DNA of 64,000 nt, taken from positions 434,001 through 498,000 of the forward strand of contig NZ_CP130060.1 of the NCBI RefSeq assembly GCF_030644385.1, written 5' to 3'. Within the stretch, counting starts at the first letter, position 1; each line of letters begins with the position of its first letter. The DNA is from Stomatobaculum sp. F0698. GTDB lineage: Bacteria; Bacillota; Clostridia; Lachnospirales; Lachnospiraceae. Both the position numbers and the translations under genes were made by a program. The notes beneath the pieces are model-generated. The model saw nothing but the letters and a program-made list of their open reading frames with translations. It did no database searches and was not told where the DNA came from. Shown here piece after piece: positions 1 through 64,000 of this stretch.

Positions 1-1463
1 TTTTCAAAGATCGCAGTTTTCTGGGGCATCCGAAAGGCTTGCTCACGATATGTCTACGGTATTTGTGTAACTCCTTTTCCTACTACGGTTTTACGGCAAT
101 CCTGATCTACTATCTCTACAAGGAAGCGCCGGTCGGTCTCGGCTTCGATAAGACCGAGGCGGCACAGCTTTTGTCGCTCTACTTTGCGCTCGTGGTTATC
201 TGCGGCGTGGTCGGCTCCTACATGGCGGACCGTGTCTTCGGTGTCCGGAAGGCCCTGCGCATCATGAATATAATAGCGCCGATTCCCTACATGATCCTTG
301 CGATTCCGGGCTCCGGCGTCATCGGTTACGCGGCGGCAACCGGCCTTCTGCTCTGCAACAGTATGATTGCGGGCCAGTCCATGAACACCCTGACCGCAAA
401 GCTCTATCAGCAGGGCGATGCGAGACGAGACAGCGCCTTCGCGTACATCTACATCATTGCAAACATCGGCTCCGCAATTCCGGCTGTGACCGGAACCATT
501 GCGCTGCTCTTTAGCTACCACGCTGCATTCGCGCTCTGCGCGGCGGCATCTGTGGTCGGTTCCACGATTTTCCTCTCGACGGAGCGCCGCGTGTTCGGCA
601 GCATCGCGGAGGAGCCTGCGGATCCGTTCCCGGAGGCGACCAGAAAGAAGGCGGTCTTCGTGCTTGCGGGCATTGTTGCAATCGTCGCGGCAATCCTTGC
701 ATATCTCTTCAGCAACCGCATCATCACGATCAAGCAGTTTGCAAACACGGTGAGCTCGGTCGCAGTCTTCCTGCCGGCGATTTACCTGGTCTATGTGATT
801 TCGAGTCCGAAAACCAAGCCGGAAGAGAAGCGCCGCGTGCTCTTCATTATCCCGATTTTCATTGCCTACTGCTTCACGAACCTGGTCTCTTACCAGGGTA
901 ACACCGTGCTCAGCATCTATGCGGAGACTTCGGTGAACATGAACTTCTTCGGCAAGGAGATCACCCCGGCATCCTTTGTGACCCTGCAGTCGATTTTCTC
1001 GATTCTGCTCGGCTCCGCGATTTCGGGACTCTGGGCGAAACTCGGCAAGAAGCAGCCCTCCACCCCCGGCAAGATGGGCATCGGTACGCTTTGCTACGGC
1101 ATCTCGATTTTAATCATGGTCCTGCCCTTCCAGATCTATGCGCCGGGTGAGAAGGCGAGCCCGCTCTGGCTCGTCGCGTTCTATGCGATTTACACGATAG
1201 GCGAGGCCATCTGCTGGGCGGCCGGAACATCGGCGGCGACCATTGTCGCACCGGCAGCCTTCGCAACGCAGATGCTCACCATCTGGTCCATGGGCCAGTC
1301 GACCGGCGCCAGCCTCTCTGCACTCGCGGCCAATTTCTACAAAGAGGGCAGTGAGTCCGTCTACTTCCTGGTCATCGGCATTGCGGTCATTGCGGCGGCG
1401 GTTACCATATTGGTGCTGCAGAAGCCGCTGGCACACGGCATGGGACTGGACAAGAAGGACTGA
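1..1463 (+). CDS. POT-family (MFS) peptide transporter, 5' end outside window (copy 1, type A)
   Basis: Proton-dependent oligopeptide transporter family membrane protein, expected to import di- or tripeptides. The reading frame is open from base 3, where it encodes FKDRSFLGHPKGLL, matching the N-terminal region of the copy at 5248. The gene therefore starts before the window, and the TTG at 39 is not its start. Visible features are many hydrophobic helices, the MFS-like MADRVFG loop after TM2, a YIIANIGSAIP segment like the second PTR2 signature, the GKKQPSTPGK loop and a conserved Glu in the GEAIC helix. The canonical ExxERFxYYG of TM1 is reduced to CNSFSYYG. It is closest in sequence to the fourth copy. 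The family call is firm; the substrate is inferred. Confidence 0.88.
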   Translation, partial: FKDRSFLGHPKGLLTICLRYLCNSFSYYGFTAILIYYLYKEAPVGLGFDKTEAAQLLSLYFALVVICGVVGSYMADRVFGVRKALRIMNIIAPIPYMILAIPGSGVIGYAAATGLLLCNSMIAGQSMNTLTAKLYQQGDARRDSAFAYIYIIANIGSAIPAVTGTIALLFSYHAAFALCAAASVVGSTIFLSTERRVFGSIAEEPADPFPEATRKKAVFVLAGIVAIVAAILAYLFSNRIITIKQFANTVSSVAVFLPAIYLVYVISSPKTKPEEKRRVLFIIPIFIAYCFTNLVSYQGNTVLSIYAETSVNMNFFGKEITPASFVTLQSIFSILLGSAISGLWAKLGKKQPSTPGKMGIGTLCYGISILIMVLPFQIYAPGEKASPLWLVAFYAIYTIGEAICWAAGTSAATIVAPAAFATQMLTIWSMGQSTGASLSALAANFYKEGSESVYFLVIGIAVIAAAVTILVLQKPLAHGMGLDKKD

Positions 1464-1492
1464 GCCCGTCCGCAAAGTAAGATACAAGAGTA

Positions 1493-1541
1493 AGAATGTC
1501 CGCACTCCGGCGAAATGCCGGTGTGCGGACATTCTTTTTTT
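1493..1541 (+). terminator. Rho-independent terminator after POT copy 1
   Basis: A long, nearly perfect hairpin (AGAATGTCCGCACTCCGGC / GCCGGTGTGCGGACATTCT, loop GAAAT) is followed by a run of seven T. It ends transcription of the first transporter and separates it from the second. Confidence 0.9.
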
Positions 1542-1585
1542 ATATTTCGGGAATAGTACACAAAAATCTGTAAATAAAGCCGGGA

Positions 1586-1614
1586 TTGTACTTGTAAATG
1601 CTGAAAGATATGAT
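1586..1614 (+). promoter_or_regulatory. Putative sigma-A promoter of POT copy 2
   Basis: TTGTAC and TATGAT are separated by 17 bases, which fits a vegetative promoter. The resulting leader would be about 115 bases and contains an AGGAGGAGAGGAGG purine block well before the true ribosome binding site. Confidence 0.6.
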
Positions 1615-1737
1615 ACGCTTATGCAAAACAGCACGGATTATGCATAAAACCGGGCGCGCATCAAGGAGGAGAGGAGGTTCGTTTTTCACGGGCGTTTTGT
1701 TCGGCATTGATTCAACTTTGAACAGGAGGTTTTCGGT

Positions 1738-3267
1738 ATGGAAGCGCTTGCAACGGCAGAGAAGGAGAGGACTCGGCAGGAGGAAATCAGCAAACTGCAA
1801 AACGAGACCTGTTTCATCGGCCATCCCTTTGGTGTAGGCATTGTCAGTTTCAAGTACATGATGGGCAGCGTCACAAGCTACGGCTTCAGCGCCATCTTCA
1901 TCTATTATCTCTATGCGGCGACGCCGCAGGGACTCGGGCTCACCCAGCTTGAGGCTTCGCAGTTCATTACCCTCGACATAGCCCTCGGCTCCATCTTCGG
2001 CGTCATCGGCTCCTACATGGCGGACCGCGTCTTCGGAAACAGGCGAGCCTACCGTTTCTGCGCGATTACGGCGCCCATGTATTATTTCTCCTTCGCGATT
2101 CCGAATGTGGGCATGATGGGCCTCATTCTCTACTGCGTGGTCGGCTATGTGAACAGCGCGGTCGCGGGAAGCTCGCTCTACTCCCTGCTCGGCAAGCTCT
2201 ATGCGCAGGGCGATAAGCGGAGAGACGGTGCGTTCTCGGTCATCTACGTGCTCTCGAACATCGGCTCCATGTGCCCGGTTGTAATCGGTGGCATTGCCCT
2301 CGTTGCGGGCTATCAGGTCACCTTCTTCATCCTCGGTGTGATCGGTGCCCTCGGCAGTATTGTCTATCTGATACTTGAAAAGCGCGCCTTCGGCCCGCTC
2401 GGCATGGAACCGGACGATCCGCTGCCGCCCGCACAGAGAAAGAAGGCGGTTGCCCTTCTCATTGCGTTCTTCATCGCGTTCGGCGGCATTCTCTTCCTGC
2501 TTTTTGACTTCAAGCTCCTTACAATTACGAGCTTTGCAAACATCGTCAGCGTGTTTACGCTCATTCTTCCGGTCATCTACTTTGTCTATATCCTGAGAAG
2601 CAAAAAGACGAGCGATGCGGAGAGAAAGCGTCTGCCCTATCTGATTCCCATGTACATCTCGAGTGCGTTTGCGATGATGGTCTGGTATCAGGCGACCACG
2701 ATACTCTCGATTTACGCGGAGACAAGCGTGAATCTGGTGTTCTTCGGACATCGCGTGGCCCCGAGTATTTACATGACTCTGCAGGCAATCTTTGCCATTG
2801 CAATCGGAACACTTTGCGCGGGCATTTGGAGTAAACTCGGCAGAAGACAGCCCTCGGCAGCTTGGAAGATGGGCTTCGGAACCATGTGCTACGGTCTCGG
2901 CACCCTGCTCATGATTCTGCCCTTCCAGCTCTACGCCCCCGGGGTTAAGGTCAATCCGTTCTGGTTGGTCGGCTTTTATCTCATTGTGATCATCGGCGAG
3001 GCAATTTCGTATCCCTCGGGCAATGCGGCGGCCTCGGCGCTCGCACCGGTCGCGTTCTCGACGCAGATGATGACGGTCTGGGGCTTTTCCGGCACGGCGG
3101 GTGCCAACCTCTCGACCCTGGCGTCGAACTTCTACCGCGAGGGCTCGGAGAGCCTCTACTTCCTCGGCATCGGCGGCAGCACGCTCCTGGTCGGTCTGAT
3201 TTTAGTCATCTTCTCCAAGCGCTTTGCGAAGGGCATGGGACTCAACGAAAACGCGGAAGCCGCATAA
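1738..3267 (+). CDS. POT-family peptide transporter (copy 2, type B)
   Basis: Predicted 509-residue multi-helix carrier of the proton-dependent oligopeptide transporter family, a usual length for bacterial POT proteins. It starts at ATG 1738, eight bases after AGGAGG. The hydrophilic N-terminus (MEALATAEKERTRQEE) precedes ETCFIGHPFGVG and the first helix. MFS and POT landmarks are MADRVFGNRRAYR after TM2, GKLYAQGDKRRDGAF followed by YVLSNIGSM, the GRRQPSAAWK loop after TM8, and GEAISYPSG with a conserved acid in TM10. TM1 reads KYMMGSVTSYG where classical POTs have ExxERFxYYG, so the usual proton-coupling residues are absent. It is most similar to the next gene downstream. A private promoter and terminator make it a single-gene unit. 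Substrate unknown; di- or tripeptides inferred. Confidence 0.88.
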   Translation: MEALATAEKERTRQEEISKLQNETCFIGHPFGVGIVSFKYMMGSVTSYGFSAIFIYYLYAATPQGLGLTQLEASQFITLDIALGSIFGVIGSYMADRVFGNRRAYRFCAITAPMYYFSFAIPNVGMMGLILYCVVGYVNSAVAGSSLYSLLGKLYAQGDKRRDGAFSVIYVLSNIGSMCPVVIGGIALVAGYQVTFFILGVIGALGSIVYLILEKRAFGPLGMEPDDPLPPAQRKKAVALLIAFFIAFGGILFLLFDFKLLTITSFANIVSVFTLILPVIYFVYILRSKKTSDAERKRLPYLIPMYISSAFAMMVWYQATTILSIYAETSVNLVFFGHRVAPSIYMTLQAIFAIAIGTLCAGIWSKLGRRQPSAAWKMGFGTMCYGLGTLLMILPFQLYAPGVKVNPFWLVGFYLIVIIGEAISYPSGNAAASALAPVAFSTQMMTVWGFSGTAGANLSTLASNFYREGSESLYFLGIGGSTLLVGLILVIFSKRFAKGMGLNENAEAA

Positions 3268-3277
3268 GTCAAATAAG

Positions 3278-3320
3278 CCTCTGTCGGCAAAATGACGACA
3301 GAGGTTTATTTTATTTTTAT
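3278..3320 (+). terminator. Rho-independent terminator after POT copy 2
   Basis: Hairpin CCTCTGTCG / CGACAGAGG (3278-3304) is followed by the T-rich stretch TTTATTTTATTTTT. Confidence 0.85.
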
Positions 3321-3369
3321 AATTGTTAAAATTATGACAAAGAATAGCCGGTCGGTAGGATAAATATCC

Positions 3370-3397
3370 TTGAATTTAAACAATAGAGTGATACAAT
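3370..3397 (+). promoter_or_regulatory. Putative sigma-A promoter of POT copy 3
   Basis: TTGAAT and TACAAT are spaced 16 bases apart in an AT-rich stretch. The leader to the start codon is about 140 bases and contains a small GGCGGTTTCGCC hairpin. Confidence 0.65.
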
Positions 3398-3543
3398 ACA
3401 GATAGAGAGAGGTAATTTTTCCCAGTCACAGCGAGACGCAGTTACAACGGCGGTTTCGCCGATGAAAATCGGATGGGAAAGGAGGTCTGTTTCTTTTTTA
3501 CTGGTTGAAGTAACTTTTTCATTGCGATAGGAGGTTCTTGTTT

Positions 3544-5088
3544 ATGGAAGCAGTTGCAACAGCAGTACTCGATGAAAAGGAGAGAGAGCGGCAGGAACAA
3601 ATCAAGAAGCTGCAGAACGAAACCTGTTTCATCGGCCATCCCTTTGGCGTCGGCGTCATGAACTTCAAGTTTATGATGGGACAGATTACCGGCTACGGTA
3701 TGACAGCCATCTTCATCTATTACCTCTATGCGGCAGCTCCCGAGGGTGTCGGCCTCACGAAGGTGCAGGCATCGCAGATTATCACCCTCGATGCGGCACT
3801 TGCCTCGATCTTCTCGATTGTCGGTTCCTTCATGGCAGACCGCGTGTTCGGAAATCGAAGGGCCTATCGTTTTTGTACCATCACCGGGCCATTCTTCTAT
3901 TTTTCTCTCGCGATTCCGAGACTCGGCATTGTCGGCGTGGTTCTCTACTGCTGCATCGGCTACCTGAACAGTATGGTCGCCGGCAGCTCCATGTACTCGC
4001 TGCTCGGCAAGCTCTATGCCCAGGGCGATAAACGGCGAGACGGTGCGTTCTCGATTCAGTATGTGCTCTCGAACATCGGCGCTATGTTCCCGGTGGTCAT
4101 CGGTTCCATCGCCCTGGTGGTCGGCTATCAGAAGACCTTCTTCATCCTCGGCATTGTCGGTGCACTCGGAAGTGCGGTCTACCTGGCGCTTGAGAAGCGT
4201 GCCTTCGGCCCGATCGGCATGGAGCCGGACGATCCGCTGCCCCCGGAGCAGAAGAAGAAGGCGGTTACCTGCCTTGTACTCGGTGTTCTGGCCTTCGGCG
4301 GTCTGCTCTTCCTCCTGTTCACGAATGAGATTCTGACCATTTCGAGCTTCTCGAACATTGTCAGCGTTGTGACCCTTTGCCTGCCGGCAATCTACTTTGT
4401 TTACATGCTGAGAAGTAAGAAGACCAGCAACAGCGAGCGGAAGCGCCTGCCCTATTTGATTCCGATGTTCATCACGGGCGCATTCTCGATGATGGTCTGG
4501 TATCAGTCCGCAACCATACTCGCAATTTATGCGGAGACCTCGGTCGATCTGAATTTCTTCGGCTTCCAGGCACCGCCGAGCGTCTTCATGACGATTCAGG
4601 CGATTATGGCAATTGTGATCGGCATCATCTGCACCGGTCTCTGGAGCAAACTCGGCAGAAGACAGCCCTCCACCCCGTGGAAGGCAGGCTTCGGAACCAT
4701 GTGCTACGGTCTCGGCGCCCTCATCATGGTGATTCCCTTCCAGATTTACGCACCGGGCGTCAAGGTGAGCCCCTTCTGGATGATCGCATTCTACTTTGTC
4801 ATGATCATCGGTGAGGCGGTTTCGTATCCGGCGGGAACTTCCGCAGCTTCCCAGCTCGCACCGGCGGCGTTCTCCACGCAGATGATGACCATCTGGGGCT
4901 TCTCGGTCACCGCGGGCGCAAACCTCGCGAACCTGGTTTCGAACTTCTACCACGAGGGTTCGGAGGGCGTTTACTTCCTCGGCATCGGCCTCAGCACGGC
5001 GCTTGCCGGCCTTATCCTCCTGTTCTTTGAGAAGCGTCTCGCAAAGGGCATGGGTCTGAACGAAGGCCCGGCGGCGGAAGCGGCATAA
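3544..5088 (+). CDS. POT-family peptide transporter (copy 3, type B)
   Basis: Predicted 514-residue POT-family carrier. ATG 3544 is chosen over the in-frame TTG at 3538 because it lies nine bases from AGGAGG and gives MEAVATAVLDEKER, parallel to the N-terminus of the previous copy. Shared landmarks are ETCFIGHPFGVG, MADRVFGNRRAYR, GKLYAQGDKRRDGAF with YVLSNIGAMFP, GRRQPSTPWK and GEAVSYPAG. TM1 (KFMMGQITGYG) lacks the ExxER residues of classical peptide transporters. It pairs with copy 2 as type B, sharing the ASQ(F/I)ITLD segment where type A has AAQLLSLYFA. It ends in an alanine/glutamate-rich tail. Own promoter upstream and GC-rich hairpin downstream. Substrate inferred only from family. 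Confidence 0.88.
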   Translation: MEAVATAVLDEKERERQEQIKKLQNETCFIGHPFGVGVMNFKFMMGQITGYGMTAIFIYYLYAAAPEGVGLTKVQASQIITLDAALASIFSIVGSFMADRVFGNRRAYRFCTITGPFFYFSLAIPRLGIVGVVLYCCIGYLNSMVAGSSMYSLLGKLYAQGDKRRDGAFSIQYVLSNIGAMFPVVIGSIALVVGYQKTFFILGIVGALGSAVYLALEKRAFGPIGMEPDDPLPPEQKKKAVTCLVLGVLAFGGLLFLLFTNEILTISSFSNIVSVVTLCLPAIYFVYMLRSKKTSNSERKRLPYLIPMFITGAFSMMVWYQSATILAIYAETSVDLNFFGFQAPPSVFMTIQAIMAIVIGIICTGLWSKLGRRQPSTPWKAGFGTMCYGLGALIMVIPFQIYAPGVKVSPFWMIAFYFVMIIGEAVSYPAGTSAASQLAPAAFSTQMMTIWGFSVTAGANLANLVSNFYHEGSEGVYFLGIGLSTALAGLILLFFEKRLAKGMGLNEGPAAEAA

Positions 5089-5167
5089 GGGCAGCGGTAT
5101 CCGTCGAGCTAAGACAGCAAATAGCGAATAGAATGACGTGAAACGCGTCACAAGAGAGTCACGCGTA

Positions 5168-5208
5168 GGGCGGGCGGCTGAATCGCCGCCCGCCCTGCGC
5201 CGTTTTTA
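5168..5208 (+). terminator. GC-rich terminator after POT copy 3
   Basis: Perfect 11-base-pair stem GGGCGGGCGGC / GCCGCCCGCCC with a six-base loop. The T-run (GTTTTT) begins about eight bases after the stem. Confidence 0.75.
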
Positions 5209-5247
5209 CAACTGAATACAGAATTCAAAACCGGAAGGAGTAAGAAA

Positions 5248-6759
5248 ATGGGTAGCAGCAGTGTCAACGGCACGGCAGATCCGAACGAGGCCCTGTACCG
5301 GGATAAAAGTTTCCTCGGACATCCGAAGGGCTTGTTCACCGTTTGCGTCAAGAATCTCTGCAGTTCCTTTGCGTATTACGGCTTCACGGCAGTTCTGATT
5401 TATTATCTCTATACCGAAGTTTCAAAGGGCGGTCTCGGCCTTGAGAAAACAGAGGCGGCACAGCTCTTGTCGCTCTACTTTGCGCTGATTGTCGTCTGCG
5501 GCGTGGTTGGCAGCTATATGTCCGACCGTGTCTTCGGCGTTCGAAAGTCCCTGCGCATTGTCGTCACGATAGGTCCTCTGCCCTATATCATCCTCGCAAT
5601 TCCGGGCTCCGGCCTGATCGGTTATGCGGCGGCTATGGGCATACACTTGATCGGCAGTATGGTTGCGGGGCAGGCCATGACGGCCCTCACCGGAAAACTG
5701 TATGCCAAGGGAGATGAGCGGCGCGACGGTGCCTTCTCCTATGTCTATGTCATTTCGAACATCGGCGCGGCGATTCCGAGTATCAGCGGTACGGTTGCCC
5801 TGCTCTTCGGCTATCACGCGGCATTTGCCCTCTCGGCGGCGGCCGCAATCGTTGGTTCCGCCTTTTACCTCATCATGGAGCGCAAGGTGTTCGGCACCAT
5901 AGGCGAAGAGCCGGACGATCCCATGCCGCCGGCAGCGAGAAAGCGCGCTGTCTACATTTTGATTGCGGCGGTCGTAATCACGGCGGTGACGCTCTATCTC
6001 TTGTTCAGCAGCGGGATACTCACCATTACGCGCTTTGCGAACAGCGTGAGTTCGGTCGCGCTCTTCCTGCCCGTGGTCTATTTTATCTACGTGATCACGA
6101 GCCCCAAGACCAAGCCGGATGAGAAGCAGCACATCCTCTTCCTGCTCCCGATGTTCATTGCCTACTGCTTCACCCTCTTAATCAGCTACCAGGGTCAGAC
6201 CATCCTTTCGATTTACGCGGAGACCTCGGTTGACCTGAATATTTTGGGCGTTCAGATTACCCCGGCGGCCTTCCAGACCTTGCAGGCAGTCTGCTCTGTC
6301 ATCCTCGGCACGGTCATGGCGACACTCTGGGCGGCACTCGGCAAGAAGCAGCCCTCGACACCCGCCAAAATGGGCATAGGCACCATTTGTTACGGCCTTG
6401 CGATTCTCATCATGATTGCGCCCTTTAAGATTTACGCGCCGGGCATGAAGGCAAGCCCGCTCTGGTTGGTCGGCTTCTATGTCGTGATGACGGTCGGTGA
6501 GGCCATCTGCTATCCGGCGGGAACTTCGGCGGCAACTTCGGTGGCACCGCTCGCGTTCTCGACGCAGATGATGACGATTTGGTTCATGGGACAGTCGACC
6601 GGCGCAAGTCTCTGCGCCCTGGTCGCTAACTTCTACAAGGAAGGAGCGGAGATTCCGTACTTCTTCAGCATGGGTATCCCGGTCGTTCTGGTCGGTGTGC
6701 TCGTGCTTCTGTTCAGCCGCCGTCTCGCGCGGGGCATGGGACTCAGCTCCAAGGAATAA
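5248..6759 (+). CDS. POT-family peptide transporter (copy 4, type A)
   Basis: Predicted 503-residue POT-family carrier starting at ATG 5248, after GGAAGGAG. The N-terminus (MGSSSVNGTADPNEALYRDK) leads into SFLGHPKGLF and the first helix. It shares type A features with copy 1: EAAQLLSLYFAL, SDRVFGVRK where type B has ADRVFGNRR, GKKQPSTPAK, and WFMGQSTGASL near the C-terminus. TM1 (NLCSSFAYYG) keeps the YYG of the POT motif but not its acidic and basic residues, and the TM4 position that normally carries a lysine is in VAGQAMTALTGKLY, without it. No clear promoter is visible directly upstream. Function is inferred as peptide uptake. Confidence 0.88.
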   Translation: MGSSSVNGTADPNEALYRDKSFLGHPKGLFTVCVKNLCSSFAYYGFTAVLIYYLYTEVSKGGLGLEKTEAAQLLSLYFALIVVCGVVGSYMSDRVFGVRKSLRIVVTIGPLPYIILAIPGSGLIGYAAAMGIHLIGSMVAGQAMTALTGKLYAKGDERRDGAFSYVYVISNIGAAIPSISGTVALLFGYHAAFALSAAAAIVGSAFYLIMERKVFGTIGEEPDDPMPPAARKRAVYILIAAVVITAVTLYLLFSSGILTITRFANSVSSVALFLPVVYFIYVITSPKTKPDEKQHILFLLPMFIAYCFTLLISYQGQTILSIYAETSVDLNILGVQITPAAFQTLQAVCSVILGTVMATLWAALGKKQPSTPAKMGIGTICYGLAILIMIAPFKIYAPGMKASPLWLVGFYVVMTVGEAICYPAGTSAATSVAPLAFSTQMMTIWFMGQSTGASLCALVANFYKEGAEIPYFFSMGIPVVLVGVLVLLFSRRLARGMGLSSKE

Positions 6760-6767
6760 GACAAACG

Positions 6768-6793
6768 GCGCACGCGGTATTCGCCGCGTGCGC
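6768..6793 (+). terminator. Possible weak terminator hairpin after POT copy 4
   Basis: Stem GCGCACGCGG / CCGCGTGCGC with loop TATTCG lies just after the stop codon. No clear T-run follows, so it may be an mRNA 3'-end stabiliser instead of a true terminator. Confidence 0.4.
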
Positions 6794-6851
6794 TGCCGCT
6801 ATATTGAAAAGAAATGACTGCGCATTTCGGGGAGGGGTGGTAATCCCTTGG

Positions 6852-6871
6852 CTGTTATGCTAGAATAACAG
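6852..6871 (+). promoter_or_regulatory. Palindrome overlapping a possible extended -10 promoter, upstream of the M32 peptidase
   Basis: The inverted repeat CTGTTAT-GCTAGA-ATAACAG contains TGCTAGAAT (6858-6866), an extended -10 element. The position suggests an operator, but no good -35 is visible and no regulator is known. Confidence 0.4.
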
Positions 6872-6880
6872 GTGGAAAAA

Positions 6881-6945
6881 CTCCTCGCACCATATAATTT
6901 GCGCAAGCAATCGGAACTCGAGGAGCATTTTTGTGGCAGAAACGT
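6881..6945 (+). other. Leader hairpins upstream of the M32 peptidase
   Basis: CTCCTCG near 6883 can pair with CGAGGAG near 6919, and ATTTTTG follows. A second possible hairpin, GTGGCA / TGCCAC, lies just downstream. This could be an attenuator-like leader; the fold was judged only by eye. Confidence 0.25.
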
Positions 6946-7037
6946 GAAAAAGAGGCGCTTTGCCACGGGTACGATTAAGCCTCGGCGGAAGGTCCGCTGA
7001 TCCTGAATCACAGCATCCATGACAGGAGGAGAAACAA

Positions 7038-8534
7038 ATGAATTACGATGCGAATATCAAGAGAATCCGCGAAATCATGGTGAGACTTCGCATGCTGGAG
7101 ACCGCGAACAATATCATGTTCTGCGACCAGTGGCATGCAGGCCCGGAGGCCGGTTTCGACCAGACCACCAATGTGGAAATGTACCTCAGCGAGCTCACCC
7201 AGCAGCTGGTTGAGAACGACGAGGTGAAGCAGCTGGTCGCGGATTTCGCAGACTTTGACAAGGATCAGTACAAGAGCGACATCGACCGCGGCATGGTGCG
7301 CTACCTGAGCGACCGCTATAAGAATGCAACCCTGATTCCGCTGGAGCTCGGCGAGGAGCTGGGCCGCATTAACAACGACGGCAGAAAGGCTTGGCACGAG
7401 TGCAAGAAGAACAACGACTTCAAGGGCTTCAAGCCCTATCTGCAGAAGCAGTTTGAGGTGCAGAAGCGCGTTGCGGATGCCATCAACCCGAACGAGTCTG
7501 CGTTCCAGGTGCTCGTGAACTGCTGGGATGCGGACTGGAGACTGGAAGAGATTGATAAGATTTTCGGCGAGGTGAAGCCGGAGATTGTTTCGCTTCTCAA
7601 GAAGACCGAGAGCTACAGAGACAGCATTGACCCCTCCGTCATCGACTGCGATGTCGACAGAGAGACGAAGGAGAGAATTGTCAGAAAGCTCATGGATTAC
7701 TACGGCTTTAACTGGAACCAGGGCATTCTCTACGAGGAGGAGCATCCGAGCTGCGTCTGCGCGGGACCGAGAGACTCCCGTCCGTCGACCAACTACTCGA
7801 GAAACCTGTTCTACACCCTGCTCGGCGCTGCGCACGAGACCGGACACGGCATCTACAACTACGGCTCCTCTCAGGAAGTCGTGGATGCGGGCCTCTGGGG
7901 CGGCATTGACGGCAGCATGCACGAGTCCCAGTCCAAGTTCTACGAGGATCAGGTCGGCCGTTCCCTCGAGTTCTGGACGGCGTTCTATCCGGAGATTCAG
8001 AAGGAAGTGCCGAAGTTCAGAGACATCCCGGTCGAGACCGTGGTGAGAGCGCTGAACAAGCCGAACCCGGGCTGGTCCAGAATGCAGGCGGACGAGCTCA
8101 CGGTGCCGCTGCACTTAATTCTCCGCTACGAGATGGAGAGAGACTACTTCTCGGGTAAGCTTTCGATTGATGACATGGAAGAGGCTTGGAACACGCGCTA
8201 CAAGGAGTACCTCGGCGTGACCCCGAAGAACGCTTCCGAGGGCATCCTGCAGGATGTTCACTGGAGCACGGGCTTTGTCGGCTACTTCCAGGGCTATGCG
8301 CTCGGCTTGGTCTATTCCTGCCAGTACCGCAACAGCATTCTGAAGGCACATCCGGACGCTTGGAAGAAGCTCGCAAAGGGCGATATCTCCGATATCAACA
8401 GCTGGCTTGCGGAGCACATTCACAGCCTCGGCCAGACCTATACGACCAGAGAGACCATCATCAAGGCGACCGGCGAGGACGTCAACACGAAGTACTATCT
8501 GGAGTACCTGAGAGGCAAGTTCACTCAGATGTAA
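7038..8534 (+). CDS. M32-family metallocarboxypeptidase (Taq-type)
   Basis: Cytoplasmic zinc carboxypeptidase that removes C-terminal residues from peptides. The 498-residue length is normal for family M32. The zinc site is visible as HETGH (His266-His270), with the third ligand in MHESQSKFYED (Glu296). Flanking family signatures include WSRMQADELT, DVHWSTGFVGYFQGYALG and VGRSLEFW. Translation starts at ATG 7038 after AGGAGGAG. It is followed by its own terminator. Its place directly after four peptide carriers and before another peptidase supports a role in using imported peptides (inference). No signal peptide. Confidence 0.93.
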   Translation: MNYDANIKRIREIMVRLRMLETANNIMFCDQWHAGPEAGFDQTTNVEMYLSELTQQLVENDEVKQLVADFADFDKDQYKSDIDRGMVRYLSDRYKNATLIPLELGEELGRINNDGRKAWHECKKNNDFKGFKPYLQKQFEVQKRVADAINPNESAFQVLVNCWDADWRLEEIDKIFGEVKPEIVSLLKKTESYRDSIDPSVIDCDVDRETKERIVRKLMDYYGFNWNQGILYEEEHPSCVCAGPRDSRPSTNYSRNLFYTLLGAAHETGHGIYNYGSSQEVVDAGLWGGIDGSMHESQSKFYEDQVGRSLEFWTAFYPEIQKEVPKFRDIPVETVVRALNKPNPGWSRMQADELTVPLHLILRYEMERDYFSGKLSIDDMEEAWNTRYKEYLGVTPKNASEGILQDVHWSTGFVGYFQGYALGLVYSCQYRNSILKAHPDAWKKLAKGDISDINSWLAEHIHSLGQTYTTRETIIKATGEDVNTKYYLEYLRGKFTQM

Positions 8535-8584
8535 GCGAAAAGCGCTTTGACAATGCGTTGACATTGAAGCACTTTTGCAGGATT

Positions 8585-8616
8585 AAAAAAGTGCAGGGCA
8601 TATCCCTGCACTTTTT
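8585..8616 (+). terminator. Terminator between the M32 and M64-type peptidase genes
   Basis: AAAAAAGTGCAGGG / CCCTGCACTTTTT hairpin with loop CATAT. The A-run before and T-run after the stem are typical of an intrinsic terminator. Confidence 0.9.
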
Positions 8617-8651
8617 CATTATTCGTCTCATCCACCGAAAGGAGGCATTAT

Positions 8652-10889
8652 ATGAATCAAGCTGAGCAGGCAATTCTGAACGGAGAACCGCGTCTGGTTT
8701 ACGGGCAGCCGGAGCTGAACGATAAGGACGCGCTGATTCTCACCTTTTTTGGCGATGGATTTACAGAGAGTGAACAGGAACTTTTCTTTGCCGAGGCAAA
8801 GCGCATGGCAAAGTACATGATGGCTACGCCCCCGTGGGACGAGTATGCCGATGCGGTGAAAATTTACGCGATCGGTGTGTGCTCGAATGAGAGCGGTGTG
8901 CGCGCGGACCATGCGCGAACCCAGGCGGAGGCGGATGCGGATACGCGCGACAGCGCCTTCCGCGCGTCTTTCTGGACTTCGGGCATGCAGCGCCTGGTCG
9001 AGATTGCAGAAGAGGACATGGAGCGGGTGCGTCGCATTTACCGCGAGAAATTGCCGGCAACGGACTACGCGATTGTCATGGTGAACTCCGAGGTATACGG
9101 CGGTTCGGGCGGCGAAATCAGCATTGTCTCGCGAAACGACGAGTCGCTTGAGATGTTGCTCCACGAGCTCGGTCATACGATCGGCATACTCTCGGACGAG
9201 TATTTTGCCGGCAACAGCTACGCGGGCGAATATGTGAATATGTCGGCGGAGTCGGACCCGAAGAAGGTGCGCTGGAGCCGCTTCATCGGCAAAAACGGCA
9301 TCGGCGTCTACGAATACGACAACGGCGGCGACGGCTGGTTTAAGCCGCACCAGAACTGCAAGATGCGCTATCTCGGACGGCAGTTCCCCTTTTGCGAGGT
9401 CTGCAAGGAGGCGCTGCGCGACCAGTTCTCCGCACACTCGAATGTGACCAAGCTTTTCTGGCAGCAGTACGCGGACACGCTGCGCGAGGGAGAGGGCGAA
9501 CTGAATCTCAGACAATATGTCATTGTCCGGAGAGGCGGAAAGAAGGAGACCGGAGAAGAACTCGGCGACCGCTTAAAGCTCAGCTACTTTGACGAGGCCG
9601 GAAAGGCCCTCACGGCGGCACCGACCGCGGCGGGAAGCTACCGCCTCCGCGCGGAACTGATCGGCGATGCGGTCTACGGCGATGCCGTGCTCGAGACGAG
9701 CTTTGAAATCGAGCCGCCGGACCTCATTGATCTCGAGGTGGAGAATAAGGTCTGCGACGGCAAGCCGATCGCGGTGAAGGCCGTGCTGCACGATGCGCCA
9801 CCTGCGGAGCTCCGCTATTCCTACAGCGGCACCATGCCCTATGCGGCGGAAATTACCCACCTCTACGAGGACACGCTTCCGCCGGTGCTCCCGGGTCGCT
9901 ACACAGTGACGGTCACCGCGCATGAAAAGGGCAGCGGGAAGCTGCTCAGCAGAAAGAGCAAGGAGTTTGAAATCTCCCTGCACACGAGCTGCATAGCGGA
10001 TCACAACACGCTCGAATATCCGGGCGCACAGCCGTATTACAACAACCAGACCATCGTCTTTACGGGCGAGGGCTACAGCGCGAATGAACTTGACAAGTTC
10101 GAGGCAGATGCGCGACGCTTTGTCGATTACTTCCGCTCCCTGCCGCTCTACAAAGAGGCAGATCAGTACTTTAACTACTACACGGTGCAGGCGGTGTCGG
10201 AGGGCACTCACATCGGCAAGGAGCCGAGCAACACTTACTACCACGTGAGCCGCAGCGACGAGGGCAAGCTCGTGCAGACCGAAGCGGGCACGCGCGCGGC
10301 CATGTACATGGCAAACAACGGTGTGACTTCGTTCTACAAGGCTGCCGTTGTGCTTGTGAACGGCGTCTACGATGTGGTGGGGACCACGGTGACGAACAAG
10401 CGTTTCATTGTCTATGCGCCGGTCGATGAGAAGGGCATGCGCTTTGCGGCAATGGAACTTCTCAATTACCTCGCGGGCAAGCCGGAGGGCGTGCGCGCCG
10501 TGACCGCGGAAGAAAAGGCCGTGCAGAGAACGGAATTCCTCTCGGCACTCTACCGCCAGTGGGAAGAGTACGACTACGCGCCGATCCTGAGCCGGGCCTA
10601 TGAAGAAGAGTTCAAGGCGACGGGAGAGCCGGTGGATTTAAGCGCCCACTTCCACACCTATGTACACGGCAAGGAAGTCAAGGTGCCCTACCGCATCCGC
10701 TACTACGAGGATAAGAACGGCGAACGCGGTGCGGAGCTTACCGGCGCGCCGAAGGAGCCGGGTACTTACCGTGCTTTTGCGGAGTTGGTACTCGATGAAG
10801 GCAAGGATACCTGCGAGGCAGAGCTCGACGGAGAGAAGTTCAGCCTGCCGCTTGCGCGCTACGAGACGCAGTTTACAATACGCGCCTAA
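8652..10889 (+). CDS. M64 (IgA-peptidase-like) metallopeptidase with a duplicated, inactive second half
   Basis: 745-residue protein starting at ATG 8652 after AAAGGAGG. Residues about 25-290 form an M64-type zinc peptidase domain with HELGHTIGILSDEY (His171, His175), then NCKMRYLG and CEVC segments typical of the family. A beta-rich Ig-like module follows at about 305-360, and another stretch at about 365-445. Residues about 455-650 repeat the peptidase architecture: VFTGEGYSANELDKFEADA mirrors TFFGDGFTESEQELFFAEA. Where the zinc motif should be, the copy reads MRFAAMELLNYLAG, so it has no HExxH. A second Ig-like module ends the protein. No signal peptide or anchor is visible, unlike many M64 proteins. 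Natural substrate unknown. Confidence 0.82.
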   Translation: MNQAEQAILNGEPRLVYGQPELNDKDALILTFFGDGFTESEQELFFAEAKRMAKYMMATPPWDEYADAVKIYAIGVCSNESGVRADHARTQAEADADTRDSAFRASFWTSGMQRLVEIAEEDMERVRRIYREKLPATDYAIVMVNSEVYGGSGGEISIVSRNDESLEMLLHELGHTIGILSDEYFAGNSYAGEYVNMSAESDPKKVRWSRFIGKNGIGVYEYDNGGDGWFKPHQNCKMRYLGRQFPFCEVCKEALRDQFSAHSNVTKLFWQQYADTLREGEGELNLRQYVIVRRGGKKETGEELGDRLKLSYFDEAGKALTAAPTAAGSYRLRAELIGDAVYGDAVLETSFEIEPPDLIDLEVENKVCDGKPIAVKAVLHDAPPAELRYSYSGTMPYAAEITHLYEDTLPPVLPGRYTVTVTAHEKGSGKLLSRKSKEFEISLHTSCIADHNTLEYPGAQPYYNNQTIVFTGEGYSANELDKFEADARRFVDYFRSLPLYKEADQYFNYYTVQAVSEGTHIGKEPSNTYYHVSRSDEGKLVQTEAGTRAAMYMANNGVTSFYKAAVVLVNGVYDVVGTTVTNKRFIVYAPVDEKGMRFAAMELLNYLAGKPEGVRAVTAEEKAVQRTEFLSALYRQWEEYDYAPILSRAYEEEFKATGEPVDLSAHFHTYVHGKEVKVPYRIRYYEDKNGERGAELTGAPKEPGTYRAFAELVLDEGKDTCEAELDGEKFSLPLARYETQFTIRA

Positions 10890-10920
10890 ACCGATTTCGG
10901 CTTCGAAGCCGATATAACAT

Positions 10921-10970
10921 GAAAGGGGAACGTCCCGGGTCGTATCATCGACCCGGGACGTTCCCTTTCG
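10921..10970. terminator. Bidirectional terminator between convergent genes
   Basis: Near-perfect hairpin (GAAAGGGGAACGTCCCGGGTC and its complement, loop GTATCATC) lies between the M64-type gene and the convergent FMN-binding gene. A-rich and T-rich flanks are short on both sides. Confidence 0.75.
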
Positions 10971-10974
10971 GAAT

Positions 10975-12183
10975 TTAATTCGTTTTCTGTTTCAAGGCGT
11001 TTTCGACGGCCTTCATAATACCTTCGGAACTGGAGGTCGCGCCGCTCGCGGCGTCCACCTCTGTGGTCTGCTGTTCCAAAATGGCGTTGACGACCTGTTT
11101 CTTGGCGTCGTAGAAGTACTCTTCGTCGTCGTCTGTCTTCAGGATTTCGATGGCTGTAATCTTGCCGCAGGCAACGCTCACCTTGACCTTGATGTTGCCG
11201 TTATAGCCGACGCCCTTGCCCTCGTATTCGCCGTCCGGGACAGCGGCGGCAATGCCGTTGCCGCATGCAGGCGCCGCGCCTGTGTCTTCGGCTTTGCTTG
11301 CCGACTCGGAAGCGGAGGAAGCGCTGTTCGCGCTTTCTGCGGCGGAAGTGCTTTGCGCCTGCGCCGTGTCCGCGCTGCCTTGCTTACCGGCCTGCACCGT
11401 GCGGAAGGCAAAGAGAAGGACGAGGAGCATGAGAAGGCTGATGCCGCCGTGCAGGCAAAGGACTTTGCGCCGTCTCGCGGCGCGCTTTGCCTCATAATCG
11501 GGGGCGCTCGGGAGCGGTTTCTTCAAAAAGGCCTTCGTGAGTCGCAGCATGAGATAGACCCCGTAGAGCAGGGTGTAGAGCGCAAACTGCACGAGGTATT
11601 CCGTCTTTCCCTGCCGGAGCCCGTTGCTGTAGATAAAGGCGATGTGCAGGTAGAGGAGGCCGTAGAAGAGATAGGAGAGACGCTGCAGCTGTTTCCAGCG
11701 CTTTGCGTTCATCTTACGCCGCACGACTTGGAAGGAGGTCACGGTGAGCGGCAGAAGAAGGAGTATCATCACGAGCGAGAAGCAGGCCGCAATCAGCTCG
11801 TAGCTTTTCAGCTTCCCCGCATTCGTAAAGAGCAGCACAAAGTAGCGCTGTCCGTAGGCAATATTGTGCGCGAGGGTCAGAATTGAGGCGCCGATCGCAA
11901 TCTGCGCGCGGAGCGTCATCATGACGCGCTGCAGACGGCTCTTTTGCGGCAGCACAATCGCATACATGACCCAGAGGAACATACTGCCGGCGAGTACGCC
12001 GCGCTTTAAGAGGCGGTTTACCACGTAGGCGACGGGCGGTGTCAGGAACTTGTGCGGTAGAAAAAGACTGAGCAGCGAGAGCAATACAAAGAACAGATAG
12101 AAAAAAACCGGCCGCCGCCGGATCTGCTTCTCCAAAAGGGAGAAGCAGAGGCCGGTGACGGCCAGGCAAAGCACTAAACTCAT
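10975..12183 (-). CDS. Ferric-reductase-like membrane protein with C-terminal FMN-binding domain
   Basis: 402 residues. The N-terminal ~245 residues contain about seven hydrophobic helices resembling the ferric reductase/MsrQ transmembrane domain, with histidines in LTLAHNIAYG and LYLHIAFIYS that could ligate haem. A further helix (near residue 245) leads to a Ser/Ala-rich linker and then a domain with DGEYEGKGVGYNGNIKV and AASGATSSSEGI. The latter is an SGAT-type site for covalent FMN attachment, as in RnfG and NqrC. Expected role: moving electrons across the membrane to an extracellular flavin and acceptor (inference). The start codon overlaps the stop of the lipoprotein gene by four bases (ATGA), so the two are translationally coupled. 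Confidence 0.75.
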   Translation of the reverse strand: MSLVLCLAVTGLCFSLLEKQIRRRPVFFYLFFVLLSLLSLFLPHKFLTPPVAYVVNRLLKRGVLAGSMFLWVMYAIVLPQKSRLQRVMMTLRAQIAIGASILTLAHNIAYGQRYFVLLFTNAGKLKSYELIAACFSLVMILLLLPLTVTSFQVVRRKMNAKRWKQLQRLSYLFYGLLYLHIAFIYSNGLRQGKTEYLVQFALYTLLYGVYLMLRLTKAFLKKPLPSAPDYEAKRAARRRKVLCLHGGISLLMLLVLLFAFRTVQAGKQGSADTAQAQSTSAAESANSASSASESASKAEDTGAAPACGNGIAAAVPDGEYEGKGVGYNGNIKVKVSVACGKITAIEILKTDDDEEYFYDAKKQVVNAILEQQTTEVDAASGATSSSEGIMKAVENALKQKTN

Positions 12184-13703
12184 TTTGCCTCCACGGTGAA
12201 GCTGAGTTCCGGATAACCGTCGGCCGTGAGGGTGACCGGGTAAGAGGAAGCGCCGTCAAAGACCTTGACATCGCCGTTGTCGCCCGCGGTCGTCGCATCG
12301 AGCTTCACGCTGCCGTCCTCGTTGAACGCCGTCGTGCCGAACTTGCGTCCCTTGCCGCCCTTGTACTCGGTCTCGCCGATCTTTGCGGAGCTCGTGGTTT
12401 TTAAGTAGTCGGCAACCGTGAGACCCTGTGCATTCTCCTTGAGCGAGAGCTTGTTGTCCGCGAAGCTGAAGTCCTCTGCGCTGAGACCGGAGTCGACCGT
12501 GCAGCTGAAGGAGACATCGGAGAGCTTGTCGTTCGTGAAGATGAACTGGTAGGTGCCCGGCTTTGCCTCCTTCGGAAGTGCCAGCACGCCCGCGGTCGCA
12601 GTGTCGACCTTCACATCGGAGTCCGCACGGCGGTACACGACGCGCTCCAGCTTGTACTCATCGGAACCGGTGTTCAGCTGATAGTTGATCTTGGTGCCTT
12701 CCGCGGAGTAGGTAACCTTTTCGTCGCCTGTGACCGCGTAGTCTGCCGGAGCCTGGTTCTTCACGAAGAGATCCAGATCAACCTCGACATCGTCGCCGTC
12801 CTTCACGAGGTAGGTGACCTTCTTGATGGTCTTGCCGCCGATGTCCGCGAATCTCTCGTACTGCTTTGCGGACTTGTGCGACTTGTCCTCGAACGCGACT
12901 GCGGAGAACGCAATCTCCTCGGGCTTCAGCCAGAGGTTGTCGAGGTGCTTTAAGCCGTACTTTGCGCCGTCCGAGGTCTCGAGGATCGCACCCTGCATAT
13001 TGTCCGGGTCCACATCGATGCCCTTCAGATCAAGCTCGTAGTTACCGTAGTTCGAAGTGGTCGTAATCGAAGCCTTGACATCCGCTGCCTTCGTGACCTT
13101 GCCGAAGGTCTTGGAGAGGGTACCGTCGGAATTCAGGACCTTGTACTCCGCGGGCTGAGCGCTCTCTTCGCCGGTTACATTGCCGACCAGGGTGAGAATG
13201 GGATTCTTTGCTTCCTTCTTCTCTTCGATGGCCTTCTTTGCGTCCTCGTAGAGGGGCTTTGCGATTGCGACATTGACTTCCGCGACACCGTTGTAGACAG
13301 AGGTCTCACCCTGCTCTTCGGCGTAAGCGCCCTTAAACTTCTTGTACTTGCCGACGGTCGGCGAGGTGACCGCGTCGTACTCGCCTTCCTTCCGGAAGCC
13401 CGCAGCCTCAACGGCATCCGCCTTGTCAAGCTGCGCCTTTGCGTCCTTCGAGTACGCCTCCGGCTGCACGTCCTTCAGTTCGCCGTAGTAGTAATCCGCG
13501 TACGGCACATTCATCTTGACGAACACGTATTCGTCTGCGGAGAGCGCCGGAACCTCTTCCGCCGCGGCGGAAGAACCTGCCTCGGCCGTGGAAGCCGCGC
13601 TGCTGTCGGCGGAAGCCGTGGTCTCCGCCTTCTGACCGCCGCAGGCAGCGAGCAAGGTTGCCGCAGCGAGTGCCGGAAGGATGCGATAGAGCTGTTTTCT
13701 CAT
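12180..13703 (-). CDS. Secreted lipoprotein, Tp47-like (tentative)
   Basis: 507-residue exported lipoprotein. ATG 13703 is chosen because AAAAGGGGGTT lies just upstream and it begins directly with the signal peptide MRKQLYRILPALAAATLL, ending in lipobox LAAC. A Ser/Ala-rich linker follows the lipidated Cys. The mature part is lysine- and aspartate-rich with repeated beta-strand segments (DEYVFVKMNVPYADYYYGEL, YLVKDGDDVEVDLDLF, YQLNTGSDEYKLERV). The first segment resembles proteins annotated as containing the Tp47 (treponemal 47-kDa lipoprotein) domain, a comparison made from memory. It is the first gene of an operon with the ferric-reductase/FMN protein and could serve as its extracellular partner. 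Biochemical role unknown. Confidence 0.6.
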   Translation of the reverse strand: MRKQLYRILPALAAATLLAACGGQKAETTASADSSAASTAEAGSSAAAEEVPALSADEYVFVKMNVPYADYYYGELKDVQPEAYSKDAKAQLDKADAVEAAGFRKEGEYDAVTSPTVGKYKKFKGAYAEEQGETSVYNGVAEVNVAIAKPLYEDAKKAIEEKKEAKNPILTLVGNVTGEESAQPAEYKVLNSDGTLSKTFGKVTKAADVKASITTTSNYGNYELDLKGIDVDPDNMQGAILETSDGAKYGLKHLDNLWLKPEEIAFSAVAFEDKSHKSAKQYERFADIGGKTIKKVTYLVKDGDDVEVDLDLFVKNQAPADYAVTGDEKVTYSAEGTKINYQLNTGSDEYKLERVVYRRADSDVKVDTATAGVLALPKEAKPGTYQFIFTNDKLSDVSFSCTVDSGLSAEDFSFADNKLSLKENAQGLTVADYLKTTSSAKIGETEYKGGKGRKFGTTAFNEDGSVKLDATTAGDNGDVKVFDGASSYPVTLTADGYPELSFTVEAK

Positions 13704-13753
13704 ATACAGAACCCCCTTTTGTGACAACTAATTACAGTTCCCTAACGATAGTT

Positions 13754-13783
13754 ATTATGCACTACCGGTCTGAGTGTCGTCAA
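13754..13783 (-). promoter_or_regulatory. Putative promoter of the lipoprotein operon
   Basis: On the minus strand TTGACG and CATAAT are 18 bases apart, about 50 bases before the lipoprotein start codon. Confidence 0.55.
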
Positions 13784-13802
13784 GCGGAAAGAAAACGCTG
13801 TG

Positions 13803-13831
13803 TTTACTTTTTCGGACCGACACAGTATACT
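13803..13831 (+). promoter_or_regulatory. Putative promoter of the DUF1858 gene
   Basis: TTTACT and TATACT with a 17-base spacer, oriented away from the lipoprotein promoter. The region is a compact divergent promoter of about 175 bases between start codons. Confidence 0.5.
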
Positions 13832-13878
13832 TTTGAAAAAGTCGCGGCATTTCGCGGCGGAAAGGAAGGTACTTCGCC

Positions 13879-14109
13879 ATGGACGAGTTTGAATTGGAAG
13901 AGGGACCGGTGAGCGGTGAGGATCTGATCGGAGAAATTGCGAATCTCTACCCGGAGACGCAGGAATTTTTGATGAGCCTCGGCATGCACTGCCTGGGCTG
14001 TGCGGCTGCCGCTTCGGAGACGCTCGCAGAGGCCTGCCGTGTGCACGGACTCAGCACCTTCAAGGTGAAGCGCGAATTAAATCGCATCATCACGGAGAAT
14101 CCCGCTTGA
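13879..14109 (+). CDS. DUF1858 small redox-disulfide domain protein
   Basis: 76-residue protein starting at ATG 13879 after GGAAAGGAAGG. It matches the DUF1858/hybrid-cluster-protein-associated redox disulfide family: an N-terminal IGEIANLYPETQEFLMSLGM region followed by the hallmark HCLGCAAAASETLAEACRVHG with a CxxC pair. These small proteins are thought to act in redox or metal chemistry; no reaction is established. It lies alone between the lipoprotein promoter region and the trp leader. Its last codons overlap the -35 element of the trp promoter. Confidence 0.88.
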   Translation: MDEFELEEGPVSGEDLIGEIANLYPETQEFLMSLGMHCLGCAAAASETLAEACRVHGLSTFKVKRELNRIITENPA

Positions 14110-14134
14110 CAGAGCGGCCTCCTTCGTCTAAAAT
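14106..14134 (+). promoter_or_regulatory. Strong sigma-A promoter of the trp operon
   Basis: Consensus TTGACA and TAAAAT are separated by 17 bases. The -35 box overlaps the stop codon of the DUF1858 gene, so the two genes abut without any gap. Confidence 0.8.
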
Positions 14135-14140
14135 ATCCGA

Positions 14141-14425
14141 AAATCGAAACAAACCGTTGATGCGGAGATAAAGGCGATCATGCTTCTACAGAGAGTCTGC
14201 GGTGCTGAGATGCAGATGAAACACAAGTCGTCAAATGGACCGCTGAGGGCGCGGGGAAAGCCGGGAGGCAAGTATTCCGCGACGTGAGGGCATACGTGAG
14301 TTGCCGGGGATATGATGGTATCCCGACAAGGGTATGGTTTTACCATAAAACAGGGTGGCACCGCGGAATTTAGATTTCGTCCCTGGCAGCTTGCGTAAGC
14401 ATGTCTGCCGGGGACTTTTTGTTTT
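14141..14425 (+). ncRNA. T-box riboswitch leader, tRNA-Trp responsive
   Basis: The untranslated leader of trpE carries the T-box core AGGGTGGCACCGCGG at 14352-14366. Stem I elements are visible: GCGG near 14155 pairs with CCGC near 14240, an AGAGAG bulge and a GGTGCTGAGA-type apical element lie between them. The likely specifier codon TGG (Trp) is at 14236-14238 in the loop just before ACCGCTGAGG. A terminator hairpin follows at 14379-14420. Known mechanism: uncharged tRNA pairs with the specifier and the T-box, favouring the antiterminator, so the operon is read through when Trp-tRNA is scarce. The sequence fills the whole gap between the DUF1858 gene and trpE. Confidence 0.93.
14379..14420 (+). 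terminator. T-box terminator hairpin
   Basis: GTCCCTGGCAG pairs with CTGCCGGGGAC and is followed by TTTTTGTTTT. It competes with the antiterminator formed by the T-box sequence. Confidence 0.9.
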
Positions 14426-14462
14426 ACGGCGGACGGCGCGGAACAAACAAAGGAGACAAAGT

Positions 14463-15932
14463 ATGAAAACTTTTCCGAGTCTTGATGAGCTCCGGGAATA
14501 CCGGGACAGCGGTCTTTACACAATGGCGGCGCTCACAACGGAGCTCTACGCGGACATCAGAACGCCGGTGGAAGTGCTGCGCATTCTGCGCGCACGCGGC
14601 TCCCACTGCTTCCTCTTTGAATCCGCGGAGGATAAGGAGCGCTGGGGGCGATTTAGTTTTCTGGGACTCGATCCCGGACTGACCGTCAGTTGCCGAGACG
14701 GCGAGCTGAAGATCGGGGAGAAAACAAGTCGCACGGCACACCCGAAGAAAGAGATACGGGAGCTCATGCGGGATTACCGGGCACCGCGCATCGAGGGCTT
14801 GCCGCCCTTTACCGGCGGCCTGGTCGGCTACTTTGCCTACGACTACATCAAGTATGCGGAGCCGACCCTGCGCCTTGCGGAAGGCGGCGGAGAAGGCTTT
14901 CAGGATGTGGATCTCATGCTCTTTACGAAACTCATCGCCTTTGACCACTACCGGCAGAAGATGGTGCTCATCGTGAACGTAGCGCTGGACCGCCTGGAAG
15001 AAAATTACGCGGATGCGCTCCGCGCACTCGAAGAACTGCGGGAGCTGGTGCACCGCGAGCCGCCGCGCGAGGGCACTTCGGGGCGTGCGCTTACTCCCTT
15101 CCGGAGCCAGTTTACGGAGGCCGAGTATGCGGCCTTGGTCGAAAAGACACGACGCCACATTTACGAGGGAGATGTGTTTCAGCTGGTGCTGAGTAACCGC
15201 CTCGAGGCCGCGTTCGAGGGTTCCCTCCTCGATACCTACCGGGCCCTGCGCAGCCTGAATCCCTCGCCCTATCTCTTCTTCCTGTCGAGCCCGACGCTTG
15301 AGGTCGCCGGTGCTTCGCCCGAGACACTTGTGAAGCTCGAGGGCAAGGAACTTCACACCTTCCCGCTCGCCGGTACGAGACCGCGCGGCAAGAGCGCGGC
15401 GGAGGATGCGGCCCTGGAACAGGAGCTCCTCGCGGATGAGAAGGAGCTCTCCGAGCACAATATGCTCGTGGACCTCGGGCGAAACGACCTCGGGAAGATA
15501 AGCCGCTTCGGGACGGTCACGGTCGAGCGGCTCCGGGAGATACTCCGCTTCTCGCATGTCATGCACATCGGTTCGGCGGTGCGGGGCGAGATTCGCGAGG
15601 ACTGCGACGCGCTCGATGCAATCGACGCCGTGCTCCCGGCCGGCACCCTCTCCGGCGCGCCGAAGTACCGCGCGATGGAGCTGATCGCTGAGATGGAGGG
15701 AGAAAAGCGCGGCATCTACGGCGGCGCAATTGGCTACTTGGATTTTAACGGCAACCTGGACACCTGCATCGGCATACGCATGGCGTATCGCCTGAATGGG
15801 AAGGTCTATGTGCGGAGCGGCGCGGGTCTGGTCGCGGACTCGGTGCCGGAAAAGGAATACGCGGAGTGCCGCAATAAGGCTGCGGCGGTGTTGCGGGCAA
15901 TCGAGGAGGCAGCGGATGATACTCTTAATTGA
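14463..15932 (+). CDS. trpE: Anthranilate synthase component I
   Basis: Converts chorismate plus ammonia (from TrpG) to anthranilate, the first committed step of tryptophan synthesis. ATG 14463 follows AAAGGAGACAAAGT; an upstream in-frame ATG at 14355 lies inside the T-box and is rejected. The 489-residue length is normal. The chorismate-binding core is clear: VLPAGTLSGAPKYRAMELI, GIYGGAIGYLDFNGN and CIGIRMAYR near the C-terminus, and EHNMLVDLGRNDLGKI. The N-terminal FLFESAEDKERWGRFSFLG matches the region that holds the tryptophan feedback site. First gene of a seven-gene operon; its last 17 bases overlap trpG. Confidence 0.97.
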   Translation: MKTFPSLDELREYRDSGLYTMAALTTELYADIRTPVEVLRILRARGSHCFLFESAEDKERWGRFSFLGLDPGLTVSCRDGELKIGEKTSRTAHPKKEIRELMRDYRAPRIEGLPPFTGGLVGYFAYDYIKYAEPTLRLAEGGGEGFQDVDLMLFTKLIAFDHYRQKMVLIVNVALDRLEENYADALRALEELRELVHREPPREGTSGRALTPFRSQFTEAEYAALVEKTRRHIYEGDVFQLVLSNRLEAAFEGSLLDTYRALRSLNPSPYLFFLSSPTLEVAGASPETLVKLEGKELHTFPLAGTRPRGKSAAEDAALEQELLADEKELSEHNMLVDLGRNDLGKISRFGTVTVERLREILRFSHVMHIGSAVRGEIREDCDALDAIDAVLPAGTLSGAPKYRAMELIAEMEGEKRGIYGGAIGYLDFNGNLDTCIGIRMAYRLNGKVYVRSGAGLVADSVPEKEYAECRNKAAAVLRAIEEAADDTLN

Positions 15933-16497
15933 CAACTACGACAGCTTTTCCTATAACCTCTACCAGTTGATCGGCAGTCTTGCCGGAGAGATGGAGGTTG
16001 TCCGAAATGATGCGCTGACGGTCGAAGAAATTGCGGCAAAGCGCCCGGAGGCCATTATCCTGTCTCCCGGACCGGGGCGTCCGGAGGATGCGGGCGTCAC
16101 GGTCGAAGTGATTCAAAAGCTGGGCGGCAAGATTCCGCTCCTCGGTGTTTGCCTCGGCGAGCAGGCCATGTGCCTTGCGCTCGGCGGCAAGGTAGGCTAC
16201 GCGAAGGCGCTGATGCACGGGAAACAGTCGCTTGCGAAACTGGACACCGACAGCATACTCTTTCGCGGACTGCCGGAGGAAGTCGCGGTGGCGCGCTACC
16301 ACAGTCTTGCGGCTGTGGAAGAGAGCCTGCCCGATGAGCTCCGCGTGACGGCGCGGACGGCGGACGGCGAGATTATGGCGGTAGAACACAAAACGAAAGC
16401 GATGTATGGCGTGCAGTTTCATCCGGAGTCCATACTCACACCGGAGGGGACAAAGATGGTCAAAAATTTCCTGCGGGCGGCCAAGGTCCTCGCTTAA
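15916..16497 (+). CDS. trpG: Anthranilate synthase component II (glutamine amidotransferase)
   Basis: Supplies ammonia from glutamine to TrpE. 193 residues from ATG 15916, preceded by GAGGAGGC inside the end of trpE. It begins with MILLIDNYDSFSYNLYQLIG, typical of TrpG/PabA. The nucleophile Cys is in LLGVCLGEQAMCL; the usual His after CLG is Glu here. The His/Glu pair of the triad is in VQFHPESIL. The 17-base overlap with trpE should keep the two subunits in balance. It could in principle also serve a PabB, but no such gene is in the window. Confidence 0.96.
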   Translation: MILLIDNYDSFSYNLYQLIGSLAGEMEVVRNDALTVEEIAAKRPEAIILSPGPGRPEDAGVTVEVIQKLGGKIPLLGVCLGEQAMCLALGGKVGYAKALMHGKQSLAKLDTDSILFRGLPEEVAVARYHSLAAVEESLPDELRVTARTADGEIMAVEHKTKAMYGVQFHPESILTPEGTKMVKNFLRAAKVLA

Positions 16498-16524
16498 ACG
16501 CATATCGAAAGGAGAAAGCGGACT

Positions 16525-17553
16525 ATGATTAAGGAAGCAATCATTAAAATCGTAAACAAAGAGGACTTAAGCTACGACGAAGCGTATGCGGTCATGAACG
16601 AGGTGATGAGCGGCGAGAGCTCGCAGGTGCAGAACGCAGCTTTTTTGGCGGCCATGTCCACGAAGAGCGCCAAGGCGGAGACCACGGATGAGATTTCCGG
16701 CTGTGCCGCTGCGATGCGCGCGCATGCGACCAAGGTGGAATACGACAAGCCGACGCTTGAAATCGTGGGGACAGGCGGAGACGGCTCAAAGACCTTTAAC
16801 ATTTCTTCGATTTCCGCGCTGGTCGCGGCGGCGGGCGGCATCAAAGTCGCGAAGCACGGAAACCGCGCGGCATCCTCGGACTGCGGTTCGGCGGACTTCC
16901 TCGAGGCCTCCGGCATCAACATTAACCAGAGTCCGGAACTCTGCAAGAAGCTACTCGACGAGGTGAATATCTGCTTCCTCTTCGCGCAGCACTACCACAG
17001 CTCGATGAAGTATGTCGGTGCGATTCGCCGCGAACTCGGCTTCCGCACGGTCTTTAATATTCTCGGGCCGCTCACGAACCCGGCTTCGCCGGAAAACTTT
17101 GTGCTCGGTGTCTACGACGAGTACCTTGTGTGGCCGATTGCGAACGTCTTAAAGAAGCTCGGGGTTAAGAGAGCGCTTGTGGTCTACGGTCAGGACAAGA
17201 TGGATGAGATTTCGGCGAGCGCACCGAGCACCGTGTGCGAGCTCCGCGACGGCAGCTTTCACTCGGCCATCATTAAACCCGAGGACTTCGGCTTACTGCG
17301 CGGCAAGAAGGAAGAGCTCATCGGCGGCAATCCGGAGGAGAATGCAAAGATTGCGCGGGAAATCCTCTCGGGTGAGGAGCGCGGAACCCGCCGCACGGCG
17401 GTGCTCTTAAATGCGGGCGCGGCGCTCTACATCGGCGGCAAGGCGGAGAGCTTACAGGAGGGTGTGAAGCTCGCGGGACAATTGATCGACGAAGGCAAGG
17501 TGCTTAAGACCTACGAGAACTACATTCGCTTGTCGAACGAGGCGGCGGAATGA
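16525..17553 (+). CDS. trpD: Anthranilate phosphoribosyltransferase
   Basis: Transfers phosphoribose from PRPP to anthranilate. 342 residues, standalone (not fused to TrpG as in enterics). The PRPP-binding [14 protein letters not shown] and [15 protein letters not shown] motifs are intact, as is [20 protein letters not shown]. Starts at ATG 16525 after AAAGGAGAAAG. Its stop overlaps the trpC start (ATGA). Confidence 0.97.
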
Positions 17554-18350
17554 CGGGCAATATTTTAGATGCGCTCGCGGCACACGCCCTGGAGCGGGTG
17601 GAAGAAAAGAAGCGGCGTTTTCCGCTCGCGGAACTGAAGCGTCGGCTGGAAGAAAGAGAAGCGCTCAGCGGCTTTCCCTTTGAAGCGGCGCTTCGGGAAC
17701 CGGGACTTTCGGTGATCGCGGAGGTCAAGAAGGCCTCCCCTTCAAAGGGCGTGATTGCCGAAGAGTTTCCCTATGCGGAGATTGCGAAGGCCTATGAGGC
17801 GGCCGGCGCGGCCTGCATCTCGGTGCTGACCGAGCCTAAGTGGTTCCTCGGGGATGACCGCTATCTCCGCGAGATTGCGGCTTCGGTTTCCCTCCCCTGT
17901 ATTCGCAAGGATTTTACGGTGGATCCTTATTTGATCTACGAGGCGCGGGAACTCGGTGCCTCGGCGGTGCTATTCATCTGTGCGCTGCTTAGTCGCTCGG
18001 AACTGGAAGAGTATCTCGGCATTGCGGAGGAACTCGGGCTTACGGCGCTCGTCGAAGCGCATAACGAGGATGAGGTGGGGCTTGCGGCGGAAGTCGGTGC
18101 GCGCGTAATCGGCGTCAACAACCGCGATTTAAAGTCCTTTTCGGTGGATATGAATAACAGCAAGAGACTCCGCGCCGCGGCGCCGGAAAACTGCCTCTTT
18201 GTCGCGGAGAGCGGGGTAAGCGGCCCCGCGGACACGGCGGCGCTTCGGGGAAGTCGGGTGGATGCGATTCTGGTCGGCGAAGCGCTGATGCGCGCGGAGA
18301 ACAAGGCGGAATTATTAAAGGCGCTCCGCGCAGCTTATGCGGAGGGCTGA
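17550..18350 (+). CDS. trpC: Indole-3-glycerol phosphate synthase
   Basis: Closes the indole ring of carboxyphenylamino-deoxyribulose phosphate. 266 residues in a TIM-barrel pattern: [15 protein letters not shown] with the catalytic Lys, [41 protein letters not shown]-type segment [11 protein letters not shown], and VAESGVSG. Monofunctional, not fused to TrpF. Start ATG overlaps the trpD stop by four bases. Confidence 0.97.
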
Positions 18351-18351
18351 G

Positions 18352-18975
18352 ATGGCCGGAACGAAAATAAAGCTCTGCGGCCTGCGGAGAGAGGCGGATA
18401 TCCGGGTTGCGAACGAACTCCTTCCGGACTACATCGGCTTTGTCTTTGCGGTAGGCGCAAGAAGGGCTGTCACGCCGGAGACCGCGAGAGAACTGCGGGG
18501 CGCACTCGATTCCCGCATCAGAGCGGTCGGCGTGTTTGTGGATCAAAGCCCGGAAGAGATTGCGGAGATTGCGGCGCTGGTGCCGCTGGATTGTATTCAG
18601 TTGCACGGCGATGAGAGCGGGGAAAGTTTGGAGCGGGTGAGAGCTTTGAGCGGAAAACCCGTGTGGCGGGCTTTTCAGGTCACGGGGCCCGAAGTATTGG
18701 CGCGGGCCAAGGAGAGCCGGGCGGACCTTCTGCTCCTTGACAGCGGGAAGGGGAGCGGTGAGCGCTTTGCCTGGGAATTACTCGCAGGCTTTGCCCGTCC
18801 TTACATGCTGGCGGGAGGTCTGGATTGTGAACATGTCGCTACGGCGATCAAAACGCTGGCACCGTTCGGGGTCGATGTGAGTTCGGCCCTCGAGACAGAG
18901 GGGCAAAAAGACCCCGAGAAAATGAGAGCATTTGCGGAAGCGGTCCGGAGAGCGGACCGAGAAACAGAGAGGTGA
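18352..18975 (+). CDS. trpF: Phosphoribosylanthranilate isomerase
   Basis: Isomerises phosphoribosylanthranilate in the step before TrpC. ATG 18352 is preferred over an in-frame ATG at 18337 because GGAGGG sits just before it and it starts one base after the trpC stop. The 207-residue product has the family pattern: [72 protein letters not shown] and GVDVSSALE. Four bases separate it from trpB. Confidence 0.95.
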
Positions 18976-18979
18976 AGAG

Positions 18980-20179
18980 ATGGCACATGAGACAGAGAGA
19001 GCCGGGAACTTCGGTGTTCACGGCGGACAGTACATACCCGAGATTTTGATGAATGCGGTGCAGGAGCTGGAGGCCGCTTACAAGCGTTATAAGGATGACC
19101 CGGAATTTAAGCGCGAGCTCAGCGAACTTCTGAACGAGTATGCGGGAAGACCGAGCCGCCTCTACTATGCGCGCCATATGAGCGAAGACCTCGGCGGCGC
19201 AAAGATCTATTTAAAGAGAGAGGACCTCAATCACACCGGCGCACATAAGATCAACAATGCGCTCGGCCAGGCCCTGCTCGCTAAGTACATGGGCAAGAAG
19301 CGCCTCATTGCGGAGACCGGTGCGGGGCAGCACGGTGTGGCGACCGCGACGGTCGCGGCGCTCTTAAATATGGAATGTGTCGTTTACATGGGCGAGGAGG
19401 ACACGGTGCGCCAGGCGCTCAATGTGTACCGCATGCGTCTGCTCGGCGCGGAAGTTGTTCCGGTGAAGAGCGGAACCCGTACTTTAAAGGACGCGGTCTC
19501 GGAGGCCATGCGCGCATGGACCATGCGTATCGAGGACACGCACTACTGCCTCGGCTCCAGTGTGGGTCCCCACCCCTTCCCGACCATAGTCCGTGACTTC
19601 CAGGCCGTCATCTCCGAGGAAATTAAGGCGGATATTCTGAAGAAGGAAGGCAGACTTCCGGATGCCGTCATCGCCTGCGTGGGCGGCGGCAGCAACGCAA
19701 TCGGTTCCTTCTATCATTTTATTGACGACAAAGAGGTGCGCTTAATCGGCTGCGAGGCGGCGGGCAGAGGCATTCAGACCAAGGAGACCGCGGCGACCCT
19801 GAATGTGGGCTCGGTCGGCATTTTCCACGGCATGAAGTCCTATTTCTGCCAGGACAAGTACGGTCAGATTGCGCCGGTCTACTCGATCTCGGCGGGACTC
19901 GACTATCCTGGTGTGGGACCGGAGCACTCCTATCTCCACGATGTGAAGCGCGCCGAGTATGTGGCAATTACGGACGATGAGGCGGTGGATGCGTTCGAGT
20001 ATCTCTCCCGCACCGAGGGTATTATTCCGGCCATCGAGAGTTCGCATGCGGTCGCATATGCGAAGAAACTCGCGCCGACCATGGACAAAAATCAGATTAT
20101 TGTGGTCACGCTTTCGGGGCGCGGCGACAAGGACGTTGCGGCAATTGCGCGCTACAGAGGGGAGGATCTCCATGAGTAA
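18980..20179 (+). CDS. trpB: Tryptophan synthase beta chain
   Basis: PLP enzyme joining indole and serine. ATG 18980 ([20 protein letters not shown]) follows AGAGGTGAAGAG. The 399-residue length is typical of TrpB1. The PLP lysine is in [13 protein letters not shown]; further landmarks are [17 protein letters not shown], the phosphate loop VGGGSNAIG, and [16 protein letters not shown]. Ends eight bases inside trpA. Confidence 0.97.
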
Positions 20180-20954
20180 CATTCGTAAGGCATTTGAAAA
20201 CGGCAAGGCATTCATTCCTTTTATTACCTGCGGCGACCCGGATCTCGAGAGTACCAAGCGGAATGTGCGGGCTGCGGTCGCGGCCGGTGCGGACCTCATT
20301 GAGCTCGGCATTCCCTTTTCCGATCCGACCGCGGAGGGCCCCGTGATTCAGGCGGCGAATCTGCGTGCGCTCTCGGGCGGTGTCACGACGGACAGTGTTT
20401 TTCAAATGGTGCGCGAACTCAGAACGGAACTCACGACACCGCTGGTCTTTATGACCTATGCAAATGTTGTCTTTTCTTACGGGATTGAAAAGTTTGCGTC
20501 GAAGGCCGAGGAGGTCGGTATTGACGGCATCATCATTCCGGATGTTCCGTTCGAGGAGAGTACCGAATTTGCGCCGAGTTTTGAAAGCAGAGGTATTGAC
20601 TATATCTCCATGATTGCGCCGACTTCCAAGGCGCGCATCCGGGAAATTGCGGCGCAGGCAAAGGGCTTTCTCTATGTGGTCTCTTCGCTCGGCGTGACCG
20701 GAGAGCGGCGGGAAATCGAGACAGACTTACAGTCCATGCTTGCGGAGGTGCGCGCGGCAAACCCGGAACTCCCGGCGGCCATCGGCTTCGGCATCTCGAC
20801 ACCGGAGCAGGCAAAGAGCATGGGGGCCATTGCGGACGGCGTGATTGTGGGCTCTGCGATTATGCGCATCATCGGCGAAAAAGGACAGCAGGCGGATAAG
20901 GCACTCGGGCAGTATGTGCGCGAGATGAAAAGCGCCGCAAATACTTTCTTTTAA
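20172..20954 (+). CDS. trpA: Tryptophan synthase alpha chain
   Basis: Releases indole from indole-3-glycerol phosphate and passes it to TrpB. ATG 20172 follows GGAGGATCTCC and overlaps trpB by eight bases. 260 residues; motifs [28 protein letters not shown] (catalytic Glu and Asp region), [22 protein letters not shown] and [11 protein letters not shown]. Last gene of the operon; no clear intrinsic terminator follows within the next 200 bases. Confidence 0.96.
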
Positions 20955-21173
20955 ACGACAGATGTGATAAAAAGGAAATATACGAACAAAAAAAGAGGGA
21001 AAGTACTGAAAATGTCGGTGAATTGTAAGTTCAAACAGAATATTGAAACTAATACTTGCATTTATCAGCATTTTATGACAAACTAGCACCCTGTAAGCCT
21101 TGCGTCCGGCTTTGGGACTTGCCAGCTGAACTCGAAGTAACGAACAGCAGAAACAGTGCGAAGGTGGGACAGA

Positions 21174-22802
21174 ATGAGGGAAAAGGGCAGCAGATACGAA
21201 ATGGAACACCGCCTCTACCTGACCATGACAGTTTTGGTCACGGTGATTCTTCTCTGCAGTTTGGGGTTTACCCTTGCCATGGATATTGCCAGAGAGCGAA
21301 GGGCGTTGGATCGCAAGATTTCCGACGCCGCCGTCTACGTCGCCGAACTCCGCGGCGTTCGCAACATGCTCGATGCGGGATATCCGGACGCAGAGGTGAC
21401 CGAACAGCTCGAGGCGATTACCGAGTTTGTCTCGGGCATCGACTCCATTCTGATTGCAGACCGCAAGGGCTTGCGCTTCTATCAGACAAGTCGTCATATG
21501 GCGGGCGATATGTTCGTAGACGGTTCCGAAGCGCGCATCCTGAAAGGGACGGCGCCTTACATCACAACCGTAGACGGAACCGGAGGCCCACTGCATTGTG
21601 CCTTTCACGGGATCAAAAACGAGAAAGGTGAGACGGAAGGTTTCGTCATGGTTTCGGTTGCAGTTTCTAAAATCACGGGCCAGAGCCGGCAGATTATGCT
21701 GGTCTATGTCGCCATGTTTCTCGCGATGCTGCTGCTCAGCATTTTGCTGACCGGCGCGTTTTTCCGCTTTCAGCGCTCCACTTTGCTCGGCCATGAGCCG
21801 ACGGAGCTCCTCAGCCTGTATTTAAGGCAGGACGGCGTGATCAATTCGCTTGCGGAGGGCATTGTCTCGGTCGGGCCAAACGGTAAAATTCTGTTTGCCA
21901 ATAAGCCTGCCCAGGCCTTGCTCGCGGGGCGGGAACGCGGCTTGGTCGGAAAAGCGTTAAAAGAGGTATTTCCCGAGACGCATTTCGATGAGGTGATGCG
22001 CGAGGGAAACGCGGTGATGAATCAGGTCTATGTACAGGGAGATCAGACGCTCTTAATCAGCGAGCTCCCGGTGAACCAGCCGGATAAGCGCCCCGGCGGA
22101 GTGCTGCTCATATTGCAGGATAGAACGGAGGCACTGCGCCTCTCGGATGAACTCTCCGGCGCACATAATATGATGGAGACGCTGCGCGCCTTTAATCATG
22201 AATTCCTAAATAAGCTGCACATCATCCTCGGATATTTACAGACGGGAGAAATTGACAGAGCTAAGGAGTTTATCATAAACTCTAATCTTGTTTCCAGTCA
22301 GTCGGTGCGGGACACGGCGAACGCACTTCGGGTGTCGGAGGTCTGCGCGCTCGTCATCGGGAAGATGATGCACGCGGCGGAGAGCGGCATACGGCTGAGC
22401 CTTGAGCCCGGCAGCAGTCTGATGGAGCGGGATCTTCTGATGGAGCCCAGGGAGTATGTGACCGTGGTCGGCAACCTTCTGGAGAATGCCATCGAAGAGC
22501 TCAAGGAGAGCGGCGAGAAGAACGGCGAAATACGTCTCGGTATCTTCGCAAAGCCCGGTGTCAACGTGATCAGTTGCGAGGACAGCGGTCGCGGCGTGAA
22601 CGCCGAACTCCTGGATCATATCTTTCAGCGTGGGGTCAGTACCAAGGGAAAGAATCATGGCACGGGTCTCTACCTGGTCAAACAGGTGGCGGACAAGTAC
22701 GGCGGTGAAATTTCCGTTGAGACCGAGCCCGGTGAGGGCAGTTGTTTCACGGTAAGTCTGACCGCTTTGCAGAGCGCAGAGCGCCGGAAAGGAGCAGAGT
22801 GA
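21174..22802 (+). CDS. Sensor histidine kinase, CitA/DcuS-type
   Basis: 542-residue membrane sensor. ATG 21174 follows AAGGTGGGACAG; a GTG six codons earlier has no good binding site. Order: TM1 (about 15-35), extracytoplasmic PAS/CACHE-like sensor to about 165, TM2 (about 175-200, MLVYVAMFLAMLLLSILLTG), cytoplasmic PAS (GIVSVGPNGKILFANKPAQAL), a phosphoacceptor helix with FNHEFLNKLHIILGYL, then an HATPase with NLLENAIEEL, EDSGRGV and KGKNHGTGLYLVKQ. This is the layout of carboxylate and citrate sensors such as DcuS, CitA and DctS. The gene downstream is its regulator (TGATG overlap). The ligand is likely a di- or tricarboxylate or an acidic amino acid, judging from the carrier genes that follow. 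Confidence 0.9.
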   Translation: MREKGSRYEMEHRLYLTMTVLVTVILLCSLGFTLAMDIARERRALDRKISDAAVYVAELRGVRNMLDAGYPDAEVTEQLEAITEFVSGIDSILIADRKGLRFYQTSRHMAGDMFVDGSEARILKGTAPYITTVDGTGGPLHCAFHGIKNEKGETEGFVMVSVAVSKITGQSRQIMLVYVAMFLAMLLLSILLTGAFFRFQRSTLLGHEPTELLSLYLRQDGVINSLAEGIVSVGPNGKILFANKPAQALLAGRERGLVGKALKEVFPETHFDEVMREGNAVMNQVYVQGDQTLLISELPVNQPDKRPGGVLLILQDRTEALRLSDELSGAHNMMETLRAFNHEFLNKLHIILGYLQTGEIDRAKEFIINSNLVSSQSVRDTANALRVSEVCALVIGKMMHAAESGIRLSLEPGSSLMERDLLMEPREYVTVVGNLLENAIEELKESGEKNGEIRLGIFAKPGVNVISCEDSGRGVNAELLDHIFQRGVSTKGKNHGTGLYLVKQVADKYGGEISVETEPGEGSCFTVSLTALQSAERRKGAE

Positions 22803-23494
22803 TGTATCGAGTATTGATTGTAGAAGATGACCCGATGGTGGCATCCATTGACCGAAGTTATGTCGAGAGAACCGCAGACTTTACGGTTGTTGCCGTCTGT
22901 AAGAACGGCGTGGAGGCGCTGGAGCTGTTTAAGACCGAGGAAATCGATCTTGTCGTGCTGGACTACTATACGCCCGGTATGAACGGAGATGAGTTCCTGG
23001 ACAAGCTTCACGAGACCGGTATGCGACCGGAAGTCATTATGGTGACCTCCGCGAACAGCGTGGAGATTGTGCAGGAGCTCTTGTCCCGCGGCATCAGCGA
23101 TTATCTCGTGAAGCCATTTGAGTATGACCGTTTCCGCGAGGGCCTGGAGCGTTTCCGCAGAAGAAGAGAAGTGCTGCAGGATGCGGGTACCGGTATGCGT
23201 CAGGAGGAGATAGACCGCATGCTCTCCCGCGGCGCCGCGGAGAGATTGCAGGACTCCGAGCCGCTTCCGAAGGGCATGAACCGTCAGACGCTCTCTCTGG
23301 TGCGCGAATATCTTCGGAATCATCTCGGACAGCGCTTCACAAGTGAGGCGATTGCGACCCAGATCGGTCTTTCCCGCATCACGGTGCGTCGCTATGTGAG
23401 CTTCCTTGTGGAGCGCGGCGAGCTCACGAGCACCATCGATTACCAGACCGGCGGTAGACCCGGAATCCTGTATCAGTATAGGGAATTTCAGTGA
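22802..23494 (+). CDS. CitB/DctR-type response regulator
   Basis: 230-residue partner of the kinase just upstream; the ATG shares one base with the kinase stop. The receiver domain has the DD pair at 9-10 and phosphoacceptor Asp54 in VVLDYYTPGMNG, then MVTSAN and YLVKPFEYDRF. The C-terminal part carries a winged helix-turn-helix (FTSEAIATQIGLSRITVRRYVSFLVERGEL) as in citrate/malate regulators. It is followed by a terminator, so the pair forms a closed unit. Likely target: the adjacent GltS-type carrier and the TAXI protein (inference). Confidence 0.9.
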   Translation: MYRVLIVEDDPMVASIDRSYVERTADFTVVAVCKNGVEALELFKTEEIDLVVLDYYTPGMNGDEFLDKLHETGMRPEVIMVTSANSVEIVQELLSRGISDYLVKPFEYDRFREGLERFRRRREVLQDAGTGMRQEEIDRMLSRGAAERLQDSEPLPKGMNRQTLSLVREYLRNHLGQRFTSEAIATQIGLSRITVRRYVSFLVERGELTSTIDYQTGGRPGILYQYREFQ

Positions 23495-23536
23495 AAAATG
23501 CCGATGACGCTGCTATCGGCCCGAGAAATAGCAGGA

Positions 23537-23577
23537 AAAGAGCGGACTTTCCGGAAGGAGAGTCCGCTCTTTTTTTC
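23537..23577 (+). terminator. Terminator after the two-component operon
   Basis: AAAGAGCGGACT / AGTCCGCTCTTT stem with a short internal loop, followed by a T-run. Confidence 0.88.
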
Positions 23578-23592
23578 CTGCTCAAAAAAGGG

Positions 23593-23620
23593 TTGATACT
23601 TTTTATGAAAATTTTATAAT
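23593..23620 (+). promoter_or_regulatory. Putative promoter of the GltS-type carrier
   Basis: TTGATA and TATAAT with a 16-base spacer in an AT-rich region, about 40 bases before the start codon. Confidence 0.65.
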
Positions 23621-23660
23621 TATGAACGCTACTGTTTCCGATGAGTGAAAGGAGAATACT

Positions 23661-24911
23661 ATGGAAACACTCATGGCGTACTTTGGTAAGTTCACCGCAG
23701 CAGAGGCGGGCAAGCTTGCCAACTTCCAGTTCGAGTATCTGACGACCCTCGGCTTTGCGGCCATCGTCATCTTCCTCGGACGCTTCATCGTTTCGAAGTC
23801 GAAGGCACTGCAGAAGTATGCAATCCCGGCACCGGTCGTTTCGGGACTCATTTTCTCCCTCGTGATCTCGGGCATCAAGGGTGCCGGCATCATGGAGTTT
23901 ACCTTTGACGCAAAGATCATGAAGGATCTCTGCCAGAACCTCTTCTTCCTCTGCGTGGGCTACGGCTTCAGCGCAAAGATGTTGAAGAACGCAGGCGGCA
24001 AGCTCTGCATCATGATCGCGTTTGCGGCTTGTCTGCTGATTACCCTTCAGAATGCGCTCGGCGTGGTGCTCGCGCATGTGATCGGCATGAATCCGCTGCT
24101 CGCACTTCAGTGCTCCTCGGCTTCGATGTCCGGCGGTGTCGGCACGGCTTCCGCTTTCGGCCCGATCTTTGAGAAGATGGGCGCTGCGGACGCGACGACG
24201 GTCGGTGTCGCTGCGGGTACGCTCGGCAACATCATGGGCTCCCTGATCGGCGGACCGGTTGCGGCTTACCTCATCACGAGCAAGGGCCTCAAGTCCGACC
24301 CGAACGATAAGCCCGAGGCACAGAGAACCGGTGTGAAGCCGACCCTCGACAACACGCGTATGATTTACGCGTTTGCGACCTGCCTGCTCCTTGCGGCACT
24401 CGGCATGCCGATTTACATGCTCCTCGACTCGATCCCGATGATTGAGATGCCGAAGTTCATCGGCTGCCTCTTCGCGGGTGCCATCGGCAGAAACGTGATG
24501 GAAGCGCTCGGCGTTGACACGAGAGTGCCGGAGACCGAGGCAATCGAGCACATGTTCCTGGAGCTCTACCTCGCGCTCGTGCTGATGACCATCGACATCA
24601 CGAAGCTCGCGCCGGTTGCGGGCCAGATGGGCATCATCCTCGTTGCACAGGCGGCTCTCATGGCTGTCTTTGCAATCTTCATCTCCTTCAATCTCTTCGG
24701 AAGAGACTACGGCGCAGCGGTCATGGCGGCAGGAAACTGCGGTTGGGGTTGCGGCTCCGGACCGAACGCGGTTGCAAACGAGAAGGCGGTTATGGACCAG
24801 TACGGCTACCACGATATCGCATGGGTGCTCTATCCCTCCTTCGCCGTCATCATCGACGATATTTACAACCCGATTTGCCTCTCTCTGATGGGAAGCTTCT
24901 TCGGAAAGTAA
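23661..24911 (+). CDS. GltS-type sodium/glutamate symporter
   Basis: 416-residue carrier of the glutamate:Na+ symporter (ESS) family, with about ten to twelve helices. Start ATG 23661 after AAAGGAG. Family landmarks: GFAAIVIFLGRF, IPAPVVSGLIFSLV, the first reentrant-loop segment SASMSGGVGTASAFGP, AAGTLGNIMGSLIGGPVA, and the second-half counterpart VMAAGNCGWGCGSGPNAVA. The canonical family member imports L-glutamate with sodium; other acidic substrates are possible here. It has its own promoter and terminator and lies directly after a CitA-type two-component pair, which suggests inducible control. Confidence 0.9.
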   Translation: METLMAYFGKFTAAEAGKLANFQFEYLTTLGFAAIVIFLGRFIVSKSKALQKYAIPAPVVSGLIFSLVISGIKGAGIMEFTFDAKIMKDLCQNLFFLCVGYGFSAKMLKNAGGKLCIMIAFAACLLITLQNALGVVLAHVIGMNPLLALQCSSASMSGGVGTASAFGPIFEKMGAADATTVGVAAGTLGNIMGSLIGGPVAAYLITSKGLKSDPNDKPEAQRTGVKPTLDNTRMIYAFATCLLLAALGMPIYMLLDSIPMIEMPKFIGCLFAGAIGRNVMEALGVDTRVPETEAIEHMFLELYLALVLMTIDITKLAPVAGQMGIILVAQAALMAVFAIFISFNLFGRDYGAAVMAAGNCGWGCGSGPNAVANEKAVMDQYGYHDIAWVLYPSFAVIIDDIYNPICLSLMGSFFGK

Positions 24912-24932
24912 ATCAAAAATCAAACTCTGCAG

Positions 24933-24966
24933 AACACCCTGTCCCCGTGGACAGGGTGTTTTTTTA
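24933..24966 (+). terminator. Terminator after the GltS-type carrier
   Basis: Perfect AACACCCTGTCC / GGACAGGGTGTT stem with a four-base loop and a following T-run. Confidence 0.92.
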
Positions 24967-24974
24967 TTCGAAAC

Positions 24975-25003
24975 TTGAAGCATAGAAATTCAAATGATAT
25001 AAT
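24975..25003 (+). promoter_or_regulatory. Strong promoter of the TAXI-nrdR-yqeG-aroE operon
   Basis: TTGAAG and consensus TATAAT with a 17-base spacer. A leader of about 90 bases precedes the TAXI gene. Confidence 0.75.
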
Positions 25004-25097
25004 CGTAGAACGCTGAGCACACACTACCTGATTCCGCATACTTTTCATCAGCGTTTCCTGAGACTTTTTATTTCAGAAACCGGAGAGGAGTTGTAGA

Positions 25098-26081
25098 ATG
25101 AGGAGAGGGTTTGCCGCGAGGAAAAAGCGCGCAGCAATTGCGCTTTCCCTTGTTTTTTTGTGTTTATTTTCCGCCTGTGCCGTGCACGGACGAAATGCTT
25201 CGAAGGCGACCTGGCTCACGGTCGGAACGGCGGATGCGGGCGGCAGCATGTACGCGAACGGCTCGGAACTTGCGGCGGCAATTACGGCGCGGGACGAGGG
25301 GCTTCGTTTTAACTTAAAGGCCTCCACAGGTTCTCCGGGGAACCTGAGAGCCCTGCTCTCCGGCGAGGTGGATTTGGCGCTGATCACCGCGGATATCGCG
25401 GCCAAAGCGAAGGAGGAGTCGGGCGGCGAAGAACTCCGCGTCATCGCCGCGATTTATCCGAGTGTCAGCCACTGGATGGCGCTCCGGGAGAGCGGTATCA
25501 CCACCGTTTCGGAACTCAAGGGAAGCGCGCTTGCCATAGGTCCCGAGAACTCCGCAACCGAGCATGCATCCGAGCGAGTATTCGAAAAACTCCGTTTTCC
25601 CGAAACGGGAAACTATTACTACGCGGGCATCGGTCACGGTGCGGAACTGGTGGAGCGGGGCGAGGTAAAAGCGGTACATGCGCTCGCGGGTGTTCCGACG
25701 CCGGGACTCAAGAAATTGGCCTCGACAAAGGACAGCGTTCTGCTTCGCTATGAAAGCGCGGAACTCGATAAAATTCTCTCCGGAGAGGCGGAATATTTTC
25801 CGACCGTCATCCCGAAGGGCAGCTATCCCGGACAGGAGGAGGATATCCCGAGTTTCGGGGTAAAATGTCTGCTCTGTGTGCGCGCGGATATGGATGAAAA
25901 TTTGGTTTATCGGTTGACGAAACATGTATATGAGTCGCTGCCGGAACTCGTCGCATCGAACCCGAGTTTTGCGGGCGCGGAGGACAAGTCTTTTTATCTT
26001 GAGGACCTGCCCCTGTCGCTGCATCCGGGCGCGCTGCGCTATTATCAAGAGCAAGGTCTCACGGAGGATAAAGAGAGATGA
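25098..26081 (+). CDS. TAXI-family solute-binding lipoprotein
   Basis: 327-residue lipoprotein of the TAXI family (substrate-binding subunits of TRAP transporters). The basic N-terminus and hydrophobic stretch end in lipobox FSAC near residue 27. Mature part: WLTVGTADAGGSMYANGSELA, LKASTGSPGNLRALLSGEVD, IYPSVSHWMALRESG, LAIGPENSATEHA, and YAGIGHGAELVERGEVKAV, all typical of TAXI proteins. The family includes a structurally studied glutamate/glutamine binder from Thermus. No TRAP membrane subunit is in the window, so the protein is an orphan here, and it directly follows a GltS carrier. Its stop overlaps nrdR (ATGA). Confidence 0.85.
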   Translation: MRRGFAARKKRAAIALSLVFLCLFSACAVHGRNASKATWLTVGTADAGGSMYANGSELAAAITARDEGLRFNLKASTGSPGNLRALLSGEVDLALITADIAAKAKEESGGEELRVIAAIYPSVSHWMALRESGITTVSELKGSALAIGPENSATEHASERVFEKLRFPETGNYYYAGIGHGAELVERGEVKAVHALAGVPTPGLKKLASTKDSVLLRYESAELDKILSGEAEYFPTVIPKGSYPGQEEDIPSFGVKCLLCVRADMDENLVYRLTKHVYESLPELVASNPSFAGAEDKSFYLEDLPLSLHPGALRYYQEQGLTEDKER

Positions 26082-26542
26082 AATGCCCATTTTGCAATGC
26101 GCCGGATACGCGCGTCATTGACTCCCGCCCGGCGGATGAGAACGCGACCATACGCCGCCGTCGCCAGTGCGAGCGCTGCGGCAAGCGCTTCACGACCTAT
26201 GAGAAGCCTGAGACCATGCCGCTCATGATCATCAAGAAGGATGATTCGAGAGAGGCCTATGATCGCGCAAAGATTGAGCGGGGCATTGTGAGTTCCTGCC
26301 ATAAGCGCCCCATCAGCTCGGCACAGATTACGGCGATGACCGATGCGGTAGAGACCGCGCTCTTTAATCGGGAGGAGAGAGAAATTCCGTCGACCGTGAT
26401 CGGCGAAATGGTCATGGAACAGTTAAAGCAGGTGGATCCGGTCGCCTATGTGCGCTTTGCCTCGGTGTATCGGGAGTTTGAGGACGTGAACACCTTCATG
26501 TCGGAAATCAATAAGCTCATCACGCAAAAGGAGCAGGCATGA
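26078..26542 (+). CDS. nrdR: Transcriptional repressor NrdR
   Basis: Represses ribonucleotide reductase genes in response to nucleotides. 154 residues with the N-terminal zinc ribbon (MKCPFCNAPDTRVIDSRPADE and RRRRQCERCGKRFTTYE) and an ATP-cone domain (MIIKKDDSREAYDRAKIERGI, then VDPVAYVRFASVYREF). Start ATG overlaps the TAXI stop by four bases; its own stop overlaps the next start in the same way. No ribonucleotide reductase gene lies nearby. Confidence 0.97.
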   Translation: MKCPFCNAPDTRVIDSRPADENATIRRRRQCERCGKRFTTYEKPETMPLMIIKKDDSREAYDRAKIERGIVSSCHKRPISSAQITAMTDAVETALFNREEREIPSTVIGEMVMEQLKQVDPVAYVRFASVYREFEDVNTFMSEINKLITQKEQA

Positions 26543-27051
26543 GAGCCTTCTTTCCCGAGGATGAGGTGAATTCGGTCTATGACTTTCCCTTCGAGAGCCT
26601 CACGGAGCGCGGCATACGCGGCATCATCTTTGACATCGACAACACCTTGGTGCCGCCGGATGCGCCGGTCGATGCGCGTTGCCGCGCGTTGATTCGCGCT
26701 TTAAAGACAGCGGGCTTTCGCATCTGTCTGGTGTCCAACAATAAGGGACCGCGGATTGTGCCCTTTGCGACGGCGCTGAATCTTCCCTATGTGGAGCGCG
26801 CGCTGAAGCCGCGGCGCTACGGGTACCGCCGCGCGATGGCGCGCATGGGAACCGCACCCGCAGAGACCATAGCGATCGGCGACCAGCTCTTCACGGATAT
26901 CTGGGGCGCCAACCGCGCCGGCATGCACAGTCTCCTGGTGAAACCCATGGAGCCGAAGGAGGAGATTCAAATTCTCGTAAAGCGCCTCTTGGAGCGCCCC
27001 TTCCTTTGGTACTACCGGAGGAAAAAAGCGGGGGGAGAGGCGCATGATTGA
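26539..27051 (+). CDS. YqeG-family HAD phosphatase
   Basis: 170-residue HAD-IIIA hydrolase of the YqeG family (a cytosolic phosphatase group related to a mitochondrial phosphatidylglycerophosphate phosphatase). Motif I is IIFDIDNTLVPP, motif II LVSNN, motif III KPRRYGYRRAM, and motif IV IGDQLFTDIWGANRAG. In many Firmicutes YqeG precedes a GTPase and aroE, and here aroE follows with an eight-base overlap. The physiological substrate is uncertain. Confidence 0.92.
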   Translation: MRAFFPEDEVNSVYDFPFESLTERGIRGIIFDIDNTLVPPDAPVDARCRALIRALKTAGFRICLVSNNKGPRIVPFATALNLPYVERALKPRRYGYRRAMARMGTAPAETIAIGDQLFTDIWGANRAGMHSLLVKPMEPKEEIQILVKRLLERPFLWYYRRKKAGGEAHD

Positions 27052-27910
27052 CGCAAAGACCAAGGTGTTCGGCCTGCTGGCAAACCCCATCGGGCACAGC
27101 CTCTCGCCGCGCTTTCAAAACGCGCTCGCCGCATACTGCGGGGAGAACGCGGTCTATTTGCCGTTTGAGGTGAAGCGCCCCGAGACGCTGGAAGCGGCGC
27201 TAAAGGGGGCGCATGCACTCGGCATTGCGGGACTTAATGTGACCGTACCCTATAAGGAGGCGGTCATCCCCTACTTAAGCGGTCTCAGCGAGGAGGCGCG
27301 GCTCATCGGCGCGGTGAATACCCTCGTTCGGAGCGAAGAGGGGTATGTCGGTCACAACACGGACATTGCGGGAATGGAGCGCATGCTTTTGCGGCAGGGG
27401 CTCTCGATTCGGGGCGCAAAGGTTCTTGTTCTCGGCGCGGGCGGTGCCGCGCGGAGCGCGGCCGTGCTCGCGGCGCTCAAGGGAGCGGCTGAGCTCGTGA
27501 TTCTGAACCGGAATAAGGAGAGGGCGGAGGCGCTCGCTAAGTCGCTGCGGAACGTGGCGCCGGAACTGCCTGTCCTTACGGAAGGGCTCGACGCCTGGGA
27601 GAGCCTTTCCGGCAATGACTATCTCGCAATCCAGTGCACGAGTGTCGGTATGTGGCCCAAGGCAGAGGAAGCTGTGATTGCGGACCCGCGCTTCTACGAG
27701 AAACTCTCGGCGGCTGCGGATATTGTGTACACGCCTGCGGAAACCGAATTCTTGCGGCTTGCGCGCGCGGCGGGAAAGCCTACGGTCGGCGGCCTGCCCA
27801 TGCTGATTTCGCAGGGTATTCACGCATTTTCGCTCTGGACGGGCAAAACCTGTACCGCGGCGGACGAGGAGAGTCTGCTCAAACTGGTGCGAGAGGCGCT
27901 TCCCGCCTAG
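27044..27910 (+). CDS. aroE: Shikimate dehydrogenase
   Basis: Reduces 3-dehydroshikimate with NADPH in the chorismate pathway that feeds trpE. 288 residues; substrate site NPIGHSLSPRFQNA, NVTVPYKEAVIPYL with the catalytic Lys, GAVNTLVRSEEGYVGHNTDI, dinucleotide loop VLGAGGAARSAAVLAAL, NRNKERAEAL, and GGLPMLISQGIHAF. Starts within yqeG. It could also be a quinate/shikimate dehydrogenase paralogue; sequence alone does not separate these. Confidence 0.93.
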   Translation: MIDAKTKVFGLLANPIGHSLSPRFQNALAAYCGENAVYLPFEVKRPETLEAALKGAHALGIAGLNVTVPYKEAVIPYLSGLSEEARLIGAVNTLVRSEEGYVGHNTDIAGMERMLLRQGLSIRGAKVLVLGAGGAARSAAVLAALKGAAELVILNRNKERAEALAKSLRNVAPELPVLTEGLDAWESLSGNDYLAIQCTSVGMWPKAEEAVIADPRFYEKLSAAADIVYTPAETEFLRLARAAGKPTVGGLPMLISQGIHAFSLWTGKTCTAADEESLLKLVREALPA

Positions 27911-27928
27911 AAAGTAAGAGAAAAAAGC

Positions 27929-27957
27929 TTGCGAAAAATATCTGCCTAGCGTAGAAT
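27929..27957 (+). promoter_or_regulatory. Putative promoter of efp
   Basis: TTGCGA and TAGAAT with a 17-base spacer, 43 bases before the efp start codon. Confidence 0.6.
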
Positions 27958-27999
27958 ACAGTAGACTATTTGGGAACGAACGGATGGAGGGTTAACTTT

Positions 28000-28563
28000 A
28001 TGATTTCTGCAGGTGATTTCAGAAACGGCATCACGCTTGAGATTGACAACGCGGTCTATCAGATCATTGAATTCCAGCACGTGAAGCCGGGCAAGGGCGC
28101 AGCATTCGTGCGCACCAAGATCAAAAACGTGATGACAGGAGCTGTGACTGAGCGCACCTTCCGTCCGACGGAGAAATTCCCGACCGCACGCATCGACCGC
28201 GTCGAGATGCAGTATCTCTATGCCGATGACGACATGTTCAACTTCATGAACACGGAGACCTACGATCAGATTTCTCTGAACAAGGAGCTGATCGGCGATG
28301 CGCTCAAGTTTGTCAAGGAGAACGAGATGGTCAAGGTTGTCTCCTACAACGGCAACGTGTTCTCGGTCGAGCCGCCGCTCTTTGTCGAGCTGGAGATCAC
28401 GGAGACCGAGCCGGGCTTCGCGGGCAACACGGCTACCGGCGCACAGAAGCCGGCTATCGTTGAGACCGGCGCACAGATTTCCGTGCCGCTCTTTGTCGGC
28501 ATCGGCGACCGCGTCAAGATTGACACCCGCACGGGCGAGTATCTCGGCAGAGCACAGAACTAA
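28000..28563 (+). CDS. efp: Elongation factor P
   Basis: Relieves ribosome stalling at polyproline. ATG 28000 follows GGAGGGTTAACTTT. 187 residues in three beta-barrel domains: [17 protein letters not shown], the tip loop [17 protein letters not shown] with the Lys that is modified in many species, [15 protein letters not shown], and the C-terminal [20 protein letters not shown]. No modifying enzyme gene is nearby. Single-gene unit with its own terminator. Confidence 0.97.
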
Positions 28564-28579
28564 GACACAGAAATCGAAG

Positions 28580-28605
28580 AGCAGCCCGAAGTCGGGCTGC
28601 TTTTC
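28580..28605 (+). terminator. Terminator after efp
   Basis: GCAGCCCGA / TCGGGCTGC hairpin followed by TTTTCTT; it ends only about 20 bases before argS. Confidence 0.85.
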
Positions 28606-28624
28606 TTCACGTTGAGGAGTAAAC

Positions 28625-30397
28625 ATGGCGACAAAGACTGTTTTGGAAGCAATGAATGAGAGTGTGGCGCGCGCCTTTGCCGCGGCCGGCTATCCGGACG
28701 CACAGGCCTCGGTGCAGCTCTCGAACCGTCCGGACCTCTGCGAGTACCAGTGTAACGGTGCAATGGCGGTTGCCAAAAAGGCGGGCAAGCGCCCGCTCGA
28801 GGTTGCGGAGGCCGTGGCGGAAGAACTGAAGCGGGAAGAACTCTTTGCGGAGGTCGGTGCCGTGCCGCCAGGCTTCATTAACCTCCGTGTAAGTCCGGCT
28901 GCTCTGGCGGCACACGTGCGTGCGCTCGCGGAGGATGCGCAGTGCGGCGTGGCGCGCGATGAGAGTCGAAAGATCGTTGTCGACTACGGCGGCGCAAATG
29001 TCGCGAAGCCGCTCCACGTGGGACACCTCCGCTCCGCCATCATCGGCGAGGCCTTAAAGCGCATGGGCGCTTTCTTCGGAAACGAGATGATAGGCGATGT
29101 GCACCTCGGTGATTGGGGTCTCCAGATGGGACTCATTATCGAGGAGCTGCGCCTTCGTAAGCCGGAGCTCCCGTACTTTGACGAGGCGTTTTCGGGCAGC
29201 TATCCCGCGGAAGCGCCGTTTACGATTGCCGAGCTCGAGGAGATTTACCCAACCGCAAGCAAGCGCTCCAAGGAAGATGAGGCCTTTGCCGAGGCTGCGC
29301 ATCAGGCGACCGTAAAGTTGCAGAGCGGCGACCCCGGGTTCACCGCACTCTGGAAGCACATTCTCACGGTTTCCAAGGCAGACTTAAAGAAAAACTACGA
29401 TGCGCTTGCGGTCTCGTTTGAACTCTGGAAGGGAGAGTCCGATGCGCAGCCGCTGATTCCCGGTCTTATCGAAGACCTCGAGACGCGGGGCATTGCGAGA
29501 GCTTCCGAGGGTGCGCTGGTCGTCGACATTGCGGAGCCGACTGACAAGAAGGAACTCCCGCCCTGCATCGTCCGGAAGTCGGACGGCGCGGCACTCTATG
29601 CGACCAGCGACCTCGCAACCTTAATCGACCGCGAGGCGACGCTCTCGCCGGACTGCTATATTTACATTGCGGACAAGCGCCAGGAACTCCACTACACGCA
29701 GTTCTTCCGCGTTGCGCGGAAGGCGGGCATTGTCCCCCCGGCGCACGAGCTCATCTACATAGGCTTCGGCACGATGAACGGCAAGGACGGGAAGCCGTTT
29801 AAGACCCGTGAGGGCGGCGTGATGCGTCTTGAGACCCTGATTCGGGAGATTCGGGAGGCGGTTTCTACCCGCATCGCGGAGAATCCGGAGATCACGGCGG
29901 AGGAGGCAGCGCGCACTTCGGAGCAGGTGGCGCTCGCCGCACTGAAATACGCGGACCTCTCGAACCAGGCCTCGAAGGACTATGTTTTCGACCTGGAGCG
30001 CTTTGCCTCCTTTGAGGGCAACACCGGACCCTACATTCTCTACACGGCGGTGCGCATCAAGTCCATACTCAAAAAATACGCGGAGCAGGGTGGCGCGCCC
30101 GTGAGCCCGGCCGACCTTCGCCCGGCGGAGAGCGAGAGCGAAAAGGCCCTCTTCCTTGACCTCGCGCGCTACCCGGAGGTGATGCGCGGAGCCTGGAAAG
30201 AACTTGCGCCGCACCGCATCTGCCAGTATCTCTACGGACTTGCGGATCACTTCAACTCCTTCTACCACGCGATTCGCATCCTGCAGGAGTCGGATGAGGC
30301 AAAGAAGCGCGGCTACCTCGCGCTGATTGCGACCGCGGAGCGTGTGATTGAACTTTCGCTCGCGGTTCTCGGCATGGAAGTGCCGGAACGCATGTGA
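28625..30397 (+). CDS. argS: Arginyl-tRNA synthetase
   Basis: Class I aminoacyl-tRNA synthetase charging tRNA-Arg. 590 residues. The N-terminal Add-1 domain precedes the HIGH-type site KPLHVGHLRSAIIGEAL and GDVHLGDWGLQMGLII. The KMSKS loop is the relaxed GKPFKTREGG form common in ArgRS. The DALR C-terminal domain ends in the near-invariant LGMEVPERM. Start ATG 28625 after TTGAGGAGTAAAC. Confidence 0.97.
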   Translation: MATKTVLEAMNESVARAFAAAGYPDAQASVQLSNRPDLCEYQCNGAMAVAKKAGKRPLEVAEAVAEELKREELFAEVGAVPPGFINLRVSPAALAAHVRALAEDAQCGVARDESRKIVVDYGGANVAKPLHVGHLRSAIIGEALKRMGAFFGNEMIGDVHLGDWGLQMGLIIEELRLRKPELPYFDEAFSGSYPAEAPFTIAELEEIYPTASKRSKEDEAFAEAAHQATVKLQSGDPGFTALWKHILTVSKADLKKNYDALAVSFELWKGESDAQPLIPGLIEDLETRGIARASEGALVVDIAEPTDKKELPPCIVRKSDGAALYATSDLATLIDREATLSPDCYIYIADKRQELHYTQFFRVARKAGIVPPAHELIYIGFGTMNGKDGKPFKTREGGVMRLETLIREIREAVSTRIAENPEITAEEAARTSEQVALAALKYADLSNQASKDYVFDLERFASFEGNTGPYILYTAVRIKSILKKYAEQGGAPVSPADLRPAESESEKALFLDLARYPEVMRGAWKELAPHRICQYLYGLADHFNSFYHAIRILQESDEAKKRGYLALIATAERVIELSLAVLGMEVPERM

Positions 30398-30414
30398 AAA
30401 TGTATGCTTTGTAC

Positions 30415-30446
30415 GAAAAAAAAACCACGCATTGCGTGGTTTTTTC
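30415..30446 (+). terminator. Terminator after argS
   Basis: AAAAACCACGC / GCGTGGTTTTT hairpin with flanking A- and T-runs, directly after argS. Confidence 0.9.
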
Positions 30447-30466
30447 TAATTTGACGGTTTCGGCAT

Positions 30467-30474
30467 GTTATAAT
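30467..30474 (+). promoter_or_regulatory. Extended -10 promoter of the rnf operon
   Basis: TATAAT at 30469-30474 is preceded by TGT, an extended -10 element. A TTGACG lies 12 bases upstream, too close for a standard -35. Confidence 0.5.
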
Positions 30475-30518
30475 ATTAACGCAGAAGTAACTGAATCCGA
30501 AAGAAAGAGGGTAGTCAG

Positions 30519-31883
30519 ATGGGATTGGCAACTTTTCGAGGCGGCGTCCATCCGTTTGAGGGCAAGGAACTCTCAATGGACAGAGCTGTCACTGTGCTGA
30601 AACCGACTTCCGGCGAGATGGTGTATCCCGTCTCGCAGCACATCGGCGCTCCGGCAAAGGCAATCGTCAAGGTCGGGGACGAGGTGCTGGTGGGGCAGAA
30701 AATCGCCGAGGCGGGCGGTTTTATCTCGGCGGTCGTGGTGAGCTCCGTGTCGGGCAAGGTAAAGAAGATTGAGCCCCGCGTCACCGCAGGCGGCGCGAAG
30801 AGCATCTCGATTGTGCTCGAGAACGACGGTCTGTATACGGCGGTCGAGGGACTCGGAGAAGACAGAGATGCAACGAAGCTCAGCAAACAGGAAATCCGGG
30901 ACATTGTCCGCGAAGCCGGCATTGTGGGTCTCGGCGGCGCAGGCTTTCCGACCAACGTAAAGCTCACGCCGAAGGATGAGTCAAAGATTGACTATGTCAT
31001 TGTAAACGGCGCTGAGTGCGAGCCCTATCTGACCTGCGATTACCGCATGATGATTGAGGAGCCGGAGCGTCTGGTCGGCGGTCTCAAGGTCATGCTGCAG
31101 CTCTTTGAGAACGCGAAGGCTGTGATCGGCATCGAGAACAACAAGCCGAAGGCCATCGAGAAGCTCCGCGCGCTTGTGAAAGACGAGCCGAAGATTACGG
31201 TGGAGCCCTTAAGAACCAAGTACCCGCAGGGCGGCGAGCGCTCGCTGATTTATGCGGTGACCGGCAGAGAAATCAACTCCTCCATGCTCCCGGCGGATGC
31301 GGGCTGTGTCGTGGACAATGTGAACACGGTCATGGCGATTTACGATGCGGTCTGTAAGCAGACCCCGATTTTGGAGCGCGTGATTACCGTCACCGGCGAT
31401 GCCGTGAAGGAACCGCAGAACTTCAAGGTCAGAACCGGCATGAACTACAACGACATCATTGAGGCGGCCGGCGGCTTTGTCGGCGAGCCGAAGAAGATAC
31501 TCTCCGGCGGTCCCATGATGGGCCAGGCCATGTATACCACGGATGTCCCGGTCACGAAGAACTCCTCTTCGCTGACCTGCTTCCTCGAGGACGAGGTCGA
31601 GAAGAACCCCGAGAGTCCCTGCATCCGCTGCGGACGCTGCGGTGAAGTATGTCCCGAGTTTCTGGTTCCGGTGCTCATGATGCAGACCTGCATGGCCGGA
31701 AACAGCGAGGGCTATGAGAAGCTCTACGGCATGGAGTGCATTGAGTGCGGCAGCTGTTCCTACATCTGTCCCGCGAGACGGCCGCTGACCCAGGCGTTCA
31801 AGCAGATGAAGCGCCGCATCGGCGAAGAGCGGCGTCAAAAGGCTGCCGCAGAGAAGGCAGCGAGCGGAAAGGAGGCAAAGTAA
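30519..31883 (+). CDS. rnfC: Rnf complex subunit C
   Basis: NADH-binding flavin/iron-sulfur subunit of the Rnf ferredoxin:NAD+ oxidoreductase. 454 residues. N-terminal GGVHPFEGKELS, a barrel-sandwich region, the glycine-rich GIVGLGGAGFPTNVKL that binds NAD/FMN, NGAECEPYLTCDYRMM, then two [4Fe-4S] motifs CIRCGRCGEVCP and CIECGSCSYICP near the C-terminus. First gene of rnfCDGEAB. Peripheral membrane protein on the cytoplasmic side. Confidence 0.96.
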   Translation: MGLATFRGGVHPFEGKELSMDRAVTVLKPTSGEMVYPVSQHIGAPAKAIVKVGDEVLVGQKIAEAGGFISAVVVSSVSGKVKKIEPRVTAGGAKSISIVLENDGLYTAVEGLGEDRDATKLSKQEIRDIVREAGIVGLGGAGFPTNVKLTPKDESKIDYVIVNGAECEPYLTCDYRMMIEEPERLVGGLKVMLQLFENAKAVIGIENNKPKAIEKLRALVKDEPKITVEPLRTKYPQGGERSLIYAVTGREINSSMLPADAGCVVDNVNTVMAIYDAVCKQTPILERVITVTGDAVKEPQNFKVRTGMNYNDIIEAAGGFVGEPKKILSGGPMMGQAMYTTDVPVTKNSSSLTCFLEDEVEKNPESPCIRCGRCGEVCPEFLVPVLMMQTCMAGNSEGYEKLYGMECIECGSCSYICPARRPLTQAFKQMKRRIGEERRQKAAAEKAASGKEAK

Positions 31884-31886
31884 GCG

Positions 31887-32852
31887 ATGAATTTATTGAA
31901 TGTTTCCGCCTCTCCGCACGTGAGAGACCGCGTTTCCACGCGGGAGATCATGCTGGATGTCTGCATTGCCATGATTCCGACGGCAGTTTACGGTGTCGTG
32001 CAGTTCGGTCTCCACGCGCTCTGGGTGATTTTGGTCACGGTCGCTGCGGCGGTGCTCTCCGAGTACCTCTGGCAGCGCGGCATGAAAAAAGAAGTGACGA
32101 TTACGGACTTCTCCGCGGTTGTCACGGGTCTCATCCTGGCACTCAACATGCCGCCGGAGATTCCGCTCTGGATACCGGCGCTCGGCGCTGTCTTTGCGAT
32201 TGTGATTGTAAAGCAGATGTTCGGCGGCCTCGGCCAGAACTTCATGAACCCGGCGCTTGCCGGCAGATGTTTCCTGCTGATTTCGCTCGCGAAGTATATG
32301 AATAACTTCACCTCGAAGCCGATTAACTTCGACGCGACGACGGGTGCAACCCCGCTTGCGATTATGAAGACCGCGATGAAGGCGGGCACGCCGGCGACCG
32401 CGGATGTGAATCTCTTTCAGCTCTTTGTGGGTCACATTCCGGGCACCATCGGCGAGGTCTCCGCAATTGCCCTGCTCTTTGGCGCGGCTTACCTGCTCTG
32501 GAGAAAGGTGATCAGCTTTGAGATTCCGGTCATCTACATTGCATCGACCGCGCTCTTTGTCTTCATCTTCGGCGAGCACAACGCAAACTATGTGCTCGCA
32601 CAGGTGCTCGGCGGCGGTCTGATTTTCGGTGCCTTCTTCATGGCGACCGACTACGCGTCCACCCCGCTCACCAAGAAGGGGCAGATGATTTACGCACTGA
32701 TTATCGGCATACTCACGGGTCTCTTCCGTATCTTCGGTACCGGTGCGGAGGGCGTCTCGTACTCGATTATCATCGGCAACATGCTCTCGCCGCTCATTGA
32801 GAGCGCAACCATTCCGAAGGCATTCGGCAGAAGGGGGGCAAAAAAAGCATGA
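31887..32852 (+). CDS. rnfD: Rnf complex subunit D
   Basis: Membrane subunit with covalent FMN, thought to take part in ion translocation. 321 residues with about nine helices; SASPHVRDRVSTREIMLDV at the N-terminus, GLGQNFMNPALAGRCFLL, and the flavinylation site TTGATPL. Starts after AAAGGAGG at the end of rnfC and overlaps rnfG by four bases. Confidence 0.95.
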   Translation: MNLLNVSASPHVRDRVSTREIMLDVCIAMIPTAVYGVVQFGLHALWVILVTVAAAVLSEYLWQRGMKKEVTITDFSAVVTGLILALNMPPEIPLWIPALGAVFAIVIVKQMFGGLGQNFMNPALAGRCFLLISLAKYMNNFTSKPINFDATTGATPLAIMKTAMKAGTPATADVNLFQLFVGHIPGTIGEVSAIALLFGAAYLLWRKVISFEIPVIYIASTALFVFIFGEHNANYVLAQVLGGGLIFGAFFMATDYASTPLTKKGQMIYALIIGILTGLFRIFGTGAEGVSYSIIIGNMLSPLIESATIPKAFGRRGAKKA

Positions 32853-33481
32853 GCAAGACAAAAGAAACTTCGTTTGTGAGCGATGCACTGCGCCTCATGC
32901 TGATCACGGTGATCGCGGGACTGCTGCTCGGCGTCGTCTATACCGTGACCTATGAGCCGATTCAGGCGGCGCAGAATGCGACGACAATTGCGGCGTACAA
33001 GCAGGTGTTCCCGGATGCCGCTGACTTTCAGGAGAATCCGGATGGGGCGGCACTCATTGAGGCGAACGCGGCTCCCCTCGCGGAGCAGGGCTTCGGCAAT
33101 GTCCTGATTGACAAGGTGGTCAATGCGGTCGATGCGAACGGTCAGGTGGTCGGCCACATTATCAATGCGAGCTCGAAGGACGGCTACGGCGGACTGGTGT
33201 CGATTTCGGTCGGCATTCAGGCAGACGGTCAGACCGTGAACGGTATTGCCTTCCTCTCGATTTCGGAGTCGGCGGGTCTCGGCATGAACGCACGCGACAC
33301 CGACTGGTACAAGCAGTTTAACGGCAAGAAGGGCGAGAAGTTTGAGGTGACCAAGGCCGGCGACGGCGAACTTGACAACAACAAGATCAACGCGATTTCC
33401 GGTGCGACCATCACCTCCCGCGCGGTGACCAACGCGGTCAACGCGGCGCTCTACTTTGTGAACAACGGCTTAAAACAGTGA
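32849..33481 (+). CDS. rnfG: Rnf complex subunit G
   Basis: Single-span subunit with an extracytoplasmic FMN-binding domain. 210 residues: one N-terminal helix (about 14-34), then SVGIQADGQTVNGIAFLS, ESAGLGMNARDTDWYKQF and the flavin-attachment motif ISGATITSRAVTNAV. Start ATG overlaps the rnfD stop after AAGGGGGG. Confidence 0.95.
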   Translation: MSKTKETSFVSDALRLMLITVIAGLLLGVVYTVTYEPIQAAQNATTIAAYKQVFPDAADFQENPDGAALIEANAAPLAEQGFGNVLIDKVVNAVDANGQVVGHIINASSKDGYGGLVSISVGIQADGQTVNGIAFLSISESAGLGMNARDTDWYKQFNGKKGEKFEVTKAGDGELDNNKINAISGATITSRAVTNAVNAALYFVNNGLKQ

Positions 33482-33498
33482 GAGGGGGAAAAGATTCC

Positions 33499-34266
33499 GT
33501 GAAAGTATGTATGGAACGCCTGAAGAACGGTATCATCACAGAAAATCCGGTCTTCATTATGGCGCTGGGACTTTGCCCCACCTTTGCAGTTACGACCTCC
33601 GCGGTCAATGCAATCGGAATGGGACTTTCGTCTCTGGTTGTTTTGATGTTTTCGAACTTAATTATTTCCGCGCTCTCGGGCGTGATTCCGGGAAGAGTGC
33701 GTCTTCCCGCGGAGATTGTCGTCGTCGCGTCCCTCGTGACCATCGTGCAGCTTCTCATTCAGGGCTTTGCGCCCTCGATTTACACGGCACTCGGCATTTA
33801 CATTCCGCTGATCGTCGTGAACTGTATCATCCTGGGCCGCGCGGAGGCATACGCACTTGGCGCGAAGCCGATTCCGGCGCTCTTTGACGGCATCGGCATG
33901 GGACTCGGCTTTACTCTGGCGCTCCTGCTCCTCGGCTCCTTCCGTGAACTCATCGGCGCAGGTTCGATTTTCGGCATCAAGCTGATCCCGGATGCCTACC
34001 ACATTTCGATTTTCGTTCTGCCCCCGGGAGCCTTCTTCGTGATGGCCTTCCTCGTAGCGGCAATGCAGTACTATCAGGATGAGAATCGCGGTCGGAAGAA
34101 GACCAACGGTCCCTCCCTCGAAGAGGTGAAGACCAAGGTCGTGAAGCCGGTCGCAAAGCCGGCGGCGGCGGTGACACAGGCGGCAGCTGCGACTCAGGCA
34201 GCGGCACCCGCAACGGCTGAGGCACAAAGCCCGGCAGCGGCGGAGAAGAAAGAGGAGGCGAAGTGA
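33499..34266 (+). CDS. rnfE: Rnf complex subunit E
   Basis: Integral subunit of about six helices with ENPVFIMALGLCPTFAVTT and LGIYIPLIVVNCIILGRAEA, typical of RnfE. GTG 33499 is chosen because AGAGGGGG lies about ten bases before it; GTG 33478 or ATG 33511 are possible alternatives. The last ~50 residues are an Ala/Pro/Lys-rich low-complexity tail (KPVAKPAAAVTQAAAATQAA) that ordinary RnfE proteins do not need. The stop shares a base with the rnfA start. Confidence 0.92.
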   Translation: MKVCMERLKNGIITENPVFIMALGLCPTFAVTTSAVNAIGMGLSSLVVLMFSNLIISALSGVIPGRVRLPAEIVVVASLVTIVQLLIQGFAPSIYTALGIYIPLIVVNCIILGRAEAYALGAKPIPALFDGIGMGLGFTLALLLLGSFRELIGAGSIFGIKLIPDAYHISIFVLPPGAFFVMAFLVAAMQYYQDENRGRKKTNGPSLEEVKTKVVKPVAKPAAAVTQAAAATQAAAPATAEAQSPAAAEKKEEAK

Positions 34267-34844
34267 TGTCAAAGATAGCATTGCTCCTGGTGAGCGGCGC
34301 ATTGGTCAACAACGTCGTGCTCTCCAGATTCCTCGGACTCTGCTCTTTCGTCGGTGTCTCGAAGAAAAAGGACACCTCGGCCGGCATGGGCGGCGCGGTT
34401 ATCTTTACGATATTCCTCGCGACCATCCTTTCCTCGCTGGTCTACATGTTCGTGCTGCGGCCGCTTAAAATCGACTATCTGCAGACCATTGTGTTCATTC
34501 TTCTGATTGCGTCCCTCGTGCAGTTCATCGAGATGTTCATGAAGAAGAGTATGCCCGCCATGCACGCATCCCTCGGTATTTACCTCCCCCTGATTACGAC
34601 GAACTGCGCCGTGCTCGGCGTGGCACTCGACAACGTACAGAAGGAGTACAATTTCATTGAGGGTCTCGCATGGGGCGTCGGCACCGCAGCCGGCTATGCC
34701 ATTGCCATTGTCATCCTTGCGGGCATCCGCGAGAGATGTGAGGGCAACGACATTCCGAAGTACTTCCGCGGCCTGCCCATCGTATTGATTATTTCGGGAC
34801 TCATGGCAATCGCATTCACCGGCTTCTCGGGCATGATCAGCTGA
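34266..34844 (+). CDS. rnfA: Rnf complex subunit A
   Basis: 192-residue integral subunit with six helices, homologous to RnfE in inverted topology. Landmarks: NNVVLSRFLGLCSFVGVSKK with the conserved Cys, and GIYLPLITTNCAVLGVAL. ATG 34266 follows GAGGAGGCGAAG, with a TGATG junction to rnfE. Confidence 0.95.
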   Translation: MSKIALLLVSGALVNNVVLSRFLGLCSFVGVSKKKDTSAGMGGAVIFTIFLATILSSLVYMFVLRPLKIDYLQTIVFILLIASLVQFIEMFMKKSMPAMHASLGIYLPLITTNCAVLGVALDNVQKEYNFIEGLAWGVGTAAGYAIAIVILAGIRERCEGNDIPKYFRGLPIVLIISGLMAIAFTGFSGMIS

Positions 34845-34858
34845 GCGGAGGGAGAGAG

Positions 34859-35650
34859 ATGAATTATACAATTATCATTGTCTCGTTTGCGATTGTCGGT
34901 ATCGTCGGACTGATTTGCGGCATGGGTCTCGGCGTTGCAAGCGAGAAGTTCAAAGTAGAAGTAGATGAGAAGGAACTTGCGGTCCGCGAGGCGCTGCCCG
35001 GCAACAACTGCGGTGCCTGCGGTTTTCCGGGCTGTGACGGCTGCGCGCACGCGATTGCAATCGGCGAAGCGGCGGTCACCCAATGTCCGGTCGGCGGCAA
35101 GCCGGTCGCACAGAAGATTGCGGACATCATGGGTGTCCAGGCGGGCGAGGCGGTCAAGAAGGTCGCAATGGTCCGTTGCTCCGGTACCTGTGACAAGGCG
35201 ATTAAGCGCGCCAAGAACGTGGGTCCGATCGACTGTAACCAGATGTCGGTCATGCCCGGCGGCGGCGATCTCGGCTGTGAGTTCGGCTGCCTCGGCGGCG
35301 GTTCCTGCGTGAAGGTCTGCGAATTCGATGCCATTCATGTGGTGGACGGCATTGCCGTGGTCGACAAGGAGAAGTGCGTGGCCTGCGGTCTCTGCGTGAA
35401 GGCTTGCCCGCGCCACATCATCGAGATGACGACCTACAAGGCAAAGTACCACGTGAGATGTATGTCGCAGGAGAAGGGCAAGGCGGTCAAGGATGTCTGC
35501 CAGGCGGGCTGCATCGGCTGCACGCTCTGCGTGAAGGAGTGTAAGTTTGACGCCATCCACATGAACGGAAACGTCGCGCAGATCGACTACGACAAGTGCG
35601 TGAACTGCGGCGCCTGCGCGAGAAAGTGCCCGGTCAGCGTCATCAACTAA
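34859..35650 (+). CDS. rnfB: Rnf complex subunit B
   Basis: Ferredoxin-like subunit that receives electrons from reduced ferredoxin. 263 residues: N-terminal membrane helix, the LPGNNCGACGFPGCDGCAHA four-iron domain, then ferredoxin-type clusters in KCVACGLCVKACP, CIGCTLCVKECKFDAI and KCVNCGACARKCP. Last gene of the operon, completing the clostridial C-D-G-E-A-B order. The coupling ion (Na+ or H+) cannot be told from sequence. Confidence 0.96.
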   Translation: MNYTIIIVSFAIVGIVGLICGMGLGVASEKFKVEVDEKELAVREALPGNNCGACGFPGCDGCAHAIAIGEAAVTQCPVGGKPVAQKIADIMGVQAGEAVKKVAMVRCSGTCDKAIKRAKNVGPIDCNQMSVMPGGGDLGCEFGCLGGGSCVKVCEFDAIHVVDGIAVVDKEKCVACGLCVKACPRHIIEMTTYKAKYHVRCMSQEKGKAVKDVCQAGCIGCTLCVKECKFDAIHMNGNVAQIDYDKCVNCGACARKCPVSVIN

Positions 35651-35692
35651 AGCGCTGCGACAACAAGAAAAGTCAGCAACGCATACCTATCA

Positions 35693-35733
35693 AAGAAGCG
35701 CTCTGTCCATAAAGGACAGGGCGCTTCTTTTGC
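35693..35733 (+). terminator. Terminator after the rnf operon
   Basis: AAGCGCTCTGTCC / GGACAGGGCGCTT hairpin followed by CTTTTGC. Its right arm and tail (35714-35733) are identical to those of the terminator at 36838-36857. Confidence 0.88.
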
Positions 35734-35885
35734 TGTTTAATTCTGTAAAATACGGCCAGAAAAAAGTTTAGAGAAAATTTATAAAATATTTACAAAAGCA
35801 TAACATATATCAGATTGATATGATATATAATTACATTGCAGCTGCACAACATGTGGGATTTAGCAAGAGAATTGAGAGGTTTGGG

Positions 35886-36386
35886 ATGAAAAAAGTACTG
35901 TTTGCTTTAGGAGTCCTTGTTTCCGCATGGCTGATGTCGACAAGCGTATTTGCAGCCAGCCGGACTATTCAGGTGGACGGTGAGAATATCGTTGTTGAAA
36001 CGATAGGCAATGCTGAGTTTTGTGAGCCGGACACGGAAGTAAGAAGAGGGAAGCGCTCTGTGGAGTACTTCGAGTTTTATATCAATGATTATGTCGAAAC
36101 GGCTCTCATCACGAATCGAAACAGAAAATGGAGAGTACAAACTCATGCGTATCTGCGTGACAATTTAACAGGAGAGACGGATGCCAGCGGAAGAATGACC
36201 TATACAGTGTCTATCCGTGATGCTTCAGGGCGCGCATTGTTTTCTTATCGTGGAAAAACAGATGATGTTTATGGCGGAGTGACATTTTCGAAGGTTCCAA
36301 AGAGGCAGCTTCGGATTTCTGTATCAAAGAAGAAGAGCGGGAACTGGTTTTTAAAAGGAGAAGGTGACACGCAATTTTTGGACTGA
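35886..36386 (+). CDS. Small exported protein of unknown function
   Basis: 166-residue protein. ATG 35886 is preceded by GAGAGGTTTGGG and begins with a signal peptide, MKKVLFALGVLVSAWLMSTS, with likely cleavage after VFAA. The mature part is beta-rich (VEYFEFYINDYVETALITNR, RMTYTVSIRDASGRALFSYR, RQLRISVSKKKSGNWFLKG), compatible with a single Ig-like or lectin-like fold. I do not recognise the family. The gene and its upstream region are clearly more AT-rich than the neighbours and use more AT-ending codons. It overlaps the next gene by one base, so the two act as a pair. Confidence 0.7.
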   Translation: MKKVLFALGVLVSAWLMSTSVFAASRTIQVDGENIVVETIGNAEFCEPDTEVRRGKRSVEYFEFYINDYVETALITNRNRKWRVQTHAYLRDNLTGETDASGRMTYTVSIRDASGRALFSYRGKTDDVYGGVTFSKVPKRQLRISVSKKKSGNWFLKGEGDTQFLD

Positions 36387-36784
36387 TGAGATATCGTAGT
36401 GCACGTATAATATTGCTTGGCTCTTTACTGTTAGGTGTTTTCCTCGGTTGCATCGGTATGAAGCAATATGAGAGCCGGAAGAATCAAAGCTATGTCGGAA
36501 CGGAGGAACAGGACAGCGCCGCGTATCTCGGGACACCGCTCTACAGCGATATGCCGATTGAAGGCTATGAGAATCCAGCGCCGCAGCTGGTGCTATATCG
36601 CATGAAGAAAGCAGATCTCGGCAGAGTGAACATGGATGCGCTGCGGCGGCAGTACCGCTCGAATAAAAACCTGCTCTGCTTTGTGTTCGAGGATCAAACA
36701 GCGCTTCTGGTGGAGACAAGTGACGGGAGAACCCGATTTGCAGGCTGGAATCCCGAGAAAGAGAGACTCTCGCTGTTGCCGTAA
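36386..36784 (+). CDS. Membrane-anchored protein of unknown function
   Basis: 132 residues: a basic N-terminus, one hydrophobic segment (about 8-25, IILLGSLLLGVFLGCIG) that could be a signal anchor or, given the Cys, a loose lipobox, then a soluble part with LVLYRMKKADLGRVNMDALR and a tryptophan near the end. ATG shares one base with the previous stop. No family recognised. With its partner it forms a two-gene cassette between two nearly identical terminators. Confidence 0.65.
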   Translation: MRYRSARIILLGSLLLGVFLGCIGMKQYESRKNQSYVGTEEQDSAAYLGTPLYSDMPIEGYENPAPQLVLYRMKKADLGRVNMDALRRQYRSNKNLLCFVFEDQTALLVETSDGRTRFAGWNPEKERLSLLP

Positions 36785-36819
36785 AGCCACAGAGGTTTGG
36801 CAAAATTTTGCGGACGCGA

Positions 36820-36857
36820 AAGCGCCCTGTCCGTAGCGGACAGGGCGCTTCTTTTGC
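36820..36857 (+). terminator. Terminator after the AT-rich cassette
   Basis: Perfect 13-base-pair stem AAGCGCCCTGTCC / GGACAGGGCGCTT, loop GTAGC, tail CTTTTGC. It lies between convergent genes. Confidence 0.88.
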
Positions 36858-36872
36858 CTTGCAAGGCGTGTT

Positions 36873-37220
36873 TTAGCGTTCCGATATCTGCACGACCAGG
36901 CGGTGCGGCAGGCAGGCAATGATTTCGCCGGTGCGGGAGATGCGCCCGGTGTGCACGCAGACCTTGTCGGGGCAGTTGGCCTCGCTGATCCAGGCCTCGC
37001 CGTTATGAATGATGAGGGTATTTACGCCGCCGTCCGAGGTTTGGAATACATCTTCGCGGTCTTTCGAAAGCGGATAGTCGCCGACCACCGTTCCGTACTG
37101 CGAGACAATGACGCGCATACCGCGCTTGCTGCTTCCGAGTCGCTGCCAAAGGAGCAAAAGCAGTCCCAAGACACAGAGGACGGCGATGAGAATCAGTTCG
37201 CGTTTTCGCTTGTCTGTCAT
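36873..37220 (-). CDS. NusG domain II-containing membrane-anchored protein
   Basis: 115-residue protein. ATG 37220 is chosen for the GGGGAGGAAAATAC upstream. Basic N-terminus, one helix (about 8-23, LILIAVLCVLGLLLLLW), then an exported domain ending in CPDKVCVHTGRISRTGEIIACLPHRLVVQI, the signature of the small NusG_II family. Despite the name it is not a transcription factor. The Cys and His residues suggest metal or redox binding (inference). It is translated with the CYTH gene through a four-base overlap. Confidence 0.85.
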   Translation of the reverse strand: MTDKRKRELILIAVLCVLGLLLLLWQRLGSSKRGMRVIVSQYGTVVGDYPLSKDREDVFQTSDGGVNTLIIHNGEAWISEANCPDKVCVHTGRISRTGEIIACLPHRLVVQISER

Positions 37221-37705
37221 GTATTTTCCTCCCCGGGGAGCCCGAAGCGGGAAAGAGACGAATTCTGGTAGCGGGCATCTTGGGTCACCTCCGGACCGAA
37301 CCAGGCGGGCGGCAAAAAGCGCGCCGCACTCTCTTCGTCGGGGAACTCCACTTCGACGAGCCAAAGCCCCGACAGCGCCCCGTGAAACACATCGAGTTCC
37401 GCGGTGAGCTCTGTGCCGAAGAGCGGAATTCGATAGCGTGTCTTCTCGATGCGGAGACCGTCACACTTTTCGAGAAGGTGGGTAAAGCTCTCCGCCGTGA
37501 GCGGCAGATTATACTCTGTCCGCTTCATAAGGCCGCTGCCCTTATAGGTGAGAACATAGGTCTCGCCCTCGCGCCGCACACGCAGGGTCGGCGAAGTCGA
37601 GAGATAGCCCTGTAGATACTCCTGATGCGGAAAGTCGTTCAGCGCTTCCGGCAGTGCGTCGATTAAAAATTTGCGTTCTATTTCCATGTGTTCCGTGTGT
37701 TCCAT
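37217..37705 (-). CDS. CYTH domain-containing protein
   Basis: 162-residue protein of the CYTH (triphosphate tunnel metalloenzyme) superfamily. The hallmark EIERKFL is near the N-terminus, followed by GYLSTSPTLRVRREGETYVLTYKG, KRTEYNLPL, EKTRYRIP, TAELDVFHGAL and VEVEFPDEESA, giving the alternating charged strands of the tunnel. ATG 37705 is chosen because AGAGG lies upstream; the ATG at 37687 lacks a binding site. Likely acts on triphosphate or polyphosphate compounds; the bacterial substrate is unknown. Confidence 0.9.
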   Translation of the reverse strand: MEHTEHMEIERKFLIDALPEALNDFPHQEYLQGYLSTSPTLRVRREGETYVLTYKGSGLMKRTEYNLPLTAESFTHLLEKCDGLRIEKTRYRIPLFGTELTAELDVFHGALSGLWLVEVEFPDEESAARFLPPAWFGPEVTQDARYQNSSLSRFGLPGEENT

Positions 37706-37726
37706 ACAAAATAACCTCTCGTTTCC

Positions 37727-37872
37727 GTAAAAAACGGCTTATCTGTTTTCGTAAAAAACGTCTTGCCCGGGTTCGTAAAAACCGACTCAACTGCTTTTGG
37801 AAAAAAACAGCTTTCTTGTTTTCGCACCAAACCGTCTTTCTGTTACGTACCAACCGCCCCTTCTCTGACGCG
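37727..37872 (+). repeat. Degenerate 24-base tandem repeat, about six units
   Basis: Successive units begin GTAAAAAACGG, GTAAAAAACGT, GTAAAAACCGA, GGAAAAAAACA, GCACCAAACCG and GTACCAACCGC at a spacing of 23-25 bases. Units decay to the right. The block lies just upstream of the minus-strand CYTH gene. The interval 37706-38181 holds no gene that I can support; the remainder contains only the promoter at 38100. Confidence 0.6.
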
Positions 37873-38099
37873 GACTGCGCTGATTGTGTCTCGCTCGGTG
37901 TTCGGTCGAGTGAATCGTGCGAAAGCGGCTGTCACAGGACAAGTGCGAATCCGATGCGCCGTTCAGTCGATCGGTCATGAAGTAGGCAGTACTATCTTAC
38001 GCGTTCGCTGTCTATTTTTCCATGGCAATTTTATCCGGCAAGCTTCCTTGTTGAATGTTGAAGTGAAACGCTCAAAGCGCGGAATCGCGGCCGCCGAAC

Positions 38100-38128
38100 T
38101 TGAACTTTTGTACAAAAAAGAGTACAAT
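38100..38128 (+). promoter_or_regulatory. Putative promoter of the CxCxxC protein gene
   Basis: TTGAAC and TACAAT with a 17-base spacer, 54 bases before the start codon. Confidence 0.65.
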
Positions 38129-38181
38129 ACAAACAGAACGATAGTTCGGACGCAGAGTGTCCGTTTAGAAAGGATGAGACC

Positions 38182-38526
38182 ATGACAGAGCGTATTTCGA
38201 AGGAAGTTGTCGAGAAACTGATGCACGCACCCAGTGCCTGCAAAGAAGCGGTGCAGGCGGGCGAGCGTTATTTAGAGGCAGTCGGTACCCCGGAGGAGGA
38301 AGCGGCGCGAAAGGCACTGGTAGAGGAACTCAAGGAGGATGTGACGGACATTGACGGGCTCATTGCCTTTGCGTCTTCCCCGGCGGGAGAGGCTGTCTTT
38401 GGCAAGGAGGGCGCGGAAGCAACCCGGAAGGCGGCCGAAGCTGCCAAGGCGGGCGGCGAACACTACTGCATCTGCGATGCCTGCCAAGCGGGCGCGGAGA
38501 TACTCCGGGAAGCCGGTGAGGTGTGA
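38182..38526 (+). CDS. Small conserved protein with C-terminal CxCxxC motif
   Basis: 114-residue, mostly helical, acidic protein starting at ATG 38182 after AGAAAGGATGAG. Core: GERYLEAVGTPEEEAARKAL, VTDIDGLIAFASSPAGEAVF, and the C-terminal HYCICDACQAGAEILRE with a CxCxxC cluster that could bind metal. I recall similar short clostridial proteins carrying the misleading name Hsp90; I see no Hsp90 domain. Coupled to the next gene by a GTGA overlap. Function unknown. Confidence 0.72.
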   Translation: MTERISKEVVEKLMHAPSACKEAVQAGERYLEAVGTPEEEAARKALVEELKEDVTDIDGLIAFASSPAGEAVFGKEGAEATRKAAEAAKAGGEHYCICDACQAGAEILREAGEV

Positions 38527-39251
38527 GCGAAATGGAACTCTTGAGAGAAGAATTTACGCTCTTACAGCGTGAATGTCTGGCCTGCGGGAGAGCGGGGGCT
38601 TCCTATCTGCTACTGCAACCCGCGGATGAGCATGACCTTTCGGGCATCGAAGAAGAAGCAAAGCTGCTCGCGGCCTTTGAGGACAAGGGGCAGCTTCCCG
38701 GACACGGCCTTTTGATCGCGGTCCGTGTAAACGACTGGTCTTCGGAGCTCTCCCCCTGGGAAGCGCCCCAACCTTCGGGCAGTGCCCTCTTCGGCGACGG
38801 TGCACCCGCTTTTTTGGAAAAGCTGCTCGCCTTAATCCCGGAACTGCAACGCCGCTTCGGTCTCTCGGAGGATTGCCCGGTGTTACTCGGCGGCTACTCG
38901 CTCGCGGGCTTTTTCTCGCTCTGGGCGGCGTACCGGACGGATGCGTTTCAGGCGGTTGCGGCGGCATCGCCCTCCCTTTGGTTCCAAGGTTTTATGAAGT
39001 ATCAGCGAGGCCGTAAGCCGAGGGTAGAAGCGGTCTCGTTAAGCCTCGGCGACAAGGAGGAAAAAACAAGAAACGAAATGATGGCGAGCTGCGGAAGCGC
39101 GATGCGGCAGTACTATGAAGAACTTTCGGAGCTTATGGAACCCGGTGCTCTGGTATTAGAGTGGAATCCCGGCGGCCACTTTGACGAGAATGCGAAACGA
39201 ACGGCGCGCGTCTTCTATCTCGCGGAGAAGATGCTTGCCCGCCGCGCTTGA
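38523..39251 (+). CDS. Alpha/beta-hydrolase (esterase-like)
   Basis: 242 residues. A nucleophile elbow GGYSLAGFFSLWAAYR (GxSxxG) is preceded by VLLGG, and WNPGGHFDENAKR near the end offers the catalytic His. The layout resembles esterase D or enterochelin-esterase-like hydrolases. The start is either GTG 38523, overlapping the previous stop, or ATG 38532; both fit GGTGAGGTG upstream. No signal peptide, so cytoplasmic. Substrate unknown. Confidence 0.78.
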   Translation: MSEMELLREEFTLLQRECLACGRAGASYLLLQPADEHDLSGIEEEAKLLAAFEDKGQLPGHGLLIAVRVNDWSSELSPWEAPQPSGSALFGDGAPAFLEKLLALIPELQRRFGLSEDCPVLLGGYSLAGFFSLWAAYRTDAFQAVAAASPSLWFQGFMKYQRGRKPRVEAVSLSLGDKEEKTRNEMMASCGSAMRQYYEELSELMEPGALVLEWNPGGHFDENAKRTARVFYLAEKMLARRA

Positions 39252-39256
39252 AAAGC

Positions 39257-39285
39257 ATTGTTACAACGGGGGCTCTGTGCTATAC
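39257..39285 (+). promoter_or_regulatory. Putative promoter of tig
   Basis: TTGTTA and TATACT with a 17-base spacer, about 75 bases before the tig start codon. No CIRCE or CtsR-like operator was seen. Confidence 0.6.
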
Positions 39286-39359
39286 TGTTCTACTGAATAC
39301 GTCTCATTTGCAAGAAGTATGCTAATTCAGAGAGAACAGATATCTAGGAGGAAGCCCCG

Positions 39360-40646
39360 ATGGCATTTAAGGTAGAGCAGAAAGAAAACAATATGGCAGT
39401 GATCACGGTGACCGTGCCGAAGGAAGATTTTCAGAAGGCAATCACCGCAGCGTACAACCGCGAGAAGTCGAAGTATCAGGTGCAGGGTTTCCGGAAGGGC
39501 CATGTCCCGCAGGCTGTGATCGAGAAGTACTACGGCCAGGGCGTCTTCTTTGAGAGCGCTGTGAACAGCTGCATCAATGATACCTATCCGGAGGCTTCGA
39601 AGGAGAGCGGTCTCACGATCGTGTCCCGCCCGGAGATCAATGTGACCGAGATTGGCAAGGATCAGGATCTGGTCTACACGGCTACGGTTGCGACCAAGCC
39701 GGAAGTGAAGCTCGGCGCTTACAAGGGCATTGAGGTCAAGAAGGCAGATGCCGAGGTGACCGAGGAGGATCTCAACGAGGCTCTGCAGAAGGAGCGCGAG
39801 AAGAACGCGCGCCTCGTGACGGTCGATGACCGCGCGGCGGAGACCGGCGACAGTGTCAAGATTGACTTTGACGGCAGCATTGACGGCGTTCACTTTGACG
39901 GCGGCAAGGGCGAGAACTACCCGCTGGTGCTTGGTAGCGGCAGCTTCATCGACGGCTTCGAGGAGCAGATTGTGGGGCACAAGACCGGCGACAGCTTCGA
40001 TGTCAACGTGACCTTCCCGGAGGAGTACCATGCGAAGGAACTCGCGGGCAAGCCGGCAGTCTTTGCCTGCAAGCTGCTTGAGATCCAGAGAAAGGATCTT
40101 CCGGAGCTGAACGATGAGTTCGCAAGCGAAATTTCGCAGTTTGAGACCCTCGACGAGTACAAGGCTGACTTAAAGAAGCAGCTCGAAGAGGCAAAGGCGA
40201 AGGCAGCTGCTGCGCAGAACGAGAACAATGTCGTGGAGAAGGTGGTCGAGAACGCAGAAATCGAGCTTCCGGCACCGATGGTCGACATGCAGTGCGAGCA
40301 GATGCTCGACGACTATGCGCGTCGCATGCAGTCTCAGGGCCTGCCGCTTGAGCAGTACATGCAGTACACCGGCATGACGGTGGAGAAGCTGAAGGAGCAG
40401 TTCCGCCCGCAGGCCGAGAGAAACTTAAAGACCAGACTGGTGCTTGAGGAGATTGTGAAGGCAGAGAACATTGCGGTCAGCGAGGAGGCAATCGACGCTG
40501 AAATCGAGAAGATGGCGGCTGCTTACAAAATCGAGCCCGCGAAGATGAAGGAGTATGTCGGCGCCGAGCAGAGAGAAGAGCTCGCGATGGATCTTAAGAT
40601 TCAGGAGGCGGTCGACTTCCTCGTTGCAGAGGCAAAGCTTCAGTGA
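39360..40646 (+). CDS. tig: Trigger factor
   Basis: Ribosome-bound chaperone and peptidyl-prolyl isomerase. 428 residues: ribosome-binding domain with the signature QGFRKGHVP (canonical GFRxGxxP), the FKBP-type domain starting [25 protein letters not shown], and a helical C-terminal chaperone region. Starts at ATG 39360 after AGGAGGAAGCCCCG. First gene of the tig-clpP-clpX-lon-ysxC cluster, a common Firmicute arrangement. Confidence 0.97.
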
Positions 40647-40663
40647 ATGTCAGGAGAAATCAA

Positions 40664-41245
40664 ATGAGTTTAGTACCTTATGTCGTGGAAGATTCCGGCC
40701 GGGGCGAGCGGAGTTACGATATCTTTTCCCGCCTCTTAAAGGACAGAATCATCTTCCTCGATGAGGATGTCAACGATGTCAGCGCGGGCCTCGTGGTCGC
40801 GCAGCTCCTCTTCCTCGAGTCCGAGGATCCGGATAAGGACATCAACCTCTACATCAACAGCCCCGGCGGCAGTGTTACGGCGGGTATGGCAATTTACGAC
40901 ACCATGCAGTATGTGAAGTGCGATGTCTCGACCATCTGCATCGGCATGGCGGCGAGCATGGGCGCGTTCCTGCTTTCGGGCGGAACGAAGGGCAAGCGCT
41001 ATGCGCTCCCGAACGCGGAGATTATGATTCATCAGCCTTCCGGCGGTGCTCGCGGCCAGGAGACGGAAATCCGCATTGCGGCGGAGCAGATCCTCAAGAC
41101 GCGCAGCAAGTTAAACGAGATTCTTGCCGCGAACACCGGCAAGGACATCGAGGTGATTGCGCGCGACACCGAGAGAGATAACTACATGACGGCGGAAGAG
41201 GCAAAGGCCTACGGCCTGATTGACGCGGTTATCGCGCATCACTGA
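40664..41245 (+). CDS. clpP: ATP-dependent Clp protease proteolytic subunit
   Basis: Serine peptidase that forms the tetradecameric chamber used by ClpX. ATG 40664 follows CAGGAGAAATCAA. 193 residues. Catalytic Ser98 in [12 protein letters not shown], His123 in [13 protein letters not shown], and the Asp in the RDTERDN segment. [18 protein letters not shown] is intact. Follows tig by 17 bases. Confidence 0.98.
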
Positions 41246-41271
41246 GTCGTATAAAAGAGAAGGGAAGAAGC

Positions 41272-42561
41272 ATGCCCAATAAGAATGGCGAACATGTGCG
41301 CTGCTCTTTCTGCGGCAAGACAGAGGACCATGTCAAGAAACTTCTGTCCGGCCCGAACGGCGTCTACATTTGCGACGAGTGCGTGGCACTTTGCAATGAG
41401 ATATTGAGCGAAGAGTTTGACCGGGACGAGTCTGCGGAGAGGGCATTGCAGGGCATCAACCTGCTGCGCCCGAAGGAGATTAAGGCCTTTTTGGATGATT
41501 ATGTCATAGGCCAGGAGAGCGCGAAACGTGTTCTCTCGGTCGCGGTCTACAATCACTATAAGCGCATCATGTCCAATACGGACTCTGAGGTCGAAATTCA
41601 GAAGAGCAATATTCTGATGCTCGGACCGACCGGTTCGGGTAAGACCTACATTGCGCAGACGCTCGCAAAGATTCTGAATGTGCCCTTTGCGATTGCGGAT
41701 GCGACCACGCTCACAGAGGCCGGTTATGTCGGTGAGGACGTTGAGAACATCCTGCTCAAACTGATTCAGGCAGCGGGAGAAGATGTGAAACGTGCCGAAT
41801 ACGGCATTGTTTACATCGATGAAATTGACAAAATCACCAAAAAGAGCGAAAATGTATCTATCACCAGAGATGTCTCCGGAGAAGGTGTGCAGCAGGCTCT
41901 CCTTAAAATACTCGAGGGCACGGTTGCCTCGGTCCCGCCGCAGGGCGGCAGAAAGCACCCGCATCAGGAGCTCATTCAGATTGATACGACGAATATCCTC
42001 TTCATCTGCGGCGGTGCGTTTGACGGCCTGGAGAAGATTGTCGACTCTCGTCTCGGCAGCGGCGGCATGGGCTTTAACTCCCAAGTCATGGCAAAGAACA
42101 CGAGAGAAATCGACGAGCTCTTTCATCAGGTGATGCCGCAGGACCTCGTGAAGTACGGTTTGATTCCGGAGTTCATCGGCCGCGTGCCGATTACGGTTTC
42201 CTTAGACCTGCTCGACGAGGAAGCGCTGGTCAGCATTTTGACACAGCCGAAGAATGCGCTGGTGAAGCAGTACCAGAAGCTCTTTGAACTCGACAATGTA
42301 AAGCTCGAGTTCACCGAGGGTGCGGTGCGCGAAATTGCCCGTCTTGCGCTGGAGCGGAAGACCGGTGCCAGAGGTCTTCGCGCCATTGTCGAAGACGTCA
42401 TGATGGATATGATGTACGAAATTCCCTCCGACGAGACCGTGGGCATTTGCACGGTCACCGAGGAGATGGTAAAACGGGAGGAAGGACCTCAGATTGTCCA
42501 CCGCGAAGCGAGCGTAAAGCGCGAGCGGCAGAAACCCTCGAGACCGGGGGAGATTGCTTAA
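41272..42561 (+). CDS. clpX: ATP-dependent Clp protease ATP-binding subunit ClpX
   Basis: AAA+ unfoldase partner of ClpP. 429 residues with the N-terminal zinc-binding domain ([30 protein letters not shown]), Walker [17 protein letters not shown], Walker [11 protein letters not shown], pore loop GYVGEDVE, sensor motifs [14 protein letters not shown] [11 protein letters not shown] and GARGLRAI. 26 bases after clpP, so probably co-transcribed. Confidence 0.98.
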
Positions 42562-42603
42562 GCGGTACAACGAAATAGCGTAAGAACACGAGACACGTGA
42601 CAG

Positions 42604-42629
42604 GAAGGCGGGCATATGCCCGCCTTTTG
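42604..42629 (+). terminator. Terminator between clpX and lon
   Basis: AAGGCGGGCA / TGCCCGCCTT hairpin with TTTT tail. It suggests partial or full separation of lon from the clp genes, although no lon promoter was found in the 30 bases that follow. Confidence 0.75.
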
Positions 42630-42661
42630 AGTCATTTGCGGCACTGAGATAGGAGGAGGTC

Positions 42662-45094
42662 ATGAGGACAAGAAAACGTTATCCTGTGGTAGCGATGCGT
42701 GCGCAGGTTGTCCTTCCGGGCGCTGTGGCGCGTTTTGACCTGAGCCGCAGTCGGACGGTTGCCGCGGTGGAGGCGGCCATGCTACGGGACGGGCTTATCT
42801 TTTTGGTTGCGCAAAAAGATCCGGAGGAGATCGATCCCGGCGAAACCGGAATTTATCGCTACGGCACCTTGTGCCAGATTCGGTCGCTCACCAGGACCTC
42901 GCACAACACGCGGCGCGCCATGCTCTTCGGTATACGGCGCTGCAGTGTGGAGCAGCTGGTTCTGGAGGGCGAGGCCTATGAGGCCGAGATTTTCAATGCG
43001 CCGCTCCGCGCAATCGAAAAGAACGGCGAGGAGACCGAGGCCATGTTGCGCGCGCTGAAGGGCTATTTGCAGCTCTATGCGCGCGAGGACAAGGGCTTTG
43101 CGGAGAGGTATTTGCCGCGTCTCATTTCCGAGACCGGGCTCATGCAGCTCCTTCGGGCCAGTTCTTCACAGCTTCCCTGGGCCTGGGGGACGGGACAGCG
43201 CCTGCTCGAGTGCAATACGGGTGAGGAATTTTACGAGGTGCTGACCGGGGAGCTGACGCGCGAAATCGATGTCGTGCGGATGCGGCATGAGTATGAGCAG
43301 AAACTCCGCTTGCGACTTGACAAGAGTCAGCGTGAATTCATGCTAAGGGAGCAGCTGCGCATTATACAGGAGGAGCTCGGGGAGGCCGCGGAGGCAGAGA
43401 CCGATGCAAAGAGTTATGAGGGCAGGATTGCTGCGCTCACGGCAAGTGCCGAGGTGAAACAGAGCCTGCTCCGCGAGACGGCGCGCCTTGCGCGCCTGCC
43501 GCAGGGCACGCAGGAGTATGCCCTGCAGCAGAACTATTTGGACACCGTGCTCTCCCTGCCCTTTGACCGCAGTGCGGCGTGCAAGAGCTCCCTTCGGGAG
43601 GCAAGGCGAATTTTGGACCGGGATCACTACGGCCTCGAACAGGTCAAAGAGCGCATTCTGGACTCCCTCGCCGTGCGGCAACTGAATCCGGAGGCCGCGC
43701 AGGAAGTGATTTGCCTCGTGGGGCCGCCGGGAACCGGCAAGACCTCGATTGCGCGCAGCATTGCAGAGGCGCTCGGGCGGCGCTTTGCCCGCATCAGCCT
43801 CGGCGGCGTGCAGGACGAAGCGGAAATTCGAGGACACCGCAGAACCTATGTCGGCGCAATGCCGGGCAGGGTCGCGGATGCGCTGCGGCGCGCGGCGTGC
43901 AAGAACCCGCTGATTTTACTGGATGAAATCGACAAACTGTCGAAGGAGTACCGCGGAATGGCGGCGACGGCGGCGCTCCTCGAAGTTCTGGACAGTGCGC
44001 AGAATCGAAATTTTCGCGACCACTATGCGGAACTGCCCATGGACCTCTCGCAGGTCTTTTTCCTGGCAACCGCAAATACGACGGAGGGCATCCCGGCACC
44101 GCTCCTTGACCGCATGACCCTCGTGCACTTAAACAGTTATACCGAGACGGAGAAGTTTCACATTGCGAAGCGCTTCCTTTTGCCGAGAACGCGACGAAAC
44201 GCGGGCCTTAGCGAGGATAGGCTCACTTGGACCGACGGGGCCCTTCGTAAGCTCATACGGGAATACACGCGCGAAGCCGGGGTGCGCGCCGCGGAACGTT
44301 CGCTCCGTGAGGTTGCGGAAAAATGCGCGCGAAAACTGCTGTTGCGCGAAGCGGAGCGTTTCGAAGTGACGGCGGCTACGCTGTCCGACTATCTCGGAAA
44401 GCCGCGTTATCCGCAGCAGAGAATGAACCGACGCGCGGAAATCGGCCTTGCCTACGGTCTCGCTTACACAGCCGTTGGCGGCGTGGCGCTCTCGGTGGAG
44501 GTGGATGTGAACCGGGGACGCGGGCTCTTTCGGCCGACCGGACAGATGGGGGCCGTGATGCGGGAGTCCGCGGAACTGGCATTTGCGGTCGCAAAGCGGG
44601 AAGCAATCGGACGCGGGCTTCCGGCCGCCTTTTTCCGCGAAGCGGATGTGCACCTGCACATTCCCGCGGGGGCGGTGCAGAAGGACGGGCCGAGTGCCGG
44701 TGCCGCGATGGCGCTTGCACTGCTCTCGGCCTGCATCGGAGCACCCGTGCGCGCAGACCTTGCGGTGACCGGGGAAATTACGCTCCGCGGGCACATACTG
44801 CCGGTTGGCGGGCTCAAGGAGAAGTTGCTCGCCGCTGCGCGGGAGCACTTTACGGAACTTGCACTGCCCTTTGAGAACCGCGGCGAGGCAGAGGGGCTGC
44901 CGCCTGAAATTACGGCCGGACTTACGATTCACTATATCAAAGAATTTCGGGAACTTGCGGCGCTTGCGCTGACAGGACGGGGAGAAGAGACAGATGGAGA
45001 AAAAGACGACAACAGTACGCCCTTCGGTGGCAGGTGCCTTTGGGAAAAAGCGGCAGAGTGTGAAGAAGGAGAGGGAGAAGAAGAAGGGGATTGA
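42662..45094 (+). CDS. lon: ATP-dependent protease Lon
   Basis: 810-residue AAA+ serine protease. N-terminal substrate-binding domain, Walker A GPPGTGKTSIARS at about 354, Walker B LILLDEIDKLS, and the C-terminal protease with Ser678 in KDGPSAGAAMA and Lys719 in VGGLKEKLLAA, the Ser/Lys dyad. ATG 42662 follows AGGAGGAGGTC. The C-terminus is odd: after the usual end near FRELAALALTGRG it continues for about 35 residues as an acidic tail ending EGEGEEEGD. This tail is encoded by DNA that also codes for the start of ysxC in another frame. Confidence 0.96.
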   Translation: MRTRKRYPVVAMRAQVVLPGAVARFDLSRSRTVAAVEAAMLRDGLIFLVAQKDPEEIDPGETGIYRYGTLCQIRSLTRTSHNTRRAMLFGIRRCSVEQLVLEGEAYEAEIFNAPLRAIEKNGEETEAMLRALKGYLQLYAREDKGFAERYLPRLISETGLMQLLRASSSQLPWAWGTGQRLLECNTGEEFYEVLTGELTREIDVVRMRHEYEQKLRLRLDKSQREFMLREQLRIIQEELGEAAEAETDAKSYEGRIAALTASAEVKQSLLRETARLARLPQGTQEYALQQNYLDTVLSLPFDRSAACKSSLREARRILDRDHYGLEQVKERILDSLAVRQLNPEAAQEVICLVGPPGTGKTSIARSIAEALGRRFARISLGGVQDEAEIRGHRRTYVGAMPGRVADALRRAACKNPLILLDEIDKLSKEYRGMAATAALLEVLDSAQNRNFRDHYAELPMDLSQVFFLATANTTEGIPAPLLDRMTLVHLNSYTETEKFHIAKRFLLPRTRRNAGLSEDRLTWTDGALRKLIREYTREAGVRAAERSLREVAEKCARKLLLREAERFEVTAATLSDYLGKPRYPQQRMNRRAEIGLAYGLAYTAVGGVALSVEVDVNRGRGLFRPTGQMGAVMRESAELAFAVAKREAIGRGLPAAFFREADVHLHIPAGAVQKDGPSAGAAMALALLSACIGAPVRADLAVTGEITLRGHILPVGGLKEKLLAAAREHFTELALPFENRGEAEGLPPEITAGLTIHYIKEFRELAALALTGRGEETDGEKDDNSTPFGGRCLWEKAAECEEGEGEEEGD

Positions 45095-45746
45095 AGTTCC
45101 GCCGGCGGTATACCGCCCGCTGATCGGCGAAGACGGGAAGAGCCAAATTAAGGATGCCGTGCTGCAGTTTGTGCTTGGCGTGACGAGCGCACTTCCGGAA
45201 AGCAGTCTCCCTGAATTTGCCTTTGCCGGAAAGTCGAATGTGGGCAAATCGAGCCTCTTAAACGCGCTTGTAAACCGCAAGGCGCTCGCGCGGACTTCGT
45301 CGCAACCCGGTAAGACCCAGACCATCAATTTTTATCGCGTGAACGGCGCGGTGTATTTTGTGGACCTCCCGGGCTACGGCTATGCGAGCGCGAGCGAGGC
45401 GGTCAAGGCAAGTTGGGGTAAGATGATAGAGCGCTATCTAAATGAGGACAAGCAGCTCCGCGCGGTCTTCCTGCTCCTGGACCTTCGCCATGCGCCTTCG
45501 GAAAACGATATTCTGATGTACAACTGGATACTGGAGCAGGGACTGCCTGCCGTGCTGGTGGGAACCAAGGCGGATAAGGTAAAGCGGAGTCAGCTGGAGA
45601 AGCAGAAAAAGCTGCTCCGCGAGACCCTCGGCGCAACAAGAGAGACGCCGCTCATCCTCTTCTCTTCGGTCACAAAACAGGGAAGAGAGGACTTGCTGCG
45701 TCTGGTCGCGGAGATGGCGGGGGAGGTTTCAGTCCCGCGGGAGTAA
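44994..45746 (+). CDS. ysxC: Ribosome biogenesis GTP-binding protein YsxC/EngB
   Basis: GTPase needed for large-subunit assembly. The GTPase core is complete: G1 FAGKSNVGKSSLLN, G2 TSSQPGKTQTINFY, G3 VDLPGYGYA, G4 VGTKADK. Total 250 residues; typical family members have about 195-200. The excess is a ~50-residue basic N-terminal extension (TTTVRPSVAGAFGKKRQSVK and KKEREKKKG). ATG 44994 follows GGGGAGAAGAGACAG, and no other ATG occurs before the core. The first 101 bases overlap lon out of frame, and the last 18 overlap the convergent DUF4364 gene. Confidence 0.95.
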   Translation: MEKKTTTVRPSVAGAFGKKRQSVKKEREKKKGIEVPPAVYRPLIGEDGKSQIKDAVLQFVLGVTSALPESSLPEFAFAGKSNVGKSSLLNALVNRKALARTSSQPGKTQTINFYRVNGAVYFVDLPGYGYASASEAVKASWGKMIERYLNEDKQLRAVFLLLDLRHAPSENDILMYNWILEQGLPAVLVGTKADKVKRSQLEKQKKLLRETLGATRETPLILFSSVTKQGREDLLRLVAEMAGEVSVPRE

Positions 45747-46253
45747 TTCGTTGAGGAGCAGGCGGTACACGCGCTCCGGGTGCAGGGGGAAATTCCGGCA
45801 GATTTCGGCGGCCTGTGCTTCCTCGGGAACGCTGAGCTCCAGAGAGAGGAGGGCGGTACTGCCCTCGCTGAGTTCACAGCGGACACGGTACTCCTTGGTC
45901 TCGGTCAGGCGGTATTCCGCGCGCACGCTGCGTTCGTTTTCGATGCGCAGCATATTGTCCGAGAGAAAACGGTCCATATCGTCGCAGATTTCCCGGGAGA
46001 GGCGCTTTCCGAAAAAGGAGAGGGTCTCAAGTCCCTCGGGTGAGGCTGTGTAGCGGCTTCCGTACGCCGTGCTGTTTGCCAGAACGAGCCCGGCCTCGCA
46101 GAGCTCCGCGAGCGCCTGCCGCAGGGTGAAATAGCTCGTGTATTCACGCGACAGGAAAAATTCGGTGATGCGGTGCTCCGCGAGCGCGGTGTTCACCTGC
46201 TTCAACAGATACAGTATCATGAGTTTATAAAGTGTCATGGGTTCGGACAGCAT
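45729..46253 (-). CDS. DUF4364 family protein, probable winged-helix
   Basis: 174-residue protein. ATG 46253 is chosen for the GGAGGTACGC just upstream. The N-terminal part (LYKLMILYLLKQVNTALAEH, then TSYFTLRQALAELCEAGLVL and YTASPEGLETLSFFGKRLS) has the layout of a PadR/MarR-like winged helix. The C-terminal half is beta-rich. This fits the DUF4364 family common in Lachnospiraceae. It is divergent from the DUF5717 operon with 95 bases between starts, so it may regulate that operon (inference). No enzyme motif. Confidence 0.8.
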   Translation of the reverse strand: MLSEPMTLYKLMILYLLKQVNTALAEHRITEFFLSREYTSYFTLRQALAELCEAGLVLANSTAYGSRYTASPEGLETLSFFGKRLSREICDDMDRFLSDNMLRIENERSVRAEYRLTETKEYRVRCELSEGSTALLSLELSVPEEAQAAEICRNFPLHPERVYRLLLNELLPRD

Positions 46254-46286
46254 GCGTACCTCCAATCCCGGCAAGTATAGCAAGCT

Positions 46287-46314
46287 TTGCAAGCAAGGGG
46301 AAGTGTGTTAAAAT
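46287..46314 (+). promoter_or_regulatory. Putative promoter of the DUF5717 operon
   Basis: TTGCAA and TAAAAT with a 16-base spacer, 34 bases before the start codon, in the short divergent region with the DUF4364 gene. Confidence 0.6.
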
Positions 46315-46348
46315 ATCTTGCGGTAATATGGAGGCACAGAGGAAGGCG

Positions 46349-49300
46349 ATGAGAGAGAGGATCAACCGACTTGCGCGGGGCGTACTGAACTCAGAAGTGC
46401 CTGTGCTTTCCGTGCGTCCGGAGAACTTACGTCTCTCTGTGCGGCGCGGGGAGATGCTCAGCGCGGAGTTTCATGCGGACAGCGAAAATGGGATACAGCT
46501 GAAGGGACTTGCGTACTCGGATGACATTCGCGTTCGGGTGCTGACTGAAAGTTTTGGCGGCGTCAGAAATCGAATTCGTCTCACGGCGGACGCTCGCTAC
46601 CTGGAAGTGGGAGATGAAATCGCCGGTCACATTTTACTTGTGACGGACGGCGGTGAGAAAAAAATAGAATATTGCTTCACTGTGACAGACGGACAGGGCA
46701 CGGAGCTTCTGGAGCGTCTAAAGAGCACAGAGGATTTTGCAAAAGTTGCGAAGACAGACCGCGAGGCGGCGCTTCGCATTTTTGCGTACCGGGAATTCCG
46801 GAGTGCGCCCTTCCTTCGGGATGCGGAGCGGAGCGCGCTCTACCGCGCATTTTCAAAGAGCAGCGACACGGCGCGCGGCATGGACGGTTTTCTCGCGGCA
46901 CTCGGAGAAAGACCGGGAGAAAGTTTCCGGGCAACGGCGGAGAGCGAACTCTTGCCGCGCACCGCGCGGAGCGGAAAGGTCTTTCTGGAAAGTGGGGAAG
47001 CCCTGCTCTTGCCGATTGCGGTCGAGGCGCGGGGAGACTTTCTCCGCTTGAGTCAGCGCAGCATTGCGCCGGAGAAAGTGCTCGGAGAGCGCTTTCCGTA
47101 TCTTTTTGACATTGACAGAAATGCCCTGCACGAGGGCAAGAATATCGGCGAACTGGTCTTTACGAGCGGGGATATTTGCCGCACGGTACGCCTCACGCTG
47201 ATTGCGGGCGCACAGGAGCGCAGAAGCGCGGCGGGACAGAACCGTGCGAACGAGCCGCGGGAGGGCAGACATATGCTGCGCTATCGGAGCGCCTATGCCC
47301 TCTTCCTGCTCAGCGGAAAACGTGAGCAGCTCGGAGAGGCGGAGGCAGCGCTCCGGGAAGCCGAGCGCGACAAAGAAGTAGATGCCCAGCGGGCAGCGCT
47401 GCTCTCGGCGGAACTTTTGGCGGCGCGTGGCAATACGACCCGGGCGCAGCAGTATCTTGCGCTCTTGGACGGAAGTTTCTCGGGAAGTGTGAGTCACAGC
47501 GCGGAGCGGCAGAAGCTTGTGCTCGCGGACAGTCTGCGCAGCCTCCTATCCGGAGACGAGCAGAGAAAACTGCGTGCGAGCGAGCGCCTGGAGCGCGAGC
47601 TCACGCGGGATGGCGATGCGGAACTCTTGCCGCTCCTGCTGCTCCTTGACCCGAGCTATCCGGAAGTTCGCGCCGCAAAGTGGGATAAACTTTTAAAACT
47701 CTGCTATCGCAAAGGCAGCCGCAGCATTTATCTCTATTCCTTGCTCGCGAAGAGCCTTCGCGAGCACAAGGAGCCTTTGACGGCGCTCGGACCGGATACC
47801 TTTGCGGCCCTTCGTTTTTTACTCCGCGAACAGGCCATGACCAAGCCGCTTGCGCGGCGGGTGGCTGCGCTTGCAACCGAAACGGACAGCTGGGGCCGGG
47901 GGGCGATGCGTGTGCTTCGCGCGGTCTATGAGAAATTGCCGCAGCAGGAACTCTTGGAAGTTTTTGTGCGCGGTGCGCTGCGCCGCGGCGCGCGTGACCG
48001 CGAGGCCTATCGCTGGTACCGCGAGGCCGTGCGCTTGGACCTCCGCATTGCGGGACTCTACGAGGCCCTCCTTGAGAGTATGCCGGAGGATGAGGCCGAG
48101 CCGCTTCCGCGGGAACTGCTCTTATACTTCCTCTTCGACAATACGCTCGAAGAAGAAAGTTTAACCAAGCTCTACAAGAAAGTCTGCGAGAACCGGGAAA
48201 ACGAGTCCGGCATTTGGCGCGAGTACCGCCGGGAAATCGAGGACTTCGGCTTAAAGCGCTTGCTTTCGGGTAAGGTGAGCCGCAGCCTTGCGGAAATCTA
48301 CCGCGCCCTGCTCTGGCCAGGCATGATAGACAAGCGCCTTGCGGCGGAACTGCCGCGCATTCTGCTCACCCACTATGTCGCGGACGAGCGGGCCGAGGCG
48401 CACCGTCTGATTGCGGTCTATCCGGAATTGGAAAAAGAGGAGCAGGTCGATTTCCTGCGGGGAGAGGCCTATATTCCGCTCTATTCGCCGCGGGTCATAC
48501 TGCTCACGGAAGACAGCGCGGGCAACCGGCGCGCGCCGAAGGCGTTGAAGCGGGAGGCGCTGTTTGACCTGCCCGAATATCTGGAACAGTGCGAGCTGCT
48601 TCAGCCGGAACAGCCTGCGGTACTGCTCAGAAGGCTGGAAGAACTCTTAAAGCGTGCCCGAGAGGGCGCGGAAAATTTGGACGATGAGGCTGTGAAGAGC
48701 CTGCGCTACGGTCTGGAGGAAATGCCGCTCGCGGAGAGTTGTAAGCGCGAGATACGCGCCGCCCTCCTTGCGAACAAGTCGCGCTGTGAGGCGTATTTAC
48801 AGAGCAGCGACAAGGCACTCTTTACGGAGGCGGAGCGCGCCGAGATTTTTGCGCTGCTCGTGCAGCGCGAAAAGTGGCAGGAGGCCTATGAGCTCGTACA
48901 GGAGTACCTGCCGCGCAAACTGGATCCAGAGGCCTTACGGCAGCTGCTCACCGAGCTTCTTCGAAGCAAGAAGGCAGCCGCGGACGAGTGCTTCACCAAG
49001 CTTGCGCTCGCGGTATTTCGGAGCGGCAAGGCAGGCGTCGAGATACTCAACTATCTGGCGGCGAATTATAACGGCGGCAGTGCGGAGATGCGCGAACTGC
49101 TCCACGCGGTCGAAGAACAGGGGGCGGAGGCCGGAGATTTGCCGGCGCGTCTTCTCGCGGAACAGCTCTTCCTCGGTGACCGCAGCGAACTTCGCTGGAT
49201 TTTCGCCTGCTGCGAGAAGCAGGGGGCGGTGCAGCGTGAACTCGCGGAGGCTTATTTTACGGTCTGTGCGGCCGAATACGTTCTCTCGGACCTTCCGCTC

Positions 49301-49957
49301 ACGGCAGACCAGGCGCGGGCCATGGAGGACTATGCCGAGCAGATGCCGAAGCTTCCGGAACTCTACGCCTATGCGCTGCTCAAGTATTATGTGTCGCTTG
49401 AGAGCCTCGGAAGCAGAGAAAAGAAACTCGCCGAGCGCTTTTTACAGTCGCTCGCCGAACGGGATATTTTCGTACCGGAGACAAAGAAACTCTCCGGCAG
49501 CGTGAACTTGCCGGACAGCCTTTCGGAGCGCGCTGTTTTCACCTTCCGCGGAGAGGAGGGCAAGCGCTACCTCATCGAGTCTCGCGTTTTGCCCGGGGAA
49601 GAGAACTTCCGCCGCGCAGACTGCAAAAAGCTCTTTGGGCGCATCTATCAACGGAGCACGGTGCTCTTTGCCGGTGAGACGGAAGAGTATCGCGTGACGG
49701 AGGCGGAGAGCGGCGAAGTGGTACAGCGTGCGGTACTCCGGGAGAGTGCGGCGCGCACGGCACAGGGCAGCGGTTATGCACGCCTCAACCGGATGGGAAT
49801 TATGCTGGACGGTGAGGAGGAGAGTCTTGCGGCGGAACTTTCGGCTTACGCCGCGGCGCGTGAGGCACGGAGCGAACTCTTTGCCTTGAATGCGGAAAAT
49901 ACGGTTTTGACAGGAGCACAGAGAGGAGCGGATGGCAATGCAATATCTGGGGATTGA
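46349..49957 (+). CDS. DUF5717-type giant helical protein
   Basis: 1202-residue soluble protein. ATG 46349 (MRERINRLARGVLNSEVPVL) follows AGAGGAAGG; the upstream ATG at 46328 lacks a good site. The N-terminal ~110 residues look like a beta-sandwich (RPENLRLSVRRGEMLSAEFH, ADARYLEVGDEIAGHILLVT). The long middle is alpha-helical, rich in Leu, Arg, Glu and Ala, with repeat-like pairs of helices. The last ~140 residues are again beta-rich (SERAVFTFRGEEGKRYLIES). No signal peptide, membrane segment, Walker or zinc motif. I assign it to DUF5717 from memory of lachnospiral proteins. Its end overlaps the DUF5716 gene by 26 bases. It may be a scaffold or client-binding partner of that protein; function unknown. 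Confidence 0.75.
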   Translation: MRERINRLARGVLNSEVPVLSVRPENLRLSVRRGEMLSAEFHADSENGIQLKGLAYSDDIRVRVLTESFGGVRNRIRLTADARYLEVGDEIAGHILLVTDGGEKKIEYCFTVTDGQGTELLERLKSTEDFAKVAKTDREAALRIFAYREFRSAPFLRDAERSALYRAFSKSSDTARGMDGFLAALGERPGESFRATAESELLPRTARSGKVFLESGEALLLPIAVEARGDFLRLSQRSIAPEKVLGERFPYLFDIDRNALHEGKNIGELVFTSGDICRTVRLTLIAGAQERRSAAGQNRANEPREGRHMLRYRSAYALFLLSGKREQLGEAEAALREAERDKEVDAQRAALLSAELLAARGNTTRAQQYLALLDGSFSGSVSHSAERQKLVLADSLRSLLSGDEQRKLRASERLERELTRDGDAELLPLLLLLDPSYPEVRAAKWDKLLKLCYRKGSRSIYLYSLLAKSLREHKEPLTALGPDTFAALRFLLREQAMTKPLARRVAALATETDSWGRGAMRVLRAVYEKLPQQELLEVFVRGALRRGARDREAYRWYREAVRLDLRIAGLYEALLESMPEDEAEPLPRELLLYFLFDNTLEEESLTKLYKKVCENRENESGIWREYRREIEDFGLKRLLSGKVSRSLAEIYRALLWPGMIDKRLAAELPRILLTHYVADERAEAHRLIAVYPELEKEEQVDFLRGEAYIPLYSPRVILLTEDSAGNRRAPKALKREALFDLPEYLEQCELLQPEQPAVLLRRLEELLKRAREGAENLDDEAVKSLRYGLEEMPLAESCKREIRAALLANKSRCEAYLQSSDKALFTEAERAEIFALLVQREKWQEAYELVQEYLPRKLDPEALRQLLTELLRSKKAAADECFTKLALAVFRSGKAGVEILNYLAANYNGGSAEMRELLHAVEEQGAEAGDLPARLLAEQLFLGDRSELRWIFACCEKQGAVQRELAEAYFTVCAAEYVLSDLPLTADQARAMEDYAEQMPKLPELYAYALLKYYVSLESLGSREKKLAERFLQSLAERDIFVPETKKLSGSVNLPDSLSERAVFTFRGEEGKRYLIESRVLPGEENFRRADCKKLFGRIYQRSTVLFAGETEEYRVTEAESGEVVQRAVLRESAARTAQGSGYARLNRMGIMLDGEEESLAAELSAYAAAREARSELFALNAENTVLTGAQRGADGNAISGD

Positions 49958-51158
49958 TCTCTCAAACAGCGAAAGCACGCTCCTGTTTTCTTCGGGAGAG
50001 CGTGAGCGCACGCTCTCCCTTGCCACAGTCATCTTCCGCGAGCAGGAGAAGGAGAACTGGTACGTCGGGAGCGAGGCTTGCGAAAAGGCGCTTGCGGGAC
50101 TGGGGAGCATGGCGGAAAATTTGCTCGCCGGGAGTGAGCGCGGGGGCAGCATCCTGGTCGAAGGGACAGAGTACCGCGCAATCGAACTGTTGGCGCGCTT
50201 TTTAAAGCTCGCGAAGCGGGAGCTTATCGGGGAAGAGAAGGGTGAGGCAACGTACACGGTGCTGGTGTTGCCGGAATATCGCCTTTCTTTCGTGCGGGAA
50301 TTGCGCACGCTTCTTTCGCAGTACGATTTTCCGGCGGATACGCTCCGCATCATCAGCCGGGAGGAGAGTTTCCTTCACTTTTTACGCGGAGAGCCGGCAC
50401 TGCTCGAAGCGGGCGAGGTAGGGCTCTACGCTCTCGAGGAGAAGTCGTTTGCGTTTTACGCCGGCAGAAGCAAAAAAGAAAAAAATAAAGACGTCTTGCT
50501 TGCGGAGACGCAGAACATGCGAGAGGCCTTTACCCTGAAGCTCTTGAACAACAGTCAGGGAGAGAATTATGCGGATCATTTGCTCGCGACCAATGCGGAG
50601 AAGGTGCTGAGAAACCGCCACTTTGCCAGTGTCATTTTGACCGGAGCGGGCTTTAACCGCATGGATTGGTCGCAGAACTTTCAGCGTTCGGTCTGTAAGG
50701 GGCAGAGAAAGCTCTATCAGGACAAGAATGTCTTTGCGACAGGGGCTGTTCTGGCCGGCCGCGCCGCGGTCGAAAAGCGCGAATTGCCACGCTTTGTCTG
50801 CAAGGGGCGTGCGCCCGTGCGCCTCTCGCTGCTCGTAAAGCAGGAGGGACAGGAGCGGGAACTGGTGCTCGCGGAGCGCGGCGCGGCCTTATTGACGGCG
50901 GGAGGTCGCTTCCGTTTTCTTCCGGAGGACGGAAAGGACTTGCAAGTCCTTCTTTCGGACGGCGCGCGCGTTGTCAAGAGCCTTCCGGTGGCGCTCGATG
51001 TGTTGCCGGAACGCGAGGATAAGAGCTGCTATATCGACCTAAGCTTCCGCTTCTCGGATGAGAGGCATGCGGAATTTACGCTGGTCGATGCGGGCTTCGG
51101 TGAAATTTTCCCGCCGAGCGGCAAGGAGAGCAAACAGGAGGTAGAGCTGTGGGACTGA
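49932..51158 (+). CDS. DUF5716-type Hsp70/actin-fold-like protein
   Basis: 408 residues, starting at ATG 49932 or 49938 after GAGAGGAG. The order of segments resembles a shortened Hsp70: MQYLGIDLSNSESTLLFSS (phosphate-1-like), VLVLPEYRLSFVRELRTLLS (like VPAxFxxxQR), an EESFLHFL stretch, VILTGAGFNRMDW (adenosine-site-like), FATGAVLAGRAA (like AxGAAxQA), then a beta-rich C-terminal third (PVRLSLLVKQEGQERELVLA) in the place of the substrate-binding domain. The phosphate-2 DLGGGT loop is missing; the position reads VGLYALEEKSFAFY. It may bind nucleotide without normal hydrolysis. Middle gene of three overlapping genes. The family name is from memory. Confidence 0.7.
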   Translation: MAMQYLGIDLSNSESTLLFSSGERERTLSLATVIFREQEKENWYVGSEACEKALAGLGSMAENLLAGSERGGSILVEGTEYRAIELLARFLKLAKRELIGEEKGEATYTVLVLPEYRLSFVRELRTLLSQYDFPADTLRIISREESFLHFLRGEPALLEAGEVGLYALEEKSFAFYAGRSKKEKNKDVLLAETQNMREAFTLKLLNNSQGENYADHLLATNAEKVLRNRHFASVILTGAGFNRMDWSQNFQRSVCKGQRKLYQDKNVFATGAVLAGRAAVEKRELPRFVCKGRAPVRLSLLVKQEGQERELVLAERGAALLTAGGRFRFLPEDGKDLQVLLSDGARVVKSLPVALDVLPEREDKSCYIDLSFRFSDERHAEFTLVDAGFGEIFPPSGKESKQEVELWD

Positions 51159-51964
51159 TATGGATCAAAGAGACCAATCCCCGGGAGAAACTTTATCTCG
51201 AGGAGCTCGGTCTTAATGTGGAGACGCTGGAAGAGCTCTCTTATCTGATACTCAAGTACCCGCCGCTCTTTCTCGACAACTTCGTGGGAGAAAAGTTCTT
51301 CTCCTTTCTCTCGCGCGGGGCGCGACACAGCGAGCTCGCGCGGGAACTGAGGAGTTTGCAGCGCGAAAAGGCGAAGAGCGATGAAATTTTGTCGCGCTTT
51401 CTCGCGCGGGGCGGCTATGCGAGCCCCAGGCAGCAAAGCCTGTTTGCCCAGAGCGTAAAAGAATATCTGGCGTTCCCGAAGGAGCGCGCGGAGCAGAAAA
51501 AGGGAGATCTTTTTTTGTCGCTCCGAAAATACGGAAAGGCCGTTGCGGCATATGAGCGCGCGCTCTCCAAGGAGAGTTTGGACCGTGCGACCAAGAGTAC
51601 GCTCCTCGACCGAGAGGGCGCGGCACTCGCGAACCTCTTTTTAACGGAGCGCGCCTTTGAATGTTTTCAAAGCGCCTATGCACTCAGAAAAGACAGGGAC
51701 ATCGTGAAGCGCATGTATTTTCTCGCAAAGAGCGAGCCGGATAAGGCGCTGCGCGAGCGCTTTGAAAAAGAGCTTCCCGCCCTAAGGGAGGCAGAGAAGG
51801 AGCGCTTTGACGAGGAACTCCGCGCGGTGAAGGCGCGCGCCGCGGAGGGGCCTGAGGTGCGCGAGGTCGCGGCCATACTTGCGGAACAGGATGCCGAAAA
51901 GCGCCGGGCGCTGGAGAAAAAAATCATAGCGCAGTGGAGAGAAGAGTACCGCAGCATGGTCTGA
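51149..51964 (+). CDS. TPR-like helical protein of unknown function
   Basis: 271 residues from GTG 51149, which follows CAGGAGGTAGAGCT within the end of the preceding gene. All-helical: LEELSYLILKYPPLFLDNFV, a region with KKGDLFLSLRKYGKAVAAYERAL and GAALANLFLTERAFECFQSAY that match tetratricopeptide-like pairs (about 110-190), and a charged coiled-coil C-terminus. No signal or membrane segment. It ends the three-gene unit and fits a co-chaperone-like adaptor for the Hsp70-like protein (inference). Not a family I can name. Confidence 0.7.
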   Translation: MGLIWIKETNPREKLYLEELGLNVETLEELSYLILKYPPLFLDNFVGEKFFSFLSRGARHSELARELRSLQREKAKSDEILSRFLARGGYASPRQQSLFAQSVKEYLAFPKERAEQKKGDLFLSLRKYGKAVAAYERALSKESLDRATKSTLLDREGAALANLFLTERAFECFQSAYALRKDRDIVKRMYFLAKSEPDKALRERFEKELPALREAEKERFDEELRAVKARAAEGPEVREVAAILAEQDAEKRRALEKKIIAQWREEYRSMV

Positions 51965-52004
51965 GTGCGCTTCCGAGATCAGCAGAAATCAGAGAGGACT
52001 GAAT

Positions 52005-54644
52005 ATGAAAATACTTCCGAAGACTTATACTCCCTCGGAGATTGAAGATAAGCTCTATCAGAGCTGGATGGACCGCGGTTATTTTCACGCGGAGGTAGAT
52101 GAGCGGAAAAAGCCGTTTTGCATAGTCATGCCGCCGCCGAATATCACGGGACAGCTGCACATGGGCCATGCGCTCGACAATACGATGCAGGATATCCTGA
52201 TTCGTTTCCGCAGAATGCAGGGCTACTCCGCACTCTGGCAGCCGGGCACGGACCACGCGGCCATCGCGACGGAAGTCAAGGTCATCGAGAAGCTCAAAAA
52301 AGAGGGCAGAGACAAGGAGCAGCTCGGCAGAGAGAAGTTCCTCGAGGAGTGTTGGGACTGGAAGGAAGAGTACGGAAACCGCATCATCAACCAGTTGAAG
52401 AAGCTCGGCTCCTCTGCGGACTGGGACAGAGAGCGCTTCACAATGGACGAGGGCTGCTCGGAGGCGGTTCAGGATGTCTTCCTGCGTCTCTATGAGAAGG
52501 GCTATATCTACCGCGGCAGCCGCATCATCAACTGGTGCCCGGTCTGTCAGACCACGATTTCCGATGCGGAGGTCGAGCACGTCGACAAGGACGGCTTCTT
52601 CTGGCACATCAAGTACCCGATCGTCGGGGAGGACGGCGCCTATGTCGAAATCGCGACCACGAGACCGGAGACCCTGCTCGGCGATACCGCCGTCGCGGTG
52701 AACCCGGAGGACGAGCGTTATACCGCGCTGGTCGGTAAGCTGTTAAAGCTTCCGCTCACGGAGCGGGAGATTCCGGTCATCGCGGACAGCTATGTGGATC
52801 CCGAATTCGGAACCGGCTGCGTGAAGATTACGCCGGCGCACGACCCGAACGACTTTGAGGTGGGCAAGCGCCACAACTTGCCGGAAATCACGATTTTAAA
52901 CGACGACGCGACCGTGCGCTGCCCGGGCTCGCCCTATGACGGCATGGACCGCTACGAGGCGAGAAAGGCCATGGTCAAGGACCTCGAGGCAGCGGGGCTT
53001 CTCGTGAAGGTCGTGCCGCACAGCCATGCGGTCGGCGTACACGACCGCTGCAAGACCGTCATTGAGCCCATGATCAAGCCCCAGTGGTTTGTGAAGATGG
53101 AGGAGATGGCAAAGCCGGCCATTGAGGCGCTGAAGACGGGCGAGCTCAAGTTTGTGCCGGAGAGCTACGGCAAGACTTATTTAAACTGGCTCGAGGGCAT
53201 TCACGACTGGTGCATCTCCCGCCAGCTCTGGTGGGGACACCGGATTCCCGCCTACTACTGCGAGGACTGCGGCGAAGTCGTGGTCGCAGCCAAGGCACCG
53301 GAGAGCTGCCCGCACTGCGGCGGACACAAGTTCCGCCAGGATGAGGACACGCTTGACACCTGGTTCAGCTCGGCACTCTGGCCCTTCTCGACCCTCGGTT
53401 GGCCGAAGGACACGCCGGAGTACCGCTACTTCTACCCGACCGATGTGCTGGTGACCGGCTATGACATCATCTTCTTCTGGGTAATCCGCATGGTCTTCTC
53501 CGGCATCGAACAGACCGGCAAGCTGCCGTTCCACACGGTGTTGATTCACGGTCTGGTGCGCGATTCCGAGGGCAGAAAGATGTCCAAGTCGCTCGGAAAC
53601 GGCATCGATCCGCTCGAAGTCATTGAGCGCTACGGCGCGGATGCGCTGCGCCTCACCCTGATGACGGGCAATGCGCCGGGCAACGACATGCGCTTCTACT
53701 GGGAGAGAGTGGAATCCGCGCGCAACTTTGCGAATAAGATTTGGAATGCGGCGCGCTTTATCGAGATGAACCTCGGCGAGACCATGCCGGCGGAGCCCGA
53801 AGCTTCGGCGCTTCTTCCGCAGGACCGCTGGGTGCTGCACCGGCTGAACAGCCTCACGGGTGAAGTCACGGAGAACCTCGAGAAGTTCGAGCTCGGCATT
53901 GCGCTCCAGAAGGTCTATGACTTTATCTGGGAGGAGTTTTGCGACTGGTACATCGAGATGGTGAAGCCGCGCCTCTGGAACAAGGAGGACCCGACCCGCG
54001 AGGCTGCGCTCTGGACGCTCCGCGAGGTCTTAAGCCGCGCGCTGAAGCTTCTCCACCCCTTCATGCCCTTCATCACCGAGGAAGTGTTCTTAAGCCTCAA
54101 CGAAGAGGAGAGCATCATGATTTCCGCTTGGCCGGAGTGCGAAGCGCGTTTCTCCTTCCCGGAGGACGCTGCCGAGGTGGAGCGCATCAAGGACGCGGTG
54201 CGCGAAATTCGCCGCATTCGCACTTCGATGAACGTTGCGCCGGGACAGCAGGCGGAAGTCTTTGTGGTCTCGGAGGACAAGGCGGTGCTCGACAGCTTCC
54301 GCCGCGCGGAAGATTTCTTCCGTGTGCTTGGCCGCGCTTCGGAGGTAAAGCTTCAGCAGGACAAGACAGGCATTCAGGAGGACGCGGTCTCGGCCGTCAT
54401 TCCCGGTGCGATGATTTACATTCCGTTTGCGGATTTGGTCGATGTGGAGAAGGAGAAGGAGCGCTTAAAGCGGGAGGAAGAGCGTCTCGAGAATGAGATT
54501 GCACGCGCGGACGGCATGCTCCGGAACGAAAAGTTCCTCGCAAAGGCACCGGCCGATAAGGTCGCTGCCGAGCAGGAGAAGCGTAAAAAGTATGAGGAAA
54601 TGCTTGTAAAGGTGAGAGAGCAGAGAAAGCTGCTCGGCGACTGA
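52005..54644 (+). CDS. valS: Valyl-tRNA synthetase
   Basis: Class I synthetase with editing domain. 879 residues. HIGH-type PPPNITGQLHMGHALDNT, AAIATEVKVIE, editing-domain TTRPETLLGDTAVAVNPED, HDWCISRQLWWGHRIPAYYC, KMSKS in GRKMSKSLGNGIDP, and the C-terminal coiled coil (KEKERLKREEERLENEIARA) specific to ValRS. ATG 52005 after AGAGAGGACTGAAT. Followed 12 bases later by folC. Confidence 0.98.
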   Translation: MKILPKTYTPSEIEDKLYQSWMDRGYFHAEVDERKKPFCIVMPPPNITGQLHMGHALDNTMQDILIRFRRMQGYSALWQPGTDHAAIATEVKVIEKLKKEGRDKEQLGREKFLEECWDWKEEYGNRIINQLKKLGSSADWDRERFTMDEGCSEAVQDVFLRLYEKGYIYRGSRIINWCPVCQTTISDAEVEHVDKDGFFWHIKYPIVGEDGAYVEIATTRPETLLGDTAVAVNPEDERYTALVGKLLKLPLTEREIPVIADSYVDPEFGTGCVKITPAHDPNDFEVGKRHNLPEITILNDDATVRCPGSPYDGMDRYEARKAMVKDLEAAGLLVKVVPHSHAVGVHDRCKTVIEPMIKPQWFVKMEEMAKPAIEALKTGELKFVPESYGKTYLNWLEGIHDWCISRQLWWGHRIPAYYCEDCGEVVVAAKAPESCPHCGGHKFRQDEDTLDTWFSSALWPFSTLGWPKDTPEYRYFYPTDVLVTGYDIIFFWVIRMVFSGIEQTGKLPFHTVLIHGLVRDSEGRKMSKSLGNGIDPLEVIERYGADALRLTLMTGNAPGNDMRFYWERVESARNFANKIWNAARFIEMNLGETMPAEPEASALLPQDRWVLHRLNSLTGEVTENLEKFELGIALQKVYDFIWEEFCDWYIEMVKPRLWNKEDPTREAALWTLREVLSRALKLLHPFMPFITEEVFLSLNEEESIMISAWPECEARFSFPEDAAEVERIKDAVREIRRIRTSMNVAPGQQAEVFVVSEDKAVLDSFRRAEDFFRVLGRASEVKLQQDKTGIQEDAVSAVIPGAMIYIPFADLVDVEKEKERLKREEERLENEIARADGMLRNEKFLAKAPADKVAAEQEKRKKYEEMLVKVREQRKLLGD

Positions 54645-54656
54645 CGAGGAAAAACC

Positions 54657-55901
54657 ATGGCGGAAGTGAGGCGTTGCCCCGACGATTTGCCGATGTGGGG
54701 CGAAAAGAAGACTTCGGTTTCGGAGGTACGTGCCTTTTTGGATGAACTCGGCGCGCCGGATCGCGCGTTCCGCATCATCCATGTCGCGGGGACCAACGGC
54801 AAGGGCTCGGTCTGTGCGTACTTAACGGAGGCGCTGATTCGCGCGGGCTACCGCGTCGGCACCTTTGTCTCGCCGCATCTCGTGGACATACGAGAGCGCA
54901 TTCTGATCGACGGGAAGATGGTCTCTTCGGAAGCCTTTCGGGCTGCCGCGGAGACGGTGAAGCGCCAAGGGGAGGCAGAGCTTAGGGCCGGCCGGAATTT
55001 TCCCGCCTACTTTGAGTATCTCTACTACATGGCCATGCTCCTTTTCCGGGAGGAGGGCTGTGAAGTCGCAGTGCTCGAGACTGGGCTCGGCGGAAGGCTT
55101 GACGCGACCAACAGCTGCGCTCCCTGTCTCACCGTCCTGACCAGCATAAGCCTTGACCACATGCAGTATCTCGGCGATACGGTCGAGAAGATTGCGGCCG
55201 AAAAGGCGGGCATCATTAAGAATGCTGTCCCCGTGGTCTATTTGGACGCCGTGCCTTCGGTCACGGACATCATTGCCGATAAGGCGCGGGAGATGCAGGC
55301 GCCTGCTTACCCGGTCGCGCCGAAGGAGAGGGATACGCGCTTTTCCTTTTTGCCGGCGGCCTACCAGCGCGAAAATGCGGCGCTCGCGGAAGCGGCCTTC
55401 GAAGTTTTGAAGACGCTTATCGGCGGTGAGGCAAGAGAGCGCTTACAGGCAGTCGATTTTCCGGCGGCTGTCCGCGCAACGGTATGGACCGGAAGAATGC
55501 AGGAATTGAAGCCCAATGTGTTTTTGGACGGCGCGCACAATGCGGACGGCGTGCAGCGCATGGCGGAAGCAGGTGCGGCGCTCGCTGCGCAACGCGGCAA
55601 GAAGCCCCTGCTCCTCACGACTTCGGTGCAGGACAAGGAACTTCACGCCATTGCCGAGACCTTTGTGAAGGTCTTGCAGCCCACACGCATTTACCTCGCA
55701 CCGCTCGCATCCGCGCGGAAAACATCCGAGGAGACACTGGAAGCGCTGTACCGTGAGGCGGGCGGAACGGAACTTTGCGGCAGCGATAGCGTCGCGGCGG
55801 CCTACCGGCGTGCAAGGGCGGAGCAGGGGGAGGATGAGATCCTCTTCATTGCGGGTTCGCTCTATTTGATCGGTGAAATTTTGGCGGAGGAAGGCAAATG
55901 A
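54657..55901 (+). CDS. folC: Folylpolyglutamate synthase / dihydrofolate synthase
   Basis: Adds glutamates to folates. 414 residues; P-loop HVAGTNGKGSVCAYLTEAL, VSPHLVDIRERILIDG, LETGLGGRLDATN, TSISLDHMQYLGDTVEKIA, EKAGIIK and LDGAHNADGVQ are all in order. ATG 54657 after ACGAGGAAAAACC. The valS-folC order is common in Firmicutes. Its stop overlaps the next small gene (ATGA). Whether it also makes dihydrofolate cannot be told by eye. Confidence 0.96.
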   Translation: MAEVRRCPDDLPMWGEKKTSVSEVRAFLDELGAPDRAFRIIHVAGTNGKGSVCAYLTEALIRAGYRVGTFVSPHLVDIRERILIDGKMVSSEAFRAAAETVKRQGEAELRAGRNFPAYFEYLYYMAMLLFREEGCEVAVLETGLGGRLDATNSCAPCLTVLTSISLDHMQYLGDTVEKIAAEKAGIIKNAVPVVYLDAVPSVTDIIADKAREMQAPAYPVAPKERDTRFSFLPAAYQRENAALAEAAFEVLKTLIGGEARERLQAVDFPAAVRATVWTGRMQELKPNVFLDGAHNADGVQRMAEAGAALAAQRGKKPLLLTTSVQDKELHAIAETFVKVLQPTRIYLAPLASARKTSEETLEALYREAGGTELCGSDSVAAAYRRARAEQGEDEILFIAGSLYLIGEILAEEGK

Positions 55902-56044
55902 TTAATTTTGATGAGGAGATTCGCAACTACCGCTCGAGCCTTGAAATCTCGGCGGTGGAGGACGCCATCGTCCGCAGCGATCTCACGGATATGAAGGATA
56001 TTATGATGGAGCTCTTAAAGCGGAGCGGAGAGACAGAAGCATGA
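55898..56044 (+). CDS. 48-residue small protein between folC and the TPR gene
   Basis: A 48-codon frame linked at both ends by ATGA overlaps: it starts on the folC stop and its stop contains the next gene's ATG. GGCGGAGGAAGGC supplies a binding site. The product begins MINFDEEIRNYRSSLEISAV, is acidic and probably helical, and ends in LLKRSGETEA. The double coupling argues that it is translated. Perhaps an adaptor of the membrane TPR protein that follows (inference). Family unknown. Confidence 0.72.
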   Translation: MINFDEEIRNYRSSLEISAVEDAIVRSDLTDMKDIMMELLKRSGETEA

Positions 56045-57384
56045 ATGTATTTGAGCGCTGCGATCGGGCGGCAAACAGCTGCTACAACCGCGGACTGCGG
56101 CTCGCCAAACAGAGGGATTTATCCGGCGCGGTGCCGTATTTAAAGCGTGCCCTGGAACTCAATAAGAATTTAATCGAGGCCAGAAATCTCCTGGGACTCA
56201 TTTTCTATGAGATGGGAGAGGTCGGTGATGCGCTCGTGCAGTGGGTTATCAGCATAGACCTTCGCACCGAAAATAACCGAGCGGTCTTTTATCTCGACGA
56301 TGTCAGACGCCGCGGCGGTCAGCTCGAATCCTTCGCTACGATGATCGAGCGCTACAATGTGGCGCTCGATGCGGCACAGCGCGGGAACTACGACCTTGCG
56401 ATTCATCAGCTTGCCCGCATTGTGGCGCAGCATCCGAACTATGTGCGGGCGGGGCTTTTGCTCTCGCTTCTCTACATAGAGGCGGGCGATTATAAGCGCG
56501 CGGATCACTACCTGCGCCTGGTGCGAAAAACCGACCGCATGAACCAGACAGCGGTGCGCTATGCGGATGCCGCGGCACAGGAACTGCGCCGCGTGCAGAA
56601 AAAACAGGACAAGCCGCGCGAAGAGGTGCAGAACGGGTCGAAAACCTATTCGCACCGGGAGATGTCGGACGATGAAGTGCTGATTCCCTCGACCTACCGG
56701 GAGAGCACGGGCTGGCAGACCGCGCTGAATATCGGCATAGGTCTTCTGATCGGTGCGGCGGCCATCGTCTTTCTCTATATGCCGACCAAGCGAGCGGAGT
56801 TGAATTCCCAGCACAATGCGGAGATTCGGGAACTGAACCGGAAGCTCGCCTCCGCGAACAGTGCGGTGCGCGATTCGGAGCAGAACCACAGCAGTGCCGA
56901 GGAGGAGAAAAATGCCCTGCAGGCCGAGGTCGATATGCTGACCGACGGCGCAAACAGCAAAATTTCCCAGTACCAGAAATTGGTCGGCATTGTGAACGAT
57001 ATCCGGAACAATGACTTTGCCCGAGCGGCCGAGCTCTATGCGACGCTGGACGTGTCACAGCTCACGGACATCGACGACGGCAGCGGGGTCTCGGTGACGG
57101 AAATCTATCAGTCGATTGCGGGACGAATGAACAGCGAGGGCTATTTGAGCCTCTACAGCCGCGCCGAAGTGCAGTATCAGGCGGGAAATTATCGGGGCGC
57201 CATCGATCTCTATGATAAGTCGCTCGCAATCAACCCGAACTATGCGCCGGCGCTCTTCCGAAAGGCCATGGCCTATAAGGAGCTCGGCGACAACGATACG
57301 GCAAACAGCTTCTTCGAAGAAGTCGGCACGCGTTTCCCGGGAACGGAGCTTGCGAGACAGGCGGAGAGCGAAAAAATACGTTAA
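56041..57384 (+). CDS. Membrane-anchored TPR protein with coiled coil
   Basis: 447 residues in four parts: N-terminal tetratricopeptide repeats (about 1-185, for example GAVPYLKRALELNKNLIEAR and GNYDLAIHQLARIVAQHPNY), a single membrane helix (about 222-243, WQTALNIGIGLLIGAAAIVF), a coiled coil (AEIRELNRKLASANSAVRDS onward), and two or more C-terminal repeats (GNYRGAIDLYDKSLAINPNY, then ELGDNDTANSFFEEVGTRFP). The N-terminal repeats would be cytoplasmic and the C-terminal ones extracellular. Probably a scaffold; partners unknown. Followed by a terminator. Confidence 0.8.
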   Translation: MNVFERCDRAANSCYNRGLRLAKQRDLSGAVPYLKRALELNKNLIEARNLLGLIFYEMGEVGDALVQWVISIDLRTENNRAVFYLDDVRRRGGQLESFATMIERYNVALDAAQRGNYDLAIHQLARIVAQHPNYVRAGLLLSLLYIEAGDYKRADHYLRLVRKTDRMNQTAVRYADAAAQELRRVQKKQDKPREEVQNGSKTYSHREMSDDEVLIPSTYRESTGWQTALNIGIGLLIGAAAIVFLYMPTKRAELNSQHNAEIRELNRKLASANSAVRDSEQNHSSAEEEKNALQAEVDMLTDGANSKISQYQKLVGIVNDIRNNDFARAAELYATLDVSQLTDIDDGSGVSVTEIYQSIAGRMNSEGYLSLYSRAEVQYQAGNYRGAIDLYDKSLAINPNYAPALFRKAMAYKELGDNDTANSFFEEVGTRFPGTELARQAESEKIR

Positions 57385-57407
57385 AAATCTCTGACGGGAG
57401 ACAAAAT

Positions 57408-57457
57408 CAAAAGTCCCACCTTTACCGAAGAAAAACGGTAGAGGGGGGACTTTTTTC
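57408..57457 (+). terminator. Terminator after the TPR membrane protein
   Basis: AAAAGTCCC...TACCG / CGGTA...GGGACTTTTTT hairpin with small internal mismatches and a T-run. Confidence 0.85.
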
Positions 57458-57529
57458 GTTGCGATGTCAAATCAAGAGTTATAGGACAAAAAGAGTTGGG
57501 TATGTTCTAAGGAAAACGTCTCAGTCCGT

Positions 57530-58189
57530 TTATAAGGACAGGGCACAGAGTTTGCCGTCCGTTTCCACGGCAAAGAGCGTTTCCGTTTTCGCCGGGGCAA
57601 CACTCCCGCCGGAGAGCTCGGTGAGCGCGGTGAGGAAGCGCGCGCTGTCCGCCTCCCGAAAGAGGAGACAGAAGGAGACCGCTTCCGTAAACTGAAGGGA
57701 GAGCACCGTTCCGGCGCAATCTTCCGCGAGGCGGGTTACCTTCCCGTAAAAGCCGTAATCCAAGCAGAGGGAAAGCTGCACGGCGGGGAGTATCTCTGCC
57801 GTGACCGAGGCATTCAGCGCCTCCTTGGCGGCCGCCGTATAGGCGCGCACCAGGCCGCCCGTGCCGAGCTTGGTGCCGCCGAAGTAGCGCACCACCGTGA
57901 TCAGCGTATTTCGGAGCGAGGCGGCGCGGAGCAAGTCTAGCATGGGGAGACCGGCGGTCTTTGCCGGTTCGCCGTCGTCCGAGGATTTTTCAACGGGCGG
58001 GTTTCCGTTGAGGATATAGGCATAGCAGACATGGCGTGCGTCATAGTGCTGTTTTCTGAGGGTAGAGAGTATCTCTGCGACCTCTTCCTCGCGCCGCACG
58101 CAAAAACATTGCGAGAGAAAGCGGGATTTCTTTTCCTCAAATTCGCCCTGCGCGCCTTTCAGCAGGGTGCAGAGCTTCGTTTCCGACAT
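57530..58189 (-). CDS. YigZ/IMPACT family protein
   Basis: 219 residues from ATG 58189, preceded by AAGGAGGTCTTT. The conserved N-terminal domain is clear: KKSRFLSQCFCVRREEE, DARHVCYAYILNG, SSDDGEPAKTAGLPMLDLL and VVRYFGGTKLGTGGLVRAYT. The second, ferredoxin-like domain follows. The eukaryotic relative IMPACT regulates the kinase GCN2; the bacterial role is uncertain, possibly ribosome- or proline-peptidase-related. Confidence 0.93.
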   Translation of the reverse strand: MSETKLCTLLKGAQGEFEEKKSRFLSQCFCVRREEEVAEILSTLRKQHYDARHVCYAYILNGNPPVEKSSDDGEPAKTAGLPMLDLLRAASLRNTLITVVRYFGGTKLGTGGLVRAYTAAAKEALNASVTAEILPAVQLSLCLDYGFYGKVTRLAEDCAGTVLSLQFTEAVSFCLLFREADSARFLTALTELSGGSVAPAKTETLFAVETDGKLCALSL

Positions 58190-58532
58190 AAAGACCTCCT
58201 TGGCCGGTGAATGAGAAAGCGCGCCGACAACGGTAAGGGAATTCATTCAAAGGATTCGTTAAGAGCATACCATGAAATGCAAATGGCTTCATGGAGAAGA
58301 TGAAACGGACAGCCATAATCTTTTTGTTATTGCATGCCTAAAATCACACGACATAAATCCCGATAATATGGCAACGGAAGGGAAATACAGAAGATTGAAC
58401 TCTTTAACTGGTAAGAAAAACAGAATAGAAACGAAATATTCTATTTAGAAAGATTGACTATTTCTTAATATTGGGTTAAAACTTGAATAAATCCCTATAG
58501 CTGAAGCTTTCAGGCAGAACAAAGGAGGATGT
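58190..58532. other. AT-rich intergenic region between yigZ and the surface-protein gene
   Basis: 343 bases, much more AT-rich than the flanking genes. It contains the putative promoter at 58454 and no gene that I can support. A 58-codon frame at 58272-58448 has no ribosome binding site. Confidence 0.6.
58454..58482 (+). promoter_or_regulatory. Putative promoter of the LPXTG surface protein
   Basis: TTGACT and TAAAAC with a 17-base spacer, about 50 bases before the start codon. Confidence 0.5.
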
Positions 58533-61500
58533 ATGAGAAAACGAAGAAACTGGTCAAAGCGTTTGCTGGCCGGAATGCTCAGTGCGGCGATGGTTGCACT
58601 GAACGTCTCGACGGCAACGCCCGCGTTTGCGGCGCTGTCTGCGGAAGAATTCCGGGAGGATGCGGAGCTCATCAACGATCTCGCGCTCCCGAAAGACGTG
58701 CGGCGGCAGTTGCAGGCAGGAGAGGCGGCAAGCCCTTCCGACGCAGGCGGAAAACAGGACCTGCTCGCAGGTTCGAAGCGCTGGGGCACGCCTTCGAATG
58801 CGACGAAGGTACTGCATACGCGTCTGGACGGCGTTGACATTGAGGTCAGCGCGCCGGCCGGTGTCTTACCGGAGGGTGCAAGCCTGAAGGCGAGAAATCT
58901 TACCGAAGCGGAAGAAAAAGAAGTGCTCGCAAAGATCAACGAGCACGCGGAGGCGTCGGGCAAGTCCGCAACGGCACAGTTCCTCTGCGACCTCACGGTT
59001 TTGAATGCCGCAGGCGAAGAAATTCAGCCGGACAACACGAAGGGCACGCTTGCGGTTTCCTTCCGCAATGTCACGATAGTCTCGGCGGCGAGTGCCGAGA
59101 CGGGCGCAGCTGCGGATGAAGTCGAGCAGAACGCTGTCTCCGTGCTCCACATCGACGAGGCAAACGAGAAGGTCGATACCCTCCGCGCGGGCCTCAATGA
59201 GAATACGCCGGTTCTGCAGGCGGCAGCCGAGCACTTCTCGCCGTTCGCGGTCGTGAACTATACGCCGACCTCCGCGACCCCGTTGCCGCTCTCGGTCGCG
59301 TTTCAGCGCCTCGACTACGACGACGACAATCGTCTGGCCTACAAGTTAAAGGATGTGACGGTCACCGACACCCCGGGAACCGGCATCACCTCGATGAACT
59401 TCCAGGTCGATACGGGCAGCATTGAGCTCCTCAGCACGCCGACCGGTGTTCAGACCTTTACGGACATTCTGAGTGCGCATAAGTTCTACCAGATTATTTT
59501 CCCGACGGCGCTTACACCGGCGGATGCGCAGACTTTTATTGAGAATAACATTAAGTTCCATCTGCCGAGCGCAGGGGCTACGCAGCAGGTCAAGATTACG
59601 CTTGGAAACGGTGCAAATAACCTGCCGACCGGTGCGACCATCACCAAGGCAATTATTCCGAATCCGGTCGCGGGCGACGGCGCAGAGCATTATTATATGT
59701 ATGTGGAACCCGTGGCCAATACGGAAATCAGCTGGGCAGAGAGCTATAATCTCGCGAAATCCTATAAGCTGAACGGTATGCAGGGCTATCTTGCGACCAT
59801 TACGTCACAATCGGAAGATCGGACCCTTGACAATATTACAATGAAAGGCGCTTGGTCCGGCGGTGCGCGTCTCGAAGGTGTCAACGATGCGTCGAGCGTT
59901 CCGAACTGGTACGACAACAGTACGGCTGGCGTCACAGGCGTTTTCTCCAACCTGCTGCAGCATGGAAACACAGCGGGTGGTAGCTGGCATCAGTGGAGAT
60001 GGCAGGACGGCCCGGAGACGAACACAGAATTTTATGAAGCCAACGGACGTGGTGCAATCAACGGAGCCTATACGAACTGGGGTCCCGGACAGCCGGACTC
60101 TGCGAACATGCCCGGAACAAGTTATAAAGAAGGTTTCATGCAGGTTCACCACGGTACCGGCACATGGAACGATTTGCCGAACCTGAATAACTGGCACCCG
60201 GCTATCTATGTTTTTGGTTTCTTTGTCGAGTTCAGTTCCTATAATCAGAACGCAACAACGGTGGATCAGTCGATTCCGCTTGTCACCAGCGATGTCGCCT
60301 ATGTGGAAGTGGGCGGCCAGAGGCACTACTTCAGTAACCTCGATGACGCTATCGCATGGTCTAGCCAGAACGGCAATCCGGCGATTACGCTGACCAACAA
60401 CACGGTTGTGACGCAGAACATCCCGGCGGGTGTCGTGATCAACACGAACGGCAAGACCCTCGGTGTTCCTGCGGGCAGCAATGTCACGAATAACGGCACC
60501 ATCAATGTGACCGGCGGCAGCTCCTTCCTCGTGCAGGGCGCGAACGGCGGCTTCACCAATGCGGGCAGCGGTGCGGTCAATGTGCCGCTCACGATTACCG
60601 TGAAACCGCGCACCGTGACGGCGACCGAGACGCTCACCTGGGATCCCTCCCATGTGACGGCAACGGGCCTCATCGGCAACGACCGCGTGACGGGCGTCAG
60701 CGTGAACTTTGACAACAGCCAGCCGGTTGCGACCACGACGACGGACAATGCGACGCCGCTTGCGCCGACTACCTTTGATAACGGTGCTGCGGGCAGCGCT
60801 GCAATCGGTACCTATACGATTACCTATGTCCCGGGTCCCGTGACCAGAAACCCGCACCAGTACACGGTGAAGTTTGTCGCAAACGCACCGGCGGGACAGA
60901 CCGCGACCGGCACCATGGCGGATCAGACCATTACCGGCAGCACGGGGACAGCAAACCTCACGAATCACTTTGCCGTGAACGGCTATACCTTTAACGGCTG
61001 GACCGGTTCGAACGGTCAGACCTATGCGGACGGAGCGACTCCGGCAAACCTCGTGACCACGAATAACGGCGTGATTACGATGACCGCAAACTGGACCGAA
61101 AACAACTACAACATTCAGTACACGACGAATGTGAACCCGGCGTCCCGCACCGCGGGCGCGGCGGTAAACCCGAACACCGTGACGAGCTATAAGGTCACGG
61201 ATCCAAACGTCGCGATTCAGCCCATGACCTGGCCGGGCTACAACTTTGACGGCTGGTATGACAACCAGCTCTTCGCGGGCACCCCGGTTTCGACTCTGGT
61301 TACGAGTGCGGTTCCGGCGGGCGATAAGCACTACTATGCGAAGTGGACCGCAAAGAACTATAACCTAGCATATCACCTGAACGATTCCGCAGCTCAGCCG
61401 GCAAACAACCCGGATGCGGGCTTTACGACTTACACGGCAGAGTCTCCGGATCATACCTTCGGCACCCCGACCCGTCCGGGCTATACCTTCCTCGGCTGGT

Positions 61501-63404
61501 TTACGGATGCGGGTCTCACGACTGCGGCACCGGCAACGCTGCTGACTGCACAGGGCGACACGAACCCGACCGATCTCTTTGCGAAGTGGAGTGCACCGCT
61601 TCCGTATTCGATCACCTATGTGTTGAACGATACGACGCCGGCGGGCCACACGGCAAGCAATCCGGCGGCTAACCCGGGCGGCTTCGATGTGACGGATCCG
61701 AGCATTAACCTGCAGGCACCGACCCGCACGGGTTACACCTTCCTCGGCTGGTATGCGGATGCGGGTCTCACGACTCCGATTTCTTCCATCAACCCGGCGA
61801 CTGCGGTCAATTACACGGTCTACGCAAAGTGGAGCGCACCGAATGCCTACAACGTGCAGTGGACGCTGAACGACACGGTTCCGGCGGGTCTTACGGCGGT
61901 AAATCCGAACGCTTTGCTCACGAGCTACACGGTTGAAGACGCGGATTACACCCTGCGCCCGGCAACGCGCACCGGTTATACCTTTGAAAACTGGTATGAC
62001 AATGCGGCGCTTACCGGCACGCCGGTCACGACGCTTCATACGATGGATGCGGAAGATAAGCACTACTACGCAAAGTGGGGCAATGCGCTGAGCTACCCGA
62101 TCACCTATGTGATGAACGATTCGGCGACCAGCCCGGCAACTGCGGTCACCCCGAATTCCTACACGGTTGAGGATGCGGACTTTGCACTCGGCATTCCGAC
62201 CCGTAACGGCGCGAGCTTCCAGGGTTGGTATGACAACGCAGCCCTTACCGGCACGCCGATCACGACCCTTCACACCGCGGATGCGGCGGCAAAGACCTAC
62301 TATGCAAAGTGGCAGCTCAATAGCTATAGCATCAACTACAATCTGAACCCGGGCACGGGCATCGGCACCCCGACCAATCCGGCCTCCAATGTGCCGAGCT
62401 TTACGGTCGATGACGATGTGCAGCTTGCACCGCCGGTGCGCCGCGGTTACACGGGCAGCTGGAGCTTGAACGGACAGACCGTGACGAGCATTCCGGCAGG
62501 CACCACGGGCCAGCAGAACTTAACGGCAAACTGGACGCTCAATCATTACAACATCACTTACGACACCGGCGAGACGGCGAACAGCCCGGTTCAGGGACTC
62601 GGTACGCTTCCGACGAGCTATACGATTGAGGATGCAACGATTACGCTGCCCACCCCGAGCCGCATCGGTTACACCTTCAGCCACTGGGAGAAGGTGACGG
62701 CCCCGGGTGTCGCAGACAATCAGATTCTCTCCGGCAGCGACGGCGATGTCGCGTTCAAGGCAGTTTGGGAGCCGATTCGCTATCGCATCACCTACGATAC
62801 GGCAGGCGGTGTGAACGACGCAGCAAACCCGACCACCTTTACGATTGAGGACGAGATTAACCCGAACGGCGCTGTGAAGCAGGGCGTTAAGTTCTGGACC
62901 TGGAAGGTTGTCGGCGGCAAGTTCTTAAACACCATTCCGGCAGGCACCACGCATGACGTTGCCCTGGTCGCTGTTTATCAGACGGACCGTGACGGCGAGA
63001 ACGCCGTCGGCGGCAGCGGTGGCAGCGGCGGTGGCGGCGGTGGCGGCGGCAGCCGCAGCAGCGGACGCCGCGGCACGGTGACCCCGAACAATGTCGCGAC
63101 GGGAACACCGAGCGCAACACAGCCGAACAACACGCAGCCGAATACGACCCCGAATCAGGGCGAGGACAAAAAGCCTGTTATCGAGCCGAGCCCGCAGAAG
63201 AATGCGGATACGCTTGACAAGGGCAACGCGCTGTCGCAGGACGGCGGCAAGAGAGCAACGAACCGCGGCACGGCGGTCGGCAGCAACAAGGACCGACTCC
63301 CGAAGACCGGTGAGGCGCCGTTTGCGCTGAACTTTGCGGGCACCGCGGCGGGCTTCCTGCTTGCGGCTTACGCGGTCTTAGGCAGAAGAAGAAAAGAGCG
63401 GTAA
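58533..63404 (+). CDS. Sortase-anchored (LPXTG) surface protein with C-type-lectin-like domain and InlB-B repeats
   Basis: 1623 residues from ATG 58533, after AAAGGAGGATGT. Signal peptide (MRKRRNWSKRLLAGMLSAAM, cleavage near TPAFAA). N-terminal region of unknown fold to about 375. Residues about 379-568 look like a C-type-lectin domain (GYLATITSQSEDRTL, YTNWGPGQPDSANMPG, GTGTWNDLPN). A beta-rich stretch with an MBG-like segment follows to about 770. Then about nine InlB B-type (Listeria-Bacteroides) repeats of about 75-85 residues, marked by GYTFLGWY...YAKW, to about 1490. A Gly-rich hinge, a Thr/Asn/Gln/Pro wall-spanning part, LPKTG at 1589-1593, a helix and RRRKER end the protein. Probable adhesin; the ligand is unknown. 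Confidence 0.92.
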   Translation: MRKRRNWSKRLLAGMLSAAMVALNVSTATPAFAALSAEEFREDAELINDLALPKDVRRQLQAGEAASPSDAGGKQDLLAGSKRWGTPSNATKVLHTRLDGVDIEVSAPAGVLPEGASLKARNLTEAEEKEVLAKINEHAEASGKSATAQFLCDLTVLNAAGEEIQPDNTKGTLAVSFRNVTIVSAASAETGAAADEVEQNAVSVLHIDEANEKVDTLRAGLNENTPVLQAAAEHFSPFAVVNYTPTSATPLPLSVAFQRLDYDDDNRLAYKLKDVTVTDTPGTGITSMNFQVDTGSIELLSTPTGVQTFTDILSAHKFYQIIFPTALTPADAQTFIENNIKFHLPSAGATQQVKITLGNGANNLPTGATITKAIIPNPVAGDGAEHYYMYVEPVANTEISWAESYNLAKSYKLNGMQGYLATITSQSEDRTLDNITMKGAWSGGARLEGVNDASSVPNWYDNSTAGVTGVFSNLLQHGNTAGGSWHQWRWQDGPETNTEFYEANGRGAINGAYTNWGPGQPDSANMPGTSYKEGFMQVHHGTGTWNDLPNLNNWHPAIYVFGFFVEFSSYNQNATTVDQSIPLVTSDVAYVEVGGQRHYFSNLDDAIAWSSQNGNPAITLTNNTVVTQNIPAGVVINTNGKTLGVPAGSNVTNNGTINVTGGSSFLVQGANGGFTNAGSGAVNVPLTITVKPRTVTATETLTWDPSHVTATGLIGNDRVTGVSVNFDNSQPVATTTTDNATPLAPTTFDNGAAGSAAIGTYTITYVPGPVTRNPHQYTVKFVANAPAGQTATGTMADQTITGSTGTANLTNHFAVNGYTFNGWTGSNGQTYADGATPANLVTTNNGVITMTANWTENNYNIQYTTNVNPASRTAGAAVNPNTVTSYKVTDPNVAIQPMTWPGYNFDGWYDNQLFAGTPVSTLVTSAVPAGDKHYYAKWTAKNYNLAYHLNDSAAQPANNPDAGFTTYTAESPDHTFGTPTRPGYTFLGWFTDAGLTTAAPATLLTAQGDTNPTDLFAKWSAPLPYSITYVLNDTTPAGHTASNPAANPGGFDVTDPSINLQAPTRTGYTFLGWYADAGLTTPISSINPATAVNYTVYAKWSAPNAYNVQWTLNDTVPAGLTAVNPNALLTSYTVEDADYTLRPATRTGYTFENWYDNAALTGTPVTTLHTMDAEDKHYYAKWGNALSYPITYVMNDSATSPATAVTPNSYTVEDADFALGIPTRNGASFQGWYDNAALTGTPITTLHTADAAAKTYYAKWQLNSYSINYNLNPGTGIGTPTNPASNVPSFTVDDDVQLAPPVRRGYTGSWSLNGQTVTSIPAGTTGQQNLTANWTLNHYNITYDTGETANSPVQGLGTLPTSYTIEDATITLPTPSRIGYTFSHWEKVTAPGVADNQILSGSDGDVAFKAVWEPIRYRITYDTAGGVNDAANPTTFTIEDEINPNGAVKQGVKFWTWKVVGGKFLNTIPAGTTHDVALVAVYQTDRDGENAVGGSGGSGGGGGGGGSRSSGRRGTVTPNNVATGTPSATQPNNTQPNTTPNQGEDKKPVIEPSPQKNADTLDKGNALSQDGGKRATNRGTAVGSNKDRLPKTGEAPFALNFAGTAAGFLLAAYAVLGRRRKER
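60850..63009 (+). repeat. Nine tandem InlB-B-type repeat-coding units
   Basis: Units of about 220-255 bases start at roughly 60850, 61105, 61361, 61606, 61849, 62095, 62326, 62548 and 62782. Each encodes a YxITY...GYTFxGWY...YAKW beta-grasp-like module. Units 3 to 6 are the most alike; the first and last are divergent. Confidence 0.8.
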
Positions 63405-63438
63405 AGCATGTGACGCGGCTTTTCGTGAAGTGACAGAG

Positions 63439-63468
63439 AAGGACTGTGCGAAAGCACAGTCCTTTTTT
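63439..63468 (+). terminator. Terminator after the surface-protein gene
   Basis: GGACTGTGC / GCACAGTCC stem with GAAA tetraloop and a run of six T. Confidence 0.93.
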
Positions 63469-63497
63469 GCGTTTGCTGGAGTTCGATACGGGCACGT

Positions 63498-63505
63498 GCT
63501 ATAAT
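63498..63505 (+). promoter_or_regulatory. Putative extended -10 promoter of the PBP gene
   Basis: TATAAT at 63500-63505 is preceded within two bases by TG (CGTGCTATAAT). No convincing -35 hexamer. Confidence 0.5.
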
Positions 63506-63542
63506 GAAACGAACCATCGAAATTTATTTGAAGGAGTGCCCT

Positions 63543-64000
63543 GTGGATTTTGGAAGAAATTCCGTGGAGCGCGCGCTGAAAGACAGAGACGCGCACCGGA
63601 GCAAACTAAAAAATCTGATTGCCCTAACGGCAGCGCGCGTCTTGATTATGCTGCTGTTTTTGACCGCGGCGCTCGGCGCGGCCTTTGCGGCAGGCGCCCT
63701 TCGGGGGATTGTGGACTCCGCGCCGGAACTCAAGGCGGACAGCATCGCCCCCATGGGCTTTGCCACCTCGGTCTACGATGCGGACGGAAATCTGGTCGAA
63801 ACCCTCGTCATGGCGGGGGCCAATCGGCAGGAGGCGACGTATGAGGAGCTTCCGAAGAACCTCGTGAATGCCTTTGTCGCGATTGAGGACGAGCGTTTCT
63901 GGAAGCACAACGGTGTCGACACGCGCTCCATTATGCGCGCCGTTGTGGGAGTGCTTCGCGGCACCTCGAGTTCGGGCGGCGGCTCCACCATCACCCAACA
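63543..64000 (+). CDS. Class A penicillin-binding protein (PBP1A type), 3' end outside window
   Basis: Bifunctional peptidoglycan synthase; only the first ~152 residues are visible. GTG 63543 follows GAAGGAGTGCCCT. Cytoplasmic head (DFGRNSVERALKDRDAH), a membrane helix (about 30-55), then the glycosyltransferase (GT51) start: GFATSVYDADGNLVETL, AFVAIEDERFWKHNGVD with the catalytic Glu, and SGGGSTITQQ at the window end. The frame remains open at base 64000. Confidence 0.92.
   Translation, partial: MDFGRNSVERALKDRDAHRSKLKNLIALTAARVLIMLLFLTAALGAAFAAGALRGIVDSAPELKADSIAPMGFATSVYDADGNLVETLVMAGANRQEATYEELPKNLVNAFVAIEDERFWKHNGVDTRSIMRAVVGVLRGTSSSGGGSTITQ

Follow-up and report, generated by a model that had tools for sequence, protein, structure and literature searches.

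Ssz1, a non-canonical Hsp70 of the ribosome-associated complex (RAC), has a rudimentary SBD-beta and no lid, binds ATP without hydrolyzing it, and forms a stable complex; its partner is the J-protein Zuo1 (excerpts of PMC10191838). The GAP1-N2 neighborhoods, as described in excerpts of Kaur et al. 2020 (PMC7159879), combine an Hsp70 and GrpE with a second Hsp70 that lacks the peptide-binding domain and with an FNIII protein fused to TPR or DnaJ. The Pfam families DUF5716 and DUF5717, of which two of the proteins analyzed here (P2 and P1, respectively) are members, carry no function, and we found nothing on DUF5717 or the genes of the trio in the open-access literature searched, with the single hit for DUF5716 appearing unrelated.

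The trio lies in a 64,000-nucleotide stretch of Stomatobaculum sp. F0698 DNA, referred to here as the window. The original prediction proposed that three overlapping genes, including those for 1202-residue and 271-residue products, encode a chaperone-like system, and all three frames are indeed open and overlapping on the + strand. The features are as follows.

46349..49957, + strand: P1, a giant DUF5717 protein of 1202 aa (Pfam PF18984 and PF18983)
46397..46702, + strand: P1 domain D1, homologous to D2 by hhalign
46907..47227, + strand: P1 domain D2, a tandem copy of D1, likewise by hhalign
49932..51158, + strand: P2, DUF5716, a degenerate, lidless Hsp70 or pseudo-Hsp70 (PF18980, PDB profile search, hhalign to DnaK, tree)
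49944..50792 (approximate limits), + strand: P2 region aligned to the Hsp70 nucleotide-binding domain (NBD) by hhalign to DnaK
50436..50447, + strand: P2 E167-S170, in place of the phosphate-2 GGGT (DnaK alignment; column counts over 31 rows)
50853..51107 (approximate limits), + strand: P2 region aligned to the Hsp70 SBD-beta, ending DAGFGE (PDB profile and hhalign; C-terminal columns alone)
51149..51964, + strand: P3, a TPR protein of 271 aa with no family model (profile versus PDB; a single weak TPR match; 19-row alignment)
52005..54644, + strand: valS (Pfam), starting 41 bases past P3

Since seven near relatives of P2 (P0001-P0003, P0005-P0007, and P0009) begin at the second ATG (49938), P2 probably starts there and is 406 rather than 408 aa long. 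The dN/dS values of the trio genes relative to a same-genus genome (G469) are 0.15 to 0.21. A search of the window for the CIRCE heat-shock operator pattern gave 0 matches.

P2 matches DUF5716_C (PF18980) with 174 bits, and the Pfam HSP70 model misses it; used as a single sequence against the PDB, it returned noise (best E value, 0.29). A 31-row P2 profile, in contrast, retrieved 10 distinct PDB sequences at E ≤ 10, all of them DnaK (best, 3.5e-5), and the three printed alignments cover the start of the NBD and then the end of SBD-beta. When this profile was aligned with 28 DnaKs by hhalign, the score was 75.5 over 379 columns (P2 8-407 to DnaK 2-464), relative to a mean of 16.6 (standard deviation [sd], 2.9; maximum, 25.8) for 100 column-shuffled control profiles; a single DnaK scored 65.6, a single MreB 22.5, and the reversed profile 17.5. 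This alignment runs colinearly from the NBD through SBD-beta in the same order as in DnaK. The C-terminal part stands on its own: aligned to DnaK 377-464, profile columns 300-422 score 34.8 without the rest of the profile (100 shuffles: mean, 15.0; sd, 2.5; maximum, 22.8), whereas the middle of the NBD (columns 120-310) is undetectable by itself (20.1). Rows of the window lineage alone scored 53.9 against DnaK (maximum of 60 shuffles, 26.2), with the match limited to the first 114 columns. These profile comparisons show that P2 is a homolog of Hsp70, with similarity over both the NBD and SBD-beta, and on this basis we identify DUF5716 as an Hsp70-derived (pseudo-Hsp70) family.

Although P2 is homologous to bacterial DnaK (PF00012) over these two regions, it lacks the lid, the catalytic lysine, and the phosphate-2 loop and is ~200 residues shorter. 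The window P2 terminates 16 residues past the SBD-beta match, leaving no alpha-helical lid. The phosphate-1 motif G.D.GTT is degenerate: its G is present in 29 and its D in 26 of 31 rows (2 gapped), while the first threonine occurs in none and the second in 4 of 29 lettered rows. The column of the catalytic lysine (K70) contains no K in 30 lettered rows (L14, V5, Y4, F4, I2, and A1, with one gap). At the phosphate-2 GGGT columns, G appears in 1, 2, and 1 of 31 rows and T in 0, and no row contains GG[GT]T. The column aligned to the connect-1 glutamate (E171) holds mostly Q, I, or V and a single E, although the mapping skips the next profile column and the pairing is unsure. The Hsp70-like order of motifs and the missing phosphate-2 loop that had been read from the window alone were thus borne out by the DnaK alignment and the column counts. 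Judging from these residues, P2 in the window's family is probably non-hydrolyzing, although it may still bind ATP.

P1 matches DUF5717_N (PF18984) over residues 1-875 (518 bits) and DUF5717 (PF18983) over residues 879-1178 (169 bits), and its layout comprises a tandem pair of beta-type domains, a long middle, and the DUF5717 C-terminal domain. D1 and D2 align with an hhalign score of 48.3, relative to a mean of 11.7 (sd, 2.2; maximum, 18.4) for 40 column-shuffled controls. The beta domains had no PDB match better than an E value of 0.1, and the 21-row P1 profile had none at E ≤ 10. The long middle may consist of helical repeats, and 3 of 21 P1 members have a weak TPR_19 match. Scores of the P1 profile against P3, P2, P4, and DnaK, obtained without shuffle controls, were 27.6, 16.3, 20.3, and 19.6, with probabilities of ≤2%. 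We propose that P1 is a scaffold.

The TPR-like nature predicted for the third protein is upheld by its profile and its relatives. TPR proteins top the list in the best 60 of the 149 distinct PDB sequences matched by a 19-row P3 profile at E ≤ 10. TPR matches of the window P3 alone are sub-threshold in Pfam, but one of four family relatives exceeds the cut-off (P3 of locus L007; TPR_2, 28.2 versus 27), and a P3 from a sister family does so clearly (TPR_19, 72.9 versus 25). In one genome (G440), P2 and P3 are fused in a single 690-aa frame (P2 model at 3-27 and 101-420, P3 model at 8-277), and P3 may dock on P2. Many genomes carry a membrane coiled-coil neighbor, P4, a coiled-coil protein with two transmembrane segments; neither a 4-row nor a 13-row P4 model found it in the window's genome.

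All three genes are present, mostly in single copy, in 242 of 250 genomes of the window's family, and they were contiguous in 43 of 48 other family genomes read, usually in the single order P1-P2-P3. The genes are therefore not commonly found apart, although there are exceptions: P1 lies apart in G436 and P3 in G481, and G543 has P1 while P2 and P3 were not found. DUF5716_C occurs in 244 of 250 family genomes, in 5 of 398 genomes of the phylum (all 5 from the window's family), and, outside this family but within the order, in 56 genomes, mostly as weaker matches in longer frames; in these samples, the proposed restriction to Lachnospiraceae and close relatives holds. The near-universal presence of the trio suggests that it serves an important cell function.

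In sister families of the order, the trio genes are part of a larger operon, which runs P1, Hsp70-A, a GrpE-domain protein (X), P2, Hsp70-B, Hsp70-C with a VWA domain, P3, and sometimes P4, followed by valS. The catalytic positions checked are intact in Hsp70-A (17/17), Hsp70-B (19/19), and Hsp70-C (16/16) but not in P2 or its sister-family counterpart, P2L. Since P2L matches both DUF5716_C (12/12) and Pfam HSP70 (10/12; best, 4.3e-19), it provides a bridge from P2 to Hsp70. GrpE matches were obtained for 12 of 12 X proteins, as well as for the short X of locus L141, and VWA matches for 10 of 10 Hsp70-C proteins. In a quick-search tree whose long-branch warnings name the P2-like protein of L141, P2 and P2L form one group and, together with Hsp70-B, another (SH-aLRT, 100 each), with Hsp70-B nearest to P2. 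Among the matches listed for the scanned operon proteins, including P1, P3, P4, and X, there was no J-domain or DnaJ, although an active Hsp70 cycle would be expected to involve one. In the open-access literature searched, we found no description of an operon that combines several Hsp70s, one of them fused to VWA, with a dedicated GrpE-domain protein.

Given an Hsp70-related P2, a TPR-containing P3, and genes that travel together, a chaperone-like machine remains the best reading. It is improbable, however, that the trio is self-contained and active as a chaperone, with P2 hydrolyzing ATP and P3 serving as a eukaryotic-type TPR co-chaperone. The NBD and SBD-beta of P2, the TPR of P3, and the plainly ATP-driven kind of the sister operon would fit such a chaperone, but the losses at the P2 catalytic lysine, GG[GT]T, and phosphate-1 threonines, together with the lack of a J-domain among the listed matches, speak against it. 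In the window genome, moreover, the HSP70 model matches DnaK and an MreB-type gene only. We therefore drop "self-contained" for the window trio; the term does fit the operon of the sister families, which has a GrpE-domain protein and three Hsp70s whose checked catalytic positions are intact. That P2 is instead an actin-like cytoskeletal or pilus-assembly ATPase of the MreB, FtsA, or PilM type is scarcely probable. Hsp70 and actin-like ATPases have the actin-type fold in common, and a membrane coiled-coil neighbor would suit a cytoskeletal role; nevertheless, the profile search of the PDB returned DnaK alone, MreB scored at control level in hhalign, the SBD-beta similarity exceeds its controls, the tree sets P2 beside Hsp70-B, and no actin-like family was among the Pfam matches listed for the 31 P2 rows.

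The surroundings of the trio raise the question of translation. In four sister-family loci (L141, L148, L154, and L156), the operon is followed by a valS-like start, recognized by its N-terminal signature. In the window, L133, L120, and L008, valS comes after P3 or P4, and upstream of the trio the window contains tig, clpP, clpX, lon, and engB. Together with the Ssz1 analogy, this neighborhood could indicate a RAC-like complex serving translation or nascent chains, but we consider this unlikely: flanks elsewhere in the family differ (by eye, purF-, rarA-, and pheT-like genes as well as ABC transporter genes), no ribosome-binding feature was seen, and no J-domain partner was found. A conflict or stress-sensing system akin to the GAP1-N2 neighborhoods is quite improbable. 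Pfam holds GAP1 models, and the matches listed for the scanned operon proteins include neither a GAP1 nor a GTPase (flanks were partly scanned). The tandem beta domains of P1 recall such systems, and the sister operon shares with those in the excerpted account (PMC7159879) an Hsp70, a reduced second Hsp70, GrpE, and a beta-domain protein with TPR; it differs from that account in having no GAP1 or DO-GTPase among the listed matches and in having four Hsp70-type genes plus VWA. Unlike patchy defense systems, the trio is a trait of nearly a whole family, whose members mostly carry it in a single copy.

We consider it reasonably likely that the window trio is a reduced, probably non-hydrolyzing core of the order's multi-Hsp70 machine. 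In the sister families, the Hsp70s would run ATP cycles on the P1 scaffold, with the GrpE-domain protein as a putative exchange factor, whereas the ATP-driven parts would have been lost in the window's family. P1, P2, and P3 would assemble into a single complex in the cytoplasm, which P4, in the genomes that carry it, would link to the membrane. P2 would act without hydrolysis as a fixed clamp, its SBD-beta holding a client or a segment of a partner (P1 or P3), either alone or passing clients to the housekeeping DnaK. Ssz1 in RAC is the best mechanistic analog for such a role: Ssz1 is a lidless, non-canonical Hsp70 by the excerpted account (PMC10191838), and so is P2 by our alignments, although the Ssz1 partner there is a J-protein and no J-domain was found here, and the likeness is probably convergent. 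"Reduced" is favored over "expanded," albeit not proven, because the P2 counterpart in the sister families (P2L) is already degenerate and because P2 branches among the operon Hsp70s in the tree.

A fuller version of this reduced-core reading, which we offer more tentatively as quite possible, is that the core complex kept across the family is what is left, without hydrolysis, of a machine that was linked to the membrane and had four Hsp70-type subunits. P2 would be a permanent clamp on the giant scaffold, working with no ATP turnover, and the complete, ATP-driven and GrpE-served version would operate in the sister families. If true, such a hydrolysis-dead clamp complex would add a new type to the machines derived from Hsp70. 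Two Pfam families of unknown function, found in nearly every sampled genus of a family of gut bacteria, gain an identity here, with DUF5716 recognized as a pseudo-Hsp70, and the full and apparently reduced versions in neighboring families constitute a natural experiment on Hsp70 without ATP hydrolysis.

P1, P2, and P3 lie in overlapping frames on one strand, directly downstream of a five-gene cluster and followed by valS, which starts 41 bases past the end of P3. The genes considered here were as follows.

39360-45746, forward strand: tig, clpP, clpX, lon, engB cluster
45729-46292, reverse strand: DUF4364 gene, divergent from P1
46349-49957, forward strand: P1, 1202 aa, DUF5717_N and DUF5717 (Pfam)
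49932-51158, forward strand: P2, 408 aa as called, DUF5716_C (Pfam)
51149-51964, forward strand: P3, 271 aa, TPR below threshold only (Pfam)
56041-57384, forward strand: TPR protein, 447 aa, whose two TPR blocks are separated by a strongly hydrophobic segment around residue 227
58533-63404, forward strand: protein of 1623 aa in which eight stretches match Listeria-Bacteroides repeats, SH3 matches weakly, and the C terminus is LPXTG-like, just under the cutoff; likely a cell wall surface protein

No NCBIfam model matched P1, P2, or P3 above its cutoff. Since all seven close P2 relatives in our alignment begin at the internal ATG at 49938, P2 is likely 406 aa long. Relative to G469, a genome of the same genus, dN/dS was 0.175 for P1, 0.211 for P2, 0.150 for P3, and 0.094 for valS, and the synonymous distance was greater for the trio (1.1 to 1.55) than for valS (0.38). 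Given that a DUF4364-like gene is also seen by eye upstream of P1 in loci L133 (same genus), L104, and L120, the DUF4364 gene perhaps regulates P1 in this lineage. L133 also carries lon-like and engB-like genes in the same position (by eye), and a protein with a start similar to that of the 447-aa TPR protein adjoins a folC-like gene there.

The Pfam HSP70 model did not match the P2 of the window. A P2 profile was built from 31 diverse rows. When searched against all PDB chain sequences, this profile matched 10 distinct sequences at an E value of ≤10, all of them DnaK (best E value, 3.5e-5); the three alignments printed show a match at the start of the nucleotide-binding domain and a weak second match at the end of the substrate-binding beta domain (SBD-beta). 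Profile-profile comparison with 28 DnaKs scored 75.5 over 379 columns (P2 8-407 to DnaK 2-464), compared with a mean of 16.6 (standard deviation, 2.9; maximum, 25.8) for 100 column-shuffled controls, 17.5 for the reversed profile, 18.0 for P3, and 23.2 for P4, the two-transmembrane coiled-coil neighbor of P3. Against single proteins, the profile scored 65.6 with DnaK and 22.5 with MreB of the same genome. Taken alone, 24 rows belonging to other lineages scored 69.3, and the 7 rows of the window lineage scored 53.9, over the N-terminal 114 columns only (60 shuffles: mean, 17.3; maximum, 26.2). The C-terminal columns alone scored 34.8 against SBD-beta (100 shuffles: mean, 15.0; maximum, 22.8), and columns 120 to 310 alone scored 20.1 against DnaK, which is the control level. 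On these profile grounds, P2 is an Hsp70 homolog.

The catalytic residues of this homolog are largely replaced. In the 31 rows, the phosphate-1 glycine is present in 29 (the other two are gapped) and the aspartate in 26, and the first phosphate-1 threonine is found in none and the second in 4. The catalytic-lysine column holds L in 14, V in 5, Y in 4, F in 4, I in 2, A in 1, and one gap. The phosphate-2 aspartate is retained in 21 of 31 rows, but glycine occurs in 1, 2, and 1 rows, respectively, at the three glycine columns of this motif, and no row has T at its threonine column; the adenosine-motif glycine is invariant (31/31). P2 also has no lid. Judged by these residues, P2 cannot be a normal Hsp70 ATPase.

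P1 contains tandem beta-type domains (17-118 and 187-295) that are homologous to each other (score, 48.3; 40 shuffles: mean, 11.7; maximum, 18.4), and the remainder appears to be helical and repeat-like; TPR_19 matches 3 of 21 P1 members weakly, and PDB profile searches found no solved relative. The P3 profile matched 149 distinct PDB sequences, with TPR proteins best. In one genome (G440), a single 690-aa frame comprising P2 (model positions 3-27 and 101-420) and P3 (8-277) is a natural P2-P3 fusion. The fused protein is without P2 positions 28 to 100, and P2 of locus L005 is shortened in the same region. P4 follows P3 in many genomes and read as a coiled coil plus two adjacent hydrophobic segments in 13 of 13 proteins. 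Of the 250 family genomes, 108 have a strong P4 match (E value of ≤1.8e-15), and a further 6 have a weak one. A profile search did not find P4 in the genome of the window or in G469, and P1, P2, and P3 of the window lack such hydrophobic segments.

The trio is nearly universal in the family. In a sample of 250 family genomes (249 genera), DUF5717_N was found in 245, DUF5716_C in 244, and P3 in 244, although one P3 match, that in G426 (E value, 1.4e-4), probably reflects a TPR protein unrelated to P3; all three were present in 242. G426, G488, and G621 had no convincing P1, P2, or P3. The trio was partial in five genomes, three of them incomplete (G417, 67%; G595, 70%; G543, 68%) and two with P1 at a contig edge (G495 and G525). 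In a phylum sample, DUF5716_C (5/398 genomes) and DUF5717_N (4/396) occurred exclusively in this family, the rows shown including only one genome from another family of the order.

We read the trio region in 48 further family genomes, among them four (G406, G436, G481, and G489) chosen since match lists placed their trio genes on different contigs. P1, P2, and P3 were together, in this order and on one strand, in 43 (including G489), and contig ends interrupted the region in G495 and G406. Three exceptions were real: in G436 (L243/L244), P1 is on a separate contig, away from its ends, and P2-P3-P4 are together; in G481 (L241/L242), P1 stays with P2, and a different contig carries P3; and in G543 (L136, contig C26), P1 is followed by unrelated genes, P2 and P3 not being found. 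Because match lists give best matches only, further exceptions may exist. P2 was next to P1 in 29 of 30 loci fetched by P1, the remaining locus being that of G406.

In an order-wide sample of 146 genomes, DUF5716_C was found in 71, of which 15 were from the family and 56 from other families; the latter matches were mostly weaker, in frames of ~475 to 580 aa, and often two per genome. The 75 genomes with no DUF5716 match imply that the machine was lost, never gained, or diverged beyond the model. We classed genes with HMMs and N-terminal signatures in 20 of the 56 genomes and found a sister operon, with the order Hsp70-A, X, P2-like, Hsp70-B, Hsp70-C, P3 in 16 (small frames intervening in some) and P1 (whole, split, or edge cut) ahead of Hsp70-A in 15. 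L144 and L160 hold operon parts only, L147 and L152 reach contig ends, and in L141 Hsp70-C and P3 each occupy two frames, which we kept split. P4 and then a valS-like gene follow P3 in 4 of 20 loci (L141, L148, L154, and L156); within the family, the window, L133, L120, and L008 each have valS after P3 or P4. Sister P1, scanned in L161 and L141, matched DUF5717 above the cutoff as two genes. All 12 X members scanned carry a GrpE domain at the C terminus, as does the short X of L141, and all 10 Hsp70-C proteins scanned combine HSP70 with a VWA domain at the C terminus.

The catalytic positions checked were intact in all Hsp70-A (17), Hsp70-B (19), and Hsp70-C (16) proteins. In the 20 P2-like proteins, gaps or noncanonical letters are commonest at the TT, K, third-G, T, and D201 positions, though D194 is retained in 14 and the first G in 12. 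Since P2-like proteins match both DUF5716_C (12/12) and Pfam HSP70 (10/12), they tie DUF5716 directly to Hsp70. A quick-search tree of 57 proteins, which carried long-branch warnings (L141 P2-like named) and a DnaK outgroup that did not form one clean side, grouped P2 with P2-like (SH-aLRT, 100), placed L141 P2-like beside family P2 (100), and made Hsp70-B sister to P2 plus P2-like (100).

Among the best 80 loci of an Hsp70-A scan, 18 had at least 59% identity and the next had at most 35%. The 18 were labeled Clostridiales (8), Defluviitaleaceae (7), Eubacteriaceae (2), and Clostridia (1); four (L161, L170, L172, and L173) are, judging by length, the contigs of L158, L145, L146, and L151 and are not independent. 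By class models, Hsp70-A, X, and P2-like were in order in 16 of 18, although additional frames separate X from P2-like in L164, L165, and L173; L174 and L178 stop before P2-like. The fetched stretches of L164, L166, and L177 hold this block without P1, B, C, or P3 matches, and the block is a possible submodule. Outside the sister operon, L181 (Clostridia MAG) and L183 (Methanosarcinales MAG) have short X-model matches next to Hsp70-type genes.

We read the trio of the window as a reduced form of the sister operon. Hsp70-A, X, Hsp70-B, and Hsp70-C are missing from the trio locus, and in the genome of the window, the HSP70 model found only DnaK and MreB; the loss of A, B, and C is genome-wide as checked in that one genome, and the loss of X applies to the loci. 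The degeneracy of the P2-like protein within the sister operon makes it probable that the larger machine already contained a nonhydrolyzing Hsp70 subunit. An open-access literature search did not find the sister operon; the nearest described neighborhood found was the GAP1-N2 Hsp70/GrpE theme (PMC7159879), whose GTPase and GAP1 are not seen here. The nearest worked-out analog of P2 is Ssz1, which binds but does not hydrolyze ATP, has a rudimentary SBD-beta and no lid, and forms a stable partner complex (PMC10191838). We propose that P2 serves as a fixed clamp within a P1-P2-P3 complex, which may act on a client, be linked to the membrane, and perhaps hand over to DnaK.
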